Assembly (NCBI GenBank): GCA_027487485.1
Contig: JAIYDN010000091.1
Span: 186,001 to 250,000, forward strand
Reading direction: 5' to 3'
From: Planctomycetaceae bacterium
GTDB lineage: Bacteria > Planctomycetota > Planctomycetia > Pirellulales > Pirellulaceae
Length of the DNA stretch: 64,000 nucleotides
In this document: in pieces, positions 1 to 64,000 of the stretch
Layout of the letters: every line of letters begins with the position of its first letter
How positions within the stretch are numbered: the stretch's first letter is position 1
The notes under the pieces: generated by a model
The model's input: the letters and a program-made list of their open reading frames with translations, nothing else
Database searches by the model: none
Told to the model about the DNA's origin: nothing
Made by a program: the position numbers and the translations under genes

Positions 1-213
1 CATAGGGTCAGCCGTTCAAACGTGTGGAGCAAGTGTCACACATGCCCTACATCGTGTCAAGAGAAAATTCGCTCCAGGTGGCACAATCCAAAAATTTTAT
101 TGAATCTGTCGACTTAAGGTCGATTTGGTTCGTCATCGTAACCGATTCGACTGAAACAGACGTTCGTTCCCTGCATTGGTGCAGGGTGCGAAACGCAACA
201 ATAGGATGATCCA

Positions 214-1785
214 ATGCCAGCTATCCAATCCAAAACGTTTCTTGATAGGTCGCGTTTCACCAGGTGGTCCGCGATATGCCTTGGCATTTTTGCATGCACG
301 GCTCTATCCATGGGATCCCTGTTTGCAACGGAGCGTGAAATTGCTTGGACGGAGGATTACGACGGCGCGGTTCATCGAGCAGCGGCCTCCAATAGCATCT
401 TGCTTTTGCATTTTTACGGCGACTATTGCCCACCCTGCAAACTGCTCGACAAAAAAACGTTTAAAGATCCCGCTCTGGTATCCGCCATCAACTCCACCGT
501 TATCCCAGTGAAAATCAACGCGGATCGACGCCGTGACTTGGCCGAAAAGTACAATGTGAACCGCTGGCCCACCGATATCTACCTGTTCCCCAACGGGGAT
601 GAATTGTACCGGGGAGTAAGCGACCAAGATCCGGCGATCTACACCCAAAAGATCAAAAGGCTGGCGCTGCGACACAGGGACTGGACCCTCGAACGCGAAG
701 CAATTGCGAAAACAACTCAACGTCGTCAAGACAAAGAACTGGCAGCGAACACCCCGCAGATCCAGTCCGAAAAACCAGTCTACGCTGGCTCAGCCGGAGC
801 CCCGGTCAAGAGCCAAGCAGCTTCTTGGCAAAACCCTACTGGCCTCAACACTCCAGTCGCTCCTTATCCAGAACCAAGCCGTCCAGGCGTGCCAGAATGG
901 AGCCCACAAGCTCCTAATATCGCGGGAGTCTCGAACAACGGTTCTGCGAACAACGCAATGAAGGTACGTCCTGCTCCTATTGTGCATTCGCAAGCCCGTC
1001 CCTCTTCGGACTCGCTGGCCGCAGCGGAATTACCAGCAGGCCAACCTGGCACAAAACCACAACGAGTCATCGACAACCCCTTCATTGCCAAGCAGCCCAT
1101 GGTTGTTCCCGCACAACAAGCTCCTGCACTTCATGCCAGAACAGAACAGAAGGTCAGGCCAGATCAAGTCGCTCAAGAGCCTGTCGCCCCATCGATTGCT
1201 CCGGAAGCACCGGCGGCCATGGAGGCAAACCGATCCGTACCAGCTAGGCCAATCAGCGGTTCGCTCACACTTTCGAATATGTCGGAAATGCACATGCGTC
1301 GAGACAACGCTCCGCAAACACCACCCTCTCACGATGCATCAACCGCTCGAGCGACGGAGCCGACCCACGTTGTTGCTATTTCAATCGGCCTAGATGGTCA
1401 CTGCCCTGTCGAGCTGATCGAATCGTTATCCATGGGCACGAACCCTGCTTGGGTGAGCGGATCGCCTGCCTATGCCGTTCGTCATCGAGGTCGCATCTAC
1501 CACTGCTCGAGCGAACGAGCGAGGCAAAAGTTGCTTAGTGCACCAGATCGATTTACTCCGTGCTTGAGCTGCTTTGACTTGGTTTGCTTCTTCGAGACTG
1601 GGGATCTTGTGGACGGGAAATGCGAATTTGGATGCATTCAGCCAAACACGAATCGCGTCTTTCTTTTCGCGACCAAAGAAAATCTCGAAGCTTTCGATCG
1701 AGACAATCAACGATACGCCCAGCTGATCGATGATATGTCGCCAGAACGCGTCGCAGGCCGCACCGACGAAACTCGAATCCGATAA
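214..1785 (+). CDS. Secreted thioredoxin-like protein with C-terminal YHS-like region
   Basis: The 523-residue product has a hydrophobic N-terminal segment (about residues 17-38), consistent with export or membrane anchoring. A thioredoxin-like fold follows (about 45-150), with a CPPC redox motif at residues 72-75 after a typical strand (LLLHFYGDYCPPCK) and a cis-Pro region (NRWPTDIYLFPNG). This resembles DUF255/thioredoxin_7-type thiol oxidoreductases. A long Pro/Ala/Gln-rich linker (about 170-390) leads to a C-terminal segment (394-500) resembling a YHS metal-binding domain (YAVRHRGRIYHCSSERARQK) with several extra Cys. The ATG follows an AGGATG ribosome site at the right distance. It lies 7 bp upstream of the next gene, so the two are probably co-transcribed. 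The role is unknown; periplasmic thiol or metal handling is plausible. Confidence 0.75.
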   Translation: MPAIQSKTFLDRSRFTRWSAICLGIFACTALSMGSLFATEREIAWTEDYDGAVHRAAASNSILLLHFYGDYCPPCKLLDKKTFKDPALVSAINSTVIPVKINADRRRDLAEKYNVNRWPTDIYLFPNGDELYRGVSDQDPAIYTQKIKRLALRHRDWTLEREAIAKTTQRRQDKELAANTPQIQSEKPVYAGSAGAPVKSQAASWQNPTGLNTPVAPYPEPSRPGVPEWSPQAPNIAGVSNNGSANNAMKVRPAPIVHSQARPSSDSLAAAELPAGQPGTKPQRVIDNPFIAKQPMVVPAQQAPALHARTEQKVRPDQVAQEPVAPSIAPEAPAAMEANRSVPARPISGSLTLSNMSEMHMRRDNAPQTPPSHDASTARATEPTHVVAISIGLDGHCPVELIESLSMGTNPAWVSGSPAYAVRHRGRIYHCSSERARQKLLSAPDRFTPCLSCFDLVCFFETGDLVDGKCEFGCIQPNTNRVFLFATKENLEAFDRDNQRYAQLIDDMSPERVAGRTDETRIR

Positions 1786-1792
1786 CTGAACT

Positions 1793-3796
1793 ATGACCAG
1801 ATTCTTTGCACTCCCAAAAAATCGCAAATGGCTTAGTGGTTCTTGCAGGACCAAAACATCCGTTCGCACCCCGTTGATGGGCACTCCCTGGATTTCCATC
1901 AAGCCTATCCTTGTGGGGGTGATGCTGCTTGGCACGAACTCCGTCTTCGCTCAAGGGCCGCAAACACTGGACCAAGCTGAAGACTCCCGAGTCTATTGGC
2001 CCCGTACTGATTTTGTCATTCCCTACAACATAGAACAAACAGGCCAAACGCCTCGCGAGATTGTTCTCGAAACCTCGAACAACGGTGGTCGAACCTGGAC
2101 CGTTTACTCTCGTAGCGACGTTCGGACCAAGCAGTTTCAATTCTTGGCGAATGCCGATGGCGAGTATTTGTTTCGGTTGAAGACACTCGATTCACAAGAC
2201 CGGTCCTTTGACAATCCTGGCGAACCGTTAGTGGTCGTTGTCGATACGACCAAACCGGAAGCGAATCTTCTAATCGAAACGGATCCTAAAGGCGTTATGC
2301 TTGCAGAGTTCGCGATTGCGGACTTGGCTCTCGATGCATCGACGATCGAGTTAACCTATCAAACCGAGTCGATGAACGAGCCTGTAGCGATTGCCTTCGA
2401 TGTCCAACAAGACCAGGAAACTCTAGAGTGGCTGGGAACTGGATCCTGGGAACTGCCTGTTGGCGTTGCACAACTGTCGGTTCGACTTACAGCCAAAGAC
2501 CGCGCAGGCAATCAAGTTGAAGCCACCCGGTTGCCAAGACTTCTTCGATCTGCAAACGCGGCTACGGGACTTCAATTTGCCAGCGGCAAAAGCCGTGAGC
2601 CCCGCTTCGCAAACAACACAGGACGCTCGGAGACTTCCACCAAACCCATTGGCTCCGGAATCGCACTGCCCTCGCTAGACACATCACGGCAAGACATGCC
2701 CAAAATTGAGGTGCTTGGCGGACCTGGCAAGAGACAACCAGCCACTACGGACTCTCACTTTGCTACCGCTGTCGTTGAACGTCAGCAACAACTGATTGAA
2801 CAATTAGTTCAGCAGAACCAATACACCCAAGAACAAATCTTGAAGTCCGGAATCCTCAACGCGAATTCCGCGAACAAAAACATAACCGAGTCCGGCTCGC
2901 CTTCGGGACGCTCATCGACAGCGGCGCCTGCTACCGTGAACTCAAAAACGAAACCGATGTCGGACGAGGAGTTCCAGCAAGCACTCGACCGCAGGCAATT
3001 AAGTCTTACATCCAGTCGCACCGACCAGTCCAACCAATCCCTTTTGATCGGGGATCAAGACCCAAATTATCTGCCGATGGGACCTGCGGCACTGCCTGGA
3101 GGTCCAACCCCCGCGCGTGAAGATAAATCCGTCGAGCGAATACCGGGGCAAACTTCCTTCCGCAATAACATCAAGCCTTTGTTCAGCAGAGCGAAAGCAT
3201 TTAGCCTGGAATACACCGTCGAGAACGATCCTGATTCTCCAGTTGCGGCTGTCGAGTTATGGGGAACCACGGATGAAGGACTTACCTGGCAAGTCTGGGG
3301 TGAAGACCCCGATCGAACCAGCCCTTTCGATATCCAAGTAGAAACGGAAGGTTTGTTTGGATTCCGAATGATCATTGTTGGTGCCAACGGACTGGCCTCC
3401 AATCGACCTCGCAATGGCGACAACGCAGATGCATGGATCCACGTGGACACGGAAATGCCTCGCGCAAGAATCACTAGCGCACTCTACGGCAAGGGCAAAG
3501 AATCGGGCTCGCTGGTAATCGAATACCGAGCCGCGGACGAATACTTGCCAGAACGGCCAGTCGTCCTGTCCTATTCCGAAACACCAGAAGGGCCATGGAA
3601 TGTGATTGCTTCGGGCGTTCGAAATCAAGGTCGCTACGTTTGGCCCGCCGACCCAAGTCTGCCACCAACTATCTATCTAAAACTTGAAGCTTACGATCTA
3701 GCCGGCAACGTAGCAGTTCATCGCCTAGAATCACCAATCGAAGTTCAGGGGTTGGCCCCTCGAGGTTCGATTCTAGGCTTGAGACCGATACCGTAA
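1793..3796 (+). CDS. Secreted protein with repeated Ig-like domains
   Basis: The 667-residue protein has a hydrophobic signal-like segment (about residues 36-54, ending SVFAQG). Two regions resemble each other: an N-terminal one (about 60-125, with VLETSNNGGRTWTVYSR) and a C-terminal one (about 460-540, with ELWGTTDEGLTWQVWGEDP). Both have the look of beta-sandwich repeats of the kind often found in planctomycete secreted proteins. A further beta-rich repeat follows (about 555-645). A Gln-rich stretch near 325-350 (VVERQQQLIEQLVQQNQ) is probably coiled coil. The gene follows the thioredoxin-like gene with 7 bp between stop and start. No enzyme motif was seen; a cell-surface or adhesion role is a guess. 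Confidence 0.65.
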   Translation: MTRFFALPKNRKWLSGSCRTKTSVRTPLMGTPWISIKPILVGVMLLGTNSVFAQGPQTLDQAEDSRVYWPRTDFVIPYNIEQTGQTPREIVLETSNNGGRTWTVYSRSDVRTKQFQFLANADGEYLFRLKTLDSQDRSFDNPGEPLVVVVDTTKPEANLLIETDPKGVMLAEFAIADLALDASTIELTYQTESMNEPVAIAFDVQQDQETLEWLGTGSWELPVGVAQLSVRLTAKDRAGNQVEATRLPRLLRSANAATGLQFASGKSREPRFANNTGRSETSTKPIGSGIALPSLDTSRQDMPKIEVLGGPGKRQPATTDSHFATAVVERQQQLIEQLVQQNQYTQEQILKSGILNANSANKNITESGSPSGRSSTAAPATVNSKTKPMSDEEFQQALDRRQLSLTSSRTDQSNQSLLIGDQDPNYLPMGPAALPGGPTPAREDKSVERIPGQTSFRNNIKPLFSRAKAFSLEYTVENDPDSPVAAVELWGTTDEGLTWQVWGEDPDRTSPFDIQVETEGLFGFRMIIVGANGLASNRPRNGDNADAWIHVDTEMPRARITSALYGKGKESGSLVIEYRAADEYLPERPVVLSYSETPEGPWNVIASGVRNQGRYVWPADPSLPPTIYLKLEAYDLAGNVAVHRLESPIEVQGLAPRGSILGLRPIP

Positions 3797-3822
3797 CGAA
3801 AGCTTTGTTACCTTCGTTACGG
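3791..3822. terminator. Bidirectional hairpin between convergent genes
   Basis: A perfect 10-bp inverted repeat (CCGTAACGAA and TTCGTTACGG) with a 12-bp loop overlaps the stop of the secreted protein gene and lies upstream of the ppdK stop on the other strand. It is followed by a short T-rich stretch. Its position between two converging genes fits a shared terminator. Confidence 0.55.
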
Positions 3823-3860
3823 TTTGTTGCCTGACCTGAATCGACTTGACCTTGGGCAGT

Positions 3861-6662
3861 TTACTTGACCGAAGTCTTGGACTTGGTCGCACCAGTCTTG
3901 CTCTTCGTGTCCTTGATCACCTTTGCAGCCACTGGCTTAGCAGGGTGACGAATCGCAGCTTGAGCGGCTGCAAGTCGAGCGATTGGCACTCGGAATGGAC
4001 TGCAGCTGACGTAGTTCAAACCGATGATGTGACAGAACTCGACCGACGATGGATCGCCACCATGCTCACCGCAAATGCCGATCTTCAAATCTGGCTTGGT
4101 GGATCGACCTTTGTCCACACCGATCTTCATCAACTGACCAACACCTGTTCGGTCGATCGACGCAAATGGGTTAGCCTTGATGATCTCCAGGTTTTGGTAA
4201 GCTGGCAAGAACGATCCGGAGTCATCGCGGCTCATTCCCATGCAGGTCTGAGTCAAGTCGTTGGTTCCGAACGAGAAGAACTCGGCCGATTCCGCGATTT
4301 CATCCGCAGTCAAAGCACCGCGTGGAACTTCGATCATGGTACCAACCGTGTAAGCAAACTTCTTGCCGGTTGCCTTCATCACTTCAGCCGCAACGCGATG
4401 CACGATTTCCACTTGCAAATCGAGCTCTTTCTTGAAGCCAACCAACGGAACCATCACTTCTGGCTTCACTTTGATGCCTTCTTTCAAGACGGTCGCAGCC
4501 GCTTGGAAGATCGCTCGAGCTTGCATCTCGGTGATTTCTGGACGCAAGATACCTAGCCGGCAACCGCGGAAGCCGAGCATTGGGTTGAACTCGTGCAGTT
4601 CGCTAACCATCTTGGCAACTTCGGCAACCGTGGTCTTGAGCTGCTTCGCGACTTCTTCTTGACCCTTCTTGTTGTCATGCTGAGGCAAGAATTCATGCAA
4701 TGGTGGATCCAGCAAACGAATGCAAGCTGGCAATCCGTCCAACGCACGGAAGATACCTTCGAAGTCCTTTTGCTGATATGGCAGCAAGGTTGCAAGAGCC
4801 TTCTTTCGGTCGTCTTCTGCCTTAGCCAAAATCATTTGACGGACCGCAATGATTCGATCCCCTTCAAAGAACATGTGCTCTGTACGGCAAAGTCCAATTC
4901 CTTCCGCACCAAACGCAATTGCGTTGACAACCTGATCAGGTTGATCCGCGTTGGTTCGGAGTCCAAGGGTACGATATTTGTCCGCAAGCTTCATCAGGAA
5001 GTCGTAGTATTGGAATACCTTGCTGTCCTTGGGCTTCATGGTCTTGTTGACCAAGACTTGCTTCAGTTCACTATCGGCGGTAGCGATCGCACCATGGAAT
5101 ACTTCGCCGGTCGTACCGTTGATGCTGATGTGATCTCCTTCTTTCAGAGTCACTCCCTTGCACTTCAGCGTACCCTTGTGGTAATCGATTTCGATGTCGC
5201 CAGCTCCAGCGACGCAAACCTTGCCCATTTGACGAGCGACCAACGCAGCGTGGCTGGAAACACCACCGCGAGCGGTAAGAATTCCGTCCGATGCAATCAT
5301 GCCTCGAAGATCTTCTGGACTGGTTTCGATCCGTGCAAGTACGACGCTCTTGCCCTTGGCTGCCAGTTCTTCTGCTTTACCGGCAGTGAAAACAACGGAG
5401 CCTGAAGCGGCACCTGGACCCGCTGGCAAGCCAACCGCCATCAAGCGACCTTCTTTACGAGCCTTTTCATAGGCAACCACATCGAAAATTGGCTGAAGGA
5501 GTTGATTCAACGCTTCTGGATCGCCCGACTTGATGGCGTGTTCCGGAGTCATCAACTTTTCCTTGACCATGTCGTGAGCAATCTTGACGTAGGCCAAAGC
5601 AGTTCGCTTACCATTTCGAGTTTGAAGCATGAACAGCTTCTTCTTCTCGATGGTGAACTCGAAGTCTTGAACGTCGCCGAAGTTCTTTTCAAGCGTCTTA
5701 CGAATTTCGTTCAGCTCTTTGTGAGCAGCCGAAATGATCTTGTCCTTTGCCATCTCAGCGATCGTCAAAGGTGTGCGAACGCCAGCAACGACGTCTTCAC
5801 CTTGTGCATTCACAAGATACTCACCGTAGAAAACGTTTTCGCCGTTGGCTGGATCGCGGGTGAACGCAACACCGGTTGCACAGTCATCACCCATGTTGCC
5901 GAACACCATGGCCTGAACATTCACTGCGGTTCCCCATTCGTCAGGGATACGATACTTTTGGCGATACAAGATCGCTCGTTCGTTCATCCAGGAGCTAAAC
6001 ACGGCGAACACAGCACCTTCCAATTGCTTGATTGGATCGGTTGGGAAAGCCTTGCCCGTAAAGTCCTTGATCAACTTCTTGAATCGCTTGACCAGTTCTT
6101 GCAAGTGTTCCGCCGAAAGTTCCGTGTCGTCTTTGACCTTGGCTTCTTTCTTGAGCTGATCCATGACTTCTTCGAACGGCTCGTGATCGTTTTCGTGCTT
6201 CTTTTGCACACCCATCACAACGTCACCGTACATCTGCAAGAAGCGACGATACGAATCCCAAGCAAACCGAGGATTGTTGGTCGCTGCAGCAAGACCTTCA
6301 CAGGTCGCATCATTCAGACCAAGATTCAGAATCGTATCCATCATGCCTGGCATCGAATCGCGAGCACCGGATCGTACAGAAACCAGCAATGGGTTTTTGA
6401 CGTCTCCGAACTTCTTGCCCGTTTCCTTTTCAAGCCACTTTACGGCCTTTTCCATCTCGCCGGCTAGCTCAGCAGGTGCCTTTCGGCCATTCTTGTAATA
6501 AGAAACGCAAACTTCCGTTGTGATCGTGAATCCAGATGGAACTGGAAGGCCGATTTTGGTCATTTGTGCGAGGTTGGCACCTTTACCGCCCAGCAGAGCC
6601 TTCATGTCTCCGTTACCGTCGGTTTTCGATTTGCCAAAGAAATAAATCAACTTGTTTGCCAT
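3861..6662 (-). CDS. ppdK: Pyruvate, phosphate dikinase
   Basis: This enzyme interconverts pyruvate, ATP and phosphate with phosphoenolpyruvate, AMP and pyrophosphate. The product is 933 residues from the ATG at 6662; a TTG four codons upstream is possible but less likely. Visible are the N-terminal ATP-grasp region ([26 protein letters not shown]), the swivelling phosphohistidine domain ([15 protein letters not shown], catalytic His near residue 471), and the C-terminal TIM-barrel PEP/pyruvate domain with [16 protein letters not shown] and the catalytic Cys (ICGEHGG, near residue 864). The length is slightly above the family norm because of a Lys/Thr-rich C-terminal tail of about 25 residues. 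It is monocistronic and divergent from the next gene. Confidence 0.97.
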
Positions 6663-6827
6663 GGCCGAATGCAATGCTCCCGTGTTTCTGCAAAAATCTA
6701 AGGGTCCGACGACGTCGGGTGTCTAGGTGACTTGTCCCAATTTAATGGGCGAAAAGTGTACTTTCGTACCTACAAACCGTCAATTGGCATTACCCTCGCA
6801 TGCACCCTCCAAAGTAAGCACGAATTC

Positions 6828-8768
6828 ATGGAATCTACTTCAATACTGGCATTGCTAACCCGATTGACCAACGAACACACCAAAACATGCTTCGAGCTCG
6901 ATCGCGAAAATCTACTACGCTTGATCGAAGCCAACGCCGAACTCTATTTGCTGGAAACCAACGCGAACCAGAGCAAGCCATCCCCTGAAACAGCCGCATG
7001 GTGCATGCTGCTTAAGTGCTCCGAACAAGAAACCGCCGGGCAATCGTGGCATCTGCAGTGCTACCATTACTCCGTCCCGAATCCTTCCGAATCCGCGGAA
7101 AACTCACAGAAGAACAGCCTCAACTGGGACAACGAGGCGGACCTGACACAAGACCTGCGCACCCACGTTGCGAACGCCCTGGCGACAGAATCCATCGATC
7201 AGGATTTGAGCGAGCTCGTCCGCCGAAGTCTTTTTGTTTTCCAGCGAACGCGAAAAAATACTCATGAAGTTGCAGTCGCTTGCCTCATGGAGGGATTCGA
7301 CTTGGTCGCTTCATTGCTCGCTAAAGCCGGCCCACCACCCGAAGTCGTCATCCAGGACTGGCAAGACCAACTGAGTGCATTTTCATTCAGCTCGAAAAAC
7401 AAGCTGGCGCCAACGGCATGCACGTTTGTCGATGCGGACGGAGTTTTGATACCGCTTTTTTACGCGATGCAGATTTGGGCCGAAAAGCACTCGATGGTTC
7501 CATCCGTTTGGAGCCCTACGGAAGATACATCGTCCCACCTTATCGCATGGCCCTGGGCTGCCCGAATTTCCCCTACTGCAACGCCATTGATTTCCATCGA
7601 CAGCTTCCAGCGTAAACCGTCCAAGCCTTCGCGGCCTCCTCGCGTTGCATTGCTTGCATTGAGCGTTATCGCCGTTTTGGGTATCGGAACGATGGTCGCT
7701 ATTTTTGGCTCATCAAGGGCCAAGCCGCCGCAACCGCGGGAACTCGCAGCATCCTTAGGGCAAGCGAGTAACGTTCAATCTCAAAAGCGCCCCTCAGAGA
7801 ATCGCCCCCCAGAGCCATCCACCCAAACCGAGCTGGCGACCACCCCTGCTACGGAATCACCCGAACTGACAACCATCGAAGGGATCGATGCGATCACCTC
7901 CCTAAGTCAAGAGCTGCCCAGCTCCGAAGCCGCTGATTCGTTACTTGCCCAATTGCAACCCAACCGAAGTAGTGACTTCTCGCTCGCAACGCTCGATTCG
8001 AAAGCGGTGATCTCAGACGCGCTCGGGCTATCGAGCAAGAAGTCGGTCGAAACCCCAGGATCGATAGCTGGTGACGCCCCGCTTGCCGATTCCCCAACGG
8101 ACTCTTTGCCTCTACTTTCCGACGGCACGCAAAGCTCCGCTGAAGAACCTGTGGAAGTAACACCAGCGGAAAAGGATGTGTCCACCTCTTTGGATGGCAC
8201 TCTTTCTATAGATCAAACCTTTGTGGTCGATACGTCTCGCAAGAAAATGGCAACCGTGGTTGGAAAGTCCGTGTTGCCGAAACAATGCCGAGCGGAAATC
8301 GAAATCAAACTTGCAAAAGACTTTGTCGTCGAACCAAGCCAAAGCGTCACGATCGAAGGGGAAGGGGAAGCGACTTGGCGAATAGCCTTAGAGGACGAGG
8401 AGCCAGAGCTGGTACTGGTGATTTCATCGAAGCCCGGCGGCAAGTGGCAAACCGCATTCACATTGGGTTTGCGAATGGACGCTCAGTCCCCACCGATGCT
8501 ATTTGCACCGCGAGATGCGCAAACGGTTGGTAATAGACTGGTGCAATTCATCCAATGGATTGATACCACGATCGTGCAACTGGAGGCCGCGAAGGCTGCC
8601 TCGCGAGGCCGTTCGCCTATCGATTACTACGGCGAGATCAAGAAGCTCAACAAGGAGCGGCGAGTTGCAGAAAAAGCCATCGAACAATGGAAAGTCATTG
8701 AGCGACTAAGTCATTTGTTTTTTGACGATAACCAGGTCGCCATAAAGCTGCATGCTGTCTTGAAGTGA
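6828..8768 (+). CDS. Conserved-looking membrane protein of unknown function
   Basis: I do not recognise a family. From the ATG at 6828 the product is 646 residues; an in-frame TTG at 6732 is the other choice, but no good ribosome site supports it. The N-terminal 265 residues look globular. One clear membrane segment (about 270-293, VALLALSVIAVLGIGTMVAI) follows a Pro/Lys-rich stretch. After it comes a Ser/Glu/Pro-rich linker (about 300-480) and a C-terminal domain (about 480-640) with a charged, probably helical end. The layout resembles cytoplasmic domain, single TM and external domain. It is divergent from ppdK and convergent with the DUF3127 gene. Confidence 0.55.
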   Translation: MESTSILALLTRLTNEHTKTCFELDRENLLRLIEANAELYLLETNANQSKPSPETAAWCMLLKCSEQETAGQSWHLQCYHYSVPNPSESAENSQKNSLNWDNEADLTQDLRTHVANALATESIDQDLSELVRRSLFVFQRTRKNTHEVAVACLMEGFDLVASLLAKAGPPPEVVIQDWQDQLSAFSFSSKNKLAPTACTFVDADGVLIPLFYAMQIWAEKHSMVPSVWSPTEDTSSHLIAWPWAARISPTATPLISIDSFQRKPSKPSRPPRVALLALSVIAVLGIGTMVAIFGSSRAKPPQPRELAASLGQASNVQSQKRPSENRPPEPSTQTELATTPATESPELTTIEGIDAITSLSQELPSSEAADSLLAQLQPNRSSDFSLATLDSKAVISDALGLSSKKSVETPGSIAGDAPLADSPTDSLPLLSDGTQSSAEEPVEVTPAEKDVSTSLDGTLSIDQTFVVDTSRKKMATVVGKSVLPKQCRAEIEIKLAKDFVVEPSQSVTIEGEGEATWRIALEDEEPELVLVISSKPGGKWQTAFTLGLRMDAQSPPMLFAPRDAQTVGNRLVQFIQWIDTTIVQLEAAKAASRGRSPIDYYGEIKKLNKERRVAEKAIEQWKVIERLSHLFFDDNQVAIKLHAVLK

Positions 8769-8801
8769 TGACCCCATGGCATGCCGGTAATCAGAGGCGA
8801 A

Positions 8802-8824
8802 AGCCGCGGCAAGTGCCTGCGGCT
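8802..8824. terminator. Weak hairpin between convergent genes
   Basis: AGCCGC and GCGGCT pair around an 11-bp loop, extended by a few imperfect pairs, just after the stop at 8768 and before the convergent stop at 8870. There is no T-run. A short tandem duplication (AGAACGGTGCATC twice, around 8856-8888) lies next to it and runs into the 3' end of the DUF3127 gene. Confidence 0.3.
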
Positions 8825-8869
8825 TCCATGAAACCCAGTGAGCAATCCCGATCAGAACGGTGCATCGGC

Positions 8870-9247
8870 TCAGAACGGTGCATCAGCTCCGTCGTCTGCC
8901 GCGGCCTGGGAAAACGCATCGTTGAGATCATCTTCGCCCATACCACCATTGCCTTCACCGACTCGAGTGAATCCCATCGCTTCAGCACTCAAGAAATATT
9001 TGACTTCGCTGTTGGGGTCTTTCTGCCATTTGCGTCCACTGAGCCGATACGTAACGTCCACCTCGTCGCCTAGCTTCATACCATCGACGGCATCGCACGC
9101 ATCGTTGGTAAACTCGACAGGGATATAATTGGCGAACCGACCATTTTGTTGCTCAAGAACGACGAGCCGCTTGCGAAAGCCCTTTTGCCCAAAGGACTTG
9201 GTTTCTTCAATGACATGTACCGTGCCGCGAATCTTTGAGTTAGACAT
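8870..9247 (-). CDS. DUF3127 domain protein (SSB-like fold)
   Basis: The 125-residue protein starts MSNSKIRGTVHVIEETKSFG and continues with KGFRKRLVVLEQ and NYIPVEFTNDAC, the pattern of DUF3127. That family is predicted to have an OB fold resembling single-stranded DNA-binding proteins. The C-terminal tail is Gly/Asp/Ala-rich and acidic (EDDLNDAFSQAAADDGADAPF is too long to be one motif, but the DAPF end is like the acidic tail of SSB proteins). The ATG at 9247 was chosen because the family's conserved start follows it; the longer frame adds a non-conserved hydrophobic stretch. A role in nucleic-acid binding is inferred from the family. Confidence 0.75.
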   Translation of the reverse strand: MSNSKIRGTVHVIEETKSFGQKGFRKRLVVLEQQNGRFANYIPVEFTNDACDAVDGMKLGDEVDVTYRLSGRKWQKDPNSEVKYFLSAEAMGFTRVGEGNGGMGEDDLNDAFSQAAADDGADAPF

Positions 9248-9742
9248 AATGAAGCGAAAAGTTGAAGTGATGAAATAGCAGAGTCGGGCTAAGCCGAGAA
9301 CCATGTTGAACCCCCGATTGTATCGAACTCCAGTTCCGTCGGGCAGCCAATCCTGTAGAAATTTCTAACCTGATTACGCCTGCTGAAATTCGCGAGAAAA
9401 CCAACTCCAACCGGTGCCACCCACGTTTCGAACCGGTTTTGTCCGCAAAGCGGCGGCTTGATGTTGCGATCGGGCATAAGCCCCTAGCCCACAGGACGAT
9501 CGATCGCGTTGAGCCCTAGCGAGATGAAGCGAAGCCACCCGCCCGCAAAAGCTCAGCAGTTCTTGTCCCATGCAACTGCACAAAAGAAATCTGCGTAAGC
9601 AATCGCTCACCATCAAGCGCTTAACGAAACAAAGAAGTCGCCCCAACCAGACGCTATCGACAAGGCAGTGCAATTAGAGACCGTCTTGGTTGACCCTATC
9701 TCGGTGCTGATCAGAATCCTGCCTAAGCATGAACTTATTCGT
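9248..9742. other. Intergenic stretch without a gene
   Basis: About 495 bp lie between the DUF3127 start and the end of the transposase gene. I see no convincing ORF. A segment around 9500-9640 (TTGAGCCCTAGCGAG, then GCTTAACGAAACAAAGAAGTC) weakly resembles the REP hairpin on the other side of the transposase gene and may be a decayed copy. Confidence 0.35.
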
Positions 9743-10894
9743 TCAAACAAAGCATTTCCGTGCCATCTTTTGGCCCGGCTGAAACATCTTGCCTCCAGAT
9801 GCTGCCATCTCTCGCATGCGATCGGGCGAACCCGCGCCGCGACTCTTGCCAAAGTACTTTTTGAAGTTCCAAACCAAGTCAAACCACATCCCTGCATCGA
9901 TCCCAACTCGCTCCAATACCGGAGCGTAATCCTCTGGGATCGCCCCCTTCTTATCTGATCGCTTCTGGCGGCCTGTCCATTCCAGCAATCGACGGTACTC
10001 GTCAAAGCTCATGTCCAAGAACCCCTTGTCGCTGGCTCGAAGCCCATCCTTGCTCGCCATCGGGCCATGCGACTTGCGATCCAACGTCAGCGGTGCCAAC
10101 CAAGCATCCCGCAATACTTTAGCCCCCTTGCGTTTCTTGGCCTGCCTACGAGTCTCACTCAACTGGTCCGGAGACAACTCACGCAACATTCTGGCCGCTT
10201 CCTCTTTCGGGATCGTCTTCATCTGAGCCGCAGACGAATCGATCTTCTTTCCAGCCTGTGCGGCAATTCGATCATAGGCCGACGTAAACTCCGACTTCTC
10301 CAGCGATTCGGCCATCGCAGCACGAATCGGATTCAAATCGACATACATGCAACAAGCTAGCAAAGCCGCCTCGTCAATGATTCTCTGAGCTCGGAAACGA
10401 CCTTCCCAAAAAGCCCCAGTGCATTTGTCATCACGGTTTGCAATTCGAGCGATCGGCTCCGACAACGCTCGCATAAACCAAGAGATATCCGAAAGCCTTT
10501 TACGCACCAATGCCAGCCTTTCGGCATCTTTCGCCAGGGCATCGACATCGCTCGTGGTTGGGTCGCCAAGCTGCTCATCGATCCGTTTGCCAGGGAAAAT
10601 CTGAAGCCACCGCAAGGCGACTTGCTTATCCGACCAAGTTTTCACGACATCGGGCCGGTTTCGGAGAACAATGTGCAGGTGGTTCGAGAGAATCGCATAG
10701 GATAAAATATCCACACTAAAGACCGAGGCAAGTTTCTCAATCCGCTGCCGAATCCACTCTTTTCGATAGGAGTAGTCTTTCCCGGAGGCGTCATCAACAC
10801 CAGCCAAGTACGCCCGTCGAACACAGCGCTGACACACGTGCAGGATGGAAACTTCCAAAGGGTTATAGATCGCAGAACGCAAAGGCCTAGGCAT
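9743..10894 (-). CDS. REP-associated tyrosine (IS200-like Y1) transposase
   Basis: The 383-residue product belongs to the Y1 transposase/RAYT family often seen in planctomycetes. It begins MPRPLRSAIYN. It carries the HUH metal-binding motif in SYAILSNHLHIVLRNRP (HLH), preceded by the usual RK-rich helix (EWIRQRIEKLASVFSV), and the downstream PIARIANRDDKCTGAFWEGRFRAQ with LLACCMYVDLNPIRA, where the nucleophile Tyr is expected (MYVDLNP). Such proteins cut and rejoin single-stranded DNA at REP hairpins and are usually immobile single-copy genes. The start at 10894 matches the family; the longer frame adds 11 unrelated residues. A REP-like hairpin lies just upstream (10978-11072). Confidence 0.85.
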   Translation of the reverse strand: MPRPLRSAIYNPLEVSILHVCQRCVRRAYLAGVDDASGKDYSYRKEWIRQRIEKLASVFSVDILSYAILSNHLHIVLRNRPDVVKTWSDKQVALRWLQIFPGKRIDEQLGDPTTSDVDALAKDAERLALVRKRLSDISWFMRALSEPIARIANRDDKCTGAFWEGRFRAQRIIDEAALLACCMYVDLNPIRAAMAESLEKSEFTSAYDRIAAQAGKKIDSSAAQMKTIPKEEAARMLRELSPDQLSETRRQAKKRKGAKVLRDAWLAPLTLDRKSHGPMASKDGLRASDKGFLDMSFDEYRRLLEWTGRQKRSDKKGAIPEDYAPVLERVGIDAGMWFDLVWNFKKYFGKSRGAGSPDRMREMAASGGKMFQPGQKMARKCFV

Positions 10895-10977
10895 AACAAA
10901 TCTCCTTGAGTGCAAACATTTTACCAACCGTCATCTCCAAAATCAAGCGAAAGGTGGGTGGCACCTTGCGGAAGTCA

Positions 10978-11072
10978 CGACAAAAGTGAGCGTGAGGCGC
11001 TAGCAGAGTTCTTTCGTATTGCAATAATCGGCTAGCGTCTCAGGCTCAAGGAAACGAAAGCGACTTTTGTCG
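10978..11072. repeat. REP-like imperfect palindrome beside the Y1 transposase gene
   Basis: The left arm (10978-11004, CGACAAAAGTGAG then CGTGAGGCGCTAGC) pairs with the right arm (11031-11072). The outer 10 bp (CGACAAAAGT with ACTTTTGTCG) match exactly, and the inner 17 bp match at 15 positions. The right arm carries 15 extra bases between the two paired blocks. The loop is 26 bp. The position right behind a RAYT gene is what is expected of its REP target. Confidence 0.7.
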
Positions 11073-11144
11073 GGCGCGTGAAAACCGAACGTGGAGGAGA
11101 GTTGTATACCGATGTGCTGGGACGCACTACAATTTGATGTAAAG

Positions 11145-12218
11145 CTACATCGATGCGAGCTTCTCAGCGACTAAACAATACTCGCGACGGTTATGAGCCA
11201 GTTGTCTTGCTTCGACGCGATCGAAGCCCCATGAACGAACTCGCTCGATGTGATCTTGGATCTCGCTGGCAATCTCCCACGAGGACAACTTCATGGTCAA
11301 TATCAGTCCGCGAAACTTCGACGTCGGATACGTCACGATGGATTCGACCGTATCCAGCGTGTAATTCGGCGCTACGTTGGCATCGCACACCAAGTACTTG
11401 AACGAGCTGAACATACGACGCTTGACTTGCAATGACTTGGATCGCCAATGCGTGAAGTTGGGATTCGCCATGATCGACTCTTCCATTTCTGCGGGGTCGA
11501 CGCCGGTGACCTTAGCGCCAAGATCCAGCAACCTTTGGCATGCACCCCCGGGAGCCGAGCCGATCTCGACAATGCGATCGCCCGGTCGGATCGGCAAACC
11601 GCTCCAGGGAATCGCTTCGGCAATTTTGAGGTAGGCGCGGCTGATCATGTTTTCTGGTGATGGTACTGCGTACACCCCACCGGGCCAACTGTCTGCTACG
11701 TTCTGTACTGGCTTGGCTGCGATCCACCATCGATGCGGTTCGATCAAGATGACTTCAAGCAGCTTGCTCTCAAGCGATGCGATGCTATTCACGGATTGGC
11801 TTCGCGGATCGTCTTGCAATTGCAGCTCCTTGCGAAACTGTTCGGCAACCATGTCGGCCAACGGAGACCGCCCGGGCTCGAAACCATGCCAACCCGGCTG
11901 AGCCACATCGCGTTGCCAAACATGCAAAACATCCCAGTCCAAATCGCGATACTCGGAAAGGACTTTCGATACAAGCTCGGACGACTGCTCCCCCTCGAAG
12001 CGTTTCAGAGCGTGCCCTCGCGATCGAATCAAGGGATGGTCCGGCAGCGCTTTGGACCACACTGGAGTCGACAAATCCGACTTCAATGTCACGAAGCCCT
12101 TCGTGGAATAGGATAGCCGATACGGACCGATCGGCTCACAGAGCATGGCCTTCAGGGACGCTTCAGCGCCGTGCTGCGTTGCAACATAAACAAAAGAGCT
12201 ATTCTGAGTAGAAGTCAT
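11145..12218 (-). CDS. RlmM-like SAM-dependent 2'-O-methyltransferase
   Basis: The 357-residue protein has an N-terminal RNA-binding-like region (about 1-190) and a C-terminal FtsJ/RrmJ-type Rossmann methyltransferase domain. The SAM-binding motif is DRIVEIGSAPGGACQRLLDLG (about 217-237), followed by acidic GVDPAEM and a later Lys-containing strand (LILTMKLSS). This matches the 23S rRNA 2'-O-ribose methyltransferase RlmM group and related cytoplasmic enzymes with a K-D-K-E catalytic set. The exact substrate is inferred, so no gene symbol is given. It is transcribed alone and is divergent from the ArsR gene. Confidence 0.75.
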   Translation of the reverse strand: MTSTQNSSFVYVATQHGAEASLKAMLCEPIGPYRLSYSTKGFVTLKSDLSTPVWSKALPDHPLIRSRGHALKRFEGEQSSELVSKVLSEYRDLDWDVLHVWQRDVAQPGWHGFEPGRSPLADMVAEQFRKELQLQDDPRSQSVNSIASLESKLLEVILIEPHRWWIAAKPVQNVADSWPGGVYAVPSPENMISRAYLKIAEAIPWSGLPIRPGDRIVEIGSAPGGACQRLLDLGAKVTGVDPAEMEESIMANPNFTHWRSKSLQVKRRMFSSFKYLVCDANVAPNYTLDTVESIVTYPTSKFRGLILTMKLSSWEIASEIQDHIERVRSWGFDRVEARQLAHNRREYCLVAEKLASM

Positions 12219-12458
12219 TCAAAGTTGCAATCGACAGGTCAAGCAAGATCATTCGGGAAAAACGAGAGTCCTAGGATAGTCCATGCAGTCCAAGAAGGAA
12301 GGAGCTAAATCAAAGTGCAATCCGACCCACCCGCCGAGTGCCGCACCGAGTGCCACAATGAATGGAAAAACCAAGTCGCTATTCGGTGTTTCTTGTTCGG
12401 TGTTCGGCCTTAAAAGCGGCACCTCGCCGAAGCGTTGGCAAAAAGAAATTGCTAATAC

Positions 12459-12522
12459 TTGACGAATCCATCAAGTGTTGTAAGCTAATATGACGATCAA
12501 TCATTCGGTTGATTGATTGATC
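12459..12522 (+). promoter_or_regulatory. Promoter and probable ArsR/SmtB-type operator
   Basis: Upstream of the regulator gene are TTGACG (12459-12464) and a TA-rich -10-like area (TAAGCT/TAATAT, 12481-12492). A 9-bp inverted repeat follows, GATCAATCA (12495-12503) and TGATTGATC (12514-12522), 10 bp apart and ending 16 bp before the ATG. A second small palindrome (ACTTGA..TCAAGT, 12458-12475) overlaps the -35. An imperfect palindrome between promoter and start codon is the usual position of a self-binding ArsR-family operator. The remaining bases 12219-12458 show no gene. Confidence 0.6.
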
Positions 12523-12538
12523 GATTTAGTGAGTTCAA

Positions 12539-12913
12539 ATGAAAAGCAAAGACGACGAAGAGCTGGGGTGCCAGGGAGAGCCACATGACGGTGCCCTCTC
12601 CAAGCCAACTCCGGCGGCTGAAAACACCTGTTCACGCGCGGCGAGCATTTTTCGTGCTTTAGGGGACTTGAGCCGATTGAGATTGCTGTCATTGCTTGCC
12701 AAGCGTGAAATGTGCGTTACGGAACTGACCGAGATTCTTCACGACAACCTACCTGCGATTTCACAGCGTCTCAAGCTGCTTCGCGCGGAGCGCATCGTCG
12801 CAACTCGTCGTCAAGGCAAGCACATTTTTTATCGCTTGGCTGACAATCATATCGCTCACTTGATCGCGAACGGACTTGCACATGGCGAAGAGCCTGACGA
12901 GTGCCCGGACTGA
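12539..12913 (+). CDS. ArsR/SmtB-family metal-sensing repressor
   Basis: The 124-residue winged-helix protein shows the family core: ASIFRALGDLSRLRLLSLLA, then the recognition region CVTELTEILHDNLPAISQRLKLLRAERIV and the wing ATRRQGKHIFYRL. An N-terminal Cys/His-containing tail (GCQGEPHDGA, TCSRA) and C-terminal ADNHIAHLIANGLAHGEE supply His and acidic residues of the type used in the alpha-5 zinc site of SmtB/CzrA-like sensors. Such proteins leave DNA when metal binds. The gene is followed 40 bp later by a His-rich protein, so zinc (or a similar metal) is the likely signal. Confidence 0.88.
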   Translation: MKSKDDEELGCQGEPHDGALSKPTPAAENTCSRAASIFRALGDLSRLRLLSLLAKREMCVTELTEILHDNLPAISQRLKLLRAERIVATRRQGKHIFYRLADNHIAHLIANGLAHGEEPDECPD

Positions 12914-12953
12914 GAACCTTGGTTTCTTTTACTACCTGAAGAGGACAAATAAA

Positions 12954-13298
12954 ATGAGTCATACACACGAAGACCACTCCCACGTTCATGGTTCCAATTG
13001 TGGCCACACCGCCGTGCAGCACGGGGATCACGTTGACTTTTTGCACGATGGTCATCTGCATCATCAAACGAAGGACGGAATTGTCGAGGAACATGCATTG
13101 GACGTATCCGATGCGAACCCTGCTTCCTGCACGGGTGGGCATGTTTGTTCCGGACACGACGCCTCCCACATTCATGGACCGGGCTGCGGGCACGAGGCGG
13201 TTCCACATGGCGACCATATCGACTATCTAGTGGACGGTCATTTGCATCACCAACATGATGGTCATTGCGACAATCACGGTTCGGTCAAACTGGCCTAG
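12954..13298 (+). CDS. His-rich protein with two tandem metal-binding repeats
   Basis: The 114-residue protein starts at the ATG after GAAGAGGAC; a longer frame begins inside the upstream gene and is unlikely. It holds two copies of the pattern HGxxCGHxAVxHGDHxDxLxDGHLHHQ (about residues 10-37 and 68-95), joined by a linker with further His and Cys. There is no signal peptide. Comparable short proteins elsewhere carry one copy of this pattern and are often mislabelled as a zinc transporter permease; there is no membrane segment here. I infer a cytoplasmic metal buffer or chaperone controlled by the adjacent ArsR-family regulator. Confidence 0.75.
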   Translation: MSHTHEDHSHVHGSNCGHTAVQHGDHVDFLHDGHLHHQTKDGIVEEHALDVSDANPASCTGGHVCSGHDASHIHGPGCGHEAVPHGDHIDYLVDGHLHHQHDGHCDNHGSVKLA

Positions 13299-13334
13299 GT
13301 ATCCAAGCTTCGCTAGGATTCGGGAACTTACTTT

Positions 13335-14540
13335 CTATGGCTCCATGCCATAGATAAATCGCAGTGCATCTGGAAACCGCCTTGCCCAGGCCTTCTCGTT
13401 GTGTGCAGCTCCCTCGTCCAAATAAGTCTTCAGGTCGATTGATTCATCAGACGAATTTGATTCAATCGCTCTGCTTAGCCGCATTAACCTTTCGACATGC
13501 GATGCGGATCGAGCAGGATCGGCACTTTCCATTGTCCCGAAATCCAGCCACAGCTTGCGTTCGGTTGTTGCATCGCGTTGGCGACTCTCAAGTCCTTCTT
13601 TTTCAATTCTCCCAAGAAGTCGCTCATCAGCCCAAGCAAGAGACGGGGACATGCATATCGCGTTGCCAAAAATCTCCGCTTTGGTTGAAAATGCTTCGAG
13701 AGCAAACAGGCCTCCCAAAGAAGAGCCGCCAAGGGTCGTGTTGGCAGGGTCCGGCAACGTACGATATCTTTTATCGACTTCTGGCTTCACCATCTGGATG
13801 ATCCATTCCAAATGGTTCATGGGGAGCCCTTCTGCGTCTCTTGTGTACTCACGCACTCGCTCTTTCGAGTTGTCGACCGCGACGATGAAGATGGGGGTAA
13901 TTTCGTTTCTTGCGATGAGAGAATCAGCGTTTTCGTCTGCTTGCCACTCAACGCCAAATGCAGCGGTAGCCGAATCGAAGACATTCTGTCCGTCCATGAG
14001 ATAAAGTACTGGGTAGCGATCCGTTGACGTTGTGTAGACAGGGGGCCGCCAGATTTGAACACGGCGAGTGGCAGCTATCGAATCATCCTGAATTTCTAGG
14101 ACATCGATATCGCCTATGACAGTGGAACGTTGAACAGCCGGCTTGGACCATCCTTCGACCGTAATTTCGACCGTAGTATTCTCAACGATCCGAAGCACTC
14201 GGTTTGGAATATCCTTGCCTTGAGCGGTCTTTTCGACACTCCCCCAAGTACCTTGAGTGCATTTATACTGGAGCACATCTCCTTTTTTTGCATTCAGCGT
14301 TCCCTTCCATTCGTTGGACTCCTTGGCTCGGACCAATCGCAAGCCATCGGGTTTCCAAGGCCCCATGGAGGGTAGATTACCTGCCAGAAAAATCGACACA
14401 CCGTCTGGAACATCTTCGGTGGTGCGCACAACAAACTCGAACGAGCAACTTTGGTCATTCGTGTTGAAATTCGCCGCCAGAGCAGGCTGAATTGCAACTA
14501 GCATCATTCCGAAAACAAGAAGCAACGATTTTCCCATCAT
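13335..14540 (-). CDS. Secreted esterase D-like hydrolase with CBM20-like domain
   Basis: From the ATG at 14540 the product is 401 residues with a clean signal peptide (MMGKSLLLVFGMMLVAIQPA, cleavage near ALA-ANF). An upstream in-frame ATG at 14597 is possible but would bury the signal. Residues about 30-130 look like a CBM20/starch-binding-type beta sandwich (VSIFLAGNLPSMGPWKPDG). The C-terminal part is an esterase of the Fes/esterase D type: RYPVLYLMDGQNVFD, PIFIVAVDNSKER, and the nucleophile elbow TTLGGSSLGGLFALEAF. A distal HNEKAW gives a likely catalytic His. The substrate (sugar ester, siderophore or lipid ester) cannot be told. Confidence 0.85.
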   Translation of the reverse strand: MMGKSLLLVFGMMLVAIQPALAANFNTNDQSCSFEFVVRTTEDVPDGVSIFLAGNLPSMGPWKPDGLRLVRAKESNEWKGTLNAKKGDVLQYKCTQGTWGSVEKTAQGKDIPNRVLRIVENTTVEITVEGWSKPAVQRSTVIGDIDVLEIQDDSIAATRRVQIWRPPVYTTSTDRYPVLYLMDGQNVFDSATAAFGVEWQADENADSLIARNEITPIFIVAVDNSKERVREYTRDAEGLPMNHLEWIIQMVKPEVDKRYRTLPDPANTTLGGSSLGGLFALEAFSTKAEIFGNAICMSPSLAWADERLLGRIEKEGLESRQRDATTERKLWLDFGTMESADPARSASHVERLMRLSRAIESNSSDESIDLKTYLDEGAAHNEKAWARRFPDALRFIYGMEP

Positions 14541-14606
14541 GCGTTGGCTCTTGTTATGGTCACTTTGACTCGTTAAAAACATTGGAAAAGAGGACATCGA
14601 ATACAG

Positions 14607-15138
14607 TTACTTCGCATCGACGGATTCCCCGAGCTTGTAGTAGTCAGAGGCAGTGGTCAACATGGCTCGTTCGTCGGTAAGTCCGGCACTTTTTATGAGA
14701 TTGTCTAGGAGCCCTCGGACGGTCGATTGCCCTATTATGAACCACCAAAGCATCCAGGGCAATCCGGCAAACTCGGGGGGATTGCCGATCAAGATTCAGC
14801 GCCTTTTCGAACAAGTTCATTCCATCCGCCTTCATTTTCTCCCGCAAACTCGATCCATCGACGAAAGCCGATGCGATATAAAAATTTTCGTCATGGCGGC
14901 CAGCATCGTGAACTGCCACAATGTTCGGATGGTGCAAGCCTGCGGCTGCTTTTGCCTCGCGTAAAAAGCGGGTGATACTTTTGGGTTGTTCGTTGACGCC
15001 AAAGTGAGGAACCTTCAGAGCAACGGGACGCTCCAGTTGGGGATCGATGGCCAGATAGACGGTCCCGAACGCACCGCGTCCAAGCTTTTTTTTGATTTCA
15101 AATCGACCAATTCGCGAAGGTACTTTTCGATCGCTCAT
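14607..15138 (-). pseudogene. Truncated Ser/Thr protein kinase
   Basis: From MSDRKVPSRIGRFEIKKKLG the first 100 residues are a good Hanks-type N-lobe: Gly loop (LGRGAFGTVYLA), the ATP-binding Lys in VALKVP, and the alpha-C region FLREAKAAAGLHHPNIVAVHDAG. The catalytic loop (HRDLKPxN) and DFG segment are absent. After about residue 110 the frame runs into an unrelated Arg-rich stretch and stops at 14644. Another frame to 14607 ends in a plausible old C-terminus (TTASDYYKLGES). This is best read as an internal deletion with frameshift. No kinase activity is expected. Confidence 0.75.
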
Positions 15139-15500
15139 GTTGACTGTATTCGCTGTATTTCTCAAGCTGTAGCTCGAGGCATGCTGCCCACGATTGTCAA
15201 ACCATGACGATTGTCAAACTATTGTGTATGAACATTCGTTTTTGCCATCGGGCAGCCACCTCCGACGGTTGCGAAATTGTACAGCAACGCGAAGCAGGAT
15301 GGGGAGAGTCGATGCAACGAAAAGAACTTGGAAATAGCTAGGACAACGGTTCCATCAGGCGATGCAACAGAAAGGCCGGCATTTTGGAGGGCTCAAGCTT
15401 CAGCGATCAATTTCGAATCTCGAATAAGGAATTTCGAAATCCGAAGGAAGTCGTCAGCAACTGCTGCCAGGATGGGACGCGCTGAATCATCCTGGATAGC
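15139..15500. other. Intergenic stretch with a short direct repeat
   Basis: There is no convincing gene. A 13-bp direct repeat, ACGATTGTCAAAC, occurs at 15190-15202 and 15207-15219 (17-bp period), upstream of the kinase remnant. It could be a relic of a regulator site. Confidence 0.35.
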
Positions 15501-16997
15501 CTAGTAGACTTCGATTGTTTTGATGGCGCCCGCCCCTTGTTTGGTCGCACCATCTAAACATCGCACAGCTGACTGGATCAGCTGATCGATTTTGAACGAA
15601 CGCGATGGAGCGATGACGGATGCGACTCCTGCCACCAAAGGAATAGCAGATGCGACCGCAAGTTTCGCTTCAGGATCGGTCTCTTGTAGCTTGGAGAAGG
15701 ATTCACGAATCCATCGCGCCACCTCGGATCGTTCCACGTCTTCGTACACCAGAGATAGGTCCCCTTCGTCGCTGACAAAACCTCGCGCATTCGCGGCCAA
15801 TCCAAACTCGTCAATGCAGTGAATGAATTTCGATTGCCAACCTTGGATGGCGGATGGCGAAGTGGGTTTTGGCGATTCGAGGCACTTCACCACCAAGAAA
15901 CTCAATTCTGACTGATTGCTTCGCGCTTGCGTCAACATTTTTTCTAGATTGCTGCTCAGCTCAGGATCATTGACCGAGCGGATTTCTACAAATCGGCGAT
16001 CGTCCAATTTCGTTACCTTAGGCTTTGCCGAAGTTTCTGCCGTTGCCTGCGAGTCTTTCTGCGTTTGCCCATCGCGGTCGCTTACGGGCAAGCCACCGGC
16101 TAAGGCCAGTTCTAATCGATGCCAATGATCGAGCAGTCTGTTCCAATCCACCAAGCCGACCGCAACTTCTGCGGGCACTCGAATCTTTTGATTTTGATCG
16201 GAGATCTGACAGGCTAACGACCACCAACCTGCCGCTCGTTTGTCTTTGGACGTATCGATTGCTAACGCCTCAATGGCTCGCTTGGATATCGCGACACCTT
16301 CATTCCTGGACTGAAAGGTCGAGTGCCAGAAGCGTTTTGCAAGACGGTTCGTCGATATGTTGAAGGTGTTTTCCAAGTGGGGAAATGGATCCTCTTGGCT
16401 CGACTTGGTTAAAAACCATTCCGTAAGATCCGAAGATTCCAATAGCCGGTTCAATTCAGCGACTGCGATGGTGGATCGAAAAAGCGACAGAGTGTCGCTC
16501 AAACCAGTACCAAGCTTACCTTGTCCTGCCGACAGATAGATCGGTATCAATGGTCGCAAAAGCACTCGACGGGAATGCAGAACACCAAAGGACTCGTGAA
16601 TCGAATATAGGTTCTTGACCAAACGGCTCAGTCCCGAACAGACTTGCTGAGACGGTAGGGTGTTATGAGCTTGGTTCGGGTCGTTCACCATCGAGGATGA
16701 TAGAAGTTCGTTCATCAAGGCTTCGATGATGCAAAGGGTGCTTTTCGAATCCGGCGCGGGCGTACTTCCTGCGGGCAACCGCCCGGGAACTTCCAGGAGA
16801 AAGTTGACGCATTCCTTTGCCAGCTTGGTTGTTCTTGAAGCTGCATAGCCCAATGCATCCGAGCGAAATTCGCAGGATTCAGGTCTGTCGGCAGCGCCCG
16901 GCATGCTCACTAAGGCAGGTACGTTGATGGATGGACCACCGATGGTGGGAACAGAGGATGTTGAGGGTTTTGTAGAGGGTGCCAACTGAATCGCCAT
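15501..16997 (-). CDS. Protein with C-terminal degenerate GGDEF-like domain
   Basis: The 498-residue protein has a low-complexity Pro/Ser-rich start and a helical middle (about 50-290) that I do not recognise. The last 160 residues have the shape of a nucleotide-cyclase fold: a strand SELSFLVVKCLES, a central part DEFGLAANARGFVSDEGDLSLVYEDV, then LAVASAIPLVAGVASV and a closing helix LIQSAVRCLDGATKQGAGAI, like the final helix and strand of diguanylate cyclases. The GGDEF/GGEEF active-site loop is not recognisable, so it should be inactive as a cyclase. It lies 178 bp downstream of the lipoprotein gene on the same strand. Confidence 0.55.
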   Translation of the reverse strand: MAIQLAPSTKPSTSSVPTIGGPSINVPALVSMPGAADRPESCEFRSDALGYAASRTTKLAKECVNFLLEVPGRLPAGSTPAPDSKSTLCIIEALMNELLSSSMVNDPNQAHNTLPSQQVCSGLSRLVKNLYSIHESFGVLHSRRVLLRPLIPIYLSAGQGKLGTGLSDTLSLFRSTIAVAELNRLLESSDLTEWFLTKSSQEDPFPHLENTFNISTNRLAKRFWHSTFQSRNEGVAISKRAIEALAIDTSKDKRAAGWWSLACQISDQNQKIRVPAEVAVGLVDWNRLLDHWHRLELALAGGLPVSDRDGQTQKDSQATAETSAKPKVTKLDDRRFVEIRSVNDPELSSNLEKMLTQARSNQSELSFLVVKCLESPKPTSPSAIQGWQSKFIHCIDEFGLAANARGFVSDEGDLSLVYEDVERSEVARWIRESFSKLQETDPEAKLAVASAIPLVAGVASVIAPSRSFKIDQLIQSAVRCLDGATKQGAGAIKTIEVY

Positions 16998-17175
16998 CGT
17001 AACTGCCGCAGTACACAGGATTGAAACAAAGGTCTAGCCGAATCTAGCTTGCGTATTTCGGATGCGTTGCGACGATTTGTGTTCTTGCGTTGGCGGGGAA
17101 CTGAGAAGCGGCAGGCCACTGGACGGCTGTAGGGATTGTGGCGATTGTGCCGGCGTTAGAGATTCTCGCGGAAGG

Positions 17176-18537
17176 CTAAGGTGCCGTGCTGCATGTGATT
17201 TGGCTTACGCACCGAGAATCTGGGAACCAAGAAATCACGTAAGTATTTTGCCCATCATTGACTCGCACTTTCGTTTGTTGAGCAGGCCCGACGGGACGTC
17301 CGTTGGCAAGAGGGCTTAAATTCAAAACATGGTCACCAGCGGGTACTTCCACTCGAAGTAATTGGACATCGCGAGGCAGCAACCCCCAGCATCGCGTATC
17401 GGCGGCTTCCGTGGCTTCCCAGGCAACACCGACGATATCCATCCCGAGCGAAGTGAGCCCATCTTTTTTCCCCATCGTGTCTTTGGCAGCCACAATGGTT
17501 GCCTTTTTGATCACTCGCCTCGCCACTGCTCGAGCGACGATGGAGTTGCGATTGGCTTGGTAAGTCTTTCTCGCCAGTTCTTCGATATTGGCCAACGAAG
17601 CTGTAGGGCCGATTCGTTGAGCATTGATTTGTACGCCCACCGAGTCCACATCCGAATCGGGAACAACGATATCCGGGATCTTGATAGGTGCGATTGTGGG
17701 AGGCAGCTTGTAAGGCCCCACTGCCGATACGATTCGATCCGCAATCAAAAGCGCATCGCTGGTCGGCCTTTCCGCCACTTCGACTTTGTACGGTCCTCGG
17801 CCAACCATCGCAAACACATAGACGACGCCATGGCCTGGTTGTGAATGAACACCCTTCTGCACACGAGCCAAGTCCCAAAGCAAGGGTTCACATCCAGGCA
17901 AAAGCGACGATGCCATTTGGTAATTGCGAATGGCATCGTCATAATCCCGATGCGTGGCTTCGCGAAGCATCCCTCGCATATAGAATCCAAGCGGCAAAGG
18001 CACGTAGTCCGTGGGCTCTTTTCCGCTGGTCGACACGAATCGTTCCGTGAGTTGTTCATGCTTGTCTTGAATCTGAAGCGTGTAGCTTTCGGCGTCGATA
18101 CCATCATGCATTAAGCTGGACAGAGACAGCATCACGCGAATCAGGATCTTTTCGTAATCTTCTCCTGCGTAGGATCGCGTTTGATCGTCGGTCCACATCG
18201 ACACGGTATTTTCGGCGACCGAAGGCTGCTCCAATTGATCAAATCGATCGCGCACCTCCCGGAGCCTAGCTTCTGCTTGTTTCGCTTGCCCGCCTAGCAG
18301 ATCCACAACAGCAAGATCAAGGTTCACGACATCGCGATCGTGGCGGCTGGATTTGGCAAGCTTTTCCAGCCCTTCGCGGCACGCTTGCATCTGTCCGTCA
18401 TAGAAGAGCGATCGCGGGATGGCGATTCGCTTTGCGTGAGTCGAGCACCCGAAGATCGAAACAACCGAAGCAACAACGACAAGAAGTCGGACGGCGAACT
18501 TGCTTTTCGGATGTATCGACGGGGCGCATCGAATCAT
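17176..18537 (-). CDS. COG3014-like lipoprotein
   Basis: The 453-residue protein has a lipoprotein signal (RLLVVVASVVSIFGC, lipobox Cys near residue 31) followed by STHAKR. Its middle holds TPR-like helices (YDGQMQACREGLEKLAK, AVVDLLGGQAKQAEARL), the segment GFYMRGMLREATHRDYDDAIRNYQMAS, and later VVYVFAMVGRGPYKVEV. This is the pattern of the uncharacterised COG3014 family of envelope lipoproteins. It overlaps the LpoB-like gene by 4 bp (ATGA), so the two are translated together. In gammaproteobacteria COG3014 genes also sit beside LpoB-like genes, which supports both calls. The function is probably in the envelope but unproven. Confidence 0.7.
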   Translation of the reverse strand: MIRCAPSIHPKSKFAVRLLVVVASVVSIFGCSTHAKRIAIPRSLFYDGQMQACREGLEKLAKSSRHDRDVVNLDLAVVDLLGGQAKQAEARLREVRDRFDQLEQPSVAENTVSMWTDDQTRSYAGEDYEKILIRVMLSLSSLMHDGIDAESYTLQIQDKHEQLTERFVSTSGKEPTDYVPLPLGFYMRGMLREATHRDYDDAIRNYQMASSLLPGCEPLLWDLARVQKGVHSQPGHGVVYVFAMVGRGPYKVEVAERPTSDALLIADRIVSAVGPYKLPPTIAPIKIPDIVVPDSDVDSVGVQINAQRIGPTASLANIEELARKTYQANRNSIVARAVARRVIKKATIVAAKDTMGKKDGLTSLGMDIVGVAWEATEAADTRCWGLLPRDVQLLRVEVPAGDHVLNLSPLANGRPVGPAQQTKVRVNDGQNTYVISWFPDSRCVSQITCSTAP

Positions 18538-19205
18538 CGTTTCAGAGGATTGTAATTCCAGATTTTGCCCATGGCGGACTTGTGATAGCCCTTGCGCACT
18601 TCGGAAGACAGCTTGTCGTACTGACCCGTATGCACGTTCGTCAGCTCCAGCGTCAATTCGTAATCGCGTTGCGTCGAGCTGTTTCGCTTGGTTGTACCGC
18701 TAGTAAGTGTTGCGTACAAAAAGTAATCGACGGGTGCGCCACCGCGTTGCAACACGGCTGTAAAGAGACGCATGTTGTCGGGGACCATCAACGCGTCCGG
18801 ACGCATTCTTGTTTCGTGCAAAGCAGCATCCACCATGCGTCGGCTAATCGGCTGGAACGAATTGGATTCCAAAATCTGCGAATCGATTTGGTTGTACAAC
18901 TTATCTTTGAAGTCACCGATGTCTTCGGCGCTTTTGTTCTCGATGCCAATAAAGCAAATGGTCTTCTTGATGGGCAACCCATCTTGGCCGACCGGGCAGT
19001 CCTCTGTTGGAATCTGCTGCCTCGCGAGCAGTTTCGCAACGGCTTCGTCGACGAGAGGGTCGAAAACCTCGGCCCCAGCTTCATGGCTTCCCACTAGGTT
19101 CTCGGCACTGGGCTTGATCACGTGCCCGTATTGATACCCTCGGCAGCCAGATAATCCAGCAGCCGCAAGCAACGATAAACCTGAAAGCCATTCTCGACGA
19201 AACAT
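18534..19205 (-). CDS. LpoB-like lipoprotein (penicillin-binding protein activator family)
   Basis: From the ATG at 19205, which follows a strong AAAGGAA site, the product has 223 residues. The lipobox is LSLLAAAGLSGC. The mature part contains KKTICFIGIENKSAEDIGDFKDKLYNQID, the alpha/beta core typical of LpoB/PF13036 proteins that stimulate class A PBPs from the outer membrane, and ends DYELTLELTNVHTGQYDKLSSEVRKGY. The start chosen drops 48 non-conserved residues of the open frame. The stop overlaps the start of the COG3014-like gene. Whether this organism has a PBP1-type partner cannot be seen here. Confidence 0.72.
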   Translation of the reverse strand: MFRREWLSGLSLLAAAGLSGCRGYQYGHVIKPSAENLVGSHEAGAEVFDPLVDEAVAKLLARQQIPTEDCPVGQDGLPIKKTICFIGIENKSAEDIGDFKDKLYNQIDSQILESNSFQPISRRMVDAALHETRMRPDALMVPDNMRLFTAVLQRGGAPVDYFLYATLTSGTTKRNSSTQRDYELTLELTNVHTGQYDKLSSEVRKGYHKSAMGKIWNYNPLKR

Positions 19206-19624
19206 GGGATTCCTTTCCCGTGAAACTATTTCAAACCTTAATGGAATTGTGCAATTCCTGCCGTTGGCCGACAAGAGGAATATCCAATCCCTTTTCGAAT
19301 ATCGGCTGGTTTTAGTCTCATCGTTAAACGCTTCCCGCAGGCCCGACAAGTCTGTTGTTTTGCAAGCATTTCACGAGAGATTCCCCCTGGGAGCCAGCCG
19401 ACAAAAGTAGCGGGAACGCTACGCCGTACCGTCCACAATCCAGCTTTCGACGGACTTCTGTCGAAAAGTTGTATGGAATGTTGAAAATGTACGTGCCATG
19501 AATGGCTGTTGTTGGCTGTGGTAGCCGGGGGGCCGCCAAGGTATCCTAGTAGAGGTTTCGTTTTGCATTTTTTGCAATCCTTTCCCGACTTACTTCCCAC
19601 TCGAAAATCATCATTGGCTTCGGA
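19206..19624. other. Intergenic region between divergent genes
   Basis: This 419-bp region holds the promoters of the LpoB-like gene (minus) and the molybdopterin oxidoreductase gene (plus). I see no gene with family support; an open frame on the minus strand (19238-19600) has no recognisable motif and no ribosome site. Confidence 0.4.
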
Positions 19625-21820
19625 ATGAAAAAGCTCTCAGCAGGCGGCGGTTGGCAAGCAGTTCGATACACTTTTAAAAAGGGGATCGAATCAGGCGGGA
19701 TTTGGAAGCTCTATAAGGCTCTACGTTCCCGGAATGCTTGCAAAACCTGTGCTCTTGGGATGGGTGGGCAGCACGGGGGGATGGTGAATGAACATGGGTC
19801 GTTTCCCGAAGTTTGCAAAAAATCGGTGCAAGCCATGGCTGCCGACATGCAGCCTGCCATCACCGCCGATTTTTGGGCGAAGCATCCGATCGAGCAGATG
19901 CGGAATTGGTCTCCCAAACAATTGGAGACAAGCGGTCGGTTGATTCAGCCGATCCTTTACGAGCAAGGGGCAACCCACTATCGCACCATCACTTGGAACG
20001 AAGCTTTCGACCGTATCGCAAATCAGTTGAAGAAGCTGGTTGCGGACCAAACGTTTTGGTACTTTAGCGGGCGCAGTAGCAACGAAGCTGGATTCCTTCT
20101 TCAGCTTTTGGCTCGTGTTTACGGAACCAATAACGTCAACAATTGCAGCTTCTATTGCCATCAAGCCAGCGGCGTAGGACTCCAAACCACATTGGGAACC
20201 ACAACTGCCACGGTCGTGCTAGACGATTTGGACGATTGTGACACCATCTTTATCATCGGTGGAAATCCGCCCAGCAATCACCCCCGACTGATGACGACAT
20301 TGATGCATTTGCGCCGTCGAGGTGGAAAAGTCGTGGTGATCAACCCGATGCGTGAGCTGGGCTTGATCAAGTTCAAGGTCCCAAGCGATCCGCTGAGTTT
20401 GTTCTTTGGAACGAAGATCGCAACGCATTACATTCAGCCGCATATCGGCGGTGACCTTGCATTGCTTACTGGCGTTTGCAAAGCCGTAGTGGAAATGGGT
20501 CAACATGATTTCTCTTATATGCAGCATCATTGCAATAACTTGGATGCTTATCTGGATGGGCTCGCCAAAACACCTTGGTCCGAAATCACTCGAAAATCGG
20601 GAGTCGAAGAAAGCGAGATTCGGGAAATCGCAGACGTCTACGCGAAAAGCAAAGGATCGATTTTCTCTTGGACGATGGGCATCACTCACCACACCCATGG
20701 CGTCGAGAATGTTCAGGCCATTGTGAATATGGCTCTGCTTCGCGGCATGATCGGCAGAAAGGGTGCCGGGGTTATGCCCATTCGCGGGCATTCGAACGTA
20801 CAAGGAATCGGTTCGGTTGGTGTGACTCCGAAACTCAAAGACGAATTGTTCGATAACCTGACGAACAAATTTGGCGTGAAGCTGCCAACGACCAAGGGAC
20901 GCGACACGTTGGACTGCATCGAAGCTGCAAAGACAGGCGAACTGAAATTCGCACTGTGCCTTGGCGGAAATCTATACGGTGCCAACCCAGATGCCCAATT
21001 CGCCGACGAAGCATTATCCGCCATGGACATGCTAGTGATGCTCAACACAACTCTTAATACCGGGCACGCTCGAGGCCTAGCCAAAGAAACCATTGTCTTG
21101 CCGGTACTGGCTCGGGATGAAGAACCGGAGCCTACCACTCAGGAATCCATGTTCAACTACGTTCGGCTAAGCGATGGCGGTCCGAAACGCGTTCCAGGCC
21201 CAAGAAGCGAAATTCATGTGGTCGCAGAGATTGGCCGACGTTTGCTCGGCGATTCAGGCGTGATCGACTGGAATGAAATGCAGAAATCCAACACCATCCG
21301 GACATGGATCTCCAAGGTAGTGCCCGGTTACGAACAGATCGATACGATCGGAAAGACGGGGCAGGAGTTTCAGGTGGGAGGACGGACTTACCACGAGCCT
21401 AAATTCAAAACCAAGGACGGACGGGCAAGCCTATTCGCTCACTCCTTACCAGAACTCACTCAGCTCGGAACAAACCAACTTCGGCTCATGACCGTGCGCA
21501 GCGAGGGCCAGTTCAATACCGTTGTCTACGAAGATTACGATCTGTATCGCCATCAAGAACGACGGGACGTCATTTTGATGCACCCCGATGACTTGAAGCG
21601 ACTTGGCTTGCAGCACGATGACTTAGTTACGGTGGCAAGCGATACGGGACGTATGCATAACATTCTGGCACGCGGTTTCGAAGAAATTCGCGACGGCAAT
21701 GCCATGATGTACTACCCCGAATCCAATGTTTTGGTATCCCGAGCGGTCGACCCTCAATCTCGAACACCGCAGTTCAAAAACATCTTGGTGACCGTATCCA
21801 AGCAATTGGCAATCGTCTAA
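19625..21820 (+). CDS. FdhF/YdeP-type molybdopterin oxidoreductase
   Basis: The 731-residue protein is a member of the molybdopterin oxidoreductase alpha-subunit family (YdeP-like, related to formate dehydrogenase). The N-terminus has an iron-sulfur-type CKTCALGMGGQHGG (Cys39, Cys42, with Cys64 further on). The central dinucleotide-binding region has FWYFSGRSSNEAGFLLQLLAR, then NNCSFYCHQASGVGL (Cys near 177, the usual place of the Mo-coordinating Cys) and IFIIGGNPPSNHPR. The C-terminal domain has the molydop-binding pattern (LRLMTVRSEGQFNTVVYEDYD). There is no selenocysteine. No electron-transfer partner or FdhD gene is nearby. In related bacteria such proteins are tied to acid resistance or formate oxidation; the substrate here is unknown. 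Confidence 0.9.
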   Translation: MKKLSAGGGWQAVRYTFKKGIESGGIWKLYKALRSRNACKTCALGMGGQHGGMVNEHGSFPEVCKKSVQAMAADMQPAITADFWAKHPIEQMRNWSPKQLETSGRLIQPILYEQGATHYRTITWNEAFDRIANQLKKLVADQTFWYFSGRSSNEAGFLLQLLARVYGTNNVNNCSFYCHQASGVGLQTTLGTTTATVVLDDLDDCDTIFIIGGNPPSNHPRLMTTLMHLRRRGGKVVVINPMRELGLIKFKVPSDPLSLFFGTKIATHYIQPHIGGDLALLTGVCKAVVEMGQHDFSYMQHHCNNLDAYLDGLAKTPWSEITRKSGVEESEIREIADVYAKSKGSIFSWTMGITHHTHGVENVQAIVNMALLRGMIGRKGAGVMPIRGHSNVQGIGSVGVTPKLKDELFDNLTNKFGVKLPTTKGRDTLDCIEAAKTGELKFALCLGGNLYGANPDAQFADEALSAMDMLVMLNTTLNTGHARGLAKETIVLPVLARDEEPEPTTQESMFNYVRLSDGGPKRVPGPRSEIHVVAEIGRRLLGDSGVIDWNEMQKSNTIRTWISKVVPGYEQIDTIGKTGQEFQVGGRTYHEPKFKTKDGRASLFAHSLPELTQLGTNQLRLMTVRSEGQFNTVVYEDYDLYRHQERRDVILMHPDDLKRLGLQHDDLVTVASDTGRMHNILARGFEEIRDGNAMMYYPESNVLVSRAVDPQSRTPQFKNILVTVSKQLAIV

Positions 21821-21871
21821 AAGACCGCATCCCAGGCATCTTCCTTACAAACCTCACAAACCGATCGACGA

Positions 21872-21890
21872 TTCCTGATTCGCTCAGGAA
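21872..21890. terminator. Small hairpin after the oxidoreductase gene
   Basis: TTCCTGA and TCAGGAA pair around a 5-bp loop about 50 bp after the stop. No T-run follows, so this is a weak candidate for a terminator. Confidence 0.3.
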
Positions 21891-21995
21891 GATTGGTTGC
21901 TGGTGCTCATTCGCGTTCTAAGTTCCTATGTGGAAACTCGATCACTGAGTTTCACCTTATGGAATATCGAACACTTTGAAACCAGTCGTCACATC

Positions 21996-22601
21996 ATGTC
22001 GGCACCCAAAAAAGAAAAAGCGGCCCCAGCAAAAGACAAAGATCCAGCCGCCGGTGGTCACGGCGCCAAGGCAGACGGAGCCAAATCTTCTGGCGGCGGA
22101 ATCAAAGGCAAGATTGTCATCGGGATCTTCGTGAGCCTGGTTGTCATCGCAGAAACCTTCGTGTTTTTCTTCCTGGTTCCTTCGGGCGAGGAAGTCGCTG
22201 CTTTGGCCGAAACACGTCTGATCGCAATCGCTCAAGAAATCGACTCGAAAACTCAACAAGAACACGCCGTCGACGAGGATACCATCGTCGAGTTCGATCT
22301 TGGAACCCACGGTGTTTCGTTTCGTCCAGCAGGAGCCGACAAGAACTACAAAGTCGAATTTCGCTTGTTTGGGACATTGCACAGCAGCGATCTTGAACAC
22401 ATGCAAGAACTGTTCTTGGAACGCGAGCTTCGCTTTCGCTATCGAATGATGTTGGAAATCCGAAACGCTTCGATGCAAGAGCTGGAAGAAAACCAACTGG
22501 GCTTGATTCAACGGCGCGTTTTGGCGACAAGTACAGAGTTATTGGGCGAAGCAATCCTTCTAAGCGTTGGATTCGCCGATTACCAAGTACTTGAAGACTA
22601 A
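21996..22601 (+). CDS. FliL-like flagellar basal-body-associated membrane protein
   Basis: The 201-residue product starts with a Lys/Ala/Pro-rich cytoplasmic tail (MSAPKKEKAAPAKDKD), has one membrane segment (GKIVIGIFVSLVVIAETFVF, about 37-58) and a 140-residue periplasmic domain. The size and layout match FliL, which sits at the stator/MS ring; sequence similarity to classic FliL is weak, so the call leans on the next two genes. The start at 21996 avoids a 33-residue upstream extension with no conserved features. fliN follows 26 bp downstream. Confidence 0.65.
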   Translation: MSAPKKEKAAPAKDKDPAAGGHGAKADGAKSSGGGIKGKIVIGIFVSLVVIAETFVFFFLVPSGEEVAALAETRLIAIAQEIDSKTQQEHAVDEDTIVEFDLGTHGVSFRPAGADKNYKVEFRLFGTLHSSDLEHMQELFLERELRFRYRMMLEIRNASMQELEENQLGLIQRRVLATSTELLGEAILLSVGFADYQVLED

Positions 22602-22627
22602 ATTCGCTAGCAAAACACGGAAGTTTC

Positions 22628-23065
22628 ATGTCGGACTCGACTTCTACACCCAACGCAGCGGCCAACGCTAGTGGCGGCTCGCGAAGCTCCCAAGATTCCG
22701 AATCCCTCTTGCAACAGGCTGAAGTTGCGCTCCAGGAAGTCGAAGATTCACTGCGCGGCCCCAAGGTCCAAAAGTACCGACTCGAAGAACTGATCGGCGA
22801 AGGTGGCCCCCCCGAAAAAGTCTCGATGGATCTGCTCCGAGACGTAACGCTCGACCTGAAAATCGAACTTGGACGCACTCGTATGCACTTGGACGAAATT
22901 CTGCAGCTGCGTAAAGGATCGGTGGTTACCTTGGATAAGCTAGCAGGCGACCCGGTCGACATTTATGTCAATGGTCGACTCGTAGCTCGAGGTGAGGTTC
23001 TTGTTCTGAACGATAATTTCTGCGTTCGAGTTGCGGAACTGGTAGGCAGCGATGCAATCCAATAG
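22628..23065 (+). CDS. fliN: Flagellar motor switch protein FliN
   Basis: The 145-residue protein has an N-terminal Ser/Ala-rich tail and a C-terminal SpoA (surface presentation of antigens) domain, about 70-140. The typical pattern is LLRDVTLDLKIELGRTRM, LDEILQLRKGSVVTLDKLAG, PVDIYVNGRLVARGEVLVL and FCVRVAEL. FliN forms the lower part of the C-ring with FliM and takes part in export and switching. It overlaps fliO by 14 bp, which implies coupled translation. Confidence 0.92.
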   Translation: MSDSTSTPNAAANASGGSRSSQDSESLLQQAEVALQEVEDSLRGPKVQKYRLEELIGEGGPPEKVSMDLLRDVTLDLKIELGRTRMHLDEILQLRKGSVVTLDKLAGDPVDIYVNGRLVARGEVLVLNDNFCVRVAELVGSDAIQ

Positions 23066-23963
23066 TTCGCTCTATCAGATTTTGATTAGCGTCTTTGTAA
23101 CGCTTAGCTTTACATCTTGCTACGGAACTGCCTTGGGCCAGTTCAATTCCGATCCCAAACGCTCGGCCGGGATGACGAACGAACCAACTGTCGTAAGACC
23201 TCAAGGGCATAGCTTGCAAACGAACGGGAACGGGACCCCAGCATCCAGGCTGCCTAGCAACTCGTTTCAGCCTCGAGCTCAAGATCCCCAGGCAACGCCT
23301 GCCTCCGAACCATTCAGTGTCCAGCCATCCGGGCAACGCGTCTTCAATCAAAACATCCAACCATCCCAAAGTGATACGAGCCGATTCAATACCAGTACCA
23401 ATCCAAATCAAAATGCCCCTGATGCGATGGTCCAGCCCGCGAGCTGGACAACCGAACCGGTCAGCCTGAAAAAGGATGCTGGCAAAATCGTTGAACCGAT
23501 CGAACTCAAGCCTTCGAGCAAGGAAGCATTGAACAGTATCAGCAAACCCAAAAGCACTTGGGCAACCGCTCTGTCGATGATGTTTTCCTTGGCGATTGTC
23601 CTATGTCTCTTTTTTATTGTCGCTTGGTTGTTCCGACGAACCCAGCCAAATTCCGTGGCAAAGCTTCCCTCAGAAGTGGTTCAGGTCATGGGAAGAACCG
23701 CGATGGCGCCACGCCAACAGGTTTACGTTCTTCGATTCGGAAGCAAAATGCTTCTCGTTAGCCACCAACCTGGGCAAACCCAAACGCTCGGTGAGATCAC
23801 TGATCCGGAGGAAGTTCAACGACTGGCTGGGCTTTGCGAAGCCAATCAACCCAACAGCATTTCGCATTCGTTCCGCGATGTATTGAGGCAAGTGGCAAGT
23901 GGCAGAAACGACGTCGAACCCAGGACCTCCAGCCGTCGGCGGTCCAATCTGAAGGAAGCGTAA
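23052..23963 (+). CDS. fliO: FliO-like flagellar biosynthesis protein
   Basis: The 303-residue protein has an N-terminal hydrophobic stretch and a long Asn/Pro/Ser-rich spacer. A membrane segment (about 176-197, SMMFSLAIVLCLFFIVAWLF) is followed by the FliO core: VVQVMGRTAMAPRQQVYVLRFGSKMLLVSHQPGQTQTLGEIT. FliO helps assemble the FliP ring of the flagellar export gate. Classical FliO proteins are about 100-150 residues, so the N-terminal half is an extra found in this lineage. Its place directly behind fliN agrees with the usual fliN-fliO-fliP order, though fliP is not present here. Confidence 0.85.
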   Translation: MQSNSSLYQILISVFVTLSFTSCYGTALGQFNSDPKRSAGMTNEPTVVRPQGHSLQTNGNGTPASRLPSNSFQPRAQDPQATPASEPFSVQPSGQRVFNQNIQPSQSDTSRFNTSTNPNQNAPDAMVQPASWTTEPVSLKKDAGKIVEPIELKPSSKEALNSISKPKSTWATALSMMFSLAIVLCLFFIVAWLFRRTQPNSVAKLPSEVVQVMGRTAMAPRQQVYVLRFGSKMLLVSHQPGQTQTLGEITDPEEVQRLAGLCEANQPNSISHSFRDVLRQVASGRNDVEPRTSSRRRSNLKEA

Positions 23964-24004
23964 GAGAACGCTTGGTTAAAAATCGGTTGCGTGCTGCTCC
24001 CGAT

Positions 24005-25801
24005 TTATTTGCTTTCCAAAGCTGCATTTAGCTTTCGAATTCGAATTCGATTGCCTGCAGCCTGAGGCGACTTGTCGAATTTATACTCTTCGATGGCTTC
24101 TGCTACTTTACCTTTTTCCTCATACGCTCGTCCGACGAGGTAATGAGCTTGCGCGTGCCATTTTTCCGTACCCTGCAACTTGAGCAACCGAGTCGTCAAC
24201 CAATCGATTGAAGTATCTAACTTTTCCAAATCGAAGTTTGCCATTCCTAGAAACATAGCAACGTCGAACTTGGAACGACGAAAGAAAATCTGAGACTGCT
24301 TGATTTGCATTTGAAAGACTTCCAGCGGCTGGTTAGGACGACGAACGATTCCTAAACTTGCTTGGGTTTCTTTATCGGTTTCTAGCTTCTTCAGCGTTTG
24401 CTCATCCACACGGACATCCATATACGATTTCAATGCCCCGGTGGCTTCGATAGTGGTGTTAAAATTGCCAAGCAAATGCAAATTGCGAGCTTGAGAGATA
24501 GGCGTGTCCGAAATGTAGGCCCCGTAGTTCCCAACATAAGTCATGGAGAAGGGTGATTGTTCGTCGAGCCGTGAACGAAGCGAAAGGTTGTATGCATGAG
24601 CCAACCAGGGAGCATTCCAATGACGAACGGTAAGCTTCGGATCGATGGACTTCAAACGCTCTTCGAATGTGTCGGAGTTCGAAGCAATACGCAAACGGTT
24701 GTCTCCAGTTAAAGATTTTTCCAGGATGTGCATCGACTGGCTTGTTGCAAAGGGCTCAAGATCCATGAGGGCGACGATCGACCCCAGATCCTTTTGCTCG
24801 ACGGGGTATTCGAAGAATCCAGGGATCTTGGCGCGACGCAAAACATTTGGGTTTTCACGTGCCTCTTGAAGCGTTGCAATTCCATCATCCGTTTGACTGG
24901 GGATCGGAAGTCCCCAGTTCGGCTCGAACAAATAAATGCTATTGCCGATCGGAACACCGATACACCACAATCGCAACGATGCATTTTCGGTTGCCCCCGA
25001 CTCGCTGGGCAATGCAAGAGCGACGCAATCAACCCCATTCGCGAAAGCAAGCTGAGTGAAAACGCGAGCTCGTTGCCAAACGTCTCCTCTTGCAAACATC
25101 AATGTTTGCCATGGCAACTGGCGATAGACCGGAGCGGTATCGCTCAGTGGTGATTCTGGATAACTAACCAGCTTCTCGACGTCATTGGGCTGTCCGTCCA
25201 CGCCCACATTGCAAACCGTCCAATCGAAAAGCTTCAGAGTGATCTCGAGCTGGTTCCAATCGTCCGCACTGAATGTTTCCTTTTGCTTTTGGAGCCATGG
25301 GCGGAAGAGACGGTCGCGGTAGGGGCGATCCAGAACCCACTTGCTTAGCTTGGTAAGCATTTGGCACTGCAACAGGTACTCGCATTCCGGTTCGCCGAAC
25401 TCCAGTTTGTCCAAACGCTTGGCCAAATCCAAAGTGCGGAGGTCAACGGGAACGGTTTGCAGCATTTCCGGAGCTTTCCAGGAGTCCGATGCTTTCACGC
25501 TCTTGGACCAGGTGTTCATCTGGTACTGAATTTCCCGTAGGGCAGCCGAACGATCCAACCGAATCAGTTGCGGCAGGTAGCGAAATGCTTCCTTGATCGA
25601 ATCTCGCTTCTCTTTGCCAGCCGCCTGGCTCGTTTGGAATGACTCCAAACGCTTCGCGCTGCCATCGTTGCAGCCCACGGGTAAACCTAATGCGGCAGCC
25701 ATGGCTAGAATCGCAAACGCGCGAATCTTCGGGGAAATCGTTGTACAAGCGAACAAGTTATGGCCTAACGAGTTTTGAAGCGGCGTGGATGATGAGTGCA
25801 T
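24005..25801 (-). CDS. Large lipoprotein with TPR-like C-terminus
   Basis: The 598-residue protein has a lipoprotein signal ending ALGLPVGC (Cys about residue 44). Residues about 210-330 (LMFARGDVWQRARVFTQLAFANGVDCVALALP, IYLFEPNWGLPIP) have the look of a transglutaminase-like fold as used in several planctomycete lipoproteins. The Cys-His-Asp triad is not certain, though a Cys occurs in NGVDCVAL. The C-terminus has TPR-like helices (WHAQAHYLVGRAYEEKGKVAEAIEEYKF). It lies 55 bp downstream of kdsA on the same strand and may be read from the same message. The function is unknown. Confidence 0.65.
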   Translation of the reverse strand: MHSSSTPLQNSLGHNLFACTTISPKIRAFAILAMAAALGLPVGCNDGSAKRLESFQTSQAAGKEKRDSIKEAFRYLPQLIRLDRSAALREIQYQMNTWSKSVKASDSWKAPEMLQTVPVDLRTLDLAKRLDKLEFGEPECEYLLQCQMLTKLSKWVLDRPYRDRLFRPWLQKQKETFSADDWNQLEITLKLFDWTVCNVGVDGQPNDVEKLVSYPESPLSDTAPVYRQLPWQTLMFARGDVWQRARVFTQLAFANGVDCVALALPSESGATENASLRLWCIGVPIGNSIYLFEPNWGLPIPSQTDDGIATLQEARENPNVLRRAKIPGFFEYPVEQKDLGSIVALMDLEPFATSQSMHILEKSLTGDNRLRIASNSDTFEERLKSIDPKLTVRHWNAPWLAHAYNLSLRSRLDEQSPFSMTYVGNYGAYISDTPISQARNLHLLGNFNTTIEATGALKSYMDVRVDEQTLKKLETDKETQASLGIVRRPNQPLEVFQMQIKQSQIFFRRSKFDVAMFLGMANFDLEKLDTSIDWLTTRLLKLQGTEKWHAQAHYLVGRAYEEKGKVAEAIEEYKFDKSPQAAGNRIRIRKLNAALESK

Positions 25802-25856
25802 AACCGAATTCTAACAACAACTTTCCAAAACCAGAAACGAAACGCCGCTAGTTCGG

Positions 25857-26702
25857 CTACGCATCCATTTTGGCTACGGTTCGCCAGATCGTTACCACCC
25901 GAGTTAAAACTTGTTCGAATTGATCCAGAGGCACCATATTTGGCCCATCGCTGGGGCTTTGATCTGGATTGGGGTGAGTTTCGAAAAAGACCCCATCGAT
26001 GCCTACCGCGGCAGCCGCACGAGCAAGCGGTTCTACCATGGATCGATTTCCGCCGGTCGCCCCACCCAGTCCACCTGGTTGTTGAACAGAATGAGTGGCA
26101 TCAAAAATGACTGGGACGCCAAGACCGCGCATGGCAGGAAGCCCGGTCATATCGTTAACCAGCCGGCCGTAGCCAAAAAAAGTGCCGCGTTCACACAACA
26201 TCAATCCACCCTTGCCTGCCGACGCGACCTTTTCAACCACATACTTCATGTCGGAAGGAGCCATAAATTGCCCCTTCTTCACATTCAGCGGCTTCCCGGT
26301 GCTGGCGCACGCCACCAAGAGATCGGTTTGTCTGGCCAAAAAAGCAGGGATCTGAAGCAAATCGCAGACCTCGGCCACCGCAATCGCTTGTTCCGGAAGA
26401 TGCACATCGGTGGTTACCGGACACCCGACTTTCATTTTCACTTGCTCTAGAACTTGCAAGCCTTCGTCGACTCCCGGTCCGCGATAGCTTCCGGCACTGG
26501 TCCGATTTGCTTTGTCAAAACTTGCCTTGAAGACATAATTCACACCAAGCTTGGCGCAAATATCGGCAACCTGTTGTGCAATCGAAAGGCATAAGTCAGC
26601 CGACTCGATAACGCACGGACCAGCAATCAGCAACAACGAGCCAAGGTCCCCGCAAACATGTGATCCGACGGAAACACATTCTGTTTTTTTCAGCGGTTGC
26701 AT
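25857..26702 (-). CDS. kdsA: 3-deoxy-8-phosphooctulonate (KDO-8-P) synthase
   Basis: This 281-residue TIM-barrel enzyme condenses PEP with arabinose-5-phosphate, the first step to KDO for lipopolysaccharide. Clear family features are [87 protein letters not shown] and the C-terminal [17 protein letters not shown]. It indicates an LPS-type outer membrane. It lies within a minus-strand run with fabG and fabD upstream. Confidence 0.97.
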
Positions 26703-26819
26703 GGTCGTTGCTCAATCCAGGTTTCGGTTTTGAAGGACTCAAACAATTGGGGCTAGCTAGGATTGAGCTCCGTTAAGCCCGCTTGAACAAGCCCGTTAGA
26801 AGCCTGGCCCGTTCGTAAT

Positions 26820-27587
26820 CTAGCCTGTCATTCCACCGTCAACGGTGATCACTTGACCGGTCACGTAGCTAGCAGCCGGGCTCGCCAAGAACAGAACACA
26901 AGCTGCAACGTCATCGGCAGTCCCTAGCCTGTTCGCTGGGATTCGCTTCTTGACTTCATCGGTCACCACATCACCCAAGGCCCGAGTCATATCGCTTTCA
27001 ATGAATCCTGGTGCAACCGCGTTTACCGTAATTTTTCTCTTGGCCATTTCCTTAGCAAGGGATCTGGTAAAACCGATCATGCCCGCTTTCGTCGCGGAGT
27101 AGTTGGTTTGCCCAGGATTTCCGATAAGCCCTGACACACTGGACATGTTCACGATGCGACCGTATCGCTGACCCATCATGACTCGCGTTGCCGCGCGGCA
27201 GAAAAGAAAGCAGCTGGTCAAGTTGGCAGCGATGATTTCATCCCATTGCAAATCGGTCATACGCGGCAAAAGGGTGTCGCGAGTGATACCCGCATTGTTC
27301 ACCAAAATATCGAGCCGCTTGTGAACGGTTTCTACTTCTTCGAACAGCTTTTCGATCGAGGGCCGGTCAGTAACATCGCAAGCGATTGCAATCGCTTCTC
27401 CGCCGGCTGCTTGAATCTGTCCGACTGTGTCAGCAAGCTTGTCGGCGTTTCGAGCGACGCACAAAACTTTAGCACCGTTCAAGCCAAGTCGAATTGCAAC
27501 AGCTTGGCCAAGCCCCTGCGAAGCACCCGTGACAAGAGCCACCTGGCCAGTGAGATTCGCGGATAAACCAAAGGTATTCTCAGACAT
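26820..27587 (-). CDS. fabG: 3-oxoacyl-ACP reductase
   Basis: From the ATG at 27587 the product has 255 residues, the normal SDR length. It shows the NADP-binding VTGASQGLGQAVAIRL, NNAGITRD, the catalytic Ser-Tyr-Lys (NMSSVSGLIGNPGQTNYSATKAGMIG) and the C-terminal SYVTGQVITVDGGM. It reduces 3-oxoacyl-ACP in fatty-acid elongation. The upstream TTG in the open frame is not supported. It lies 24 bp after fabD, certainly in the same operon. Confidence 0.97.
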   Translation of the reverse strand: MSENTFGLSANLTGQVALVTGASQGLGQAVAIRLGLNGAKVLCVARNADKLADTVGQIQAAGGEAIAIACDVTDRPSIEKLFEEVETVHKRLDILVNNAGITRDTLLPRMTDLQWDEIIAANLTSCFLFCRAATRVMMGQRYGRIVNMSSVSGLIGNPGQTNYSATKAGMIGFTRSLAKEMAKRKITVNAVAPGFIESDMTRALGDVVTDEVKKRIPANRLGTADDVAACVLFLASPAASYVTGQVITVDGGMTG

Positions 27588-27611
27588 AATTGCTTTCGGA
27601 ATCAAAGAAAC

Positions 27612-28523
27612 TTAATCACCAAAACACTCGCAGGCCGCTTTTCGATCCACTCGCTTCAGCGTGCCCGCCAAGACGCGTCCCGCACCGATTTCATAAAATT
27701 GATCGACACCCGAAGCGAGCAACTGGCTAAGAGTTCGCTCCCATAACACCGGCGAAACAACTTGTTTCGTCAGCAATGGCGGGAAGTCAGTAGCGAGTGT
27801 GTGCGGCTGGGCGTCCACGTTTGCGTAAAGTGGGAAACGTGGCCCGTTGAAATGGGTAGAGCTCAGAGCGTTTTGCAGTCGTTCTACGGCAGGCTGCATA
27901 ATGTCGGTATGAAAAGCGCCAGCGACGCTCAATCGAATAAATCGCGAAGCACCCGCCTCGGTCGCCTTCGCTTCTGCGGCATCCAGCGAAGCCGCGTGTC
28001 CGGATATTGCAATGTTCCCTGGGCACAAAAGGTTCGCCACTTGAAGGATTTCGCCAGGCAAACGAGCAGCATCGCAAACGGCATCCACTTGTTCGCGGCT
28101 TAAGCCAAGCACGCTTGCCATGCCGCTTGGGATCGCTGAAGCTGCATCTTGCATGGCAGCCCCACGTTGTTGCACCAGACGCACTCCATCGTCAAAACTG
28201 ATGGCTCCTGCACAGCACAACGCGCTGTATTCGCCCAGACTCAATCCGGCAACCGCGACGACAGAATCGAGCAGCCCGTCTCGCTGGGCAAGAAAATCAG
28301 TGAGCGCCGCCATCGAGTGCACGAACAAGGCGGGTTGGCTGAAATTGGTCAGATGCAAATCCGACTCGGGGCCCTCGGCGCACAGCTTTGCCAGATCATA
28401 CCCCAAAATCGAAGAAGCTCTTTCGAAGAGCTCGCGCGCGGCCGGGTTGCGTTCGGACAGGCCCTTGCCCATTCCCAGAAATTGAGCTCCCTGACCAGGG
28501 AAAAGCAAAGCGACCTTCGGCAT
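27612..28523 (-). CDS. fabD: Malonyl-CoA:ACP transacylase
   Basis: The 303-residue protein has the start ALLFPGQGAQFLGMGKGL, the nucleophile motif GLSLGEYSALCCAGA, the conserved Arg block VRLVQQRGAAMQDA, and the catalytic His in VAGAFHTDIMQPA. It loads malonyl groups onto ACP for fatty-acid synthesis. It is followed by fabG. Confidence 0.97.
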   Translation of the reverse strand: MPKVALLFPGQGAQFLGMGKGLSERNPAARELFERASSILGYDLAKLCAEGPESDLHLTNFSQPALFVHSMAALTDFLAQRDGLLDSVVAVAGLSLGEYSALCCAGAISFDDGVRLVQQRGAAMQDAASAIPSGMASVLGLSREQVDAVCDAARLPGEILQVANLLCPGNIAISGHAASLDAAEAKATEAGASRFIRLSVAGAFHTDIMQPAVERLQNALSSTHFNGPRFPLYANVDAQPHTLATDFPPLLTKQVVSPVLWERTLSQLLASGVDQFYEIGAGRVLAGTLKRVDRKAACECFGD

Positions 28524-28710
28524 TTTGCAGGATTCCCTATCTACCTGGAGCTTCTATGGGAGGCAAATCATGGATCGACCGAGGCTACAGACGAAAGCCT
28601 CGGAGAAAACAACATCACAGCTAGCATCAGCAGCTTTTCCTGAAGGATCATCCAGGCGGAACTTCAAACCATTCCCTAGAATTTCCCGTCGAAGGATCAA
28701 GCTTGTTCGC

Positions 28711-28893
28711 TTACTCTTCGCCCATTTGGACGACGACACGGCCCATGTAATGGCCGCACTTAGGGCAAACGGTGTGCGTTGGTGTGACTGTGCTGCACTT
28801 CGGGCACACGTGAAGCTGACGGGGCTTCTTGGCATGGTGGGCTCGACGCTTGCCAGATCGTGAGTTGGAGTGACGTCGCTTTGGAACTGCCAT
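28711..28893 (-). CDS. rpmF: Ribosomal protein L32
   Basis: The 60-residue protein starts MAVPKRRHSNSRSGKRRAHH and has an intact zinc ribbon (CPKC at 30-33 and CPKC at 43-46), so it is the zinc-binding form. The gene sits before the fab genes, as in many bacteria where rpmF and fatty-acid genes form one operon. 187 bp separate it from fabD. Confidence 0.97.
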   Translation of the reverse strand: MAVPKRRHSNSRSGKRRAHHAKKPRQLHVCPKCSTVTPTHTVCPKCGHYMGRVVVQMGEE

Positions 28894-28973
28894 TTTTCGG
28901 ACTCAAACTAAATCAATAAGGGTGACACAGGTTTTTTGAAGGACCAAGAGGTTACGAGCTTCCGCATTACCTG

Positions 28974-30317
28974 TCAAGCCGAAAGCACTCGCTGAACCAA
29001 GACTCCGCAAGCTTGCCCCTGGGCGGAGTAGGAAAGGCTGACAAATGCGTTTCCTGGCTGGGCATTGCCACCTTCGGTTGCAACCTGGATCGGACATTCT
29101 GGGTCCAAACTAGAGCAATTTAGGATGGGGAACAGTTTTTGTTGATCCATGGCCAAGCAGCTCGCGACGATTTCGACAGCCGCGCTACCGGCCCCCAAAT
29201 TGCCAAAATAGCTCTTGGCAGCGGTTACGGACGCCTTGGCACTCCCTAATGCATCCGAAATCCCGGCAGCTTCCGACCGATCGCCAAGAACTTCGCTTTT
29301 GCCGCAGGCGTGGATATGCCAATCATCGGGTTGAAATTTCAGCCCGCGTTCGCGACCTTTCTGCATCAGTCCGGACAGGACATTTGCAGTCGCAATTCGC
29401 ACGAAATCACGCTTTTTCCCTTGGAAAGAGGGGCCGACTGCCGACCCGACTCCGCCAACAATCTCGCCCCAGATCTTGGCCCCTCGAGCGACCGCGTGTT
29501 CCAGCGATTCCAAAACAAGAGCTCCTGCACCTTCCCCCAAGACCGAACCATCGCGATCGGAGCTGAAGGGTCGGCTCATTTCGGACGGGTTAGCTCGATC
29601 TTTGGCCAAGGAATCCGCGATGGTAAAGTGCAAAGCCTTCAGTGGCTCCAGCTTGGAGCCGGTTGCACCAGCTAACATCACGTCAGCCACACCGCGACGG
29701 ATGGTCGCAACCGCTTCGGTGATGGAGGCGGCACTGCTTGCCTCGCGAATGGTGACGGAATTGCTTGGCCCTCGCAAATCGTTGTAAATAGCAACGTGGC
29801 TGGCAGGCATATTGGGAAGATACTTCAAAAGCCACAATGGATTGACTTTGGCACGGCCCTCGGTGGGCCAACGCGCAATTTGAAAATGTTTGTCGGCATT
29901 GAAGCAGGCGGTGACCCCATCTGCGAACTCTTCCGGCCGAGTCAGAATGTAATCGCTGCCGTAAACGATCCCAGTTCTTTCGGGGTTACGTGAAGCTGGA
30001 TCGGCCAGACCGCAATGAGCGAGTGCCATTTGGCAAGCCGCGACCCCCATTTCTATCTCGCGGCACATCACTTTTTGGTTCTTTTTGATGGCTCGCTGCA
30101 GTGTTTTTTCGAGCGGGCCAAAGTTCTCGATATCGCCGGTGAAGCATTTGGATTGTCCGCCAAAACGCAGGTCTAACCCGTTTTCTGGCAGGCAGTCTAG
30201 CTTGGAGACACCGCTGTGAAGGCCGGCGAGATTGTTCCAAAGGGCGTCTAATTCACGTCCGAGAGGGCAAACCACTCCGAGCCCGGTGATAACGACACGT
30301 TGACTAGGGTTGGACAT
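28974..30317 (-). CDS. Ketosynthase-fold protein lacking the catalytic triad
   Basis: From MSNPSQRVVITGLGVVCPLG the 447-residue product is a full-length FabF/KAS-II homologue, with SRPFSSDRDGSVLGEGAGAL and AAKSYFGNLGAGSAAVEIVA in the expected places. All three catalytic positions are changed by alignment to E. coli FabF. The nucleophile Cys is Glu192 (GPSNSVTIREASSAAS), the first His is Cys338 (HIHACGKSEVLGD), and the second His is Asn373 (KSYFGN). The closing GFGGTN loop is also lost (YSAQGQA). Such changes resemble chain-length factors and KSQ-type domains, which act in partnership with an active ketosynthase or as decarboxylases. It lies upstream of rpmF-fabD-fabG on the same strand. An upstream in-frame extension of 53 codons is not conserved. 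Confidence 0.85.
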   Translation of the reverse strand: MSNPSQRVVITGLGVVCPLGRELDALWNNLAGLHSGVSKLDCLPENGLDLRFGGQSKCFTGDIENFGPLEKTLQRAIKKNQKVMCREIEMGVAACQMALAHCGLADPASRNPERTGIVYGSDYILTRPEEFADGVTACFNADKHFQIARWPTEGRAKVNPLWLLKYLPNMPASHVAIYNDLRGPSNSVTIREASSAASITEAVATIRRGVADVMLAGATGSKLEPLKALHFTIADSLAKDRANPSEMSRPFSSDRDGSVLGEGAGALVLESLEHAVARGAKIWGEIVGGVGSAVGPSFQGKKRDFVRIATANVLSGLMQKGRERGLKFQPDDWHIHACGKSEVLGDRSEAAGISDALGSAKASVTAAKSYFGNLGAGSAAVEIVASCLAMDQQKLFPILNCSSLDPECPIQVATEGGNAQPGNAFVSLSYSAQGQACGVLVQRVLSA

Positions 30318-30479
30318 GATCAGAATCGATTGCTGCAAGGCTTGAGTCACGAACACAGAAAACCAAAGGAGCCAGCAGCATAACCGGCAGTCTCGGATTC
30401 GACAACCAAAGGAAGGTTGGATGCAGACTGCAAATGAACTTGACACTCCAGGCTCATTCACGACAATCGCAGGCAACCT

Positions 30480-30553
30480 GGACGGTTAGCTCAGTTGGTT
30501 AGAGCACCACGTTGACATCGTGGGGGTCGTTGGTTCGAGTCCAATATCGTCCA
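30480..30553 (+). tRNA. tRNA-Val (GAC)
   Basis: A complete 74-nt cloverleaf can be drawn. The acceptor is GGACGGT with ATCGTCC (one G-T pair), the D arm is GCTC/GAGC, and the anticodon arm is CCACG-TTGACAT-CGTGG with anticodon GAC. The variable loop is GGGTC and the T arm is GTTGG-TTCGAGT-CCAAT. The discriminator is A and the CCA end is not encoded. Confidence 0.95.
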
Positions 30554-30600
30554 CTAGTTGCGCTATTTGCAACATTATCTCAATGCGATGCGTGAGTTTT

Positions 30601-30800
30601 GAAGTTGCGCATTCAGGCCTGAAAGGCCGATATATCCCTAGCCGTGGCTGATAAGCCACGGTGGGAAGATAAATGGAGAGACAAGCCCTGAAGGGGCGAC
30701 ACACTCCATGGTTTGTCGCCCCTTTAGGGCTTGAAATCCTTGGGGGGATCAAACCTGGTGCCTCTCGGCACCGGCAGAGGATGTGTCGAGCCTTCGGCCC
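30601..30800. repeat. Cluster of REP-like hairpins
   Basis: Several palindromes follow each other. CCGTGGCT-gata-AGCCACGG lies at 30642-30661. A 19-bp imperfect inverted repeat (AAGCCCTGAAGGGGCGACA and its mate TGTCGCCCCTTTAGGGCTT, one mismatch) lies at 30683-30732. GGTGCC-tctc-GGCACC lies near 30758-30773. Similar GC-rich hairpins are dispersed repeats in many genomes. No gene is present in 30554-31104. Confidence 0.65.
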
Positions 30801-30979
30801 TGCTAAATGTATTCCTCCTGACGGTCTCTAACGTACCTCTATTTGCGCTAATTGAGCATACAACCACCGCGTTTTCTCGTAGGCATCAATCAGGTTTGCG
30901 GGGCAAGAAGCTATAGAAGTTCGCAAGCATGGTCCGGAGGGGGCAGCTCAGGCGTTTTTGCAAGGACATGTACCCGTAG

Positions 30980-31030
30980 CACAGGCTGCTAGCCTGTGAT
31001 GTGCATACAATTGCAGGCTGGCAGCCTGCA
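30980..31030. repeat. Pair of 19-bp palindromes
   Basis: CACAGGCT-gct-AGCCTGTG (30980-30998) and TGCAGGCT-ggc-AGCCTGCA (31012-31030) are perfect inverted repeats of one pattern. They lie about 75 bp upstream of the RhuM start and look like another short dispersed repeat family. Confidence 0.7.
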
Positions 31031-31104
31031 CTATGTGGTAGTTTTGCCTAAGTAACACGTCTCGATTGTTTTTGGGCTGAGGGCCAACAATTAGGATCGG
31101 AACA

Positions 31105-31614
31105 ATGATCATGGACAACGATGAAACGCCCAATTCTGAGATCATCCTGTATCAAACCGAGGATGGCAGGACTCGCATTCAATGCCGATTTGAGAACGAG
31201 ATGATTTGGCTTACGCAATTATTGATTGCCGAACTTTTTCAGGTAACCGTCCCCACAGTGAACGAGCATCTGAAGGGAATCTTTGACGATGGCGAATTGG
31301 ATACTGGTGCAACTATTCGGAAATTCCGAATAGTTCGAATCGAAGGCAAACGCGAGGTATCCCGCGAGATCGAACACTACAACCTCCCCGCCATCCTCGC
31401 CGTCGGCTATCGCGTGCGCAGCCATCGAGGCACTCAGTTCCGACAGTGGGCCACGGCTCGATTGAGCGAATACCTTGTGAAGGGTTTCGCTTCCGTCGAG
31501 CTCGTCTCGGCGGGGCGCACAACTGAAAGCTACCAAACTCAACCCTGTTCAGCTCTCGCTTCCGTCGAGTTTATCTCGGCGGAGCAAACAACTGAAAGCT
31601 ACAACAGGTGCTAA
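31105..31614 (+). pseudogene. RhuM-family protein, C-terminus truncated
   Basis: The first 127 residues match the RhuM family (Salmonella virulence protein RhuM, often next to toxin or defence genes). They include EIILYQTEDGRTRIQCRFE, MIWLTQLLIAELFQVTVPTV, HYNLPAILAVGYRVRSHRGT and QFRQWATARLSEYLVKGF. Normal family members are about 330 residues and continue with a helical C-terminal domain. Here the frame runs after VKGF into a 69-bp-period repeat and stops at residue 169. The start ATG follows AGGATCGG. The N-terminal half may still be made, but the gene is best seen as decayed. Confidence 0.75.
31487..31602. repeat. Two 47-bp direct repeats inside the broken RhuM end
   Basis: A 47-bp unit starting TCGCTTCCGTCGAG and ending ACAACTGAAAGCTAC occurs at 31487-31533 and 31556-31602, with few differences. 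It marks the point where RhuM similarity stops and supplies the odd C-terminus (SVELVSAGRTTESY, SVEFISAEQTTESY). Confidence 0.8.
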
Positions 31615-31932
31615 CGCTGGCTCTGACCGGGACGAGCCCGACAGAGAACTAAAAGGGAATGAAATTTTAATAGGGGCGTTGCTTGTAGCTTCCAGTTGTT
31701 GCTTCCGATTGGGGTGAACCCAACGGAAAGCGTCGGTAAGCATTAGGGTTCCATAAAGATCGTTGGATGCACCGCTTGATCTTCAACTTTTTCCGCGACG
31801 GGTATTTGCATTTTGCCAGGATGCACGTGTCTCGAGGGAGACGATTCCGTTGGGCACGTTGGTCAGTACCAATACACTTGCTTGCCATGCACGGCGAAAT
31901 CGTCGATTCAACCATGTGTCATCTAATCCAAA

Positions 31933-32067
31933 ACCGGCTATGCATGAAAGAACCGATTTGAACCACGGAATACACCGAACACACGGAAATGAAAACATCG
32001 GATAGTAAGGCGTTCTTTCCGTGTGATCTGTGGTAGTCATCAGCTCAACCTGAAGCTTGCAATGACG
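31933..32067 (+). repeat. Dispersed inverted-repeat element, copy A
   Basis: This element begins ACCGGCTATGCATGAAAGAA, contains a hairpin whose arms are AACCACGGAATACACC.. and ..TTTCCGTGTGATCTGTGG, and ends CTGAAGCTTGCAATGACG. Copies B, C and D are at 32122-32219, 35632-35766 and 38826-38971. It carries no ORF. Confidence 0.8.
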
Positions 32068-32121
32068 TTACAACTCAATTCATAAACACCGGCACTACAC
32101 ACCAGCCCCTCGTTCGATGCC

Positions 32122-32219
32122 AGAACCGATTACTGAACCACGGAATACACTGAACACACGGAAATGAAGACATTCGGAAGTTAGCCTCTTCTTCCGTGTG
32201 TTCCGTGGTTGTTAACAAC
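32122..32219 (+). repeat. Dispersed inverted-repeat element, copy B (shorter)
   Basis: The hairpin core is well kept (GAACCACGGAATACACTGAA with TTCCGTGTGTTCCGTGGTT), but the outer ends seen in the other copies are changed or missing. Confidence 0.78.
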
Positions 32220-32711
32220 CTGTCTTTGGTTGTTGGGCGGCACCAGGAACCGTTTGCCTTTACCGTCGATGCGTCAAGCAGGGCTGACAGTCCCGAATCA
32301 TTTCCTTGAAGCACTGCGAGGTTCGCAATGAAACCTCAAAACGGCGCCATCCGCCTTGCTACAGTAAATTATAGACCATAACAATTCACTTTGGACGCAG
32401 TTACGGCATGGGGCGTCAGGTGTGGTTGACTCGGTCGATGGGGCAATGGGCTTCGAACGGGTTGCCGTAACTGCGTTAGCGCTTGTTACGGCCTACGCTT
32501 GTTACGGCATGCGCTTGCTCAATGCGGGTAATTCACATCCAACGGAGTTCATGCTGGTGTGTGGCAAATAGGTCGAAAACCCGATAGATTAATGAACGTT
32601 AGATCGTTCGTATTTGTATCAAGTGCGAAGATAGCAGGACTTCTATATCTCTTTCAGTAGCAAAATAAAGTCGCTCGCCTCCCCCCTCTCTCTCGTTGTT
32701 TGGAGCAAAAA
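32220..32711. other. Intergenic stretch with short repeats, no gene
   Basis: Near 32490-32520 a short motif, GCTTGTTACGGC, occurs twice in a row. AGTTACGGCA also occurs at about 32398-32407. No ORF has recognisable features. The 3' end supplies the ribosome site (GGAGC) of the next gene. Confidence 0.35.
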
Positions 32712-35480
32712 ATGATTCATTGCAGATCGATTGTTGTTCTTGCGGTCTCTCTGAGTTGGTCTGCCTGGTTGTTGCCCAGTGCTCATGCAGATGATATGCA
32801 TGACGAACTGGGCAAAGCACTGATTCCATGGCTTGATTGCCTGCAAGGGAAGGATGATGCCTTTCAGATCGCAGGAACAGTATCGCTGCAAATCAATGGT
32901 CAGCCTACGCCCATTTCCTTCAACTTGCAACGAGATGGCGACCAGGATTTTGATCTTCGAGTAGACCATTCCGATTATGCAGTCGAAATTCGACGTCGAG
33001 CCGATGCGATCGCTTTCGCCGTTCCAAAATGGGGCAAGGTTTACCTCGGACAGGGCACCGCAGACGAAAACGATCATTTAAAACCCGAAGGCATTATCGG
33101 TCGTCTCGTTGGGCCAGCAACTCGTGTATCCCAATTCATCCCCATCGTGATGAACACCGAAGCACAAGACTTGGTATCAATCCTCTCTAGTTTGTTAAGC
33201 CTTCAACCAAACGACGATGGATCATGGTCGATTAAAGACAACACCCGAATTCACATTGAAAAGAATAGCAGTCGAATCTACGGAACCATCGAAGGGGTGT
33301 CTATGGATGTTTCCTTGGGAGAACCGAGTGACGTTTCGAAACCTGTCGATGCATGGGAGGGCATGGAAATTCGATCCTTGGAACGAAGTGAGATTGAGAA
33401 GCAATTGGCCCGAGGTGCAAGACGGGCGCTTGAGATACTTGCTCCTTCGACCAAACTGACCGGACCATCCCAGAAAGGTAAAGTTGTACCGTTCGGGGAA
33501 TTACGATGGGTCGAAGGTCAAAGGGTTGTCCTGCTGAAGGGATCGCCAGAGCAGATCGGTAAAGCTCATGGCGAATTGCTTCAACAAGAATCAATACGAT
33601 GCATCGATTCGGTCGTATATGCCTTCGGCACAGTTCAAACGATCATTACGGGGAAATGGTTTCGGCACGAATTGGAGGCCGCGTATGCAAGGCTCTCTCC
33701 GCACATCCCGCAACACCATCAAACAGAGACCCGAGCCCTTGCGATCAGCTTGGGGGTCGATGAAAACTTGATGCAAACCGTCAATGTTTTTCCGGAGTTG
33801 TTTCATTGTTCTGGTTTCGCTCTTTTCGGTAAAGCAACCAAGGATGGGAAATTGGTTCACGGTCGGGTTCTGGATTACATGACAACGATCGGATTGCAGG
33901 ATGCAGCCACCACGTTCATTGTCGCCCCCACGGATAAGATTCCCTTTGCCAATGTTGGGTACGCTGGATTTACTGGCAGCGTTAGCGGGATGAACTTAAA
34001 AAAGATTTCACTCGGAGAAATGGGTGGAAAAGGCGAAGGGAAATGGGATGGAGTTCCCATGGCAACTCTGATGCGACGTGGGCTCGAGGAATGTTCGTCC
34101 CTAGAAGAAGTGAAGAACCTGTGGCGCAATAATCCTCGGACGTGCGAATACTATTATGTATTCTCGGACGGCAACCATCGCTCGGCTGTGGGCGTTGCCG
34201 CGACACCTGAAAAATTGGAATTTGTCGAGCCAGGCCAGGGGCATGAGTTGCTTGGCGAGGGGATACCTGATGCTGTCATTTTGTCCGCGGGCTCAAGGCT
34301 TGAAGAATTGCGTAAACGCGTTAAGCAAGGCTACGGGAAGATCGATATCAACGCCGCGCAAGCGTTGATGAGTCGGCCCGTGGCGATGGCCTCGAATCTT
34401 CATAACGTTTTATTTGTACCCGAAGATGGGGTGCTTTATGTTGCCAATGCAAGCCATAGCCAACCCGCCGCAGAGCGACCATACGTTCAACTCATTCTGT
34501 CGGATCTTATCGAATCGATCTCACAACCGAATGACACAGCCCCGATCCTGTCCAGCGATTCCACCTTCAAGGGTGTCGACACCTTGAACCCAAAGGATGC
34601 TGATTCCGCGGATGCGAGGCAGTGTATCGAGGGCTTGGTCTGGTCTCCTGAATCCTTTCCCATTCACTTACAACAGGCAGACAAGGACCGCGGCGATTGG
34701 TTGGTGCGATTCCCGTCGCCCAAGTCAAGTGGCGATAAGGTTAACGATCTCGTTGCGATGGAGTGGCATATGGCCAGGGATAAGCGAAAGAATCCTATGC
34801 TTGCGCCCGCAGCAGTGATCGTGCATGAGTCCGGAAGTGGCATGACGGTGGGTCGTTTGATTGCCAGCGCGCTGAGTCGCCAGGGTATTCATGCTTTTAT
34901 GATTCAGCTACCGTACTACGGCAAGCGACGTTCTGGCGACCGACCGGAAGGTGAAGCCTTGATATCGGCTCTGCAACAGGGGATTGCCGATGTGCGACGG
35001 GCTCATGATGCCGTGGCAGCATTGCCGCTGATCGATGGCTCGCGAATTTCATTGCAGGGTACAAGTTTGGGTGGTTTTGTGACGGCCACAGCTTGCGGCA
35101 TTGATTCCGCTTATCATCGGGTGATTATTTTTCTTGCGGGTGGCGATCTTCAAAGTGTGATTATGGATGGTCAAAATGAAGCGGCGAAAATTCGTCTGGA
35201 ATTTGAAAAAGCAGGAGTCGATGCGGCCCAAATCAAGTTGATTTTGGATGGCATTGAACCATTGCGATTAGCGCATCGTGTCGATCCCGCGCGGACCTGG
35301 TTGTTCACTGCCAAGTATGACCAAGTGGTACCGTCACGCAACTCGGCCTTGTTTGCGAAATCGGCCAAGTTAGACGATTCGCATCGCGTTGAAATGTTGG
35401 CAGATCACTATTCCGGCATTCTGTTTCTGCCTCAGGTTGTCAAACAGATGCGAGACATCATGTTGGAATCTGTAAAGTAA
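32712..35480 (+). CDS. Secreted fusion: C45-type Ntn hydrolase plus alpha/beta hydrolase
   Basis: The 922-residue product from the ATG at 32712 (a TTG 4 codons upstream also opens the frame) has a signal peptide (IVVLAVSLSWSAWLLPSAHA). Residues about 27-250 are an unknown beta-rich domain. About 270-600 resembles peptidase family C45/acyl-CoA:6-APA acyltransferase: KGSPEQIGKAHGELLQ, the nucleophile Cys366 in LFHCSGFAL, then DGKLVHGRVLDYMT and MATLMRRGLEECSSLEEV. The last 300 residues form an alpha/beta hydrolase with oxyanion HESGSGM, nucleophile Ser785 (QGTSLGGF), Asp870 (KYDQVVPS) and His899 (ADHYSGI). Both catalytic sets appear complete. The substrate is unknown; an amide- and ester-splitting exported enzyme is likely. 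Confidence 0.8.
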   Translation: MIHCRSIVVLAVSLSWSAWLLPSAHADDMHDELGKALIPWLDCLQGKDDAFQIAGTVSLQINGQPTPISFNLQRDGDQDFDLRVDHSDYAVEIRRRADAIAFAVPKWGKVYLGQGTADENDHLKPEGIIGRLVGPATRVSQFIPIVMNTEAQDLVSILSSLLSLQPNDDGSWSIKDNTRIHIEKNSSRIYGTIEGVSMDVSLGEPSDVSKPVDAWEGMEIRSLERSEIEKQLARGARRALEILAPSTKLTGPSQKGKVVPFGELRWVEGQRVVLLKGSPEQIGKAHGELLQQESIRCIDSVVYAFGTVQTIITGKWFRHELEAAYARLSPHIPQHHQTETRALAISLGVDENLMQTVNVFPELFHCSGFALFGKATKDGKLVHGRVLDYMTTIGLQDAATTFIVAPTDKIPFANVGYAGFTGSVSGMNLKKISLGEMGGKGEGKWDGVPMATLMRRGLEECSSLEEVKNLWRNNPRTCEYYYVFSDGNHRSAVGVAATPEKLEFVEPGQGHELLGEGIPDAVILSAGSRLEELRKRVKQGYGKIDINAAQALMSRPVAMASNLHNVLFVPEDGVLYVANASHSQPAAERPYVQLILSDLIESISQPNDTAPILSSDSTFKGVDTLNPKDADSADARQCIEGLVWSPESFPIHLQQADKDRGDWLVRFPSPKSSGDKVNDLVAMEWHMARDKRKNPMLAPAAVIVHESGSGMTVGRLIASALSRQGIHAFMIQLPYYGKRRSGDRPEGEALISALQQGIADVRRAHDAVAALPLIDGSRISLQGTSLGGFVTATACGIDSAYHRVIIFLAGGDLQSVIMDGQNEAAKIRLEFEKAGVDAAQIKLILDGIEPLRLAHRVDPARTWLFTAKYDQVVPSRNSALFAKSAKLDDSHRVEMLADHYSGILFLPQVVKQMRDIMLESVK

Positions 35481-35631
35481 TCGCCGGGCTATCGAGTTCA
35501 CTTCTTGAGAATCAGTTGGTAGTTGTCTCGGACCGAGATGGTGATGGAACCTTCGGTCGGTGCCATGCACCGTTTGCCGGGCAATAAAAGTAGGCGATGT
35601 CGCGATTCATCCATGCGTTATCTAAACCAAG

Positions 35632-35766
35632 ACCGGCTATGCGAGAAAGAACCGATTTAAACCACGGAATACAATGAACACACGGAAATGAAGCCATGTG
35701 GAAGTTAGCCATTTAATCCGTGTGTTCCGTGGTTGTCACCAACTCATCCTGAAGCTTGCAACGACG
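35632..35766 (+). repeat. Dispersed inverted-repeat element, copy C
   Basis: It starts ACCGGCTATGCGAGAAAGAA, has the ACCACGGAATACAATGAA / TCCGTGTGTTCCGTGGTT hairpin and ends CTGAAGCTTGCAACGACG. Similarity to copy A extends about 35 bp further upstream (CATCCATGCGTTATCTAAAC). Confidence 0.8.
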
Positions 35767-36202
35767 TGTCATCTCACGATCATGCTTGGGTTACAGCCAT
35801 CAACAAAGCCAAGTCGCTCCGGTCTGTCTGGGGTGACCGGTGCGTCCAGGGCGCTCAACAATGTTGGCCGACACGTTCTTGTAGAGATCGTTTCATCCAG
35901 AAAGTAAGTCGCAGCCAAAAACAGGAAACAGGGGCTGACCGGGCTGACCCCAAAAGTTCTGAACTCAGAGCTTTCTAGGCGTTCCTCACCGAAAGTGGGC
36001 CATCGCGTGCTTTGGTGAGTTCCGTCGTGTAGATCCAAACTAAGCTGTTCGACCAATTGAGAAATTTGGTCGCGTGCCCTGGAAGTTGTTTCGACGAAAC
36101 ATCGCCAGTGATAGACTAAGGGCTGTCTATGCTTGAGACTCCTTTGGAATAGACTAGCCCGACTTTGGATCGACGCCCAAATTGAAAGAGACGGTAGTGG
36201 AA
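35767..36202. other. Intergenic stretch without a gene
   Basis: No supported gene. GGGGCTGACCGGGCTGACCCC near 35930-35950 contains a short direct repeat (GGGCTGACC). This stretch holds the upstream region of the propeller-protein gene. Confidence 0.35.
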
Positions 36203-38689
36203 ATGTGGAGGAAGAAATACTTAATAGAATGCCCGCAAAGGTTGCGGTTTATCCTTGGTTTCTTGATGGTCGTCAGTTGCAATGCCTCTTTTCTTGACGC
36301 TCAAGATTCTAGCGACTCCTTTCCGGCAGCGCATAATCCGATTCACCGACTAGTTGTGACGGGTAAAGAAAAAGGCACAAGTACACCCGGTTTGAAATTT
36401 AGCCCGAATTGTCAGATGCTAGCCAGTTACACCAAACCTGGTTTTATGACTAAATCGCCCGATAATTCACCCCTCTCGATCATCGATGTCAAATCAGGAG
36501 TTTTGCAACTTGAGATTCCAGAAGGATGGATAGGGTTTGCCTTTTGCCCTGACAACGAACATTTTTTTACCTGGAGCTTAGATGCCGTTTCGCTATGGAG
36601 TTTTGCTGAACCGAAACACATAGCGCAGCTCAGACTCAGCAATGTCCAAAGAATCAAGTTCATATGTGATGGTAAGCGGTTCGTGACGGAAACATCCGAA
36701 GCTTCCTGGACCTTTCACGGGACAGACCGATTTCACATCCATTTTCCCGCAACTGTTAAGTTTTGGGATTTAGCAACATTGAAGCACATTCCAATGCCCA
36801 TTGATCAACTTGGACCGTGGGTTGATCCAATAGTAACACCCGACGGAAAGCTACTTGCTGGATTCGAATTGGAAAAGGAAAAATATTCTGTCGTAGAAGT
36901 GGAGACGGGCAACTTTCGGCCTGCTCCTTTAGAAGTTGAGGGCTGCGTTTACGGAACGAAACTTGCGATCGACGGTCAACAAGTCTTTTTCGGTGGAAGC
37001 CACCGGTCCGTTGGTGGCTGGAATCTCGCAACATCTAAACCTTCCGCACTTGGGGCTTTCTTTCAATTTCCGGAACATGAACTACCGGTGGAAATGCTCT
37101 CGATGCAGCGGAACGAGATCCTATCAAGCGAAACTCTAGTGGACCCAGCCAGTGTTTATTTTGAGCATTTGGAAAACAAATGGCGAATGAAAAACATCGT
37201 CTCAGATCAGATTGTCCAGGAGTTTCCAGATCAGACAAATCTCAAACCCTCCCCTCGTGATGAGGTTCATTTTTTGAATCCGAATCGAATGGTTCTTTCG
37301 AGACGTGCATGGACAACGAGGTTTTTTGATCTGACAACCGGAAAGAAGATTGCACAAATCGACTCTAGTCGGTCTAGCCACAGCATTGGGCTTTCGTCTG
37401 ACGGGCTTAAGATTGCATTCGGAGAGTTAAGTTGGTTTACCAACGATTCAATTTCTCGTGCGATAACTGTTTGGGATGTCAAGCATCAAAAGCAATTGTT
37501 CAGTTTTGACCAAGGTATTGTACCAAATGAATCCGTTCCTAATGGCTATGGTTTTCTTGATTTTCTGCCCAATGGCAATTTAATGTCCATTTCATCCACT
37601 GGGTATCGAGAGTCAACCAAAGGTTCGAATATCGAGTTGTTCGATGCAACAAGCGGTCGACTTCTTAAAGATTGCGTTCAGTGGTCGCCTGGTCCGGGCG
37701 ATGGCTTGATACATGCAACCTGCCAACATGGTGAACTGGTCGCTTATTCCATGACAAATGCGATATACATTTTGGACTCGAATGATCTTATTCTAAAACA
37801 CAAACTGATTGTGAACACGATAGCATCTCGGATTGGTTATTCGGACCCCAGCGTGGGGACAGCATATTGCCTCGTTTTTTCACCCGATGGCAGAAAACTG
37901 GCTGCGGCGTCGACCATTCCCGAAGGCAACCAGGTAACCTGCTGGAACGTATTGGATGGAAAGCTAGATTTCATCACGCATACGAATGGACCGATTGCGG
38001 ACTTACAGTTTGTCGAGAATGGTAAGTCGATTCAGCTTGTTGATATTTCCAAAGGCCGAGCAGTTCTAACAACGATTAGTGACTTCAGGAGATTAGAATC
38101 TGACAGACAGCTCTTTGCGAATCGATTTCCTCATCGAGAGATTGATCTTGGGTTAGATATGCATCCGGTGCTGAAAAATCTTATGTCTTGGAGAAACCGT
38201 CCGATACTCGCGAAGTTCAACGCGCAAACAAACAAGTTTGTGTGTGTGCTGGTCGATTCGCTGGCGGAGGAGAATTCGCTATTGCAGGCTCGTCAGTATG
38301 ATCTTTCTAGCGATACGATCTTGCGGCAAGCGAAAATGGAAAATCATGGCTTTCAAAAGGCGAAGGTCTCTGCGGATGGCAATTGCCTCGTCACTCTCAC
38401 TAGCGAGCCGGAACCTACAACTTACATCGTGGATACGGTTTCGGGAGAAATCTTATCGAAGATGGGAAATTCCGAGTTCTACGGGAAGAGCCCCAATGGC
38501 AAGTTGATGCTCTCTCGCGTCAAATCCGGGGGGTTGGTAAGCGTTTGGAACGTGGAGTCAGGTCATGAGATCGGTAAGATTCCGGGCGATGAATCTGCAA
38601 TCAGTTGTTTTTCTTCGGACAATGGCTATTTCGCAATTTCCAACGGTGGCAGTGTTTGTATTTGGCGTTTAACGCAATTCAATGATTGA
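36203..38689 (+). CDS. Secreted WD40-like beta-propeller protein
   Basis: From the ATG at 36203 the product has 828 residues with a signal segment (RFILGFLMVVSCNASFLDAQ). The rest is made of repeating blade-like units with the pattern FSPDGRKLAAAS..VTCWNVLDGKL, LSSDGLKIAFG..ITVWDVKHQKQL and YGKSPNGKLMLSR..VSVWNVESGHEI, ending in VCIWRL. This is typical of planctomycete WD40-like proteins without a kinase domain. It is probably a surface or periplasmic binding scaffold; no enzyme motif is seen. An in-frame TTG at 36182 is an alternative start. Confidence 0.75.
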   Translation: MWRKKYLIECPQRLRFILGFLMVVSCNASFLDAQDSSDSFPAAHNPIHRLVVTGKEKGTSTPGLKFSPNCQMLASYTKPGFMTKSPDNSPLSIIDVKSGVLQLEIPEGWIGFAFCPDNEHFFTWSLDAVSLWSFAEPKHIAQLRLSNVQRIKFICDGKRFVTETSEASWTFHGTDRFHIHFPATVKFWDLATLKHIPMPIDQLGPWVDPIVTPDGKLLAGFELEKEKYSVVEVETGNFRPAPLEVEGCVYGTKLAIDGQQVFFGGSHRSVGGWNLATSKPSALGAFFQFPEHELPVEMLSMQRNEILSSETLVDPASVYFEHLENKWRMKNIVSDQIVQEFPDQTNLKPSPRDEVHFLNPNRMVLSRRAWTTRFFDLTTGKKIAQIDSSRSSHSIGLSSDGLKIAFGELSWFTNDSISRAITVWDVKHQKQLFSFDQGIVPNESVPNGYGFLDFLPNGNLMSISSTGYRESTKGSNIELFDATSGRLLKDCVQWSPGPGDGLIHATCQHGELVAYSMTNAIYILDSNDLILKHKLIVNTIASRIGYSDPSVGTAYCLVFSPDGRKLAAASTIPEGNQVTCWNVLDGKLDFITHTNGPIADLQFVENGKSIQLVDISKGRAVLTTISDFRRLESDRQLFANRFPHREIDLGLDMHPVLKNLMSWRNRPILAKFNAQTNKFVCVLVDSLAEENSLLQARQYDLSSDTILRQAKMENHGFQKAKVSADGNCLVTLTSEPEPTTYIVDTVSGEILSKMGNSEFYGKSPNGKLMLSRVKSGGLVSVWNVESGHEIGKIPGDESAISCFSSDNGYFAISNGGSVCIWRLTQFND

Positions 38690-38746
38690 GGGAAGCATCT
38701 TGTTTTGGTGCTTAGTACGTACTTTTAGATTGTCCATTAGGGCCCC

Positions 38747-38804
38747 TTCAATCGGTGCCATGCACTGTTTGTTGCTTCAATCGGTGCCATGCACTGTTTG
38801 TTGC
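38747..38804 (+). repeat. Perfect tandem duplication of a 29-bp unit
   Basis: The unit starts TTCAATCGGTGCCATGCAC and ends TGTTTGTTGC. Two copies lie head to tail (38747-38775, 38776-38804). A diverged relative (TTCGGTCGGTGCCATGCACC) lies just upstream of copy C of the dispersed element, so the unit seems to belong to the same repeat family's flank. Confidence 0.8.
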
Positions 38805-38825
38805 TGATGAGTTAGCTGAGCCAAG

Positions 38826-38971
38826 ACCGGCTACGCACGAAAGAACCGATGATTGAACCACGGAATACACAGAACACACGGAAATGAAGACATCCGGAAG
38901 TTAGGTTCTCTTTCCGTGTGTTCTGTGCGTTCGGTGGTTGGAAACAGCTTATCCTGAAGCCTGCAACGACG
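38826..38971 (+). repeat. Dispersed inverted-repeat element, copy D
   Basis: It starts ACCGGCTACGCACGAAAGAA, has GAACCACGGAATACACAGAA with TTCCGTGTGTTCTGTG and a short insertion (CGTT) before CGGTGGTTG, and ends CTGAAGCCTGCAACGACG. Confidence 0.8.
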
Positions 38972-39028
38972 ATCCAAATTTGGGAGAACTTCAATATCTC
39001 GATCGCGAGAAGTTGCGACGGAAAACGA

Positions 39029-39065
39029 AAAAACCCTGGGATTCACAAGGAAAACCAGGGTTTTT
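39029..39065 (-). terminator. Rho-independent terminator behind the tRNA-Asp fragment
   Basis: A perfect 11-bp inverted repeat, AAAAACCCTGG and CCAGGGTTTTT, with a 15-bp loop, ends 5 bp from the tRNA 3' end. Read on the minus strand it gives a stem followed by T residues. It is therefore the natural terminator of the tRNA gene. Confidence 0.7.
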
Positions 39066-39070
39066 GTAAG

Positions 39071-39112
39071 CGAGGTCGACGGGGCTCGAACCCGCAACCT
39101 CCGGATCGACAG
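39071..39112 (-). other. 3' half of a tRNA-Asp(GUC) gene; probable att site
   Basis: Read on the minus strand, the 42 bp hold the anticodon loop CTGTCGA (anticodon GTC), the 3' anticodon stem TCCGG, a variable loop, the T arm GCGGG-TTCGAGC-CCCGT, the acceptor 3' strand CGACCTC and the Asp-type discriminator G. The 5' half is missing: the next bases do not pair with TCCGG and no D arm is found. Similarity stops at the anticodon loop, a usual crossover site for tyrosine recombinases. Confidence 0.8.
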
Positions 39113-39359
39113 CTGGACAGCAAAAACTGCAAAAAGCACCAAAACTGCTGGCAAATTCGACTTTTCTCACCCGTCCCAGAAAATTCGTTGCACTCAATGT
39201 TGCACTCGAAGTTGGACGCTCCTGAAAAGGAGTGGTCTTTTCGGCCCCGAGCAAACTGCTGCGAACTTCCAACCAAAGTTGGTTCGATTCTCTGCCGGTC
39301 GTCCTATCTCCCTGTCTCTTCCGGGGATCGAGGAGGTCAAAAGTGCAGTCTAAATCAAA

Positions 39360-39939
39360 ACGCAAGTCCCTCAAGCGACCAAGTGTCCGTGTGCAACGAA
39401 TCGAAGCGATGGTCGGACTGACCAAAAACTTCAAGCTCTTCACCAACTCGGTTGGAGTTCCCATGGTGGACTTACCAGAGACATCCGCGACGGGTACCCC
39501 TCCGACGCAGAAACGATTCCCAATGTTTTCTTTGCGGATCCTGACGTATCCACGTTTCGATCGTACTGCGAGAAACGCGATTCATATCTGGTAGGTCATT
39601 ATGTTTCATCCGACGGGCAACTTGTTCTGGCGACCAATAGCTGGCAATGCCAGACCGAACGCGTTCGCTGATCTCAGGGATATCCATTTTTCTCGTCAAG
39701 GGTCAATTGGATCATCGCATTTTCGCCAATTTTTGGGCATGAACCGCAGAGTATTCTTGATTGCAAGCGTTTCGAGTTCGTTCTCGAAAAATCGTGGACC
39801 GAGATCTGCCTAAGGCGGCAGCAATTTTTGCGTCGGAAGCCTTCGATAACACCATCAGAGATATCTTTTCTCGTTCCTGGAATGTAAGCTGATAGGGTAT
39901 TGTTGAGACTCCGTTCGAATGACCTTGTGATAAAGACAT
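39360..39939 (-). pseudogene. IS30-family transposase remnant
   Basis: Three frames together give pieces of an IS30 transposase. The N-terminal HTH is YQLTFQEREKISLMVLSKAS, then DAKIAAALGRSRSTIFRE (stop at 39712). The second piece is YWSPEQVARRMKHN with VSRSTIETWIRQDPQRKHWES (39472-39699). A third frame holds VPVADVSGKSTMGTPTEL. Intervening frameshifts and the missing DDE catalytic core show it is dead. A related short fragment lies at 43731-43800. Confidence 0.7.
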
Positions 39940-40046
39940 CCAAACATCTCACCGATGTTTTTACCTATACCAATTCTTTAAAACTGCTCTTTGTGGCGGA
40001 TGCGAGGTTGCTGCAATTGAGCTGAACATCCGTCGGGAGATTGTGA

Positions 40047-42305
40047 ATGACGTTTTTTACCAGTAAAAACTCGGAAGCTGAACTGCAAGAGAGCTCCCAT
40101 CTTAACCAAGAGTCTGCGGATGATTGTTTTTGCAAGCCCTCGCCGAAAATTTGTCTATTGCAACGTCGATTTGTGAAGCGGATTCCTCGGCTTCTTTTTT
40201 ATGTTTGCTTGCCTGCCTTCCTTTTGGGGTTGTGCGAATTCGCTACGGCACAAAAGCCAGAGTCTCCGAAAGCAACCCAATTGCGTGAGCTTGAGAAATT
40301 GATCCGCGAGGTATATGGGATTGGTGACTCGAAAACTCGAACGGAAAAGAAAGAGATGCTTGACAAGATGGTCAAGTCGATCGAAAGCGATCTGCAAAAC
40401 GGAAAGATCGACCAACAAGTTTTTGCTGCAATTAAAGTCGCCATGGTTTTAGCAAACGAAACGTCGCAAGTCTCGTCGCTTCGAAATCTTCTCCAAATTG
40501 CAGAAACTCACTTTGAGATACGAGAGGAAGGATTCATTGTAAATCAGATCAGCGAGTACCTCGTTTCGTGCAAGACGAAGGACGATGTCGGATTGGCTTT
40601 GCCAACCTTGACGGCGGTTGCTTTGGAAAAGGCAGAAATCAAGCAGTTCAGCAAGGCCAAAGAGATTCTCAAGGCAATTGCCCTTCAGTCGAAAGGCAAG
40701 AATGAAACGGCCTTCAAGTCGACGCAGAGTATGATTGCCCGAATTGAAAAACAAGCAAAGTCGCATGAACTCTATGTTCTTGCCCTGAGTAGACTCGAGA
40801 AAGAGCCGGATAATCAAAAAGCCAATTTTTCGGTTGGCTACTGGTTAGCCGTTTACGAATCAAAATGGAACGAAGCTAACATGTATCTCGTGAAGGGGGA
40901 TCAAGATAAATGGAAGGATGCTGCTTATCTCTCGAACAGCGCAAGCAGCGTTACCGAAAAGCTAAGTGCCGCGGACTCGTGGTGGAACTTATGCGAGTCT
41001 CTTTCCAATAAAGCCGCAGAGGCGGATGCATCAGCTGCCATTCGAATTCATCTCCAAGATGTCTACTCTGCCCTTCAACCCCAAGTCACGCCGGGCATTA
41101 CAAAAGATCTTATCACAAGTCGATTGAGCAAGATCAAAGCAGCACTTGAGGCCGAATCCGTTCCTGGACTTTCCAAGGATGCGAATTCGAAGACATCTTC
41201 GGTTGCAGAAGGCTCTGGGGCAATCATGCTGCCAATCGGCGAATGGAGTGATGCACTCAGCATGGTTCGATTACCGGAAGACGGAGTTTTGGGTAAATGG
41301 CAATACAAGGACAACGTGCTTTCTTGTAAGGCGTCTAGCGATGCTTGCTGCAGGTTACCTGTTGTCGTTCGCGGAAACTATGAAATCACCTGTACTTTCG
41401 TTCGACGCAGCGGTTCAGACTCCATTGGCTTTTTCGTCCCGCTTAACAATGGATTCTGCAACATTCTGCTTAGTGGCTGGAATGGAAAAGCGAGTGGATT
41501 GCAATTTATTGATGGTAAAAATGCATCCGAACTTGATCCAAAAAAAACGGGCGCATCGATACGCCCAGGCACGATCACAAATGATGTTGTCAATGAGGTC
41601 CGCATATCAGTTGGACAAGCACCTGGTTATGCATCTATTTCTGCTTCCATTAATGGGAAGACATCCATTGCTTGGCAAGGAGAGGTCAGTCGACTGTCTC
41701 CTTCACCCTACATGAATCTGAACTGCCCCGAAGCCCTCGGCGTCTGTGCCAACATGTCAATTGTCGACTTTAAGAGCTTCCAGGTAAAAGTGCTGCCGGA
41801 TCAAACCGCTAGCGCTCTAGGGCCCTTCAGCCGCGCCTACCGAATGAGTAGCAATTGGCGTAATTCGCTCGTCCAGGTTAACGCAAACCCTCCATCCGAC
41901 TTGATGTCAAAATGCCGCATTTGGAACAATAAGGCATACTACATTTCTGAGAATCCTATGAGTTTTACTCAGGCACAATGCCTCGCGAAGCAACTTGACG
42001 GTCGCTTACTCACAATATCCTCCGATGCAGAGAACGAGTTTATTTTGAACGAAGGTAAAGGACTTTGGATCTGGACGTCGGCGTCTCGCTGCTCAAGTCT
42101 CAAGAATTGGAGCGACGAACGTGGGCAGCCTTTAAGCTACATGGGTAAATTCTCGCAAGGTCAGCCAAGCCTTCGGGAAAAGGAAACTATCCTTGGTTTG
42201 CAAACGGGGTCCCGAGCTACGCGTGGATGGGATGATTTCAACTACAACAGTTTATCGCTTCATGCGTGCATCGAGTGGGGTGAAGAAAAGACGGTGGAAA
42301 AGTAG
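40047..42305 (+). CDS. Large exported protein with C-terminal C-type lectin-like domain
   Basis: The 752-residue protein has a long N-terminal tail and a hydrophobic segment near 50-68 (LLFYVCLPAFLLGLCEFATA). Helical repeats follow (about 75-370). A beta-sandwich region comes next (about 395-590, NYEITCTFVRRSGSDSIGFF, with the shape of a concanavalin/LamG or DUF1080 fold). Last is a C-type lectin-like domain (about 630-745): CRIWNNKAYYISENPMSFTQ, CLAKQLDGRLLTISSDAENEF, LWIWTSASR and HACIEWG. The lectin fold suggests ligand or surface binding. It lies just inside the suggested island boundary and may be cargo or old chromosome. Confidence 0.7.
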   Translation: MTFFTSKNSEAELQESSHLNQESADDCFCKPSPKICLLQRRFVKRIPRLLFYVCLPAFLLGLCEFATAQKPESPKATQLRELEKLIREVYGIGDSKTRTEKKEMLDKMVKSIESDLQNGKIDQQVFAAIKVAMVLANETSQVSSLRNLLQIAETHFEIREEGFIVNQISEYLVSCKTKDDVGLALPTLTAVALEKAEIKQFSKAKEILKAIALQSKGKNETAFKSTQSMIARIEKQAKSHELYVLALSRLEKEPDNQKANFSVGYWLAVYESKWNEANMYLVKGDQDKWKDAAYLSNSASSVTEKLSAADSWWNLCESLSNKAAEADASAAIRIHLQDVYSALQPQVTPGITKDLITSRLSKIKAALEAESVPGLSKDANSKTSSVAEGSGAIMLPIGEWSDALSMVRLPEDGVLGKWQYKDNVLSCKASSDACCRLPVVVRGNYEITCTFVRRSGSDSIGFFVPLNNGFCNILLSGWNGKASGLQFIDGKNASELDPKKTGASIRPGTITNDVVNEVRISVGQAPGYASISASINGKTSIAWQGEVSRLSPSPYMNLNCPEALGVCANMSIVDFKSFQVKVLPDQTASALGPFSRAYRMSSNWRNSLVQVNANPPSDLMSKCRIWNNKAYYISENPMSFTQAQCLAKQLDGRLLTISSDAENEFILNEGKGLWIWTSASRCSSLKNWSDERGQPLSYMGKFSQGQPSLREKETILGLQTGSRATRGWDDFNYNSLSLHACIEWGEEKTVEK

Positions 42306-42399
42306 TACGTGGCATTGATTGACCTCAGACGGGTGGGGTCCGGTGATTGCGCAGGTAGTTTAATGGCTTCATTTGGCTGCTTGGGCATATAGATCTTGG

Positions 42400-42890
42400 T
42401 TGGCTCCCACTTTGAATCGCTTTTTATACAAATGTGATCGATGAAGGCACAAGGTTTAGAGTCGCGAGCGATAGAATCGTCATTGCCCGACGTCACTGCG
42501 ACGCGTCCAGAGTTCTTTAGTGCCGTCTCAAGTTCTTGGCGGTTCTTTTTGAACCATAATATTGGGGATCGACGAGGGCTTGATTGAAGTCGCCCAATAC
42601 AAAAATTTCATCTTCTGGGAAGTTCTTACGAAGACTCAGACAATCCGACTGCTGAACCTTAAGAGATTCGCGAAACGCCACGCCGCCTTTTGAATCGTAT
42701 CATCTCCAGGTGCTTCCCATCCAAGGTAGCACCGTGGCAAAAACGAGAACTGGTTCTGAGTCATCGGGAATGACTCTTGCGGCAGCCGTTTGTTTATCGT
42801 CGCTTGTTGCAAGAGGTACGAGTTCGTCATTCGACCAAATGCTTGCCCAGCGATGTGGATTTGGATCGTTTCCATCACGGCCCTCCGCTG
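42400..42890 (-). pseudogene. Endonuclease/exonuclease/phosphatase-family remnant
   Basis: Pieces in different frames add up to the C-terminal half of an EEP-fold nuclease. They are PNPHRWASIWSNDELVPLA, then YLGWEAPGDDTIQK, the hallmark FVLGDFNQALVDP, and CAFIDHICIKSDS. The frame is broken near 42700 and again later, and the N-terminal catalytic part is missing. It is joined directly to the ATPase remnant upstream, as if by deletion. Confidence 0.65.
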
Positions 42891-43580
42891 ATGAACAGAC
42901 GCTTCTGTATCGTTTCGTAGATATCTCGGAGATTATCTGCTGTTTCGGGATCATAGTTCCCAAATGCAAATCCAGACTTCGTTGCTGCGATTCGCAGCAC
43001 GCTGACGCCATCAAATTTGGATGATACAGGATGATCCAATTGCATGCCGCAGAAATGCGAGACTGTACCAACCTCCCCTTCAATCCCCATGACATTAGTG
43101 GCAATTACCTCCGCAAAAGCGGTTCCATCGAGGATGATTCGTAATCGCTTAACAATCGGAAAGCCAAGGCGACCAAAGTTTGCTCCTTCGACTTTGATAT
43201 CAATTCCCCAATTCGTTACGTCGTCTATTACCTTGCCATCAAACTCGTCACCTAACCAACGCTTTAGACCTGGGATATGGCGACGCAGTTCTCCATGCGA
43301 TGGGAAGTTTGTTTCGATGCGCATGCAGATATTCCTTTCCTCGTCATGACGATGAACTAGTTTCTCACCCCCCCCCAAGCCGAAGTTCGTTATCTGTAGA
43401 TGGAATTTCGTCGATGTCGCTATTTCCTGACTCCAGAATCGCGAGAAGATAGTGCAACGCGTGGACAGTAGTCCTTTTGCCAGAACTATTCGCACCAAAT
43501 ATCAGTGTTAGCGGTGCAAATTCAATTCTCTGACGCCCGCTAATTCCTTTGAAGTTTTCGATTTCGATGGCTGTGATCAT
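42875..43580 (-). pseudogene. AAA ATPase gene broken at a G9 run
   Basis: The start is good: an AGGAA ribosome site and MITAIEIENFKGISGRQRIE, typical of SMC-like/OLD-like AAA ATPases. The Walker A is FGANSSGKRTTVHAL, where the usual Ser/Thr after GK is Arg. The frame ends at LRLGGG and stop, right after a run of nine G (43369-43377 as C on the plus strand). Removing one G would continue into a second frame (LGGGEKLVHRHDEERN...) of about 170 residues. That frame ends at 42875, where the nuclease remnant begins. No Walker B or Q-loop was identified. Confidence 0.65.
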
Positions 43581-43730
43581 TTGGCGTTCCTGGTTTGCAA
43601 CGTCGGAATTGAGTTGCTTGGTTGAGGGATTGTATCGGATTCTAGGAAATCGCTGCGAGAGCTGTAAATTTGGGGTGAAAGACGCAGGAATTGCGTTGCT
43701 CAAAAAGCCTTAATGGAAATCGATGGTCCG

Positions 43731-43800
43731 TCACAGAACCACCAGGTTTCCCATGTTGGAATCACCTGAAACATCCGCGACGGGTACACTTTTGGTACCC
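43731..43800 (-). repeat. Short IS30-related fragment
   Basis: On the minus strand this encodes VPVADVSGDSNMGNLVV, matching VPVADVSGKSTMGTPTEL of the remnant near 39470-39500. The plus-strand sequences share ACATCCGCGACGGGTAC exactly. It is a second, smaller scar of the same IS. The rest of 43581-44064 shows no gene. Confidence 0.6.
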
Positions 43801-44064
43801 GAATCGACTGCTTGCAGCCGCGCGGGGGGGGCCTTCTCATTCGAGAAACGGCTTTCAATCAGGTCCTCGATATCGACTTTTTTTGATCGAGTCCGTTCCC
43901 ATTTCGGAAATTGACCCGATCCAATCGAAGGTGTGACCCGATTGTATGCATCGAGATGCAGGGCTGGCAAAAGCCTCCGATCTGTACTAACTGAACAGCC
44001 TTTCAAAGCAACCTTGACTTTTGGTTATAAGCCTTCAACAATATCTGGCGGTATGGATGCCGAA

Positions 44065-44143
44065 TTCCACTAATGCGACGATCGCTCTACTTGATAGACG
44101 CGACGATCGCACTCCTAAACAAGGCTGGAGTTAGTTAGTGGAA
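44065..44143. repeat. Inverted repeat enclosing two direct repeats
   Basis: TTCCACTAA (44065-44073) and TTAGTGGAA (44135-44143) form a 9-bp perfect inverted repeat. Between them GCGACGATCGC occurs twice (44075-44085 and 44100-44110), 25 bp apart, each holding a CGATCG palindrome. It lies about 140 bp upstream of the HTH gene and the DUF927-like ATPase. Binding sites for a replication or excision protein are possible. Confidence 0.5.
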
Positions 44144-44285
44144 ACGCCGAGCATTGACGCTCTGCGAGCACAGCCCCCTATGCTGCTCCCAAGGCACGGT
44201 TGTTTCCTTTTTCGTCTGGCGTACTCACTCTTCAGCGGAGAGGTGATTGCGCTAGCTATCCGTGCTTTCTTTGGGGGAATTTTAC

Positions 44286-44585
44286 ATGTTAGGTGATCAT
44301 TCTGAATTAGTTCGGCTTCTTGCCGAAATTTTTGAACTCGCAAGCGGCCCGATAGCTGGTTGGCCTCGAGGGCGAGTATCTCTAAACGAACACGAAGCTG
44401 CCGAAAGCATCGGCGTTCCACAGCACGTGCTACGGGATTTGCGCCTTCGCCAAAAACTTTCCTACACAAAGGTTGGTAGATGCATAACCTACCGCCCCGA
44501 GCAACTCAAGGCTCTTTTAGACCAGCTCCAATGTAGCGATAGCTCCACCATCGAGACTAAACCCCAGAACTCGGAAAGGAGCTAG
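44286..44585 (+). CDS. Excisionase-like HTH protein
   Basis: From the ATG at 44286 (ribosome site GGGGGA, 8 bp upstream; a GTG at 44262 is less likely) the product is 99 residues. The core RVSLNEHEAAESIGVPQHVL, then LRLRQKLSYTKVGRCITYRPEQLKALL, is the MerR-like helix-turn-helix-wing of excisionase/HTH_17 proteins. These bind DNA in mobile elements, as Xis or as a control protein. It lies directly before the ATPase gene (3 bp gap), so both are one operon. Confidence 0.75.
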   Translation: MLGDHSELVRLLAEIFELASGPIAGWPRGRVSLNEHEAAESIGVPQHVLRDLRLRQKLSYTKVGRCITYRPEQLKALLDQLQCSDSSTIETKPQNSERS

Positions 44586-44588
44586 AAA

Positions 44589-46877
44589 ATGACACCAACA
44601 ATAGATAGTCAAACTGATAATGCAACTAGTGAATCCCAACCAACTTCCGGTCGCTGGCTGCGGGACTCGACTGGGACATATGAAATCCAGTACGACAAAA
44701 AGGGGAGGCTTCTAAATCGGATCGCGAATCAACTCGTCAGAATCTTTCAGATTCTGTTCGTCATTGTCGGCGGAAAGGCAAATATCGAGTATTGGGTAGA
44801 GTTCGCTGACGCGTACTGCAACGTCAAGGTTCGAATTAGTCACGAAGACTTGTCGGATGAGAAAGCATTTTTACGCTCTGCTCCTGCAGGATTCTCCTTA
44901 GGCACTGGGTTCGGAAAATTTAGTCAGCTTCGAGAGTGCCTAATGTCGGACCTTGCGCATGCAATGCGTACTGCGGTTCTAACCACCTTAGGCTGGTATA
45001 TCTGGAAAGGTGAAACGATTTTTGCCCATGCAGGTGGCATTTGTTCCGCAAGTCCCTACTTTAAAAAGTTGGATCCAACGGACAACGGAACAGCGGAAGT
45101 CCTTGATCTGATTGACATTGACGTAGTGTGTTCCGAAACTCCGATTCTTGCAGGACAAAACAAACCTATATCGGATGTCCTCGTCGAAGTTCCGCCTCAG
45201 CTTGCAAAGTACAAGCTTCTAAAGCCAGACTCAAAGGAGGACGCATGCAACTCTGTTAAATGCGTAATCGAGTTACTTTCCTGCGATATCCCTGCGATTT
45301 ACATCGGTGTAGCTGCGATATTCGCTGCTGTAATACGTGACCCCCGGTATGGTATCTTTCTATATGGTGACACCGGGTCGATGAAAACCGCGTTTGCTAA
45401 GATACTTTTGAGCTTCTTTGTTCCGAACGCTGGTGAAGAAGATTGCGTCTCATTCACATCGACCGCCAATGCGCTTCGAGCGTTTTTTGCGGCGAGTGGC
45501 AATGTCGCCGTGGTGATAGACGATTTCCTAGCAAGAAATGGGCATAGCCAAACTTCTGAAGAGGTCAAAAAAGTAGATGACTTTCTAAGATCTGTCACGA
45601 ATGGTACAGGCAAAGATAGGTGCGGTAGCGACGGTCAACTACGCAGCAGTCCGCGTCCTCGCGGCTTACCAATTTTGACGGGTGAAGAGCTTCCCGATGG
45701 AAGTGAATCTTTGAAGTTGCGAACCATCAACGTGCCAGTAGATAAAACGACGTTTGCAACGCTAACGAATGGCGACCGTCCTAATCACTTCGATCGCTTC
45801 CAAAGTTTGGCCGCCTCTGGGACTTTTTCAAAGGCGATGTATTTCTTCGTCGGGATTCTCGCTGGGAGACTAAACCAAGCAAGGATTTCCCTAAATCTAT
45901 TTTCAACTTGTGCCGAACCTCAACTTCACAGGCGTCTAGCTGATTCGACCTCTGAACTCCTGGCGAGCATGCGAGTCTTTCTCATTTATGCAACTGCATT
46001 CAAAGCATGTTCCGAAGAGGAGGCTGAGACCATCTTTGACCGAACCTGCAGTGCGATTCATTCGATTCGACAGCGTGCTGTTCTAGAATCGGTAGAGAAT
46101 TCGCCGGTAGAAAAATTCCTTATGCTTCTTCGGGAGAGCATGATCGCTAAAAAATGTCACATCGAAGTCGATCGTCCAGATTTGCACAACGAAGAAGACA
46201 ACTTCGTTCCGCTGAAATTACTTGGTTATTCTGAGCATAAAGTAGAGAAAGATCAAGAACGAGACGTGGACGAATCCAATGACGAAATGGTTGCTCCAGA
46301 ATACCAGACTATTCACAAACCCCACGGCAAACCTATCGGTTCTGTCGACCGTTCTAACACTCTGGACCTTACTCCGTCCGCTGCTTTAGAGGCTGCAAAC
46401 ATTTTAGCCAAGAACTGCGGAATGAATCCGCTGCCATCTGCAAAAGTGATAGGAAAGAAGTTGGCTGCAAAAGGATATCTACAAAAGCAGAGTAACGACC
46501 GTAATACCTACAAAATCCGATGTGGAGGTATTACTGTGGACGTCTGGAGAATGGACATCCTGCACTTGTTTGAGGCCGTCATCGACGGATGTGGTTTCGA
46601 AATTGGTTGTCTCACAGACTTGAACGAGGAAGATCGGATAGCAAAGGTAAGAAACTTCAATGAGGAGGCGAGGGTAAAGTTGACCCAAAAGTTTGAGCAA
46701 TGCTTTGAAAGTATATTGAATCCCTTCGTGGAACAAAACGAACGAGCATTGCTACTAACGCCACCGCCATTGCCTGCAGAGTTGCATGCACGTTCGCTCC
46801 CGAAACCTCCGGCAATCAGCCCACCGTATGTTCCAGGGTGGAGCGAGCCTATAGATCTGGACGACTTTTTAACGTGA
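44589..46877 (+). CDS. DUF927-like mobile-element ATPase
   Basis: The 762-residue protein has an excellent AAGGAG ribosome site. A central P-loop (YGIFLYGDTGSMKTAFAKI, about 253-271) is preceded by a segment like the DUF927 N-terminus (LTTLGWYIWKGETIFAHAGG). An acidic Walker B-like strand (VAVVIDDFLARNG) and a sensor region (GLPILTGEEL) follow. DUF927 and related ATPases occur in plasmids, phages and integrative elements as primase/helicase-type replication proteins. The C-terminus (about 600-700) looks like a winged helix (AANILAKNCGMNPLPSAKVI). With the HTH gene before it, I read this as the replication or maintenance module of the island. Confidence 0.65.
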   Translation: MTPTIDSQTDNATSESQPTSGRWLRDSTGTYEIQYDKKGRLLNRIANQLVRIFQILFVIVGGKANIEYWVEFADAYCNVKVRISHEDLSDEKAFLRSAPAGFSLGTGFGKFSQLRECLMSDLAHAMRTAVLTTLGWYIWKGETIFAHAGGICSASPYFKKLDPTDNGTAEVLDLIDIDVVCSETPILAGQNKPISDVLVEVPPQLAKYKLLKPDSKEDACNSVKCVIELLSCDIPAIYIGVAAIFAAVIRDPRYGIFLYGDTGSMKTAFAKILLSFFVPNAGEEDCVSFTSTANALRAFFAASGNVAVVIDDFLARNGHSQTSEEVKKVDDFLRSVTNGTGKDRCGSDGQLRSSPRPRGLPILTGEELPDGSESLKLRTINVPVDKTTFATLTNGDRPNHFDRFQSLAASGTFSKAMYFFVGILAGRLNQARISLNLFSTCAEPQLHRRLADSTSELLASMRVFLIYATAFKACSEEEAETIFDRTCSAIHSIRQRAVLESVENSPVEKFLMLLRESMIAKKCHIEVDRPDLHNEEDNFVPLKLLGYSEHKVEKDQERDVDESNDEMVAPEYQTIHKPHGKPIGSVDRSNTLDLTPSAALEAANILAKNCGMNPLPSAKVIGKKLAAKGYLQKQSNDRNTYKIRCGGITVDVWRMDILHLFEAVIDGCGFEIGCLTDLNEEDRIAKVRNFNEEARVKLTQKFEQCFESILNPFVEQNERALLLTPPPLPAELHARSLPKPPAISPPYVPGWSEPIDLDDFLT

Positions 46878-47018
46878 GGCAAATGCCTCAAGCCGCCACC
46901 AAATCTGACCACCCTCAGACTTTGCTGCCATGCTGAGAGGTTAATTTGGCGCGCAATCTGTATTGGTAGTGGAGCTTTTGGACCGTTCGCAAAAACATCT
47001 TTAACATCGAGTATTCTA

Positions 47019-47648
47019 ATGAAAAAACAAAAGTATTACGTGGTATGGGTTGGCCGGGCATTGGGAGTTTTTAATACTTGGGAGGAATGCCAACAATCGA
47101 TCAGCGGTTTCCCGGGTGCTAAGCACAAGGCTTTTGATTGCCCTAAAGAAGCCCAAGCGGCTCTCAGCGATGGCTGGGAAATGCACTGGGGTAAAGCGGC
47201 AATTACTGAAACCGGTTCAAAACCCGATGGGCTCTGCTTATGTGTTGGTGCTGCTTGGAACGTGGAAACGCGGGTGTTGAAGTATTGTGGTGTTTTGCAT
47301 CCAGAATGGGCTTCCACTTTTCATCTAAATTCAATTCCCGGTGCAACGAACAATATTGGCGAGTTTTTGGCAATTGTGTACGCACTTGCCTGGTTGAAAG
47401 AACAAGGGATATCCGCTCCGGTGTACTCGGATAGTATAACCGCTCTGTCTTGGGTGCGTCGTAAATCCGTTCAGTCGTGCGCAGTCGGTTCAGCCCACGC
47501 TTCTGCAAAAGTCGAAAAGATGATTGCCCATTCTCTAAAGTGGCTTAATGACAACACAGACCACAATCCTGTTTGCAAGTGGAACACTTCAGAGTGGGGA
47601 GAGAATCCTGCACATTTCGAAAGGCGGCCATTAGAAGGCTTCGCGTAA
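47019..47648 (+). CDS. Viroplasmin-RNase H protein lacking two catalytic Asp
   Basis: The 209-residue protein has an N-terminal viroplasmin/caulimovirus-type domain (KYYVVWVGRALGVFNTWEE, then FPGAKHKAF) and a C-terminal RNase H type 1 fold. Of the D-E-D-D set, Glu115 (NNIGEFLAIV) and Asp138 (VYSDSITALSW) are kept. The first Asp is Gly77 (CVGAAWN) and the last is His199 (ENPAHFERR), where family members have VDAA and PADF. Cleavage activity should be lost; binding of RNA/DNA hybrids may remain. A clean start and no frame break show the gene is not obviously decayed. Confidence 0.8.
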   Translation: MKKQKYYVVWVGRALGVFNTWEECQQSISGFPGAKHKAFDCPKEAQAALSDGWEMHWGKAAITETGSKPDGLCLCVGAAWNVETRVLKYCGVLHPEWASTFHLNSIPGATNNIGEFLAIVYALAWLKEQGISAPVYSDSITALSWVRRKSVQSCAVGSAHASAKVEKMIAHSLKWLNDNTDHNPVCKWNTSEWGENPAHFERRPLEGFA

Positions 47649-48296
47649 AGGGTTCAAAGTTGAGTCTGTAATTCGAAATCTAGATTGGAAAGGTCTGGAA
47701 GTGTAATTTCGAGAGCATGTTACAGCATGTGAGTCCAATCAATTTGGACGATCCGGTCTTTCCTATCGGGTGTTTCCTCACCTGACGATTTCCTTCTTTG
47801 GAACAACGGTCTCGCGATCAAAAACTAGAGTATGCTGGCTAGCCAGACTTAAGTGACTTAAGTCCGTTCGTTCGCGGCGAATTGATTTGCCCAAAAGGAC
47901 TCACTAAGGAAGCTAGAAATTGACCATGGCACGCCGCAAAAGCCAGCTACTTTTGACGCATCAAAGTACTCGCTTCATTCCTCCGGATCCTACTCCATGT
48001 TGCGGGATCCGAAACACTTCAAACCACGTTATGTCAAGCAACTAGCTATGATGTGCAAATATGTTGGCAAACGTTTACTTCGCCTTAACGAATCAATCTT
48101 TATTTGACATGTCTGACTCAGAAGTTTAACGGGAAAGTTTCCTGCTCAACTTCGCTGAATAGCTTCGCCGCAACACAAGATGCAATTGAATGCGGTTTCC
48201 CATTCAGCCATTTCAGGAGTCAGCAATCGCGGAAAAGGAGCATTCCAATCTCTAGATGCAACTAGTTTTGCATCAACGCAATGATGATACAGAGGT
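47649..48296. other. Intergenic stretch without a supported gene
   Basis: About 650 bp. GACTTAAGTGACTTAAGTC (around 47847-47865) contains two AAGT/ACTT palindromes. A 39-codon ATG frame at 47926 (MARRKSQLLLTHQS) has no family support. Stops are frequent in all frames. Confidence 0.35.
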
Positions 48297-49301
48297 GTGA
48301 AATCTCCATTGAGAAAATTCCAACGTCCAAGAAATTGTATTCGAAATGGCTACAATGGCGATGATCCGTTGAGAGACTTTCGATCTCCGGATTTAGGGTT
48401 TCTCAACCGCTGGAACTTACAACAAAAAATGTCACCCTTTTCAACCAACACACGCCTTGAGAGTTACCTGGATTTGCAAAAGCGGATGTTGCAAACGCTG
48501 AACGGCGATTCCCTATTCGCATCACTAGGTCGCTCCGGTTTGCCAAGTCAGGCACAAATAGTACTTTACGGATTGGGGGTACGCCAAATACGCTTTTTGA
48601 ATTCTGTGATGCAATTGGGGATGAACTTGCAGGCCGAACAGGCCACGGTTCTTTCGAGATCGATCTTCGAGACCACATTGATTGTTGGGTTCATTACCAA
48701 GCCAGGCTGGTGTCTGAAAATTAAGAGCTCCAACTACAACAAGTGGTTTAATACCAAGAGAACCAAAGACATTTGGCTGCGTCCCACTTACGAAGAAAGG
48801 GCAGACCTTTATGCCGCTCATGTCGTGAACCAAAACAAGAGGCGCGTAAGCTTCTGCAAAGACACCCATGGTCTAAAACATATCGGAAAAGCCCATGAGA
48901 AACTGGGCAACCGTAGAGTGGAAGATGCGAGCGAATTGAGGGTCTCAAAGGTTTGGAGATTCGTCATGAAGAGTTCGAAGAGTTTTTGTGGCATGAATAC
49001 GGAGGGACTCGCAAAGAGTCTAGGACCCGATTTCAGACGCTGGTACGCAGCCTTTTATGGTAAGCAGTCTGAGGCCGTGCACTCGGTCGATTTTGATAAA
49101 TTCCTGGACCTCAGTCCCAATATGACCATGACGCCCCTTTGGCATTCTGGCGAAATGCAAACCGCGGCAGTGATGCATACAGCGATGACAATGTTCCTTA
49201 CGTTCATGCTCGTCATAGATAAGTGGCACGACATCGGTATCGCGATGAGAACGGCACTTAGCTCTCATTCGGATGAACTACTACAACTATCGGCAAGTTA
49301 G
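48297..49301 (+). CDS. DUF5677-like protein
   Basis: The 334-residue protein is mostly helical. The segment GMNLQAEQATVLSRSIFETTLIVGFI resembles the core of DUF5677, a family of uncharacterised proteins common in islands, with HSVDFDKFLDLS and AAVMHTAMTMFLTFMLVIDKW as later helices. The start is unsure: GTG at 48297 gives the full frame, while ATG at 48429 would give 290 residues; neither has a good ribosome site. It stands alone before the minus-strand defence genes. Confidence 0.5.
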   Translation: MKSPLRKFQRPRNCIRNGYNGDDPLRDFRSPDLGFLNRWNLQQKMSPFSTNTRLESYLDLQKRMLQTLNGDSLFASLGRSGLPSQAQIVLYGLGVRQIRFLNSVMQLGMNLQAEQATVLSRSIFETTLIVGFITKPGWCLKIKSSNYNKWFNTKRTKDIWLRPTYEERADLYAAHVVNQNKRRVSFCKDTHGLKHIGKAHEKLGNRRVEDASELRVSKVWRFVMKSSKSFCGMNTEGLAKSLGPDFRRWYAAFYGKQSEAVHSVDFDKFLDLSPNMTMTPLWHSGEMQTAAVMHTAMTMFLTFMLVIDKWHDIGIAMRTALSSHSDELLQLSAS

Positions 49302-49427
49302 CAGTTAGGCCAAGCAGTTAGGTCACATCGTAAGGCCTTGTTCTCGCCGCAGTTCTACTTCGGTAAACGCTGTTGAACAACTTTCGTGGAACGGGTTATT
49401 TGTCGTGACTCCAGCTAAAACCAAGTA

Positions 49428-49889
49428 TCAACTCTTGTTAGGGGAAACGAATGGGTAAAACCAAGTTGGATTGGGCTGTTGAGTTGGTTTTAGTAGCTTC
49501 TTTAGGCGTTTCGGATTTTTAAGAGTCCAGCCATATTGGCCATCGTCCAATTCTTCGCAGTCATCAATCTCTACTGTACCAACGATGAGACCTCTCGGCA
49601 GGTCGTCAATCTCGAATCCAACTTCGTCGATGATCTCCAGCTCATCGTACTTCGGGTAGCGCCCAAGACTCGCATATAAATACACGGTATCGCGGATGTT
49701 TGTTGGTTTGCCGCGAAACTCAATTGTTTTTTCGCCTCGCATGATTTGCTCGGCCCATGGTTGGCGGATGCTCAGTGCTCGCATCGCAATGTCGGCATCC
49801 TCTCGTCCTCCAACTGCGGGCTCTCGCTTGACGGGTTCTTTGGCTTTACCTGTAGACTTTGACTTTGTTGAGGTTTTTTTGGCGGGCAT
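49428..49889 (-). CDS. ASCH-domain (PUA-like fold) protein
   Basis: From the ATG at 49889 (GAAAGG seven bases upstream) the product is 153 residues. A Lys-rich N-terminal tail (MPAKKTSTKSKSTGKAKEPV) leads to an ASCH domain: ALSIRQPWAEQIMRGEKTIEFRG, VYLYASLGRYPKY, GLIVGTVEIDDCEEL and WFYPF. ASCH/EVE/PUA-fold proteins bind RNA or modified nucleotides. It is 107 bp downstream of the E2-like gene on the same strand and could be the last gene of the CBASS transcript; its part in defence is unproven. Confidence 0.78.
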   Translation of the reverse strand: MPAKKTSTKSKSTGKAKEPVKREPAVGGREDADIAMRALSIRQPWAEQIMRGEKTIEFRGKPTNIRDTVYLYASLGRYPKYDELEIIDEVGFEIDDLPRGLIVGTVEIDDCEELDDGQYGWTLKNPKRLKKLLKPTQQPNPTWFYPFVSPNKS

Positions 49890-49995
49890 ATACGGGCCTT
49901 TCATGCCTGAAGTTGAAAAGTTGGTTTGATTGAGGAAATGAATTTAAAAGATCCAGTCAGGATACCATATCAATGCGTAATCCATGGGTGAAACG

Positions 49996-50679
49996 CTAAC
50001 GCTCGATGTTCTTTCGCATTCCGCTTGAAATCGTTTTGTATTGGTCGCGAAACCACAATCGCCCAAGTGTGGATCGAAGCTTGTTTACGATTCGATTGTG
50101 GCATCGCCCAAGTCGCTTCCTGCTTCCACAAGGGCAATTTTGGTGATTCGCCTTACGCCTAGGACGACCAGTAAGTCGTAGCAACTCCTTTGCCACCTCT
50201 TGTGATCCAACACCGTAAATATCCATGAAGTCATCAATGATACCTCTTCTCCCGTGTTCGAGTTCTCCGAACGGTAGGGGTTTTGCTTGTTCATGCAACA
50301 CAAACGCATAAAGATATGGGATGACACATTTTTCGATAAACGAGCGAAGTTTTGGGTCTTGGTGAACAATCAATTTCTGTCGAGTCGGTGAGCCAAGACA
50401 TAGAGCGCCACATTGCAATCGATGAAAGTCTTTGGGGATCCGATTGCCCAATGGAGTAACCAACGGGATTGTGTGGGGGTGGTCGATCAAAAACTCAATC
50501 TTCAATTCAAACGAATCGGTTACCGCGTCGTGGTCCGGCTTCATTGCATTGAAGTCCAGCCACCCTGAAAGCGTTAGGATGTTCGAATTGGTTGGAAGGA
50601 TCGACAGTCCTGGAAATGTGCTCAATGCTCCTGGGATATCCCATTGTTCGATATTCCCTGATGTATAGGACGCGATCAT
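49996..50679 (-). CDS. E2-like protein with SEC-C tail (CBASS type II-short ancillary)
   Basis: From the ATG at 50679, which overlaps the CD-NTase stop by 4 bp (ATGA), the product is 227 residues. The first 130 have a UBC/E2-type outline: strand FELKIEFLIDHPHTIPLV, then NRIPKDFHRLQCGALCLGSP with the likely catalytic Cys94 (Cys90 nearby), then a helical end. The C-terminus carries a SEC-C zinc motif (NCPCGSRKRLGRCHN). No E1-like or JAB-type gene is present, so the system fits the E2-only CBASS type, where an E2-like enzyme acts directly on the cyclase. The SEC-C tail is an unusual addition. Confidence 0.75.
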   Translation of the reverse strand: MIASYTSGNIEQWDIPGALSTFPGLSILPTNSNILTLSGWLDFNAMKPDHDAVTDSFELKIEFLIDHPHTIPLVTPLGNRIPKDFHRLQCGALCLGSPTRQKLIVHQDPKLRSFIEKCVIPYLYAFVLHEQAKPLPFGELEHGRRGIIDDFMDIYGVGSQEVAKELLRLTGRPRRKANHQNCPCGSRKRLGRCHNRIVNKLRSTLGRLWFRDQYKTISSGMRKNIER

Positions 50680-51839
50680 TTCCCCCAAGGCCTCGGAGCA
50701 TTTGGGATTACCAACGGTGCTGGTGAACTGACACGAATTGCAGGTCCAACCGAGGATCGTCGTATTCCGACCTGGTCATCGTCCAATCGAATCTTAAGAC
50801 TCTTCGTGATTGATTCTTGGAGCCGTTCACCTTCCAATTGTCCTAGCAGTCTGTCGATATCCGCAACCAGCTGCATATGCCAAAGCCTAAATGCATTTTC
50901 GTACGCGGGATCGCTTGCCCAACGATCAGCAAAATCTTCCTTGGGATTAACTGGATTCTGAATTCGCGGCTTCTGATCGCTGATAAAGTTTGGCATTCTC
51001 AAAGCGATGTCCTTAACGGCCAAGCCGATTTCCGACTGTCCTCGGTAGGCGTGGGTCGCAAGCGTTGTGATGATCATTGAGATCGGTGCATAGGTCGCAT
51101 CGTCTTGGAACATAACGTCTCGATGACGCTTGAGAATCTGAATTGCGCGTTGCAGTACAGTCTTCCATTCATAAGGTGGAATCTCCTCAATCGATGCATA
51201 GCTCCGATTGACGACCATTTCTTCAAGTCGACGTCTTGCGAACGGGCGTGTTTTCGCTTCGAACCATCGCGCAAAGCCTCGCGGATTACTGCTGTACCAA
51301 TCAGCAGCAATCTTTTTGTAGTTCTTGTGTCGATTGTCAGTAATCGCGATCTCGTGCTCAGCAAATTCAAATGGAACCATTAGCCTAAGGCGTTCATTGA
51401 TTGCATCCATGCTGTTCGGAATCCCCGGAAGTATGTCCATGTGGAAACTTACACCATCTGCATAGTTGAGCCTCCAGCAGCGAGGTTTCTCGGATGCTTC
51501 CTCGTTGAAGTTCATCGCTTTGGCGTACGCTTTTATCTCCTCGCCTAGAAGCAACTTGACTTCCTCTTGTGTTACCTTGGTTATCGATAGATCAAAGGTA
51601 CAAACCAAGTCTAAGTCATAGTAGCCGTCCTCGTGAATTGGACGAATTACCGTGCCATATCGAAACGAACCTTGAGGGTACACCTCAGGCTTCAATCCTA
51701 AGACGCTTGAATTATCACGAAGCAACCAATCTTCAAGTGAGCAAGCTCGATCAAGTGCTTTCCGGTAATAGGACTCCGGAATATCCAATTCCTCGACGAT
51801 CGACTCAAGCAACCGTTCACGGTTAATGTAATGATTCAT
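50676..51839 (-). CDS. CD-NTase (CBASS nucleotide cyclase)
   Basis: The 387-residue protein has the polymerase-beta-type nucleotidyltransferase active site: Gly57-Ser58 (YPQGSFRYGTVIRP), Asp75-x-Asp77 (GYYDLDLVC) and Asp135 (SFHMDILPG). The C-terminal helical part follows (WKTVLQRAIQILKRHRDVMF). Such enzymes make cyclic oligonucleotides after phage sensing and activate the effector. The C-terminus reads NAPRPWGK with a Gly next to last, which matters because type II cyclases are conjugated through their C-terminus. It lies 11 bp after the phospholipase gene. I did not assign a clade. Confidence 0.88.
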   Translation of the reverse strand: MNHYINRERLLESIVEELDIPESYYRKALDRACSLEDWLLRDNSSVLGLKPEVYPQGSFRYGTVIRPIHEDGYYDLDLVCTFDLSITKVTQEEVKLLLGEEIKAYAKAMNFNEEASEKPRCWRLNYADGVSFHMDILPGIPNSMDAINERLRLMVPFEFAEHEIAITDNRHKNYKKIAADWYSSNPRGFARWFEAKTRPFARRRLEEMVVNRSYASIEEIPPYEWKTVLQRAIQILKRHRDVMFQDDATYAPISMIITTLATHAYRGQSEIGLAVKDIALRMPNFISDQKPRIQNPVNPKEDFADRWASDPAYENAFRLWHMQLVADIDRLLGQLEGERLQESITKSLKIRLDDDQVGIRRSSVGPAIRVSSPAPLVIPNAPRPWGK

Positions 51840-51850
51840 TTTGCAATCCC

Positions 51851-52813
51851 TTATGCAGCAGAAGTTGAGTTGAGTTGACGAAATGATGCGTCCGGAACCT
51901 GATGATTCCCGAACACTGACGTGAAGGTTGGCGCAAATTTGCGAGCCTCATGTGAAGCCTCAGCGAGCAGTTCGTCTTCACTGAGCTTATCTAGTGCGAA
52001 AAGTCCGTCCGGTACCATCGGATCAAGTCGAATTGCCCGTTCAGTCGACAAGAGCAATTGAGCCTGCCCCTGAACTCCGTGACTCTGGCCTCGAAGTGCT
52101 GCATCGACCCCCATCTTTCGCCAATGCCACCATCCACCGCAGTCGAGCTTTCTCGATTTTTTGGAAATGGAGTTCGTAGTACCAAGGCTCAAAGTTGAAA
52201 TGGAGTCCAATGGTACATTGAGTAAGCTGACAGCTTCTACGATGCCAACCATTGTTGGGTTGTTGGCCCAGAGTCCGCCGTCAACCAGTCGCATTCCATC
52301 AACATGGTGGCAACAAGGGAAATAGGTAGGCGCGGCACTCGTTGCCAATGCAACCTTCCAAACGGGAACTTTGCCGTCGGTTGTGAGTCGTTTATGGTGC
52401 GGAGTCTTAAAGACGTAAACCTCGTCTTTTGCGAGATTGTACGAAGGGATGACTAGTCGACGTTTGCTGTCGGCGATTACTTGATCGCCGAAATGCTTCT
52501 TTAAAGCCGCCATTAGTGGATCCTGCGAAAACTTGCTCCGCATGCTCCATTTAAGAGATGTCCAAATGGGCGTTTTCCGAAAAATCTTTGGGCCTTCGGA
52601 CACGTAAAAATGGACGATCTCCCGTGGCCTCATCCCCATCCCAAGTCCGAGAGCGATGATCCCGCCCGTTGATGTTCCGGTAATCAAGTCGAAATGATCT
52701 ACGACACGAGTCCCGAGCGATTCCTCTATCTTCGCCAGCAAAGCGGCTGAAAAGAGTCCTTTTATCCCGCCGCCATCCAGCGACAAAATCTGAAATTTCC
52801 CTGCCTTTTCCAT
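51851..52813 (-). CDS. CapV-like patatin phospholipase (CBASS effector)
   Basis: From the ATG at 52813 (GGAGG ten bases upstream) the product has 320 residues. All patatin features are present: the oxyanion loop LSLDGGGIKGLFSA, nucleophile Ser48 in ITGTSTGGIIALG, and Asp178 in RLVDGGLWANNP, with ATSAAPTYFPCC between. CapV-type effectors are activated by the cyclic nucleotide and degrade membrane phospholipids, killing the infected cell. It is the first gene of the minus-strand operon. The longer open frame adds 32 residues with no conserved features. Confidence 0.9.
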   Translation of the reverse strand: MEKAGKFQILSLDGGGIKGLFSAALLAKIEESLGTRVVDHFDLITGTSTGGIIALGLGMGMRPREIVHFYVSEGPKIFRKTPIWTSLKWSMRSKFSQDPLMAALKKHFGDQVIADSKRRLVIPSYNLAKDEVYVFKTPHHKRLTTDGKVPVWKVALATSAAPTYFPCCHHVDGMRLVDGGLWANNPTMVGIVEAVSLLNVPLDSISTLSLGTTNSISKKSRKLDCGGWWHWRKMGVDAALRGQSHGVQGQAQLLLSTERAIRLDPMVPDGLFALDKLSEDELLAEASHEARKFAPTFTSVFGNHQVPDASFRQLNSTSAA

Positions 52814-52866
52814 GACCAACAGTCCTCCATTAACGAAAAGTCGCGAGTCGTCAAAGCACAATGCTT

Positions 52867-52957
52867 GTTCAACTATAACGAATATAGCAGCATTCCCAAT
52901 TAAGTTCAACTACGGGCGAACAGGACTGTTGTCGCAACGAATCCGCCATGGTACGAT
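52867..52957. promoter_or_regulatory. Divergent promoters with paired 9-bp boxes
   Basis: On the minus strand, TTGAAC (52904-52909), a 17-bp spacer and TATATT (52881-52886) form a good promoter for capV. TAGTTGAAC occurs twice on that strand, at 52904-52912 over the -35 and at 52867-52875 at the expected +1. On the plus strand, TTGTCG (52929-52934), a 17-bp spacer and TACGAT (52952-52957) would start RNA at about the ATG of the XRE gene, which has no ribosome site. Repressor boxes and a leaderless message are inferred. Confidence 0.6.
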
Positions 52958-52963
52958 TTGGAA

Positions 52964-53416
52964 ATGGCAGCAAAAAAAGTGGAAAATAAAATCGAACCGT
53001 CACCCTTATCCCGGTTGTCGCAAAACATTCGTGCGGCGCGACTCGCCGCTGGCTTAACGTTGGAACAGTTAGCGGGCGAATCAGGAATCTCCAAAACCTA
53101 CCTTTGGGAATTGGAGAACGACGAGAGCGGCCAGAAACGCCCATCGGCGGAAATACTGCTCAAGGTTGCGAACATCCTTAAGACGACCATCGCAGATTTG
53201 ATGGGGCTACCCTCGGTTCAAGTCAACAAAGCCAAAGTCGAAGTGAGTCCATCGCTAATTGAGTTCCGCGACATGATGGTGACAATGGAAACACCGCTCT
53301 CCGATGAAGACCTCCAATCGCTGGCCTCGACTCGTTTTCGAGGTGGGCAGCCAACATCCAAAGAAGGCTGGTACGATCTCTACTCGGCATTGAAACGGGC
53401 GACTGGAAGGAAGTGA
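52964..53416 (+). CDS. XRE-family regulator (CapH-like)
   Basis: The 150-residue protein from the ATG at 52964 has an N-terminal Cro/cI helix-turn-helix (LSQNIRAARLAAGLTLEQLA, then GESGISKTYLWELENDE and SAEILLKVANILKTTIADLMG). A C-terminal extension follows (about 85-150, SLIEFRDMMVTMETPLSDED). It is one base ahead of the metallopeptidase gene and divergent from capV. XRE-metallopeptidase pairs of this type (CapH-CapP) control CBASS operons, with the protease cutting the repressor upon DNA damage; the pairing and place support that reading here. It may also regulate its own operon, which includes the SNF2/type III genes. Confidence 0.82.
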   Translation: MAAKKVENKIEPSPLSRLSQNIRAARLAAGLTLEQLAGESGISKTYLWELENDESGQKRPSAEILLKVANILKTTIADLMGLPSVQVNKAKVEVSPSLIEFRDMMVTMETPLSDEDLQSLASTRFRGGQPTSKEGWYDLYSALKRATGRK

Positions 53417-53417
53417 A

Positions 53418-54368
53418 ATGCCGAGAAAGTCTGGGCCTATAAGATATCACGAACATGTAGTGGCAATCATCGAGGAAATGGGTGTGGAAGACCCGCGAGA
53501 GGCCGTTCGTCAAAAAGCAAGGGTAGTGCTCGGTAACTTGCTCCCACTGTTTCCTAACCCGCCGCCATTCAATATGCAGGAGATTGCAAGTTGCATTGGA
53601 TTGCATGCATCCGACGAAGAACCCAGCTTTAGTGCAGACTCGGAGATTGCCCCCGATAGCGACGGCAATGTAGTACTACGAATCAACAAGAGTCGCCCAA
53701 TAACGCGACAACGCTTTAGCATCGCTCATGAGATTGGCCATACGTTATTTCCCGATTACCAACTCGCTGTCAGATGTCGCAAGGCACATGATAAACGTTG
53801 GAATGACGATGATTTTCTCGAAACACTTTGCGATGTCGCGGCGTCCGAATTCATGTTTCCATTGCCATGGTTTGAAAACTCCGTTACATCGCTGCAAATG
53901 ACCGGCGAATCGGTTGCTAGCTTGGCCGACGAGTACCAAGCTTCTAGAGAAGCAACCGTACGACGGCTTGTTGAATTGCACCCCGAGCCGATGGCCGCAG
54001 TGTTCTTCAGCTGGAAACTGAAACCCGTAGAGCACAAGCAGGTGCGACGCAATGAGAACAAGCCCTTTCTTTGCGAGAGCTTTCGCCCAGATGAGCCCGA
54101 GAAGAAACTACGCGTAGACTATCCAATCCTGAACGAATCGTTTCGCAGTCAAGTGCTTGACCATATACCCGTTCACAAATCGATTCCGAACGAAGGTCCC
54201 ATCTATCAAGCAGCGACGACACTGTCACCGTGCGATGGAACTGCTGTCGTAAGTTTTGGACGAATTGAAAATGAGTACCGCATTATCGCACTACCAATCT
54301 ACACCGATGAAGCCGACTTTGGACCGAACAACGCAAGTTCGGTAGTTGCATTGTTGAGGCCTATCTAG
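53418..54368 (+). CDS. ImmA/IrrE-type metallopeptidase (CapP-like)
   Basis: The 316-residue protein has the zinc-peptidase motif RFSIAHEIGHTLFP (His104, Glu105, His108) and the downstream third-ligand helix ETLCDVAASEFMFPLPWF, then LADEYQASREATVRRLVEL. This is the ImmA/IrrE fold that cleaves XRE repressors. A C-terminal domain (about 200-316) has no recognised fold; in CapP-type proteins the C-terminal part is linked to sensing. It is adjacent to the XRE gene and 5 bp from the SNF2 gene, so all are one transcript. Confidence 0.85.
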   Translation: MPRKSGPIRYHEHVVAIIEEMGVEDPREAVRQKARVVLGNLLPLFPNPPPFNMQEIASCIGLHASDEEPSFSADSEIAPDSDGNVVLRINKSRPITRQRFSIAHEIGHTLFPDYQLAVRCRKAHDKRWNDDDFLETLCDVAASEFMFPLPWFENSVTSLQMTGESVASLADEYQASREATVRRLVELHPEPMAAVFFSWKLKPVEHKQVRRNENKPFLCESFRPDEPEKKLRVDYPILNESFRSQVLDHIPVHKSIPNEGPIYQAATTLSPCDGTAVVSFGRIENEYRIIALPIYTDEADFGPNNASSVVALLRPI

Positions 54369-54373
54369 CGTAT

Positions 54374-57300
54374 GTGCTTTCATTATCCCCAACGATCAAC
54401 GGCGAGCCCGAGCAGGTTGCACAATTGGAAATAATCGACAACATCAATCAGCTTTTGGGAGACAATCTCAAATCAACCATCGCTCCAAAGTCAAGGCTCA
54501 AGATTGCAGCTTCGTGTTTTTCAATCTACGCGTTTGAAGCACTGAAGAAGGAACTCGAAAAAATCGATTCCCTGGAGTTTATTTTCACATCTCCAACTTT
54601 CGTTCCCAACGAAGTAACCGACAAGATCAAGAAGGAACGTCGCGAGTTCTTTATCCCCAAACTGGAACGCGAACGTGGGTTCTACGGAACTGAATTTGAA
54701 ATCCATCTCAAGAACAAGCTGACTCAACGGGCTATCGCAAAAGAGTGTGCGGACTGGATGCGACGAAAAGCTCAATTTCGCTCCAATCGTGGTAAGGCTC
54801 CGATGCAACAATTTGCCTGCGTCCAAAATCCGGATGCACAAGCCGTCTATTTGCCTCTTCATGGATTCACTGCGGTTGACTTAGGCTACCAACAAGGCAA
54901 CGCCGTTTCGAACATCGTCAACAAAATTGATGAGTCATCGATGACCGGCATCTACTTGGGACTGTTCAGTCAAATTTGGAATGATCCGGAAAAACTTGAA
55001 GACGTAACGAGTAGCATTTGCGATCACATCGCGTCGGTCTATCAAGAGAACTCACCCGAACGCATTTACTTCTTGATGCTTTACAACATCTTCAATGAGT
55101 TCCTAGAAGACATCAACGAAGACGTCCTTCCTAATGACTTGACTGGTTACCAAGAAAGCCTCATTTGGAAAAAGCTCTTCAATTTCCAACGCGATGCGGC
55201 GACAGGAATCATCAACAAACTCGAAACCTACAATGGATGCATCCTGGCCGACAGCGTCGGTCTAGGCAAAACGTTTACTGCGTTGGCAGTCGTCAAATAC
55301 TATGAGCTTCGCAATCGTTCGGTTTTGGTTCTTTGTCCAAAGAAGTTGGCGGACAACTGGCTCACGTACAATCGCAATCTTAAGACCAACATATTTAGCA
55401 AGGATCGTTTCAACTACGACGTTCTTTGTCATACCGACCTTCAGCGTACAAGCGGAGAATCCTTTGGAACGCCACTCAATCGAGTGAACTGGGGCAACTA
55501 CGACTTGGTGGTCATCGACGAGTCGCACAACTTCCGAAACAACGACGCGTTCAAAGAGCGAGAGACCCGCTACCAGAAATTGATGAACATGGTTATCAAG
55601 GAAGGCGTGAAGACCAAGGTACTAATGCTCTCGGCAACGCCCGTCAACAACCGCTTCAACGATTTGCGAAATCAACTCGCTCTCGCCTACGAAGGCAATT
55701 CAGAAACAATCAATGCAAAGCTCAAGTCAGGTAAGGACGTCAATGAAATCTTCCGACGGGCTCAAGCTGCATTCAATACTTGGTCTAGCCAACCGCCAGA
55801 GCAACGAACCGCCGCTTCAATCCTGAGCGCGTTGGATTTTGATTTCTTCGAGTTACTGGACAGCGTCACTATTGCTAGGTCACGCAAGCACATCCAAACC
55901 TTTTACGACATGAAGGATATCGGAAATTTTCCAGAACGTCGCAAGCCACTTTCGTTTCATTGCCCCCTAACCGAGAGAACGGACGTTATCGGTTTCAACG
56001 CAATTTTCGATCAGCTTTCTATGATGAAAATGGCCGTGTACGCACCGCTTAGCTATATCCTTCCAAGCAGGCTTCGCAAATACGAAGAAATGTACGACAC
56101 GGAAGTCGAAGGCAAGGGGAAGCTGCGACAAGCTGACCGGGAGAAGAGCCTCCAGACGCTCATGACCGTAAGTCTACTCAAACGACTAGAAAGCTCCGTG
56201 GAAGCGTTTCGACTTACGTTGCGGCGGCAATCATTCAAGTTAAATGCGACGCTGAGCAAAATCGAAGCCTTCCAAGCGACCGGACGCGACGCAAGCGTCG
56301 AGGATGTATCTAGGGCGTTTGAAAATTCAGAACCAGACGATGATGACTTTAGCGATTCCGATGAATCCCAGATTGGTGGAAAAGTTCAGATCAACCTGGC
56401 CGACATGGATTTACCCTCCTGGGAATACGATCTGCGGGCCGACCTATTTGTGGTCGAGTCCCTCCTCCGTGAGATGGAGAAGGTGACACCCGATCAAGAT
56501 GCAAAGCTTCAGCATCTAAAGTCGCAAATCGCAAACAAGCTTGCATACCCATTCAATCCCGGTAACAAGAAAGTACTCTTGTTCACGGCATTCGCCGACA
56601 CGGCGAATTACCTATACGAACATATTGCCGCTGACTTGCTTCGGTCTCAGGGACTCCACACGGGCAAGGTAACCGGTAGCGATAGTCCCAAGTCAACAAT
56701 CAAAAAGACCTACGACTTCCAATCTCTATTGACGCTGTTCTCGCCTCGGTCCAAAGAAAAGGCATCGATACTTCCTTCGGAAACGGCTGAGATCGACATC
56801 CTCATCGGCACAGACTGCATTTCTGAGGGGCAAAACCTTCAGGACTGTGATACCGTCATCAACTACGACATCCATTGGAATCCTGTACGGATCATTCAAC
56901 GTTTCGGTCGTATTGATCGTATTGGTTCGCCAAACGCTACGATTCAGCTAATAAACTACTGGCCAGACATAACGCTGGACGAGTACATCAATCTCAAGGA
57001 GCGAGTCGAGAACCGGATGGTCATCGCTGACGTTACAGCGACGGGTGATGACAATATTCTGACTCCCCCAACCAATGAAGTCGGCTATCGAAAAGAGCAG
57101 TTGCGTCGACTGCAAGAAGAAGTCATTGAGATGGAAGATCTTAAGACAGGTGTCTCGATAACTGACCTTGGCTTGAACGATTTCCGCATGGACCTGCTGA
57201 ACTACATGAAGACCAATGGCCAGCTAAGCAATCTTCCAAATGGAATGCATGCGGTCGTTTCCGCAGCACCCGAGCGTGGACTACCGGCAGGAGCAATTTT

Positions 57301-57694
57301 TACGCTGCGCAACGTCAACAACAGCATCAACACAAACCAGCACAATCGCCTGCATCCTTACTATCTCGTCTATGTCGGTAACGATGGTAAGGTCGTTACG
57401 AACCATACCGAAGTAAAGCGTCTTCTCGATTTGGTTCGCTCAGCATGTAAAGGAAACGACGAGCCAGTGGCAGAGGCATGCAGGCTTTTCAATGCATCCA
57501 CGCAAGAAGGTCGCGACATGCGTTTCCACTCTTCGTTGCTGGACCAGTCTATTCGGTCAGTCGTGGACGTTAAAGAGGAGCGAGACATTGACAGCCTGTT
57601 TGTGAGCGAGCGAACAACAGCTTTGATTGGAAGTATCGCTGGCCTTGAAGACTTCGAGCTAATCAACTTTCTGGTCATTCAGGGCAAGGAGTAG
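54374..57694 (+). CDS. SNF2-family helicase with PLD-like N-terminus
   Basis: The 1106-residue protein starts at a GTG six bases after the metallopeptidase stop; an ATG two bases earlier is in another frame. The N-terminal 230 residues resemble a phospholipase D-type fold (KSRLKIAASCFSIYAFEALK, GTEFEIHLKNKLTQRAIAKE) without a clear HKD motif. The helicase core has Walker A (LADSVGLGKTFTALAV), the DESH box (VVIDESHNFRN), SATPVNNRFNDLRN, and the C-terminal lobe LIGTDCISEGQNLQDCDTVI, then WNPVRIIQRFGRIDRIGS. It is a DNA translocase. Helicases of this kind occur beside DUF4391 and type III-like Mod/Res genes; the N-terminus may bind DNA. Confidence 0.9.
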   Translation: MLSLSPTINGEPEQVAQLEIIDNINQLLGDNLKSTIAPKSRLKIAASCFSIYAFEALKKELEKIDSLEFIFTSPTFVPNEVTDKIKKERREFFIPKLERERGFYGTEFEIHLKNKLTQRAIAKECADWMRRKAQFRSNRGKAPMQQFACVQNPDAQAVYLPLHGFTAVDLGYQQGNAVSNIVNKIDESSMTGIYLGLFSQIWNDPEKLEDVTSSICDHIASVYQENSPERIYFLMLYNIFNEFLEDINEDVLPNDLTGYQESLIWKKLFNFQRDAATGIINKLETYNGCILADSVGLGKTFTALAVVKYYELRNRSVLVLCPKKLADNWLTYNRNLKTNIFSKDRFNYDVLCHTDLQRTSGESFGTPLNRVNWGNYDLVVIDESHNFRNNDAFKERETRYQKLMNMVIKEGVKTKVLMLSATPVNNRFNDLRNQLALAYEGNSETINAKLKSGKDVNEIFRRAQAAFNTWSSQPPEQRTAASILSALDFDFFELLDSVTIARSRKHIQTFYDMKDIGNFPERRKPLSFHCPLTERTDVIGFNAIFDQLSMMKMAVYAPLSYILPSRLRKYEEMYDTEVEGKGKLRQADREKSLQTLMTVSLLKRLESSVEAFRLTLRRQSFKLNATLSKIEAFQATGRDASVEDVSRAFENSEPDDDDFSDSDESQIGGKVQINLADMDLPSWEYDLRADLFVVESLLREMEKVTPDQDAKLQHLKSQIANKLAYPFNPGNKKVLLFTAFADTANYLYEHIAADLLRSQGLHTGKVTGSDSPKSTIKKTYDFQSLLTLFSPRSKEKASILPSETAEIDILIGTDCISEGQNLQDCDTVINYDIHWNPVRIIQRFGRIDRIGSPNATIQLINYWPDITLDEYINLKERVENRMVIADVTATGDDNILTPPTNEVGYRKEQLRRLQEEVIEMEDLKTGVSITDLGLNDFRMDLLNYMKTNGQLSNLPNGMHAVVSAAPERGLPAGAIFTLRNVNNSINTNQHNRLHPYYLVYVGNDGKVVTNHTEVKRLLDLVRSACKGNDEPVAEACRLFNASTQEGRDMRFHSSLLDQSIRSVVDVKEERDIDSLFVSERTTALIGSIAGLEDFELINFLVIQGKE

Positions 57695-57699
57695 GCGTA

Positions 57700-58371
57700 A
57701 TGCTTTTCGAATATCCCAAGAAAGCTGCGTTTGATCGTGTCGTTCCAAAGGCAAAATTCTACGAGCGAGCTAAGCCAACTAAAACCGTGAAGGACAAGTT
57801 CGTTTCTCAAGTGTCGCAGATTCTGTGGAGTTACAAGCTCGCTCCAGAAACGATTAATCTTCCAGCAAGCAACGGTGTCCGCGAGGTTCAGATATTCACG
57901 ATTACTACAAAATCCGCTGCTCTTGGCGAAGATGTACTTCGTTGCATCGACAAATCGATTCCCTCTCCAATCGTCTTTGAAATCCATTTCGATTTGAAGG
58001 TTAAGGTAGCTGCGGCTTACAAACGTATTGAAGACGCAAACACTTCAAATGCGGTAGCAAGCAACTATTTCTCGTCGGGTTGGATTCCTTTGGATACATC
58101 GCGAAAGGTACTGCCAGTCGTATTGGACATGAGTAGCCTCTACGAGAAGATGTTGCTCCCTCTAATTGGAATACCGCAAAGAAGCGGGGAAAGCCTCGGT
58201 GAACTTGTATCGCGGGCGTGTAGCATACGATCAAAGCAGAGCGAGCTGAATAAACTAGCCGTCAAAATTAAAGCCGAGAGGCAATTCAATCGAAAGCTTG
58301 AGTTGAACTCGGAATCGCGATCACTTCAAGCTGAAATTGAGCTTCTATCTGGCTTAGAACAAGGATACTAG
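57700..58371 (+). CDS. DUF4391 protein
   Basis: The 223-residue protein has the DUF4391 layout. The start is LFEYPKKAAFDRVVPKAKFYE, with KDKFVSQVSQILWSYKLAPETINL and IFTITTKSAALGEDVLRCID in the middle. The C-terminus ends in a coiled-coil-like helix (KQSELNKLAVKIKAERQFNRK). The family has no known activity, but its genes are regularly found between a SNF2 helicase and a type III methyltransferase. It is 5 bp from the helicase and 9 bp from mod. It may bridge the helicase and the Mod-Res complex. Confidence 0.82.
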   Translation: MLFEYPKKAAFDRVVPKAKFYERAKPTKTVKDKFVSQVSQILWSYKLAPETINLPASNGVREVQIFTITTKSAALGEDVLRCIDKSIPSPIVFEIHFDLKVKVAAAYKRIEDANTSNAVASNYFSSGWIPLDTSRKVLPVVLDMSSLYEKMLLPLIGIPQRSGESLGELVSRACSIRSKQSELNKLAVKIKAERQFNRKLELNSESRSLQAEIELLSGLEQGY

Positions 58372-58380
58372 GAGTTTGCC

Positions 58381-60516
58381 ATGAAAAAACTGAAGATGCA
58401 CTCAACGGACTTTACTTCTAACAATGTCGCCAGAATCGCCGAGCTGTTTCCAAGCTGTGTCACGGAGGTCAAAACGGACGACGGCAACCTAAGGCAAGCA
58501 ATCGACTTCGAGCTACTTAAACAGGAATTATCTGATCATCTCGTGGATGGAACGCGAGAGAGATACCATCTAGACTGGCCAGGTAAACGGGAGTCAGTGC
58601 TGGCTGCAAATATGCCAATTGCAAAAACGCTGCGTCCCTGTCGAGAAGAAAGTGTCGATTTTGAATCAACTCGCAACATTTTGATCGAAGGGGATAATCT
58701 TGATGCACTCAAGCTTTTACAGGAAACCTATCTCGGTAAAGTGAAACTCATTTACATCGATCCTCCGTACAATACCGGTAATGACTTCGTATATTCTGAT
58801 GACTACATTTCGAAAACCGGGGATTTCCTAATTCGGTCGAATCAGCAGGACGAATTGAACAACAGATTGGTGGCTAATCCGGAAACCAATGGGCGTTTTC
58901 ATTCTGATTGGCTAAGCATGATTTATCCTCGCCTTCGCCTTGCGAGAAATCTGCTTGCAGATGATGGGGTAATTGTCATCAGCATTGATGATGCTGAAAT
59001 TCACAACTTACGATCGCAATGCGACGAAGTTTTCGGTCGAGACAACTTCATTGCATGCATGGTCTGGGAGAAAGGACGAAAGAATGATGCCAAGCTGGTC
59101 TCTGTTGGCCATGAGTATCTACTAATCTATGCGCATTCCGTCGCTTGCCTAAAGGAAAAAAATGTCAAGTGGCGTGAAGAAAAGCCTGGCGCACGAGAGA
59201 TCTGGGAACAGTATCTAGAGCTCCGAGTTAAACACGGAGAAGACGATCGAGCTGTTGAATGTGATCTCCAGGCATGGTATGCCTCGCTCCCAAAATCGCA
59301 TCCTGCAAAGAAATGGAGCCGCTACAAGCGTGTAGACGCTAATGGACCTTGGCGCGACCGTGATATTTCATGGCCAGGCGGTGGAGGGCCGCGATACGAT
59401 GTATTTCATCCAATGACAGGAAGCCCCTGTAAAGTCCCAGAGCGAGGTTGGATCTATGCGACTGCGTCCGAGATGCAGCGGCAGATCAAGTTTGGCCTTG
59501 TAGAGTTTCGTGAAGATCATTCTGAACCACCATTTCGCAAAGCACATATTCGTCCTATTCCGGAAGAAGTCGATAATCCTTTTATAGATGACGAAGAAGA
59601 TTGCGTCGCAGCGGATGGCAGCACTGTGGAGGAGGAGTTCGCTGATCAAGTGCGTGGTTCGTACTTTTACAAGCAATCCCAGGTTTCCGTGAAAGCACTT
59701 CGCGAATTAATGGGTGGCAAGATTTTTAACAACCCTAAAGATCATGAAGAGCTCGCTCGCATCATTGATTATGCTACAGCAAGTGATCCAGAAGCAATCA
59801 TCATGGACTTTTTTGCAGGAAGTGGTTCCACCGGGCATGCCGTATGGAATTTAAACAATAAAGATGGGGGCAGACGGCGATTTATTCTTGTTCAATTGGC
59901 GGAGCAACTTGATCCAGAAAATAAAGAGCAGAAAATTGCAGCCAATTTCTGTGACGAACTTGGACGACCACGCAACATTGCGGAGCTCACAAAGGAACGA
60001 TTGCGTCGCGCTGGAGTGAAAATGCAGAACGAACTCGGACAATCAAATTTGAAAGACGCCCCCACTTTTTTTCATTCCAACACGTCAAAGCAGAATCCAC
60101 GATGTCTTGATACCGGCTTCCGAGTCCTCAAAGTTGATACTTCAAACATGAAAGATGTTTACTATAGACCAGACTCGATACAAAAAGATGATTTGTTCGC
60201 ACAAGTCGATAACATCAAAGAGGACAGAACTGCGGAGGATTTACTGTTCCAAGTATTACTCGATTGGGGAGTGGATTTGAGCCTTCGGATTGTTTGTGAA
60301 GTAATACTTGGAAAGACTGTCTTTTCCGTGGACGACAACGCATTGCTAGCTTGCTTTGACAACGGAATTACCGATGAACTTATCAAAATTCTAGCCGAAA
60401 GAAAGCCGCTTCGCGTACTCTTCAAAGATGCTGGATTCAGCAGTGACTCTTTGAAAATCAACACGGATCAAATCTTTAAGTTCTTTTCCCCAAATACAGA
60501 AATGAAGGTCATATGA
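58381..60516 (+). CDS. Type III-like DNA methyltransferase (Mod)
   Basis: The 711-residue protein has an AGGAG site. It shows the beta-class order: the catalytic DPPY motif first (LIYIDPPYNTGNDFVYSDDY, about 124-143) and the SAM-binding motif later (MDFFAGSGSTGHAVWNLN, about 479-496). Between them is the target-recognition region (about 220-440). A C-terminal domain (about 560-711) would contact Res. The N-terminus (FPSCVTEVKTDDGNLRQAID) is typical of Mod proteins. It methylates adenine in a short asymmetric site, which cannot be read from sequence. Its stop overlaps a tiny ATG frame by 4 bp. Confidence 0.93.
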   Translation: MKKLKMHSTDFTSNNVARIAELFPSCVTEVKTDDGNLRQAIDFELLKQELSDHLVDGTRERYHLDWPGKRESVLAANMPIAKTLRPCREESVDFESTRNILIEGDNLDALKLLQETYLGKVKLIYIDPPYNTGNDFVYSDDYISKTGDFLIRSNQQDELNNRLVANPETNGRFHSDWLSMIYPRLRLARNLLADDGVIVISIDDAEIHNLRSQCDEVFGRDNFIACMVWEKGRKNDAKLVSVGHEYLLIYAHSVACLKEKNVKWREEKPGAREIWEQYLELRVKHGEDDRAVECDLQAWYASLPKSHPAKKWSRYKRVDANGPWRDRDISWPGGGGPRYDVFHPMTGSPCKVPERGWIYATASEMQRQIKFGLVEFREDHSEPPFRKAHIRPIPEEVDNPFIDDEEDCVAADGSTVEEEFADQVRGSYFYKQSQVSVKALRELMGGKIFNNPKDHEELARIIDYATASDPEAIIMDFFAGSGSTGHAVWNLNNKDGGRRRFILVQLAEQLDPENKEQKIAANFCDELGRPRNIAELTKERLRRAGVKMQNELGQSNLKDAPTFFHSNTSKQNPRCLDTGFRVLKVDTSNMKDVYYRPDSIQKDDLFAQVDNIKEDRTAEDLLFQVLLDWGVDLSLRIVCEVILGKTVFSVDDNALLACFDNGITDELIKILAERKPLRVLFKDAGFSSDSLKINTDQIFKFFSPNTEMKVI

Positions 60517-60581
60517 AGGTTCGTTTGTTGCCCGTTGCTTGCGGTAATAAACATCACCCCAAGTACATTTCTACCGAATAA
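60513..60581 (+). pseudogene. Coupled 22-codon frame after mod, perhaps a gene stub
   Basis: An ATG overlaps the mod stop (ATGA) and opens 22 codons (MKVRLLPVACGNKHHPKYIS...) before TAA. Overlap of this kind is typical of a real downstream gene. I read it as either a leftover of a gene cut short when the following segment came in, or a mere translation re-start. No family is recognised. Confidence 0.3.
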
Positions 60582-60671
60582 CTCATGAAGGGTAGCGTCT
60601 GAAATGCAGGCCAAACCTACGAAGCCACGCTAAGCGACTGAGGTCAGCTTAGACAACCATTACTCCACGAA

Positions 60672-61082
60672 ATGAATTCAAAAATGAATATTGAGAGACT
60701 CGACTCGAAGGCAGTTAAGAAGATTAGCGGTCCATCATGGGACAGCATACGAGATTTGTTCGCTACGATCAATGACAAGTTACTTTCGGTGTCTGAGAAC
60801 GTTTCTGGTGAGCTAACTACGATCTACATAAAGTACAGTAGCACCGACACGGCGGGACTACCGTTCAGCGTAGTATGGATCAAAAAGGCAAGCGAAATCG
60901 TGGTAGGGTTGTCGTTGCCAGATCACGTAGTCAGCAGTCGACTTGTTGGTCCGCCAAAAGGATGCAAGTACGCTGGGCTCACGAAATTCTTTGTGGTTGA
61001 CGAGCTCAACAGCCCCCCAGAAGAGCTTGAACAATGGGCAAATGAAGCGTATCAGTTTCGAAAGCAAATGCAATCGATTTGA
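60672..61082 (+). CDS. Small hypothetical protein inside the type III operon
   Basis: The 136-residue protein has a tidy fold pattern (SWDSIRDLFATINDKLLSVS, TIYIKYSS, PFSVVWIKKASEIVVGLSLP, YAGLTKFFVVDELNSPPEEL and a closing helix LEQWANEAYQFRKQM). This resembles DUF5655-like domains found in island proteins, but I am not sure. It breaks the usual mod-res order, with 155 bp before it and 238 bp of apparently non-coding DNA after it, so it may be inserted cargo such as a regulator or antitoxin. Confidence 0.5.
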   Translation: MNSKMNIERLDSKAVKKISGPSWDSIRDLFATINDKLLSVSENVSGELTTIYIKYSSTDTAGLPFSVVWIKKASEIVVGLSLPDHVVSSRLVGPPKGCKYAGLTKFFVVDELNSPPEELEQWANEAYQFRKQMQSI

Positions 61083-61320
61083 AAGACGTGTTTCAATCAG
61101 CGAAATTGTAAATCTCCAGGAGGTTGGGAATCGAAGCACCAACCTCGCGGTGTTCGGAGATTAATTCGAACCTTAGGCTTTGCAGAACTGGTTAAGCCAA
61201 AGATTGAGTCACTAAAAGCACGGCAGTGGTGCAATCCGAAGACTACCTCGAAACAGCAGAGTCAATTGAATACTGCGACATGAATACTTAAAAACGCTAC
61301 AAATCGGAAGACAATGACTC

Positions 61321-64000
61321 ATGAAGCTAAAGTTTAAACGACAAGACTTCCAAGCACTCGCTGTGGACGCCGTAGTGGATTGCTTTGCGGGACAGCAAAG
61401 ATCATCAGGTATTAAGTACCATGTCGATCCAGGCCACGCGACGAGTAATCAACAGTCTTTGCCACAATTTGATGAACTAAGTGGCTTCAAAAATGCACCT
61501 TTTTCGGTCCCGCTAAATCGAATCCTTGAAAACGTTCAAGCAGTGCAGCGACGACAGAATCTCCCCATGTCGACACAACTAGCCCCATCAGTCGTCTCCT
61601 CGATCAACTTAGATGTCGAAATGGAAACGGGAACCGGCAAGACCTACTGCTACATCAAGACTATGTTTGAACTCCATAAGCAATACGGATGGAGCAAATT
61701 CATTGTCATAGTACCAAGTATCGCGATTCGGGAAGGGGTCAAGAAGTCTTTCGAAATCACGAGTGATCACTTCATGGAGGATTATGGCGAGCGAGCTAGA
61801 GTTTTCATCTATGACTCAAAGCAACTCCATAACATTGAGAGGTTTTCTTCCGAATCAGGTGTCAACGTCATGGTAATTAACGTCCAAGCCTTCAATGCAA
61901 CGGGGAGGGACGCTAGGCGTATATACGAGGAGCTGGATGACTTCCAAACGCGAAGGCCCATTGACGTTATCAGCGCTAACCGTCCGATTCTTATCCTAGA
62001 TGAGCCTCAAAAAATGGAAGGAAAGAAAACCGTCGATTCGCTTACCAATTTTAAGCCAATGATTATTCTCCGCTATTCAGCGACCCATAAGATTGTCCAT
62101 AACAAAGTATATCGACTTGACGCACTAGATTCATACAATCGGAAGCTGGTTAAGAAAATTGCAGTGCGTGGCATATCGATTAAGGGGTTGTCTGGAACTA
62201 ACGCGTACCTCTACGTTGGTTCGATTGATATTTCGCATACGAAACCGCCGACGGCCCGAGTCGAGCTTGAAATCAAGCAAGTGGGTGGTATTAAGCGAGT
62301 TCATAAGAATCTTGGTAAGGGCGACAATTTGTTCGATTTGTCGGGCGGACTTGACCAATACAAAGGTTTTGTCATCACCGATATCGACGCTCGCACCAAC
62401 ACTGTGAGCTTTAGCAATGGTGTGGATCTGCAAGCGGGTGATGCAACTGGCGATGTCAATGACTCCACGCTTCGCAGAATACAAATTCGTGAGGCAATTA
62501 GAGCCCACTTCGAAAAGGAACAAGTCCTGTTCAGTAAGGGAATCAAAGTACTCACCTTGTTTTTTATCGACGAAGTTGCCAAATATCGAATGTACAACGA
62601 GTCAGGGCAAGTACCTGGTGAGTACGCTGAAATTTTCGAAGAGGAGTATGCCAAACAGCGAGATGAAAATCTCACTATGTTTGGCGACACCTACGACAAA
62701 TATCTAAAGGGGATTGAGCCGTCCCAAACCCACAACGGCTACTTTTCCATTGACAAGAAGACTAGGCGTTTGGTCGACCCTGCGTTTAAGAAAACCGGTG
62801 AGTCTAAAGGGGAAACTGACGATGTCGATGCTTTCGACTTAATCCTCAAAGACAAAGAACGGCTCTTATCATTTGAAGAACCTACACGATTCATTTTCTC
62901 GCACTCGGCGTTGCGAGAGGGATGGGACAACCCAAACGTCTTCGTAATATGTGCTCTCAAACACAGCGACAACACAGTATCACGTCGACAAGAAGTAGGG
63001 CGAGGGATGAGATTAGCCGTCAACCAGTTTGGTGATCGACAGGATGATCCAGCCACTGTCCATCAGGTCAACATTTTGACCGTGGTCGCCAGTGAAAGCT
63101 ACAAGGACTTCGTTTCCGCACTTCAGAAGGACATTAGCAATTCACTTTCCGAGCGTCCCAAGGTTGCCGATGAAGCTTACTTTACTGGAAAGATTCTTAG
63201 GACCGAAACCGGCGACGTTCCAGTAACGCCGCAACTCGCAAGGCTAATTTCTCGTTACTTGGTTAAGAACGATTACACGGACACATCGGATCGAATCACC
63301 AGTACTTTCCATGAGGCCAAAGAGTCCGGAACGCTAGCAGCACTTCCAACCGAATTGGCACCCCATGCGGATCATGTGTTCACATTGATCAGTAGTGTCT
63401 TTAGCGATGCTCAGCTTCCCGAAATCGACGACGAGCGAGCGGCAAAGTCGAACCCACTCAACTCAAATTTCGAGAAAAAGGAATTTCAAGCGCTTTGGCA
63501 ACGCATCAACCACAAGGCTATCTACACGGTCCATTTCGAAACGGATGAACTGATTGGGAAGTGCGTTCGAGCCCTTAACAAGGAACTGAACGTCACTCCG
63601 CTCCAGTACACCATTCAAGCCGGAGAGCAAAAGGATCAAGCCACATTCGACGAACTCCGCCAAGGCTCTGCATTCGAATTGAAGGAGACGAACACCGATT
63701 CGTACAACGATTCAGTGCAGTCGACCGTTAAGTATGACTTACTAGGCAAAATGACCGAGTCAACACAACTAACCCGAAAGACCGTCGCTCAAATTCTCGG
63801 GTCCATCGAACCAGTTGTCTTCAAGCAATTCCAGATGAACCCTGAAGACTTCATTATGAAGGCAGGTCGATTAATCAACGAGCAAAAGGCGACAGTAATC
63901 GTCGAACACCTTAGCTACGATAAGCTCGAAGACCGCCACGAAGCGGAGATCTTCACGAGGGACAAAACTAAGAAGGACTTCGGTAAAGCGACCAAAGTAG
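61321..64000 (+). CDS. Type III-like restriction enzyme Res subunit (partial at right edge)
   Basis: 893 residues are seen before the window ends; the typical total is about 950-1000, so little is missing. The helicase core shows Walker A ([20 protein letters not shown]), the DEAD-type box ([14 protein letters not shown]), SATH, a strand [13 protein letters not shown] and motif VI ([13 protein letters not shown]). C-terminal residues around 800-893 should hold the PD-(D/E)XK endonuclease domain, which extends past the edge. With Mod it would cut DNA lacking methylation, moving or diffusing between two sites. The start ATG at 61321 follows GGAAG. Confidence 0.92.

Follow-up and report, generated by a model that had tools for sequence, protein, structure and literature searches.

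Evidence for a 54-kb defence-bearing integrative island in a planctomycete tRNA-Asp gene, and the integrase family behind it

Phage attachment sites (attP) of the L5/lambda type carry direct-repeat arm sites on both sides of the core. In myxophage Mx8, integration reportedly alters the C-terminus of the integrase IntP, as the title of a 1996 paper by Tojo et al. has it. The integrases of Mx8 and SSV extend across attP, according to the available part of the Islander description (PMC4383910). In archaeal suicidal integrases (SSV, pTN3, pT26-2), as portrayed in the accessible sections of a review, the att site lies inside the integrase gene, SSV1 cleavage borders the anticodon loop, and integration splits the gene, leaving an enzyme expected to be inactive (PMC8371274). 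Islander tRNA-gene islands, in the same available part of their description, combine an intact tDNA with a displaced 3' fragment in the same orientation, an integrase inside, an anticodon-centred crossover and a size of 2-200 kb; tandem arrays are known (PMC4383910).

The locus described here was reached from a 64,000-nt stretch of DNA from a planctomycete, probably of the Pirellulales (the window, the whole stretch analysed), which corresponds to positions 186001-250000 of contig C3 in a 7.49-Mb genome of 114 contigs. A 54,240-bp integrative island almost certainly occupies a tRNA-Asp(GUC) gene there, inserted by its own right-end tyrosine integrase, with the 3' half of the gene displaced to 39 kb. 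The island DNA runs from window position 39113 to 64000 and on to C3:279352, 29.35 kb past the window end. This size falls in the Islander range, and the interval holds an intact tDNA and a displaced 3' fragment in the same orientation with a tyrosine integrase inside. As far as the excerpted Islander description goes, the likeness covers the bounding tDNA and fragment, their orientation, the internal integrase, the anticodon-centred crossover and the size range; the planctomycete host, the duplicated terminator, the paired 12-bp arm-like repeats and the defence-rich cargo set the island apart (PMC4383910). Its 5-kb bins have 45.9-49.2% G+C and the flanking bins 48.6-54.1%, ranges that overlap slightly. 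The island itself is a member of a well-known kind; the integrase family behind it is the part worth following.

The displaced 3' half of tRNA-Asp(GUC), comprising tRNA positions 33-75 and representing the attR core, was located by pattern search and alignment at window 39070-39112 on the minus strand. ARAGORN calls no tRNA at window 39 kb, so the sequence there is a fragment, and the 5' half is replaced by unrelated sequence (5/32 identities). The tRNA-Asp terminator hairpin follows on the same strand (window 39024-39070), folds at -17.6 kcal/mol (z -4.3; equalled by 0/200 shuffles) and is duplicated at the other end. Because an A-tract and a T-tract flank this hairpin, the terminator is probably active in both directions. 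When up to three mismatches are allowed across the 7.49-Mb genome, a 44-nt 3'-half pattern has exactly two sites, both exact (C3:225069-225112 and C3:279309-279352), and its reversed control has none. The last 24 letters of this pattern match once in the window at ≤3 mismatches (0/100 shuffles). Three other candidates were set aside: C3:168354, considered as a third fragment, belongs to an intact tRNA-His, whose terminator is similar; the tRNA-like sequence of window 39281-39305, taken by eye for another tRNA 3' end, has no second genome copy at ≤3 mismatches; and a tRNA-Val at window 30480 is on an unsuitable strand for an island anchor.

The intact tRNA-Asp(GUC) lies 54.24 kb to the right of the fragment (C3:279310-279384), on the same contig and likewise on the minus strand, which places the fragment 54.2 kb to its 3' side. 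Both ends carry a 117-bp minus-strand direct repeat, the att duplication (window 38996-39112, or C3:224996-225112, and C3:279236-279352), with 95% identity. The alignment of the two copies ends at the first anticodon-loop base, and the last ~90 bases of the repeat, terminator included, are identical. The tyrosine integrase, of 489 residues, is encoded on the plus strand at C3:277630-279099 (Phage_integrase, E 6.6e-21), on the island side of the intact tRNA and convergent with it. An Arg, HxxR, His and Tyr set, which we take to be the catalytic residues, is invariant in 8/8 aligned proteins of the integrase family, this one included. Just before the integrase gene at the right end, a small HTH protein matches an excisionase family (E 1.2e-10) and is a likely excisionase. 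The initial annotation, which had recognised the anticodon-onward half of tRNA-Asp with its terminator and without its 5' half, had placed an intact minus-strand gene beyond 64 kb, a tyrosine recombinase beside it and a second repeat copy to the right; all of these are present, the repeat in the correct orientation. The 42 bp that it gave for the repeat proved too short, being part of the 117-bp repeat that extends past the terminator. Its assignment of the defence genes from 39.1 kb onward to the island also holds, as CBASS, type III restriction-modification and other genes lie between the fragment and the intact tRNA.

A pair of 12-bp direct repeats, GTTGCACTCAAT and GTTGCACTCGAA, lies beside the fragment on the plus strand (window 39187-39210) and is taken as probable P' arm-type integrase sites; a partner pair, likewise of probable arm sites, is at C3:279173-279196 beside the integrase. 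The pairs agree at 17/22 positions, and 0/300 shuffles are as good. The TTGCAC motif is absent within 230 bp to the left of the fragment, so that, with a repeat pair to its right, the direction of the island is supported independently. Relaxase, conjugation/T4SS and virion genes are absent among 37 of the island's ORFs scanned with Pfam, several of which have no match; PHROGs were applied to eight proteins. The integrase as sole query found nothing in genome contigs.

These features are consistent with a simple course of events, in which the recombination origin, the crossover point and the binding of the repeats by the integrase are deductions from sequence. The tyrosine integrase would have recombined attP with the 3' half of the tRNA-Asp gene, with crossover at or near the anticodon loop. 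The island would thereby have brought a replacement 3' half and terminator and so have made the tRNA at the right end whole again, while the original 3' half and terminator would have been displaced to window 39 kb. Since the attL and attR copies are identical far past the end of the tRNA gene, attP would have carried a host-like terminator, suggesting either transfer inside the species group or gene conversion at a later time.

The left flank has a history of its own. What remains of a second, related integrase gene is 26 bp of its 3' tail, abutting the fragment (window 38970-38995, plus strand); this remnant matches the tail of the island's own integrase gene and stays in frame through the terminator. 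A 22-base motif of this tail has only two sites in the genome at ≤3 mismatches, the remnant and the island's own integrase tail. Because the remnant abuts the fragment, an older element probably stood in tandem at the left, so the neighbour of the fragment is probably an older related element rather than clean chromosome. On the simplest account, such an element would have entered the same tRNA first, its integrase end standing left of the fragment; the present island would then have integrated beside it, and the older one would have been mostly deleted. The genome search at ≤3 mismatches gave no further half tRNA-Asp to mark where the older element began on the left, and the lone remnant is evidence of a past tandem, not of a present array. 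The same region contains an 86-nt repeat in four copies (window 31947-32032, 32122-32207, 35646-35731 and 38842-38927); the copy at 38.8-38.9 kb is an imperfect palindrome, and related copies are dispersed over many genomes of the genus. Also left of the island are a beta-propeller-like protein of 835 residues (window 36182-38689), with no counterpart among the matches listed from 26 other genus genomes, and a RhuM-family protein (window 31105-31614), probably a remnant, which matches only the first 61/252 profile positions.

An unoccupied tRNA-Asp with the same right flank occurs in one relative. Among 60 genomes, the window's own (G000) included, the whole right-flank query is matched in only one other, G002 (90% over 751 bp). 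There the tRNA-Asp is free of an island, and the 117-bp att region shares 96% identity with the fragment copy. The left neighbours of this tRNA-Asp, presumably DUF1592/DUF1552-like, sit on another contig (C97) in the window's genome, and one lineage must therefore have undergone a rearrangement of the left flank. The initial annotation had the chromosome continuing leftwards and the insert extending rightwards, and proposed a check for an empty site in relatives: the insert direction is borne out and the right flank adjoins an unoccupied tRNA-Asp in G002, but the left side begins with the integrase-tail remnant instead of clean chromosome, and its neighbours differ between the two genomes.

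The anticodon loop of tRNA-Asp is a recurrent target, judging from fragments in other genomes. Half tRNA-Asp fragments with the same first base are present in G005, at 42 kb from the intact gene, and in G040 and G058; one in G008 is decayed. In G005 (L088, L130; C1:538-581 kb), the half-tRNA boundary is shared by another tRNA-Asp island, of ~42 kb. To the eye, the far (fragment) end of this island is where an integrase-like frame begins, so the site may also serve an integrase of a different type. In G040 (contig C69), at 7.66 kb of L138 and left of the half tRNA-Asp, a period-12 repeat and a possible integrase tail are visible by eye outside the fragment, an arrangement that would suit a further tandem element at this place.

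The island is equipped with CBASS and type III restriction-modification, and with two or more other predicted defence genes. From the left, its cargo begins with an unknown 752-residue protein and a DUF927/primase-like protein (window 44589-46877, plus strand), which matches DUF927 just under the cut-off (E 1e-4; 22.4 bits against 22.6) and a PHROG DNA primase (E 5e-7) and may serve in replication of the element. Next, ahead of CBASS, come proteins with an RNase H1 N-terminal domain, with DUF5677 and with ASCH. The CBASS genes, assigned by profile matches, encode an E2-like protein (49996-50688), a DncV-like CD-NTase as the oligonucleotide cyclase (50676-51839) and a patatin-like phospholipase effector (51851-52909), all on the minus strand, followed on the plus strand by a CapH-like HTH regulator and a CapP-like metallopeptidase (52958-54368). 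Cyclase, E2-like protein and effector without a separate E1 characterise type II-short CBASS; the predicted system fits that type, and no E1-only model matched among the proteins scanned. Beyond CBASS, the plus strand encodes an SNF2-type helicase (54374-57694; HKD+Snf2 system C3a139 in PADLOC) and, by profile match, a DUF4391 protein with a type III DNA methyltransferase (57700-60516) and a type III restriction enzyme (61321-64000, on to C3:250353). A 1110-residue AAA ATPase-phosphoribosyltransferase-like fusion follows (C3:250484-253816; profile match, PRTase-CE or PADLOC PRTase_III-A), then a large Hhe/PDC-S37-like helicase-nuclease and, between it and the integrase, further genes. Within the left end of the island, a 40-nt repeat of 88% identity occurs at window 39458-39497 and 43748-43787; a nearby frame resembles an IS30-type remnant by eye and has no Pfam match.

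The integrase belongs to a family with a recurrent layout. Matches at E ≤0.001, many of them weak, occur in 133/147 genomes, the window's own included. Among the best 30 loci, 26 (this one included) have a tRNA within 1.5 kb, covering 12 isotypes, and the tRNA is convergent with the integrase in 26/26. When stretches of up to 60 kb were searched for this island and 12 other elements, a 3' half fragment of the same tRNA was found on the integrase side in 10/13 (nine of the 12 others), starting at tRNA position 24-33 and lying 5.8-54 kb away; none was found for G103 and G093 within 60 kb or for G123 within 22 kb. All ten elements with a fragment have a direct-repeat pair of 12-bp period between integrase and tRNA that matches another pair next to the far fragment, towards the island (17-21/22 letters; 0/300 shuffles as good in each). 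The repeat sequence varies between elements (GTTGCACC, GTTACACC and GCTTGCAC are examples) and agrees between both ends of one element.

A second set of 64 tRNA-bearing loci, for which ~10 kb upstream was covered, repeats the pattern. A period-12 pair lies near the tRNA in 58/64, compared with 7/64 in a stretch 1 kb upstream, and periods of 8-11 and 13-15 give pairs in 0-3/64. The pairs match at both ends in 13/13 resolved elements of this set (16-22/22 letters), a fourteenth (L267) having been dropped for a match outside the tRNA. Among more distant integrases, the same holds for 5/8 resolved elements (17-22/22), and L208, L212 and L217 have no pairs. Boundaries are thus resolved in 10 of 13, 8 of 29 and 13 of 64 elements, 31 together with this island counted, and 28/31 bear matching 12-bp repeat pairs at both ends, which are probable arm-type integrase binding sites. 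L213, of 200 bases, is left out of the counts. Plasmids and phages searched with an integrase relative from G059 gave nothing.

In most relatives, the integrase reading frame also crosses the attachment site. In tblastn frames of the first 26 loci, it runs antisense into the tRNA and stops inside in 20, passes beyond in one and stops before in five, this island among them. A further 39 loci include 29 with a convergent tRNA, which the frame enters in 26. Among 89 loci from viral and GTDB contigs, a convergent tRNA lies within 900 bp in 64, and the frame enters it in 64/64 (49 stop inside, 15 beyond); 25/89 have no such tRNA, several of them with short, different integrase tails. Read across the circle junction, the frame passes the core and stays open for 50-139 codons in 27/31 resolved elements (7/10 and 20/21), some of which are close kin and not independent. 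Four elements differ. In this island, G052 and L199 the frame ends short of the tRNA; in G013 it ends 5 nt short of the core end as defined by BLAST, so this element is not among the 27, although its far side has 55 open codons in the integrase frame. Of the three frames, that of the integrase is the longest in 25/27, the exceptions being the mutually related G040:C55 and G040:C216. Since the frame is open across attP, integration would swap the integrase C-terminus in relatives: the tail should be replaced by residues encoded antisense to the tRNA, leaving the catalytic domain whole.

Several tails share a similar helical-looking end segment ('SFSAALAMIASLPLSDAEKADAVRRLM' in seven, 'AWPTLPDAIRRGIMAMV' in six), and two tails compared with Pfam had no significant match. 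A tail profile, A2, has 0 matches in 294 genomes of the phylum and is uninformative; another, A3, matches in 31/199. Thirty A3 loci were compared with a library of 176 tRNAs: eight show part of a tRNA 3' end ahead of the tail (weak in L364), four a full tRNA and 18 nothing; L365 and L370 look off-target by eye. An integrase lies upstream in 2/30, in neither case in the same reading frame. The only tail pair close enough for dN/dS gives 0.44, which is weak evidence. At L334 (SYJG01000487.1), where no tRNA gene was found, an integrase frame of 658 codons takes in what looks like the 3' half of tRNA-Ala, along with a repeat pair and a tail. The two repeat pairs of this contig are unlike each other by eye, so it may be a tandem-element junction rather than a circle.

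On balance, it is probable that the island is a derived member of a family in which the attP core lies inside the integrase coding sequence and a helical tail of the circle form is exchanged on integration, acting as a state sensor. In the free circle, the integrase would bear an extra C-terminal helical tail from the far end, read through the P' arm repeats. Integration would cut off this tail and replace it by an antisense reading of the remaining host tRNA, usually a few residues and sometimes more. The enzyme could then be integration-competent in the circle and different, perhaps excision-limited, in the chromosome, with its catalytic domain kept. The island's own integrase ends 213 bp short of the tRNA, and its frame does not run through the att core as in Mx8. 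Its arm repeats lie just downstream of the stop in another frame, and no recognisable tail domain is found at the far end of the island. With its early stop and its repeats downstream in another frame, this integrase is a derived or detached form of the family.

The family resembles Mx8 IntP in having an integrase coding sequence across attP and an altered C-terminus, as read in 27/31 resolved elements, a likeness drawn from frames and not from tail sequences. Unlike Mx8, it uses many tRNA isotypes and its members are islands rather than phages, and the present integrase has no overlap. In contrast to the archaeal suicidal integrases, as far as the accessible sections describe them, the family keeps its catalytic domain intact, and the exchange would be confined to a tail of 50-139 residues (PMC8371274). 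It departs from the L5/lambda arrangement in the 12-bp period of its repeats, their element-specific sequence and their frequent position inside the integrase coding sequence.

Other origins for the fragment account for less of the evidence. It could be the leftover of an older element, the present island having used another site and the intact tRNA at 279 kb being a coincidental neighbour. The second integrase-tail remnant fits this account, since more than one element has probably used tRNA-Asp, but the arm pair next to the fragment shares 17/22 letters with the pair beside the integrase at 279 kb and the genome holds no third half-tRNA copy at ≤3 mismatches, which makes such a leftover very unlikely. 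A segmental duplication of part of the tRNA gene, rather than site-specific recombination, would explain why the repeat exceeds the tRNA part and includes the terminator. It is exceedingly improbable, however, because the anticodon-loop base at which the repeat ends is also the boundary of the G005, G040 and G058 fragments, the integrase is convergent with the tRNA in 26/26 tRNA-bearing loci, and repeats of at least 110 bp occur in two other family members, G052 and G013.

Insertion of the island by its own integrase accords with the fragment-tRNA layout of its relatives; the lack of a clean empty site, the different left flank in the closest relative, the identity of the att copies far past the tRNA gene and the slight overlap of the G+C ranges count against it. 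The fate of an earlier related element in the same tRNA, mostly lost, is likewise a deduction. Whether the island still moves is a separate matter. It could be a genuine island that has lost its mobility, with an integrase tail short by family standards and excision perhaps dependent on another element, a possibility we regard as doubtful. The early stop, the out-of-frame arm repeats and the missing tail domain point that way; against it stand a complete catalytic domain and the retention of both arm pairs. An early stop need not mean loss of function, since G052 has one too and still has its arms and a fragment.

A guess from raw sequence has thus become a precisely bounded 54-kb defence island. 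Its cargo demonstrates that entire defence sets can be housed on elements of this kind. A full-text literature search gave, among the matches listed, no planctomycete case of an attP-spanning integrase; Mx8 is the bacterial precedent for a tail swap. For planctomycete mobile islands, the family supplies a simple rule of delimitation: a half tRNA, matching 12-bp pairs and a convergent integrase. If the tail swap is true, bacteria would have, on many tRNA isotypes, a relative of what one review, in its accessible sections, calls exclusively archaeal behaviour (PMC8371274), and the swap would provide a directly testable switch between integration and excision.
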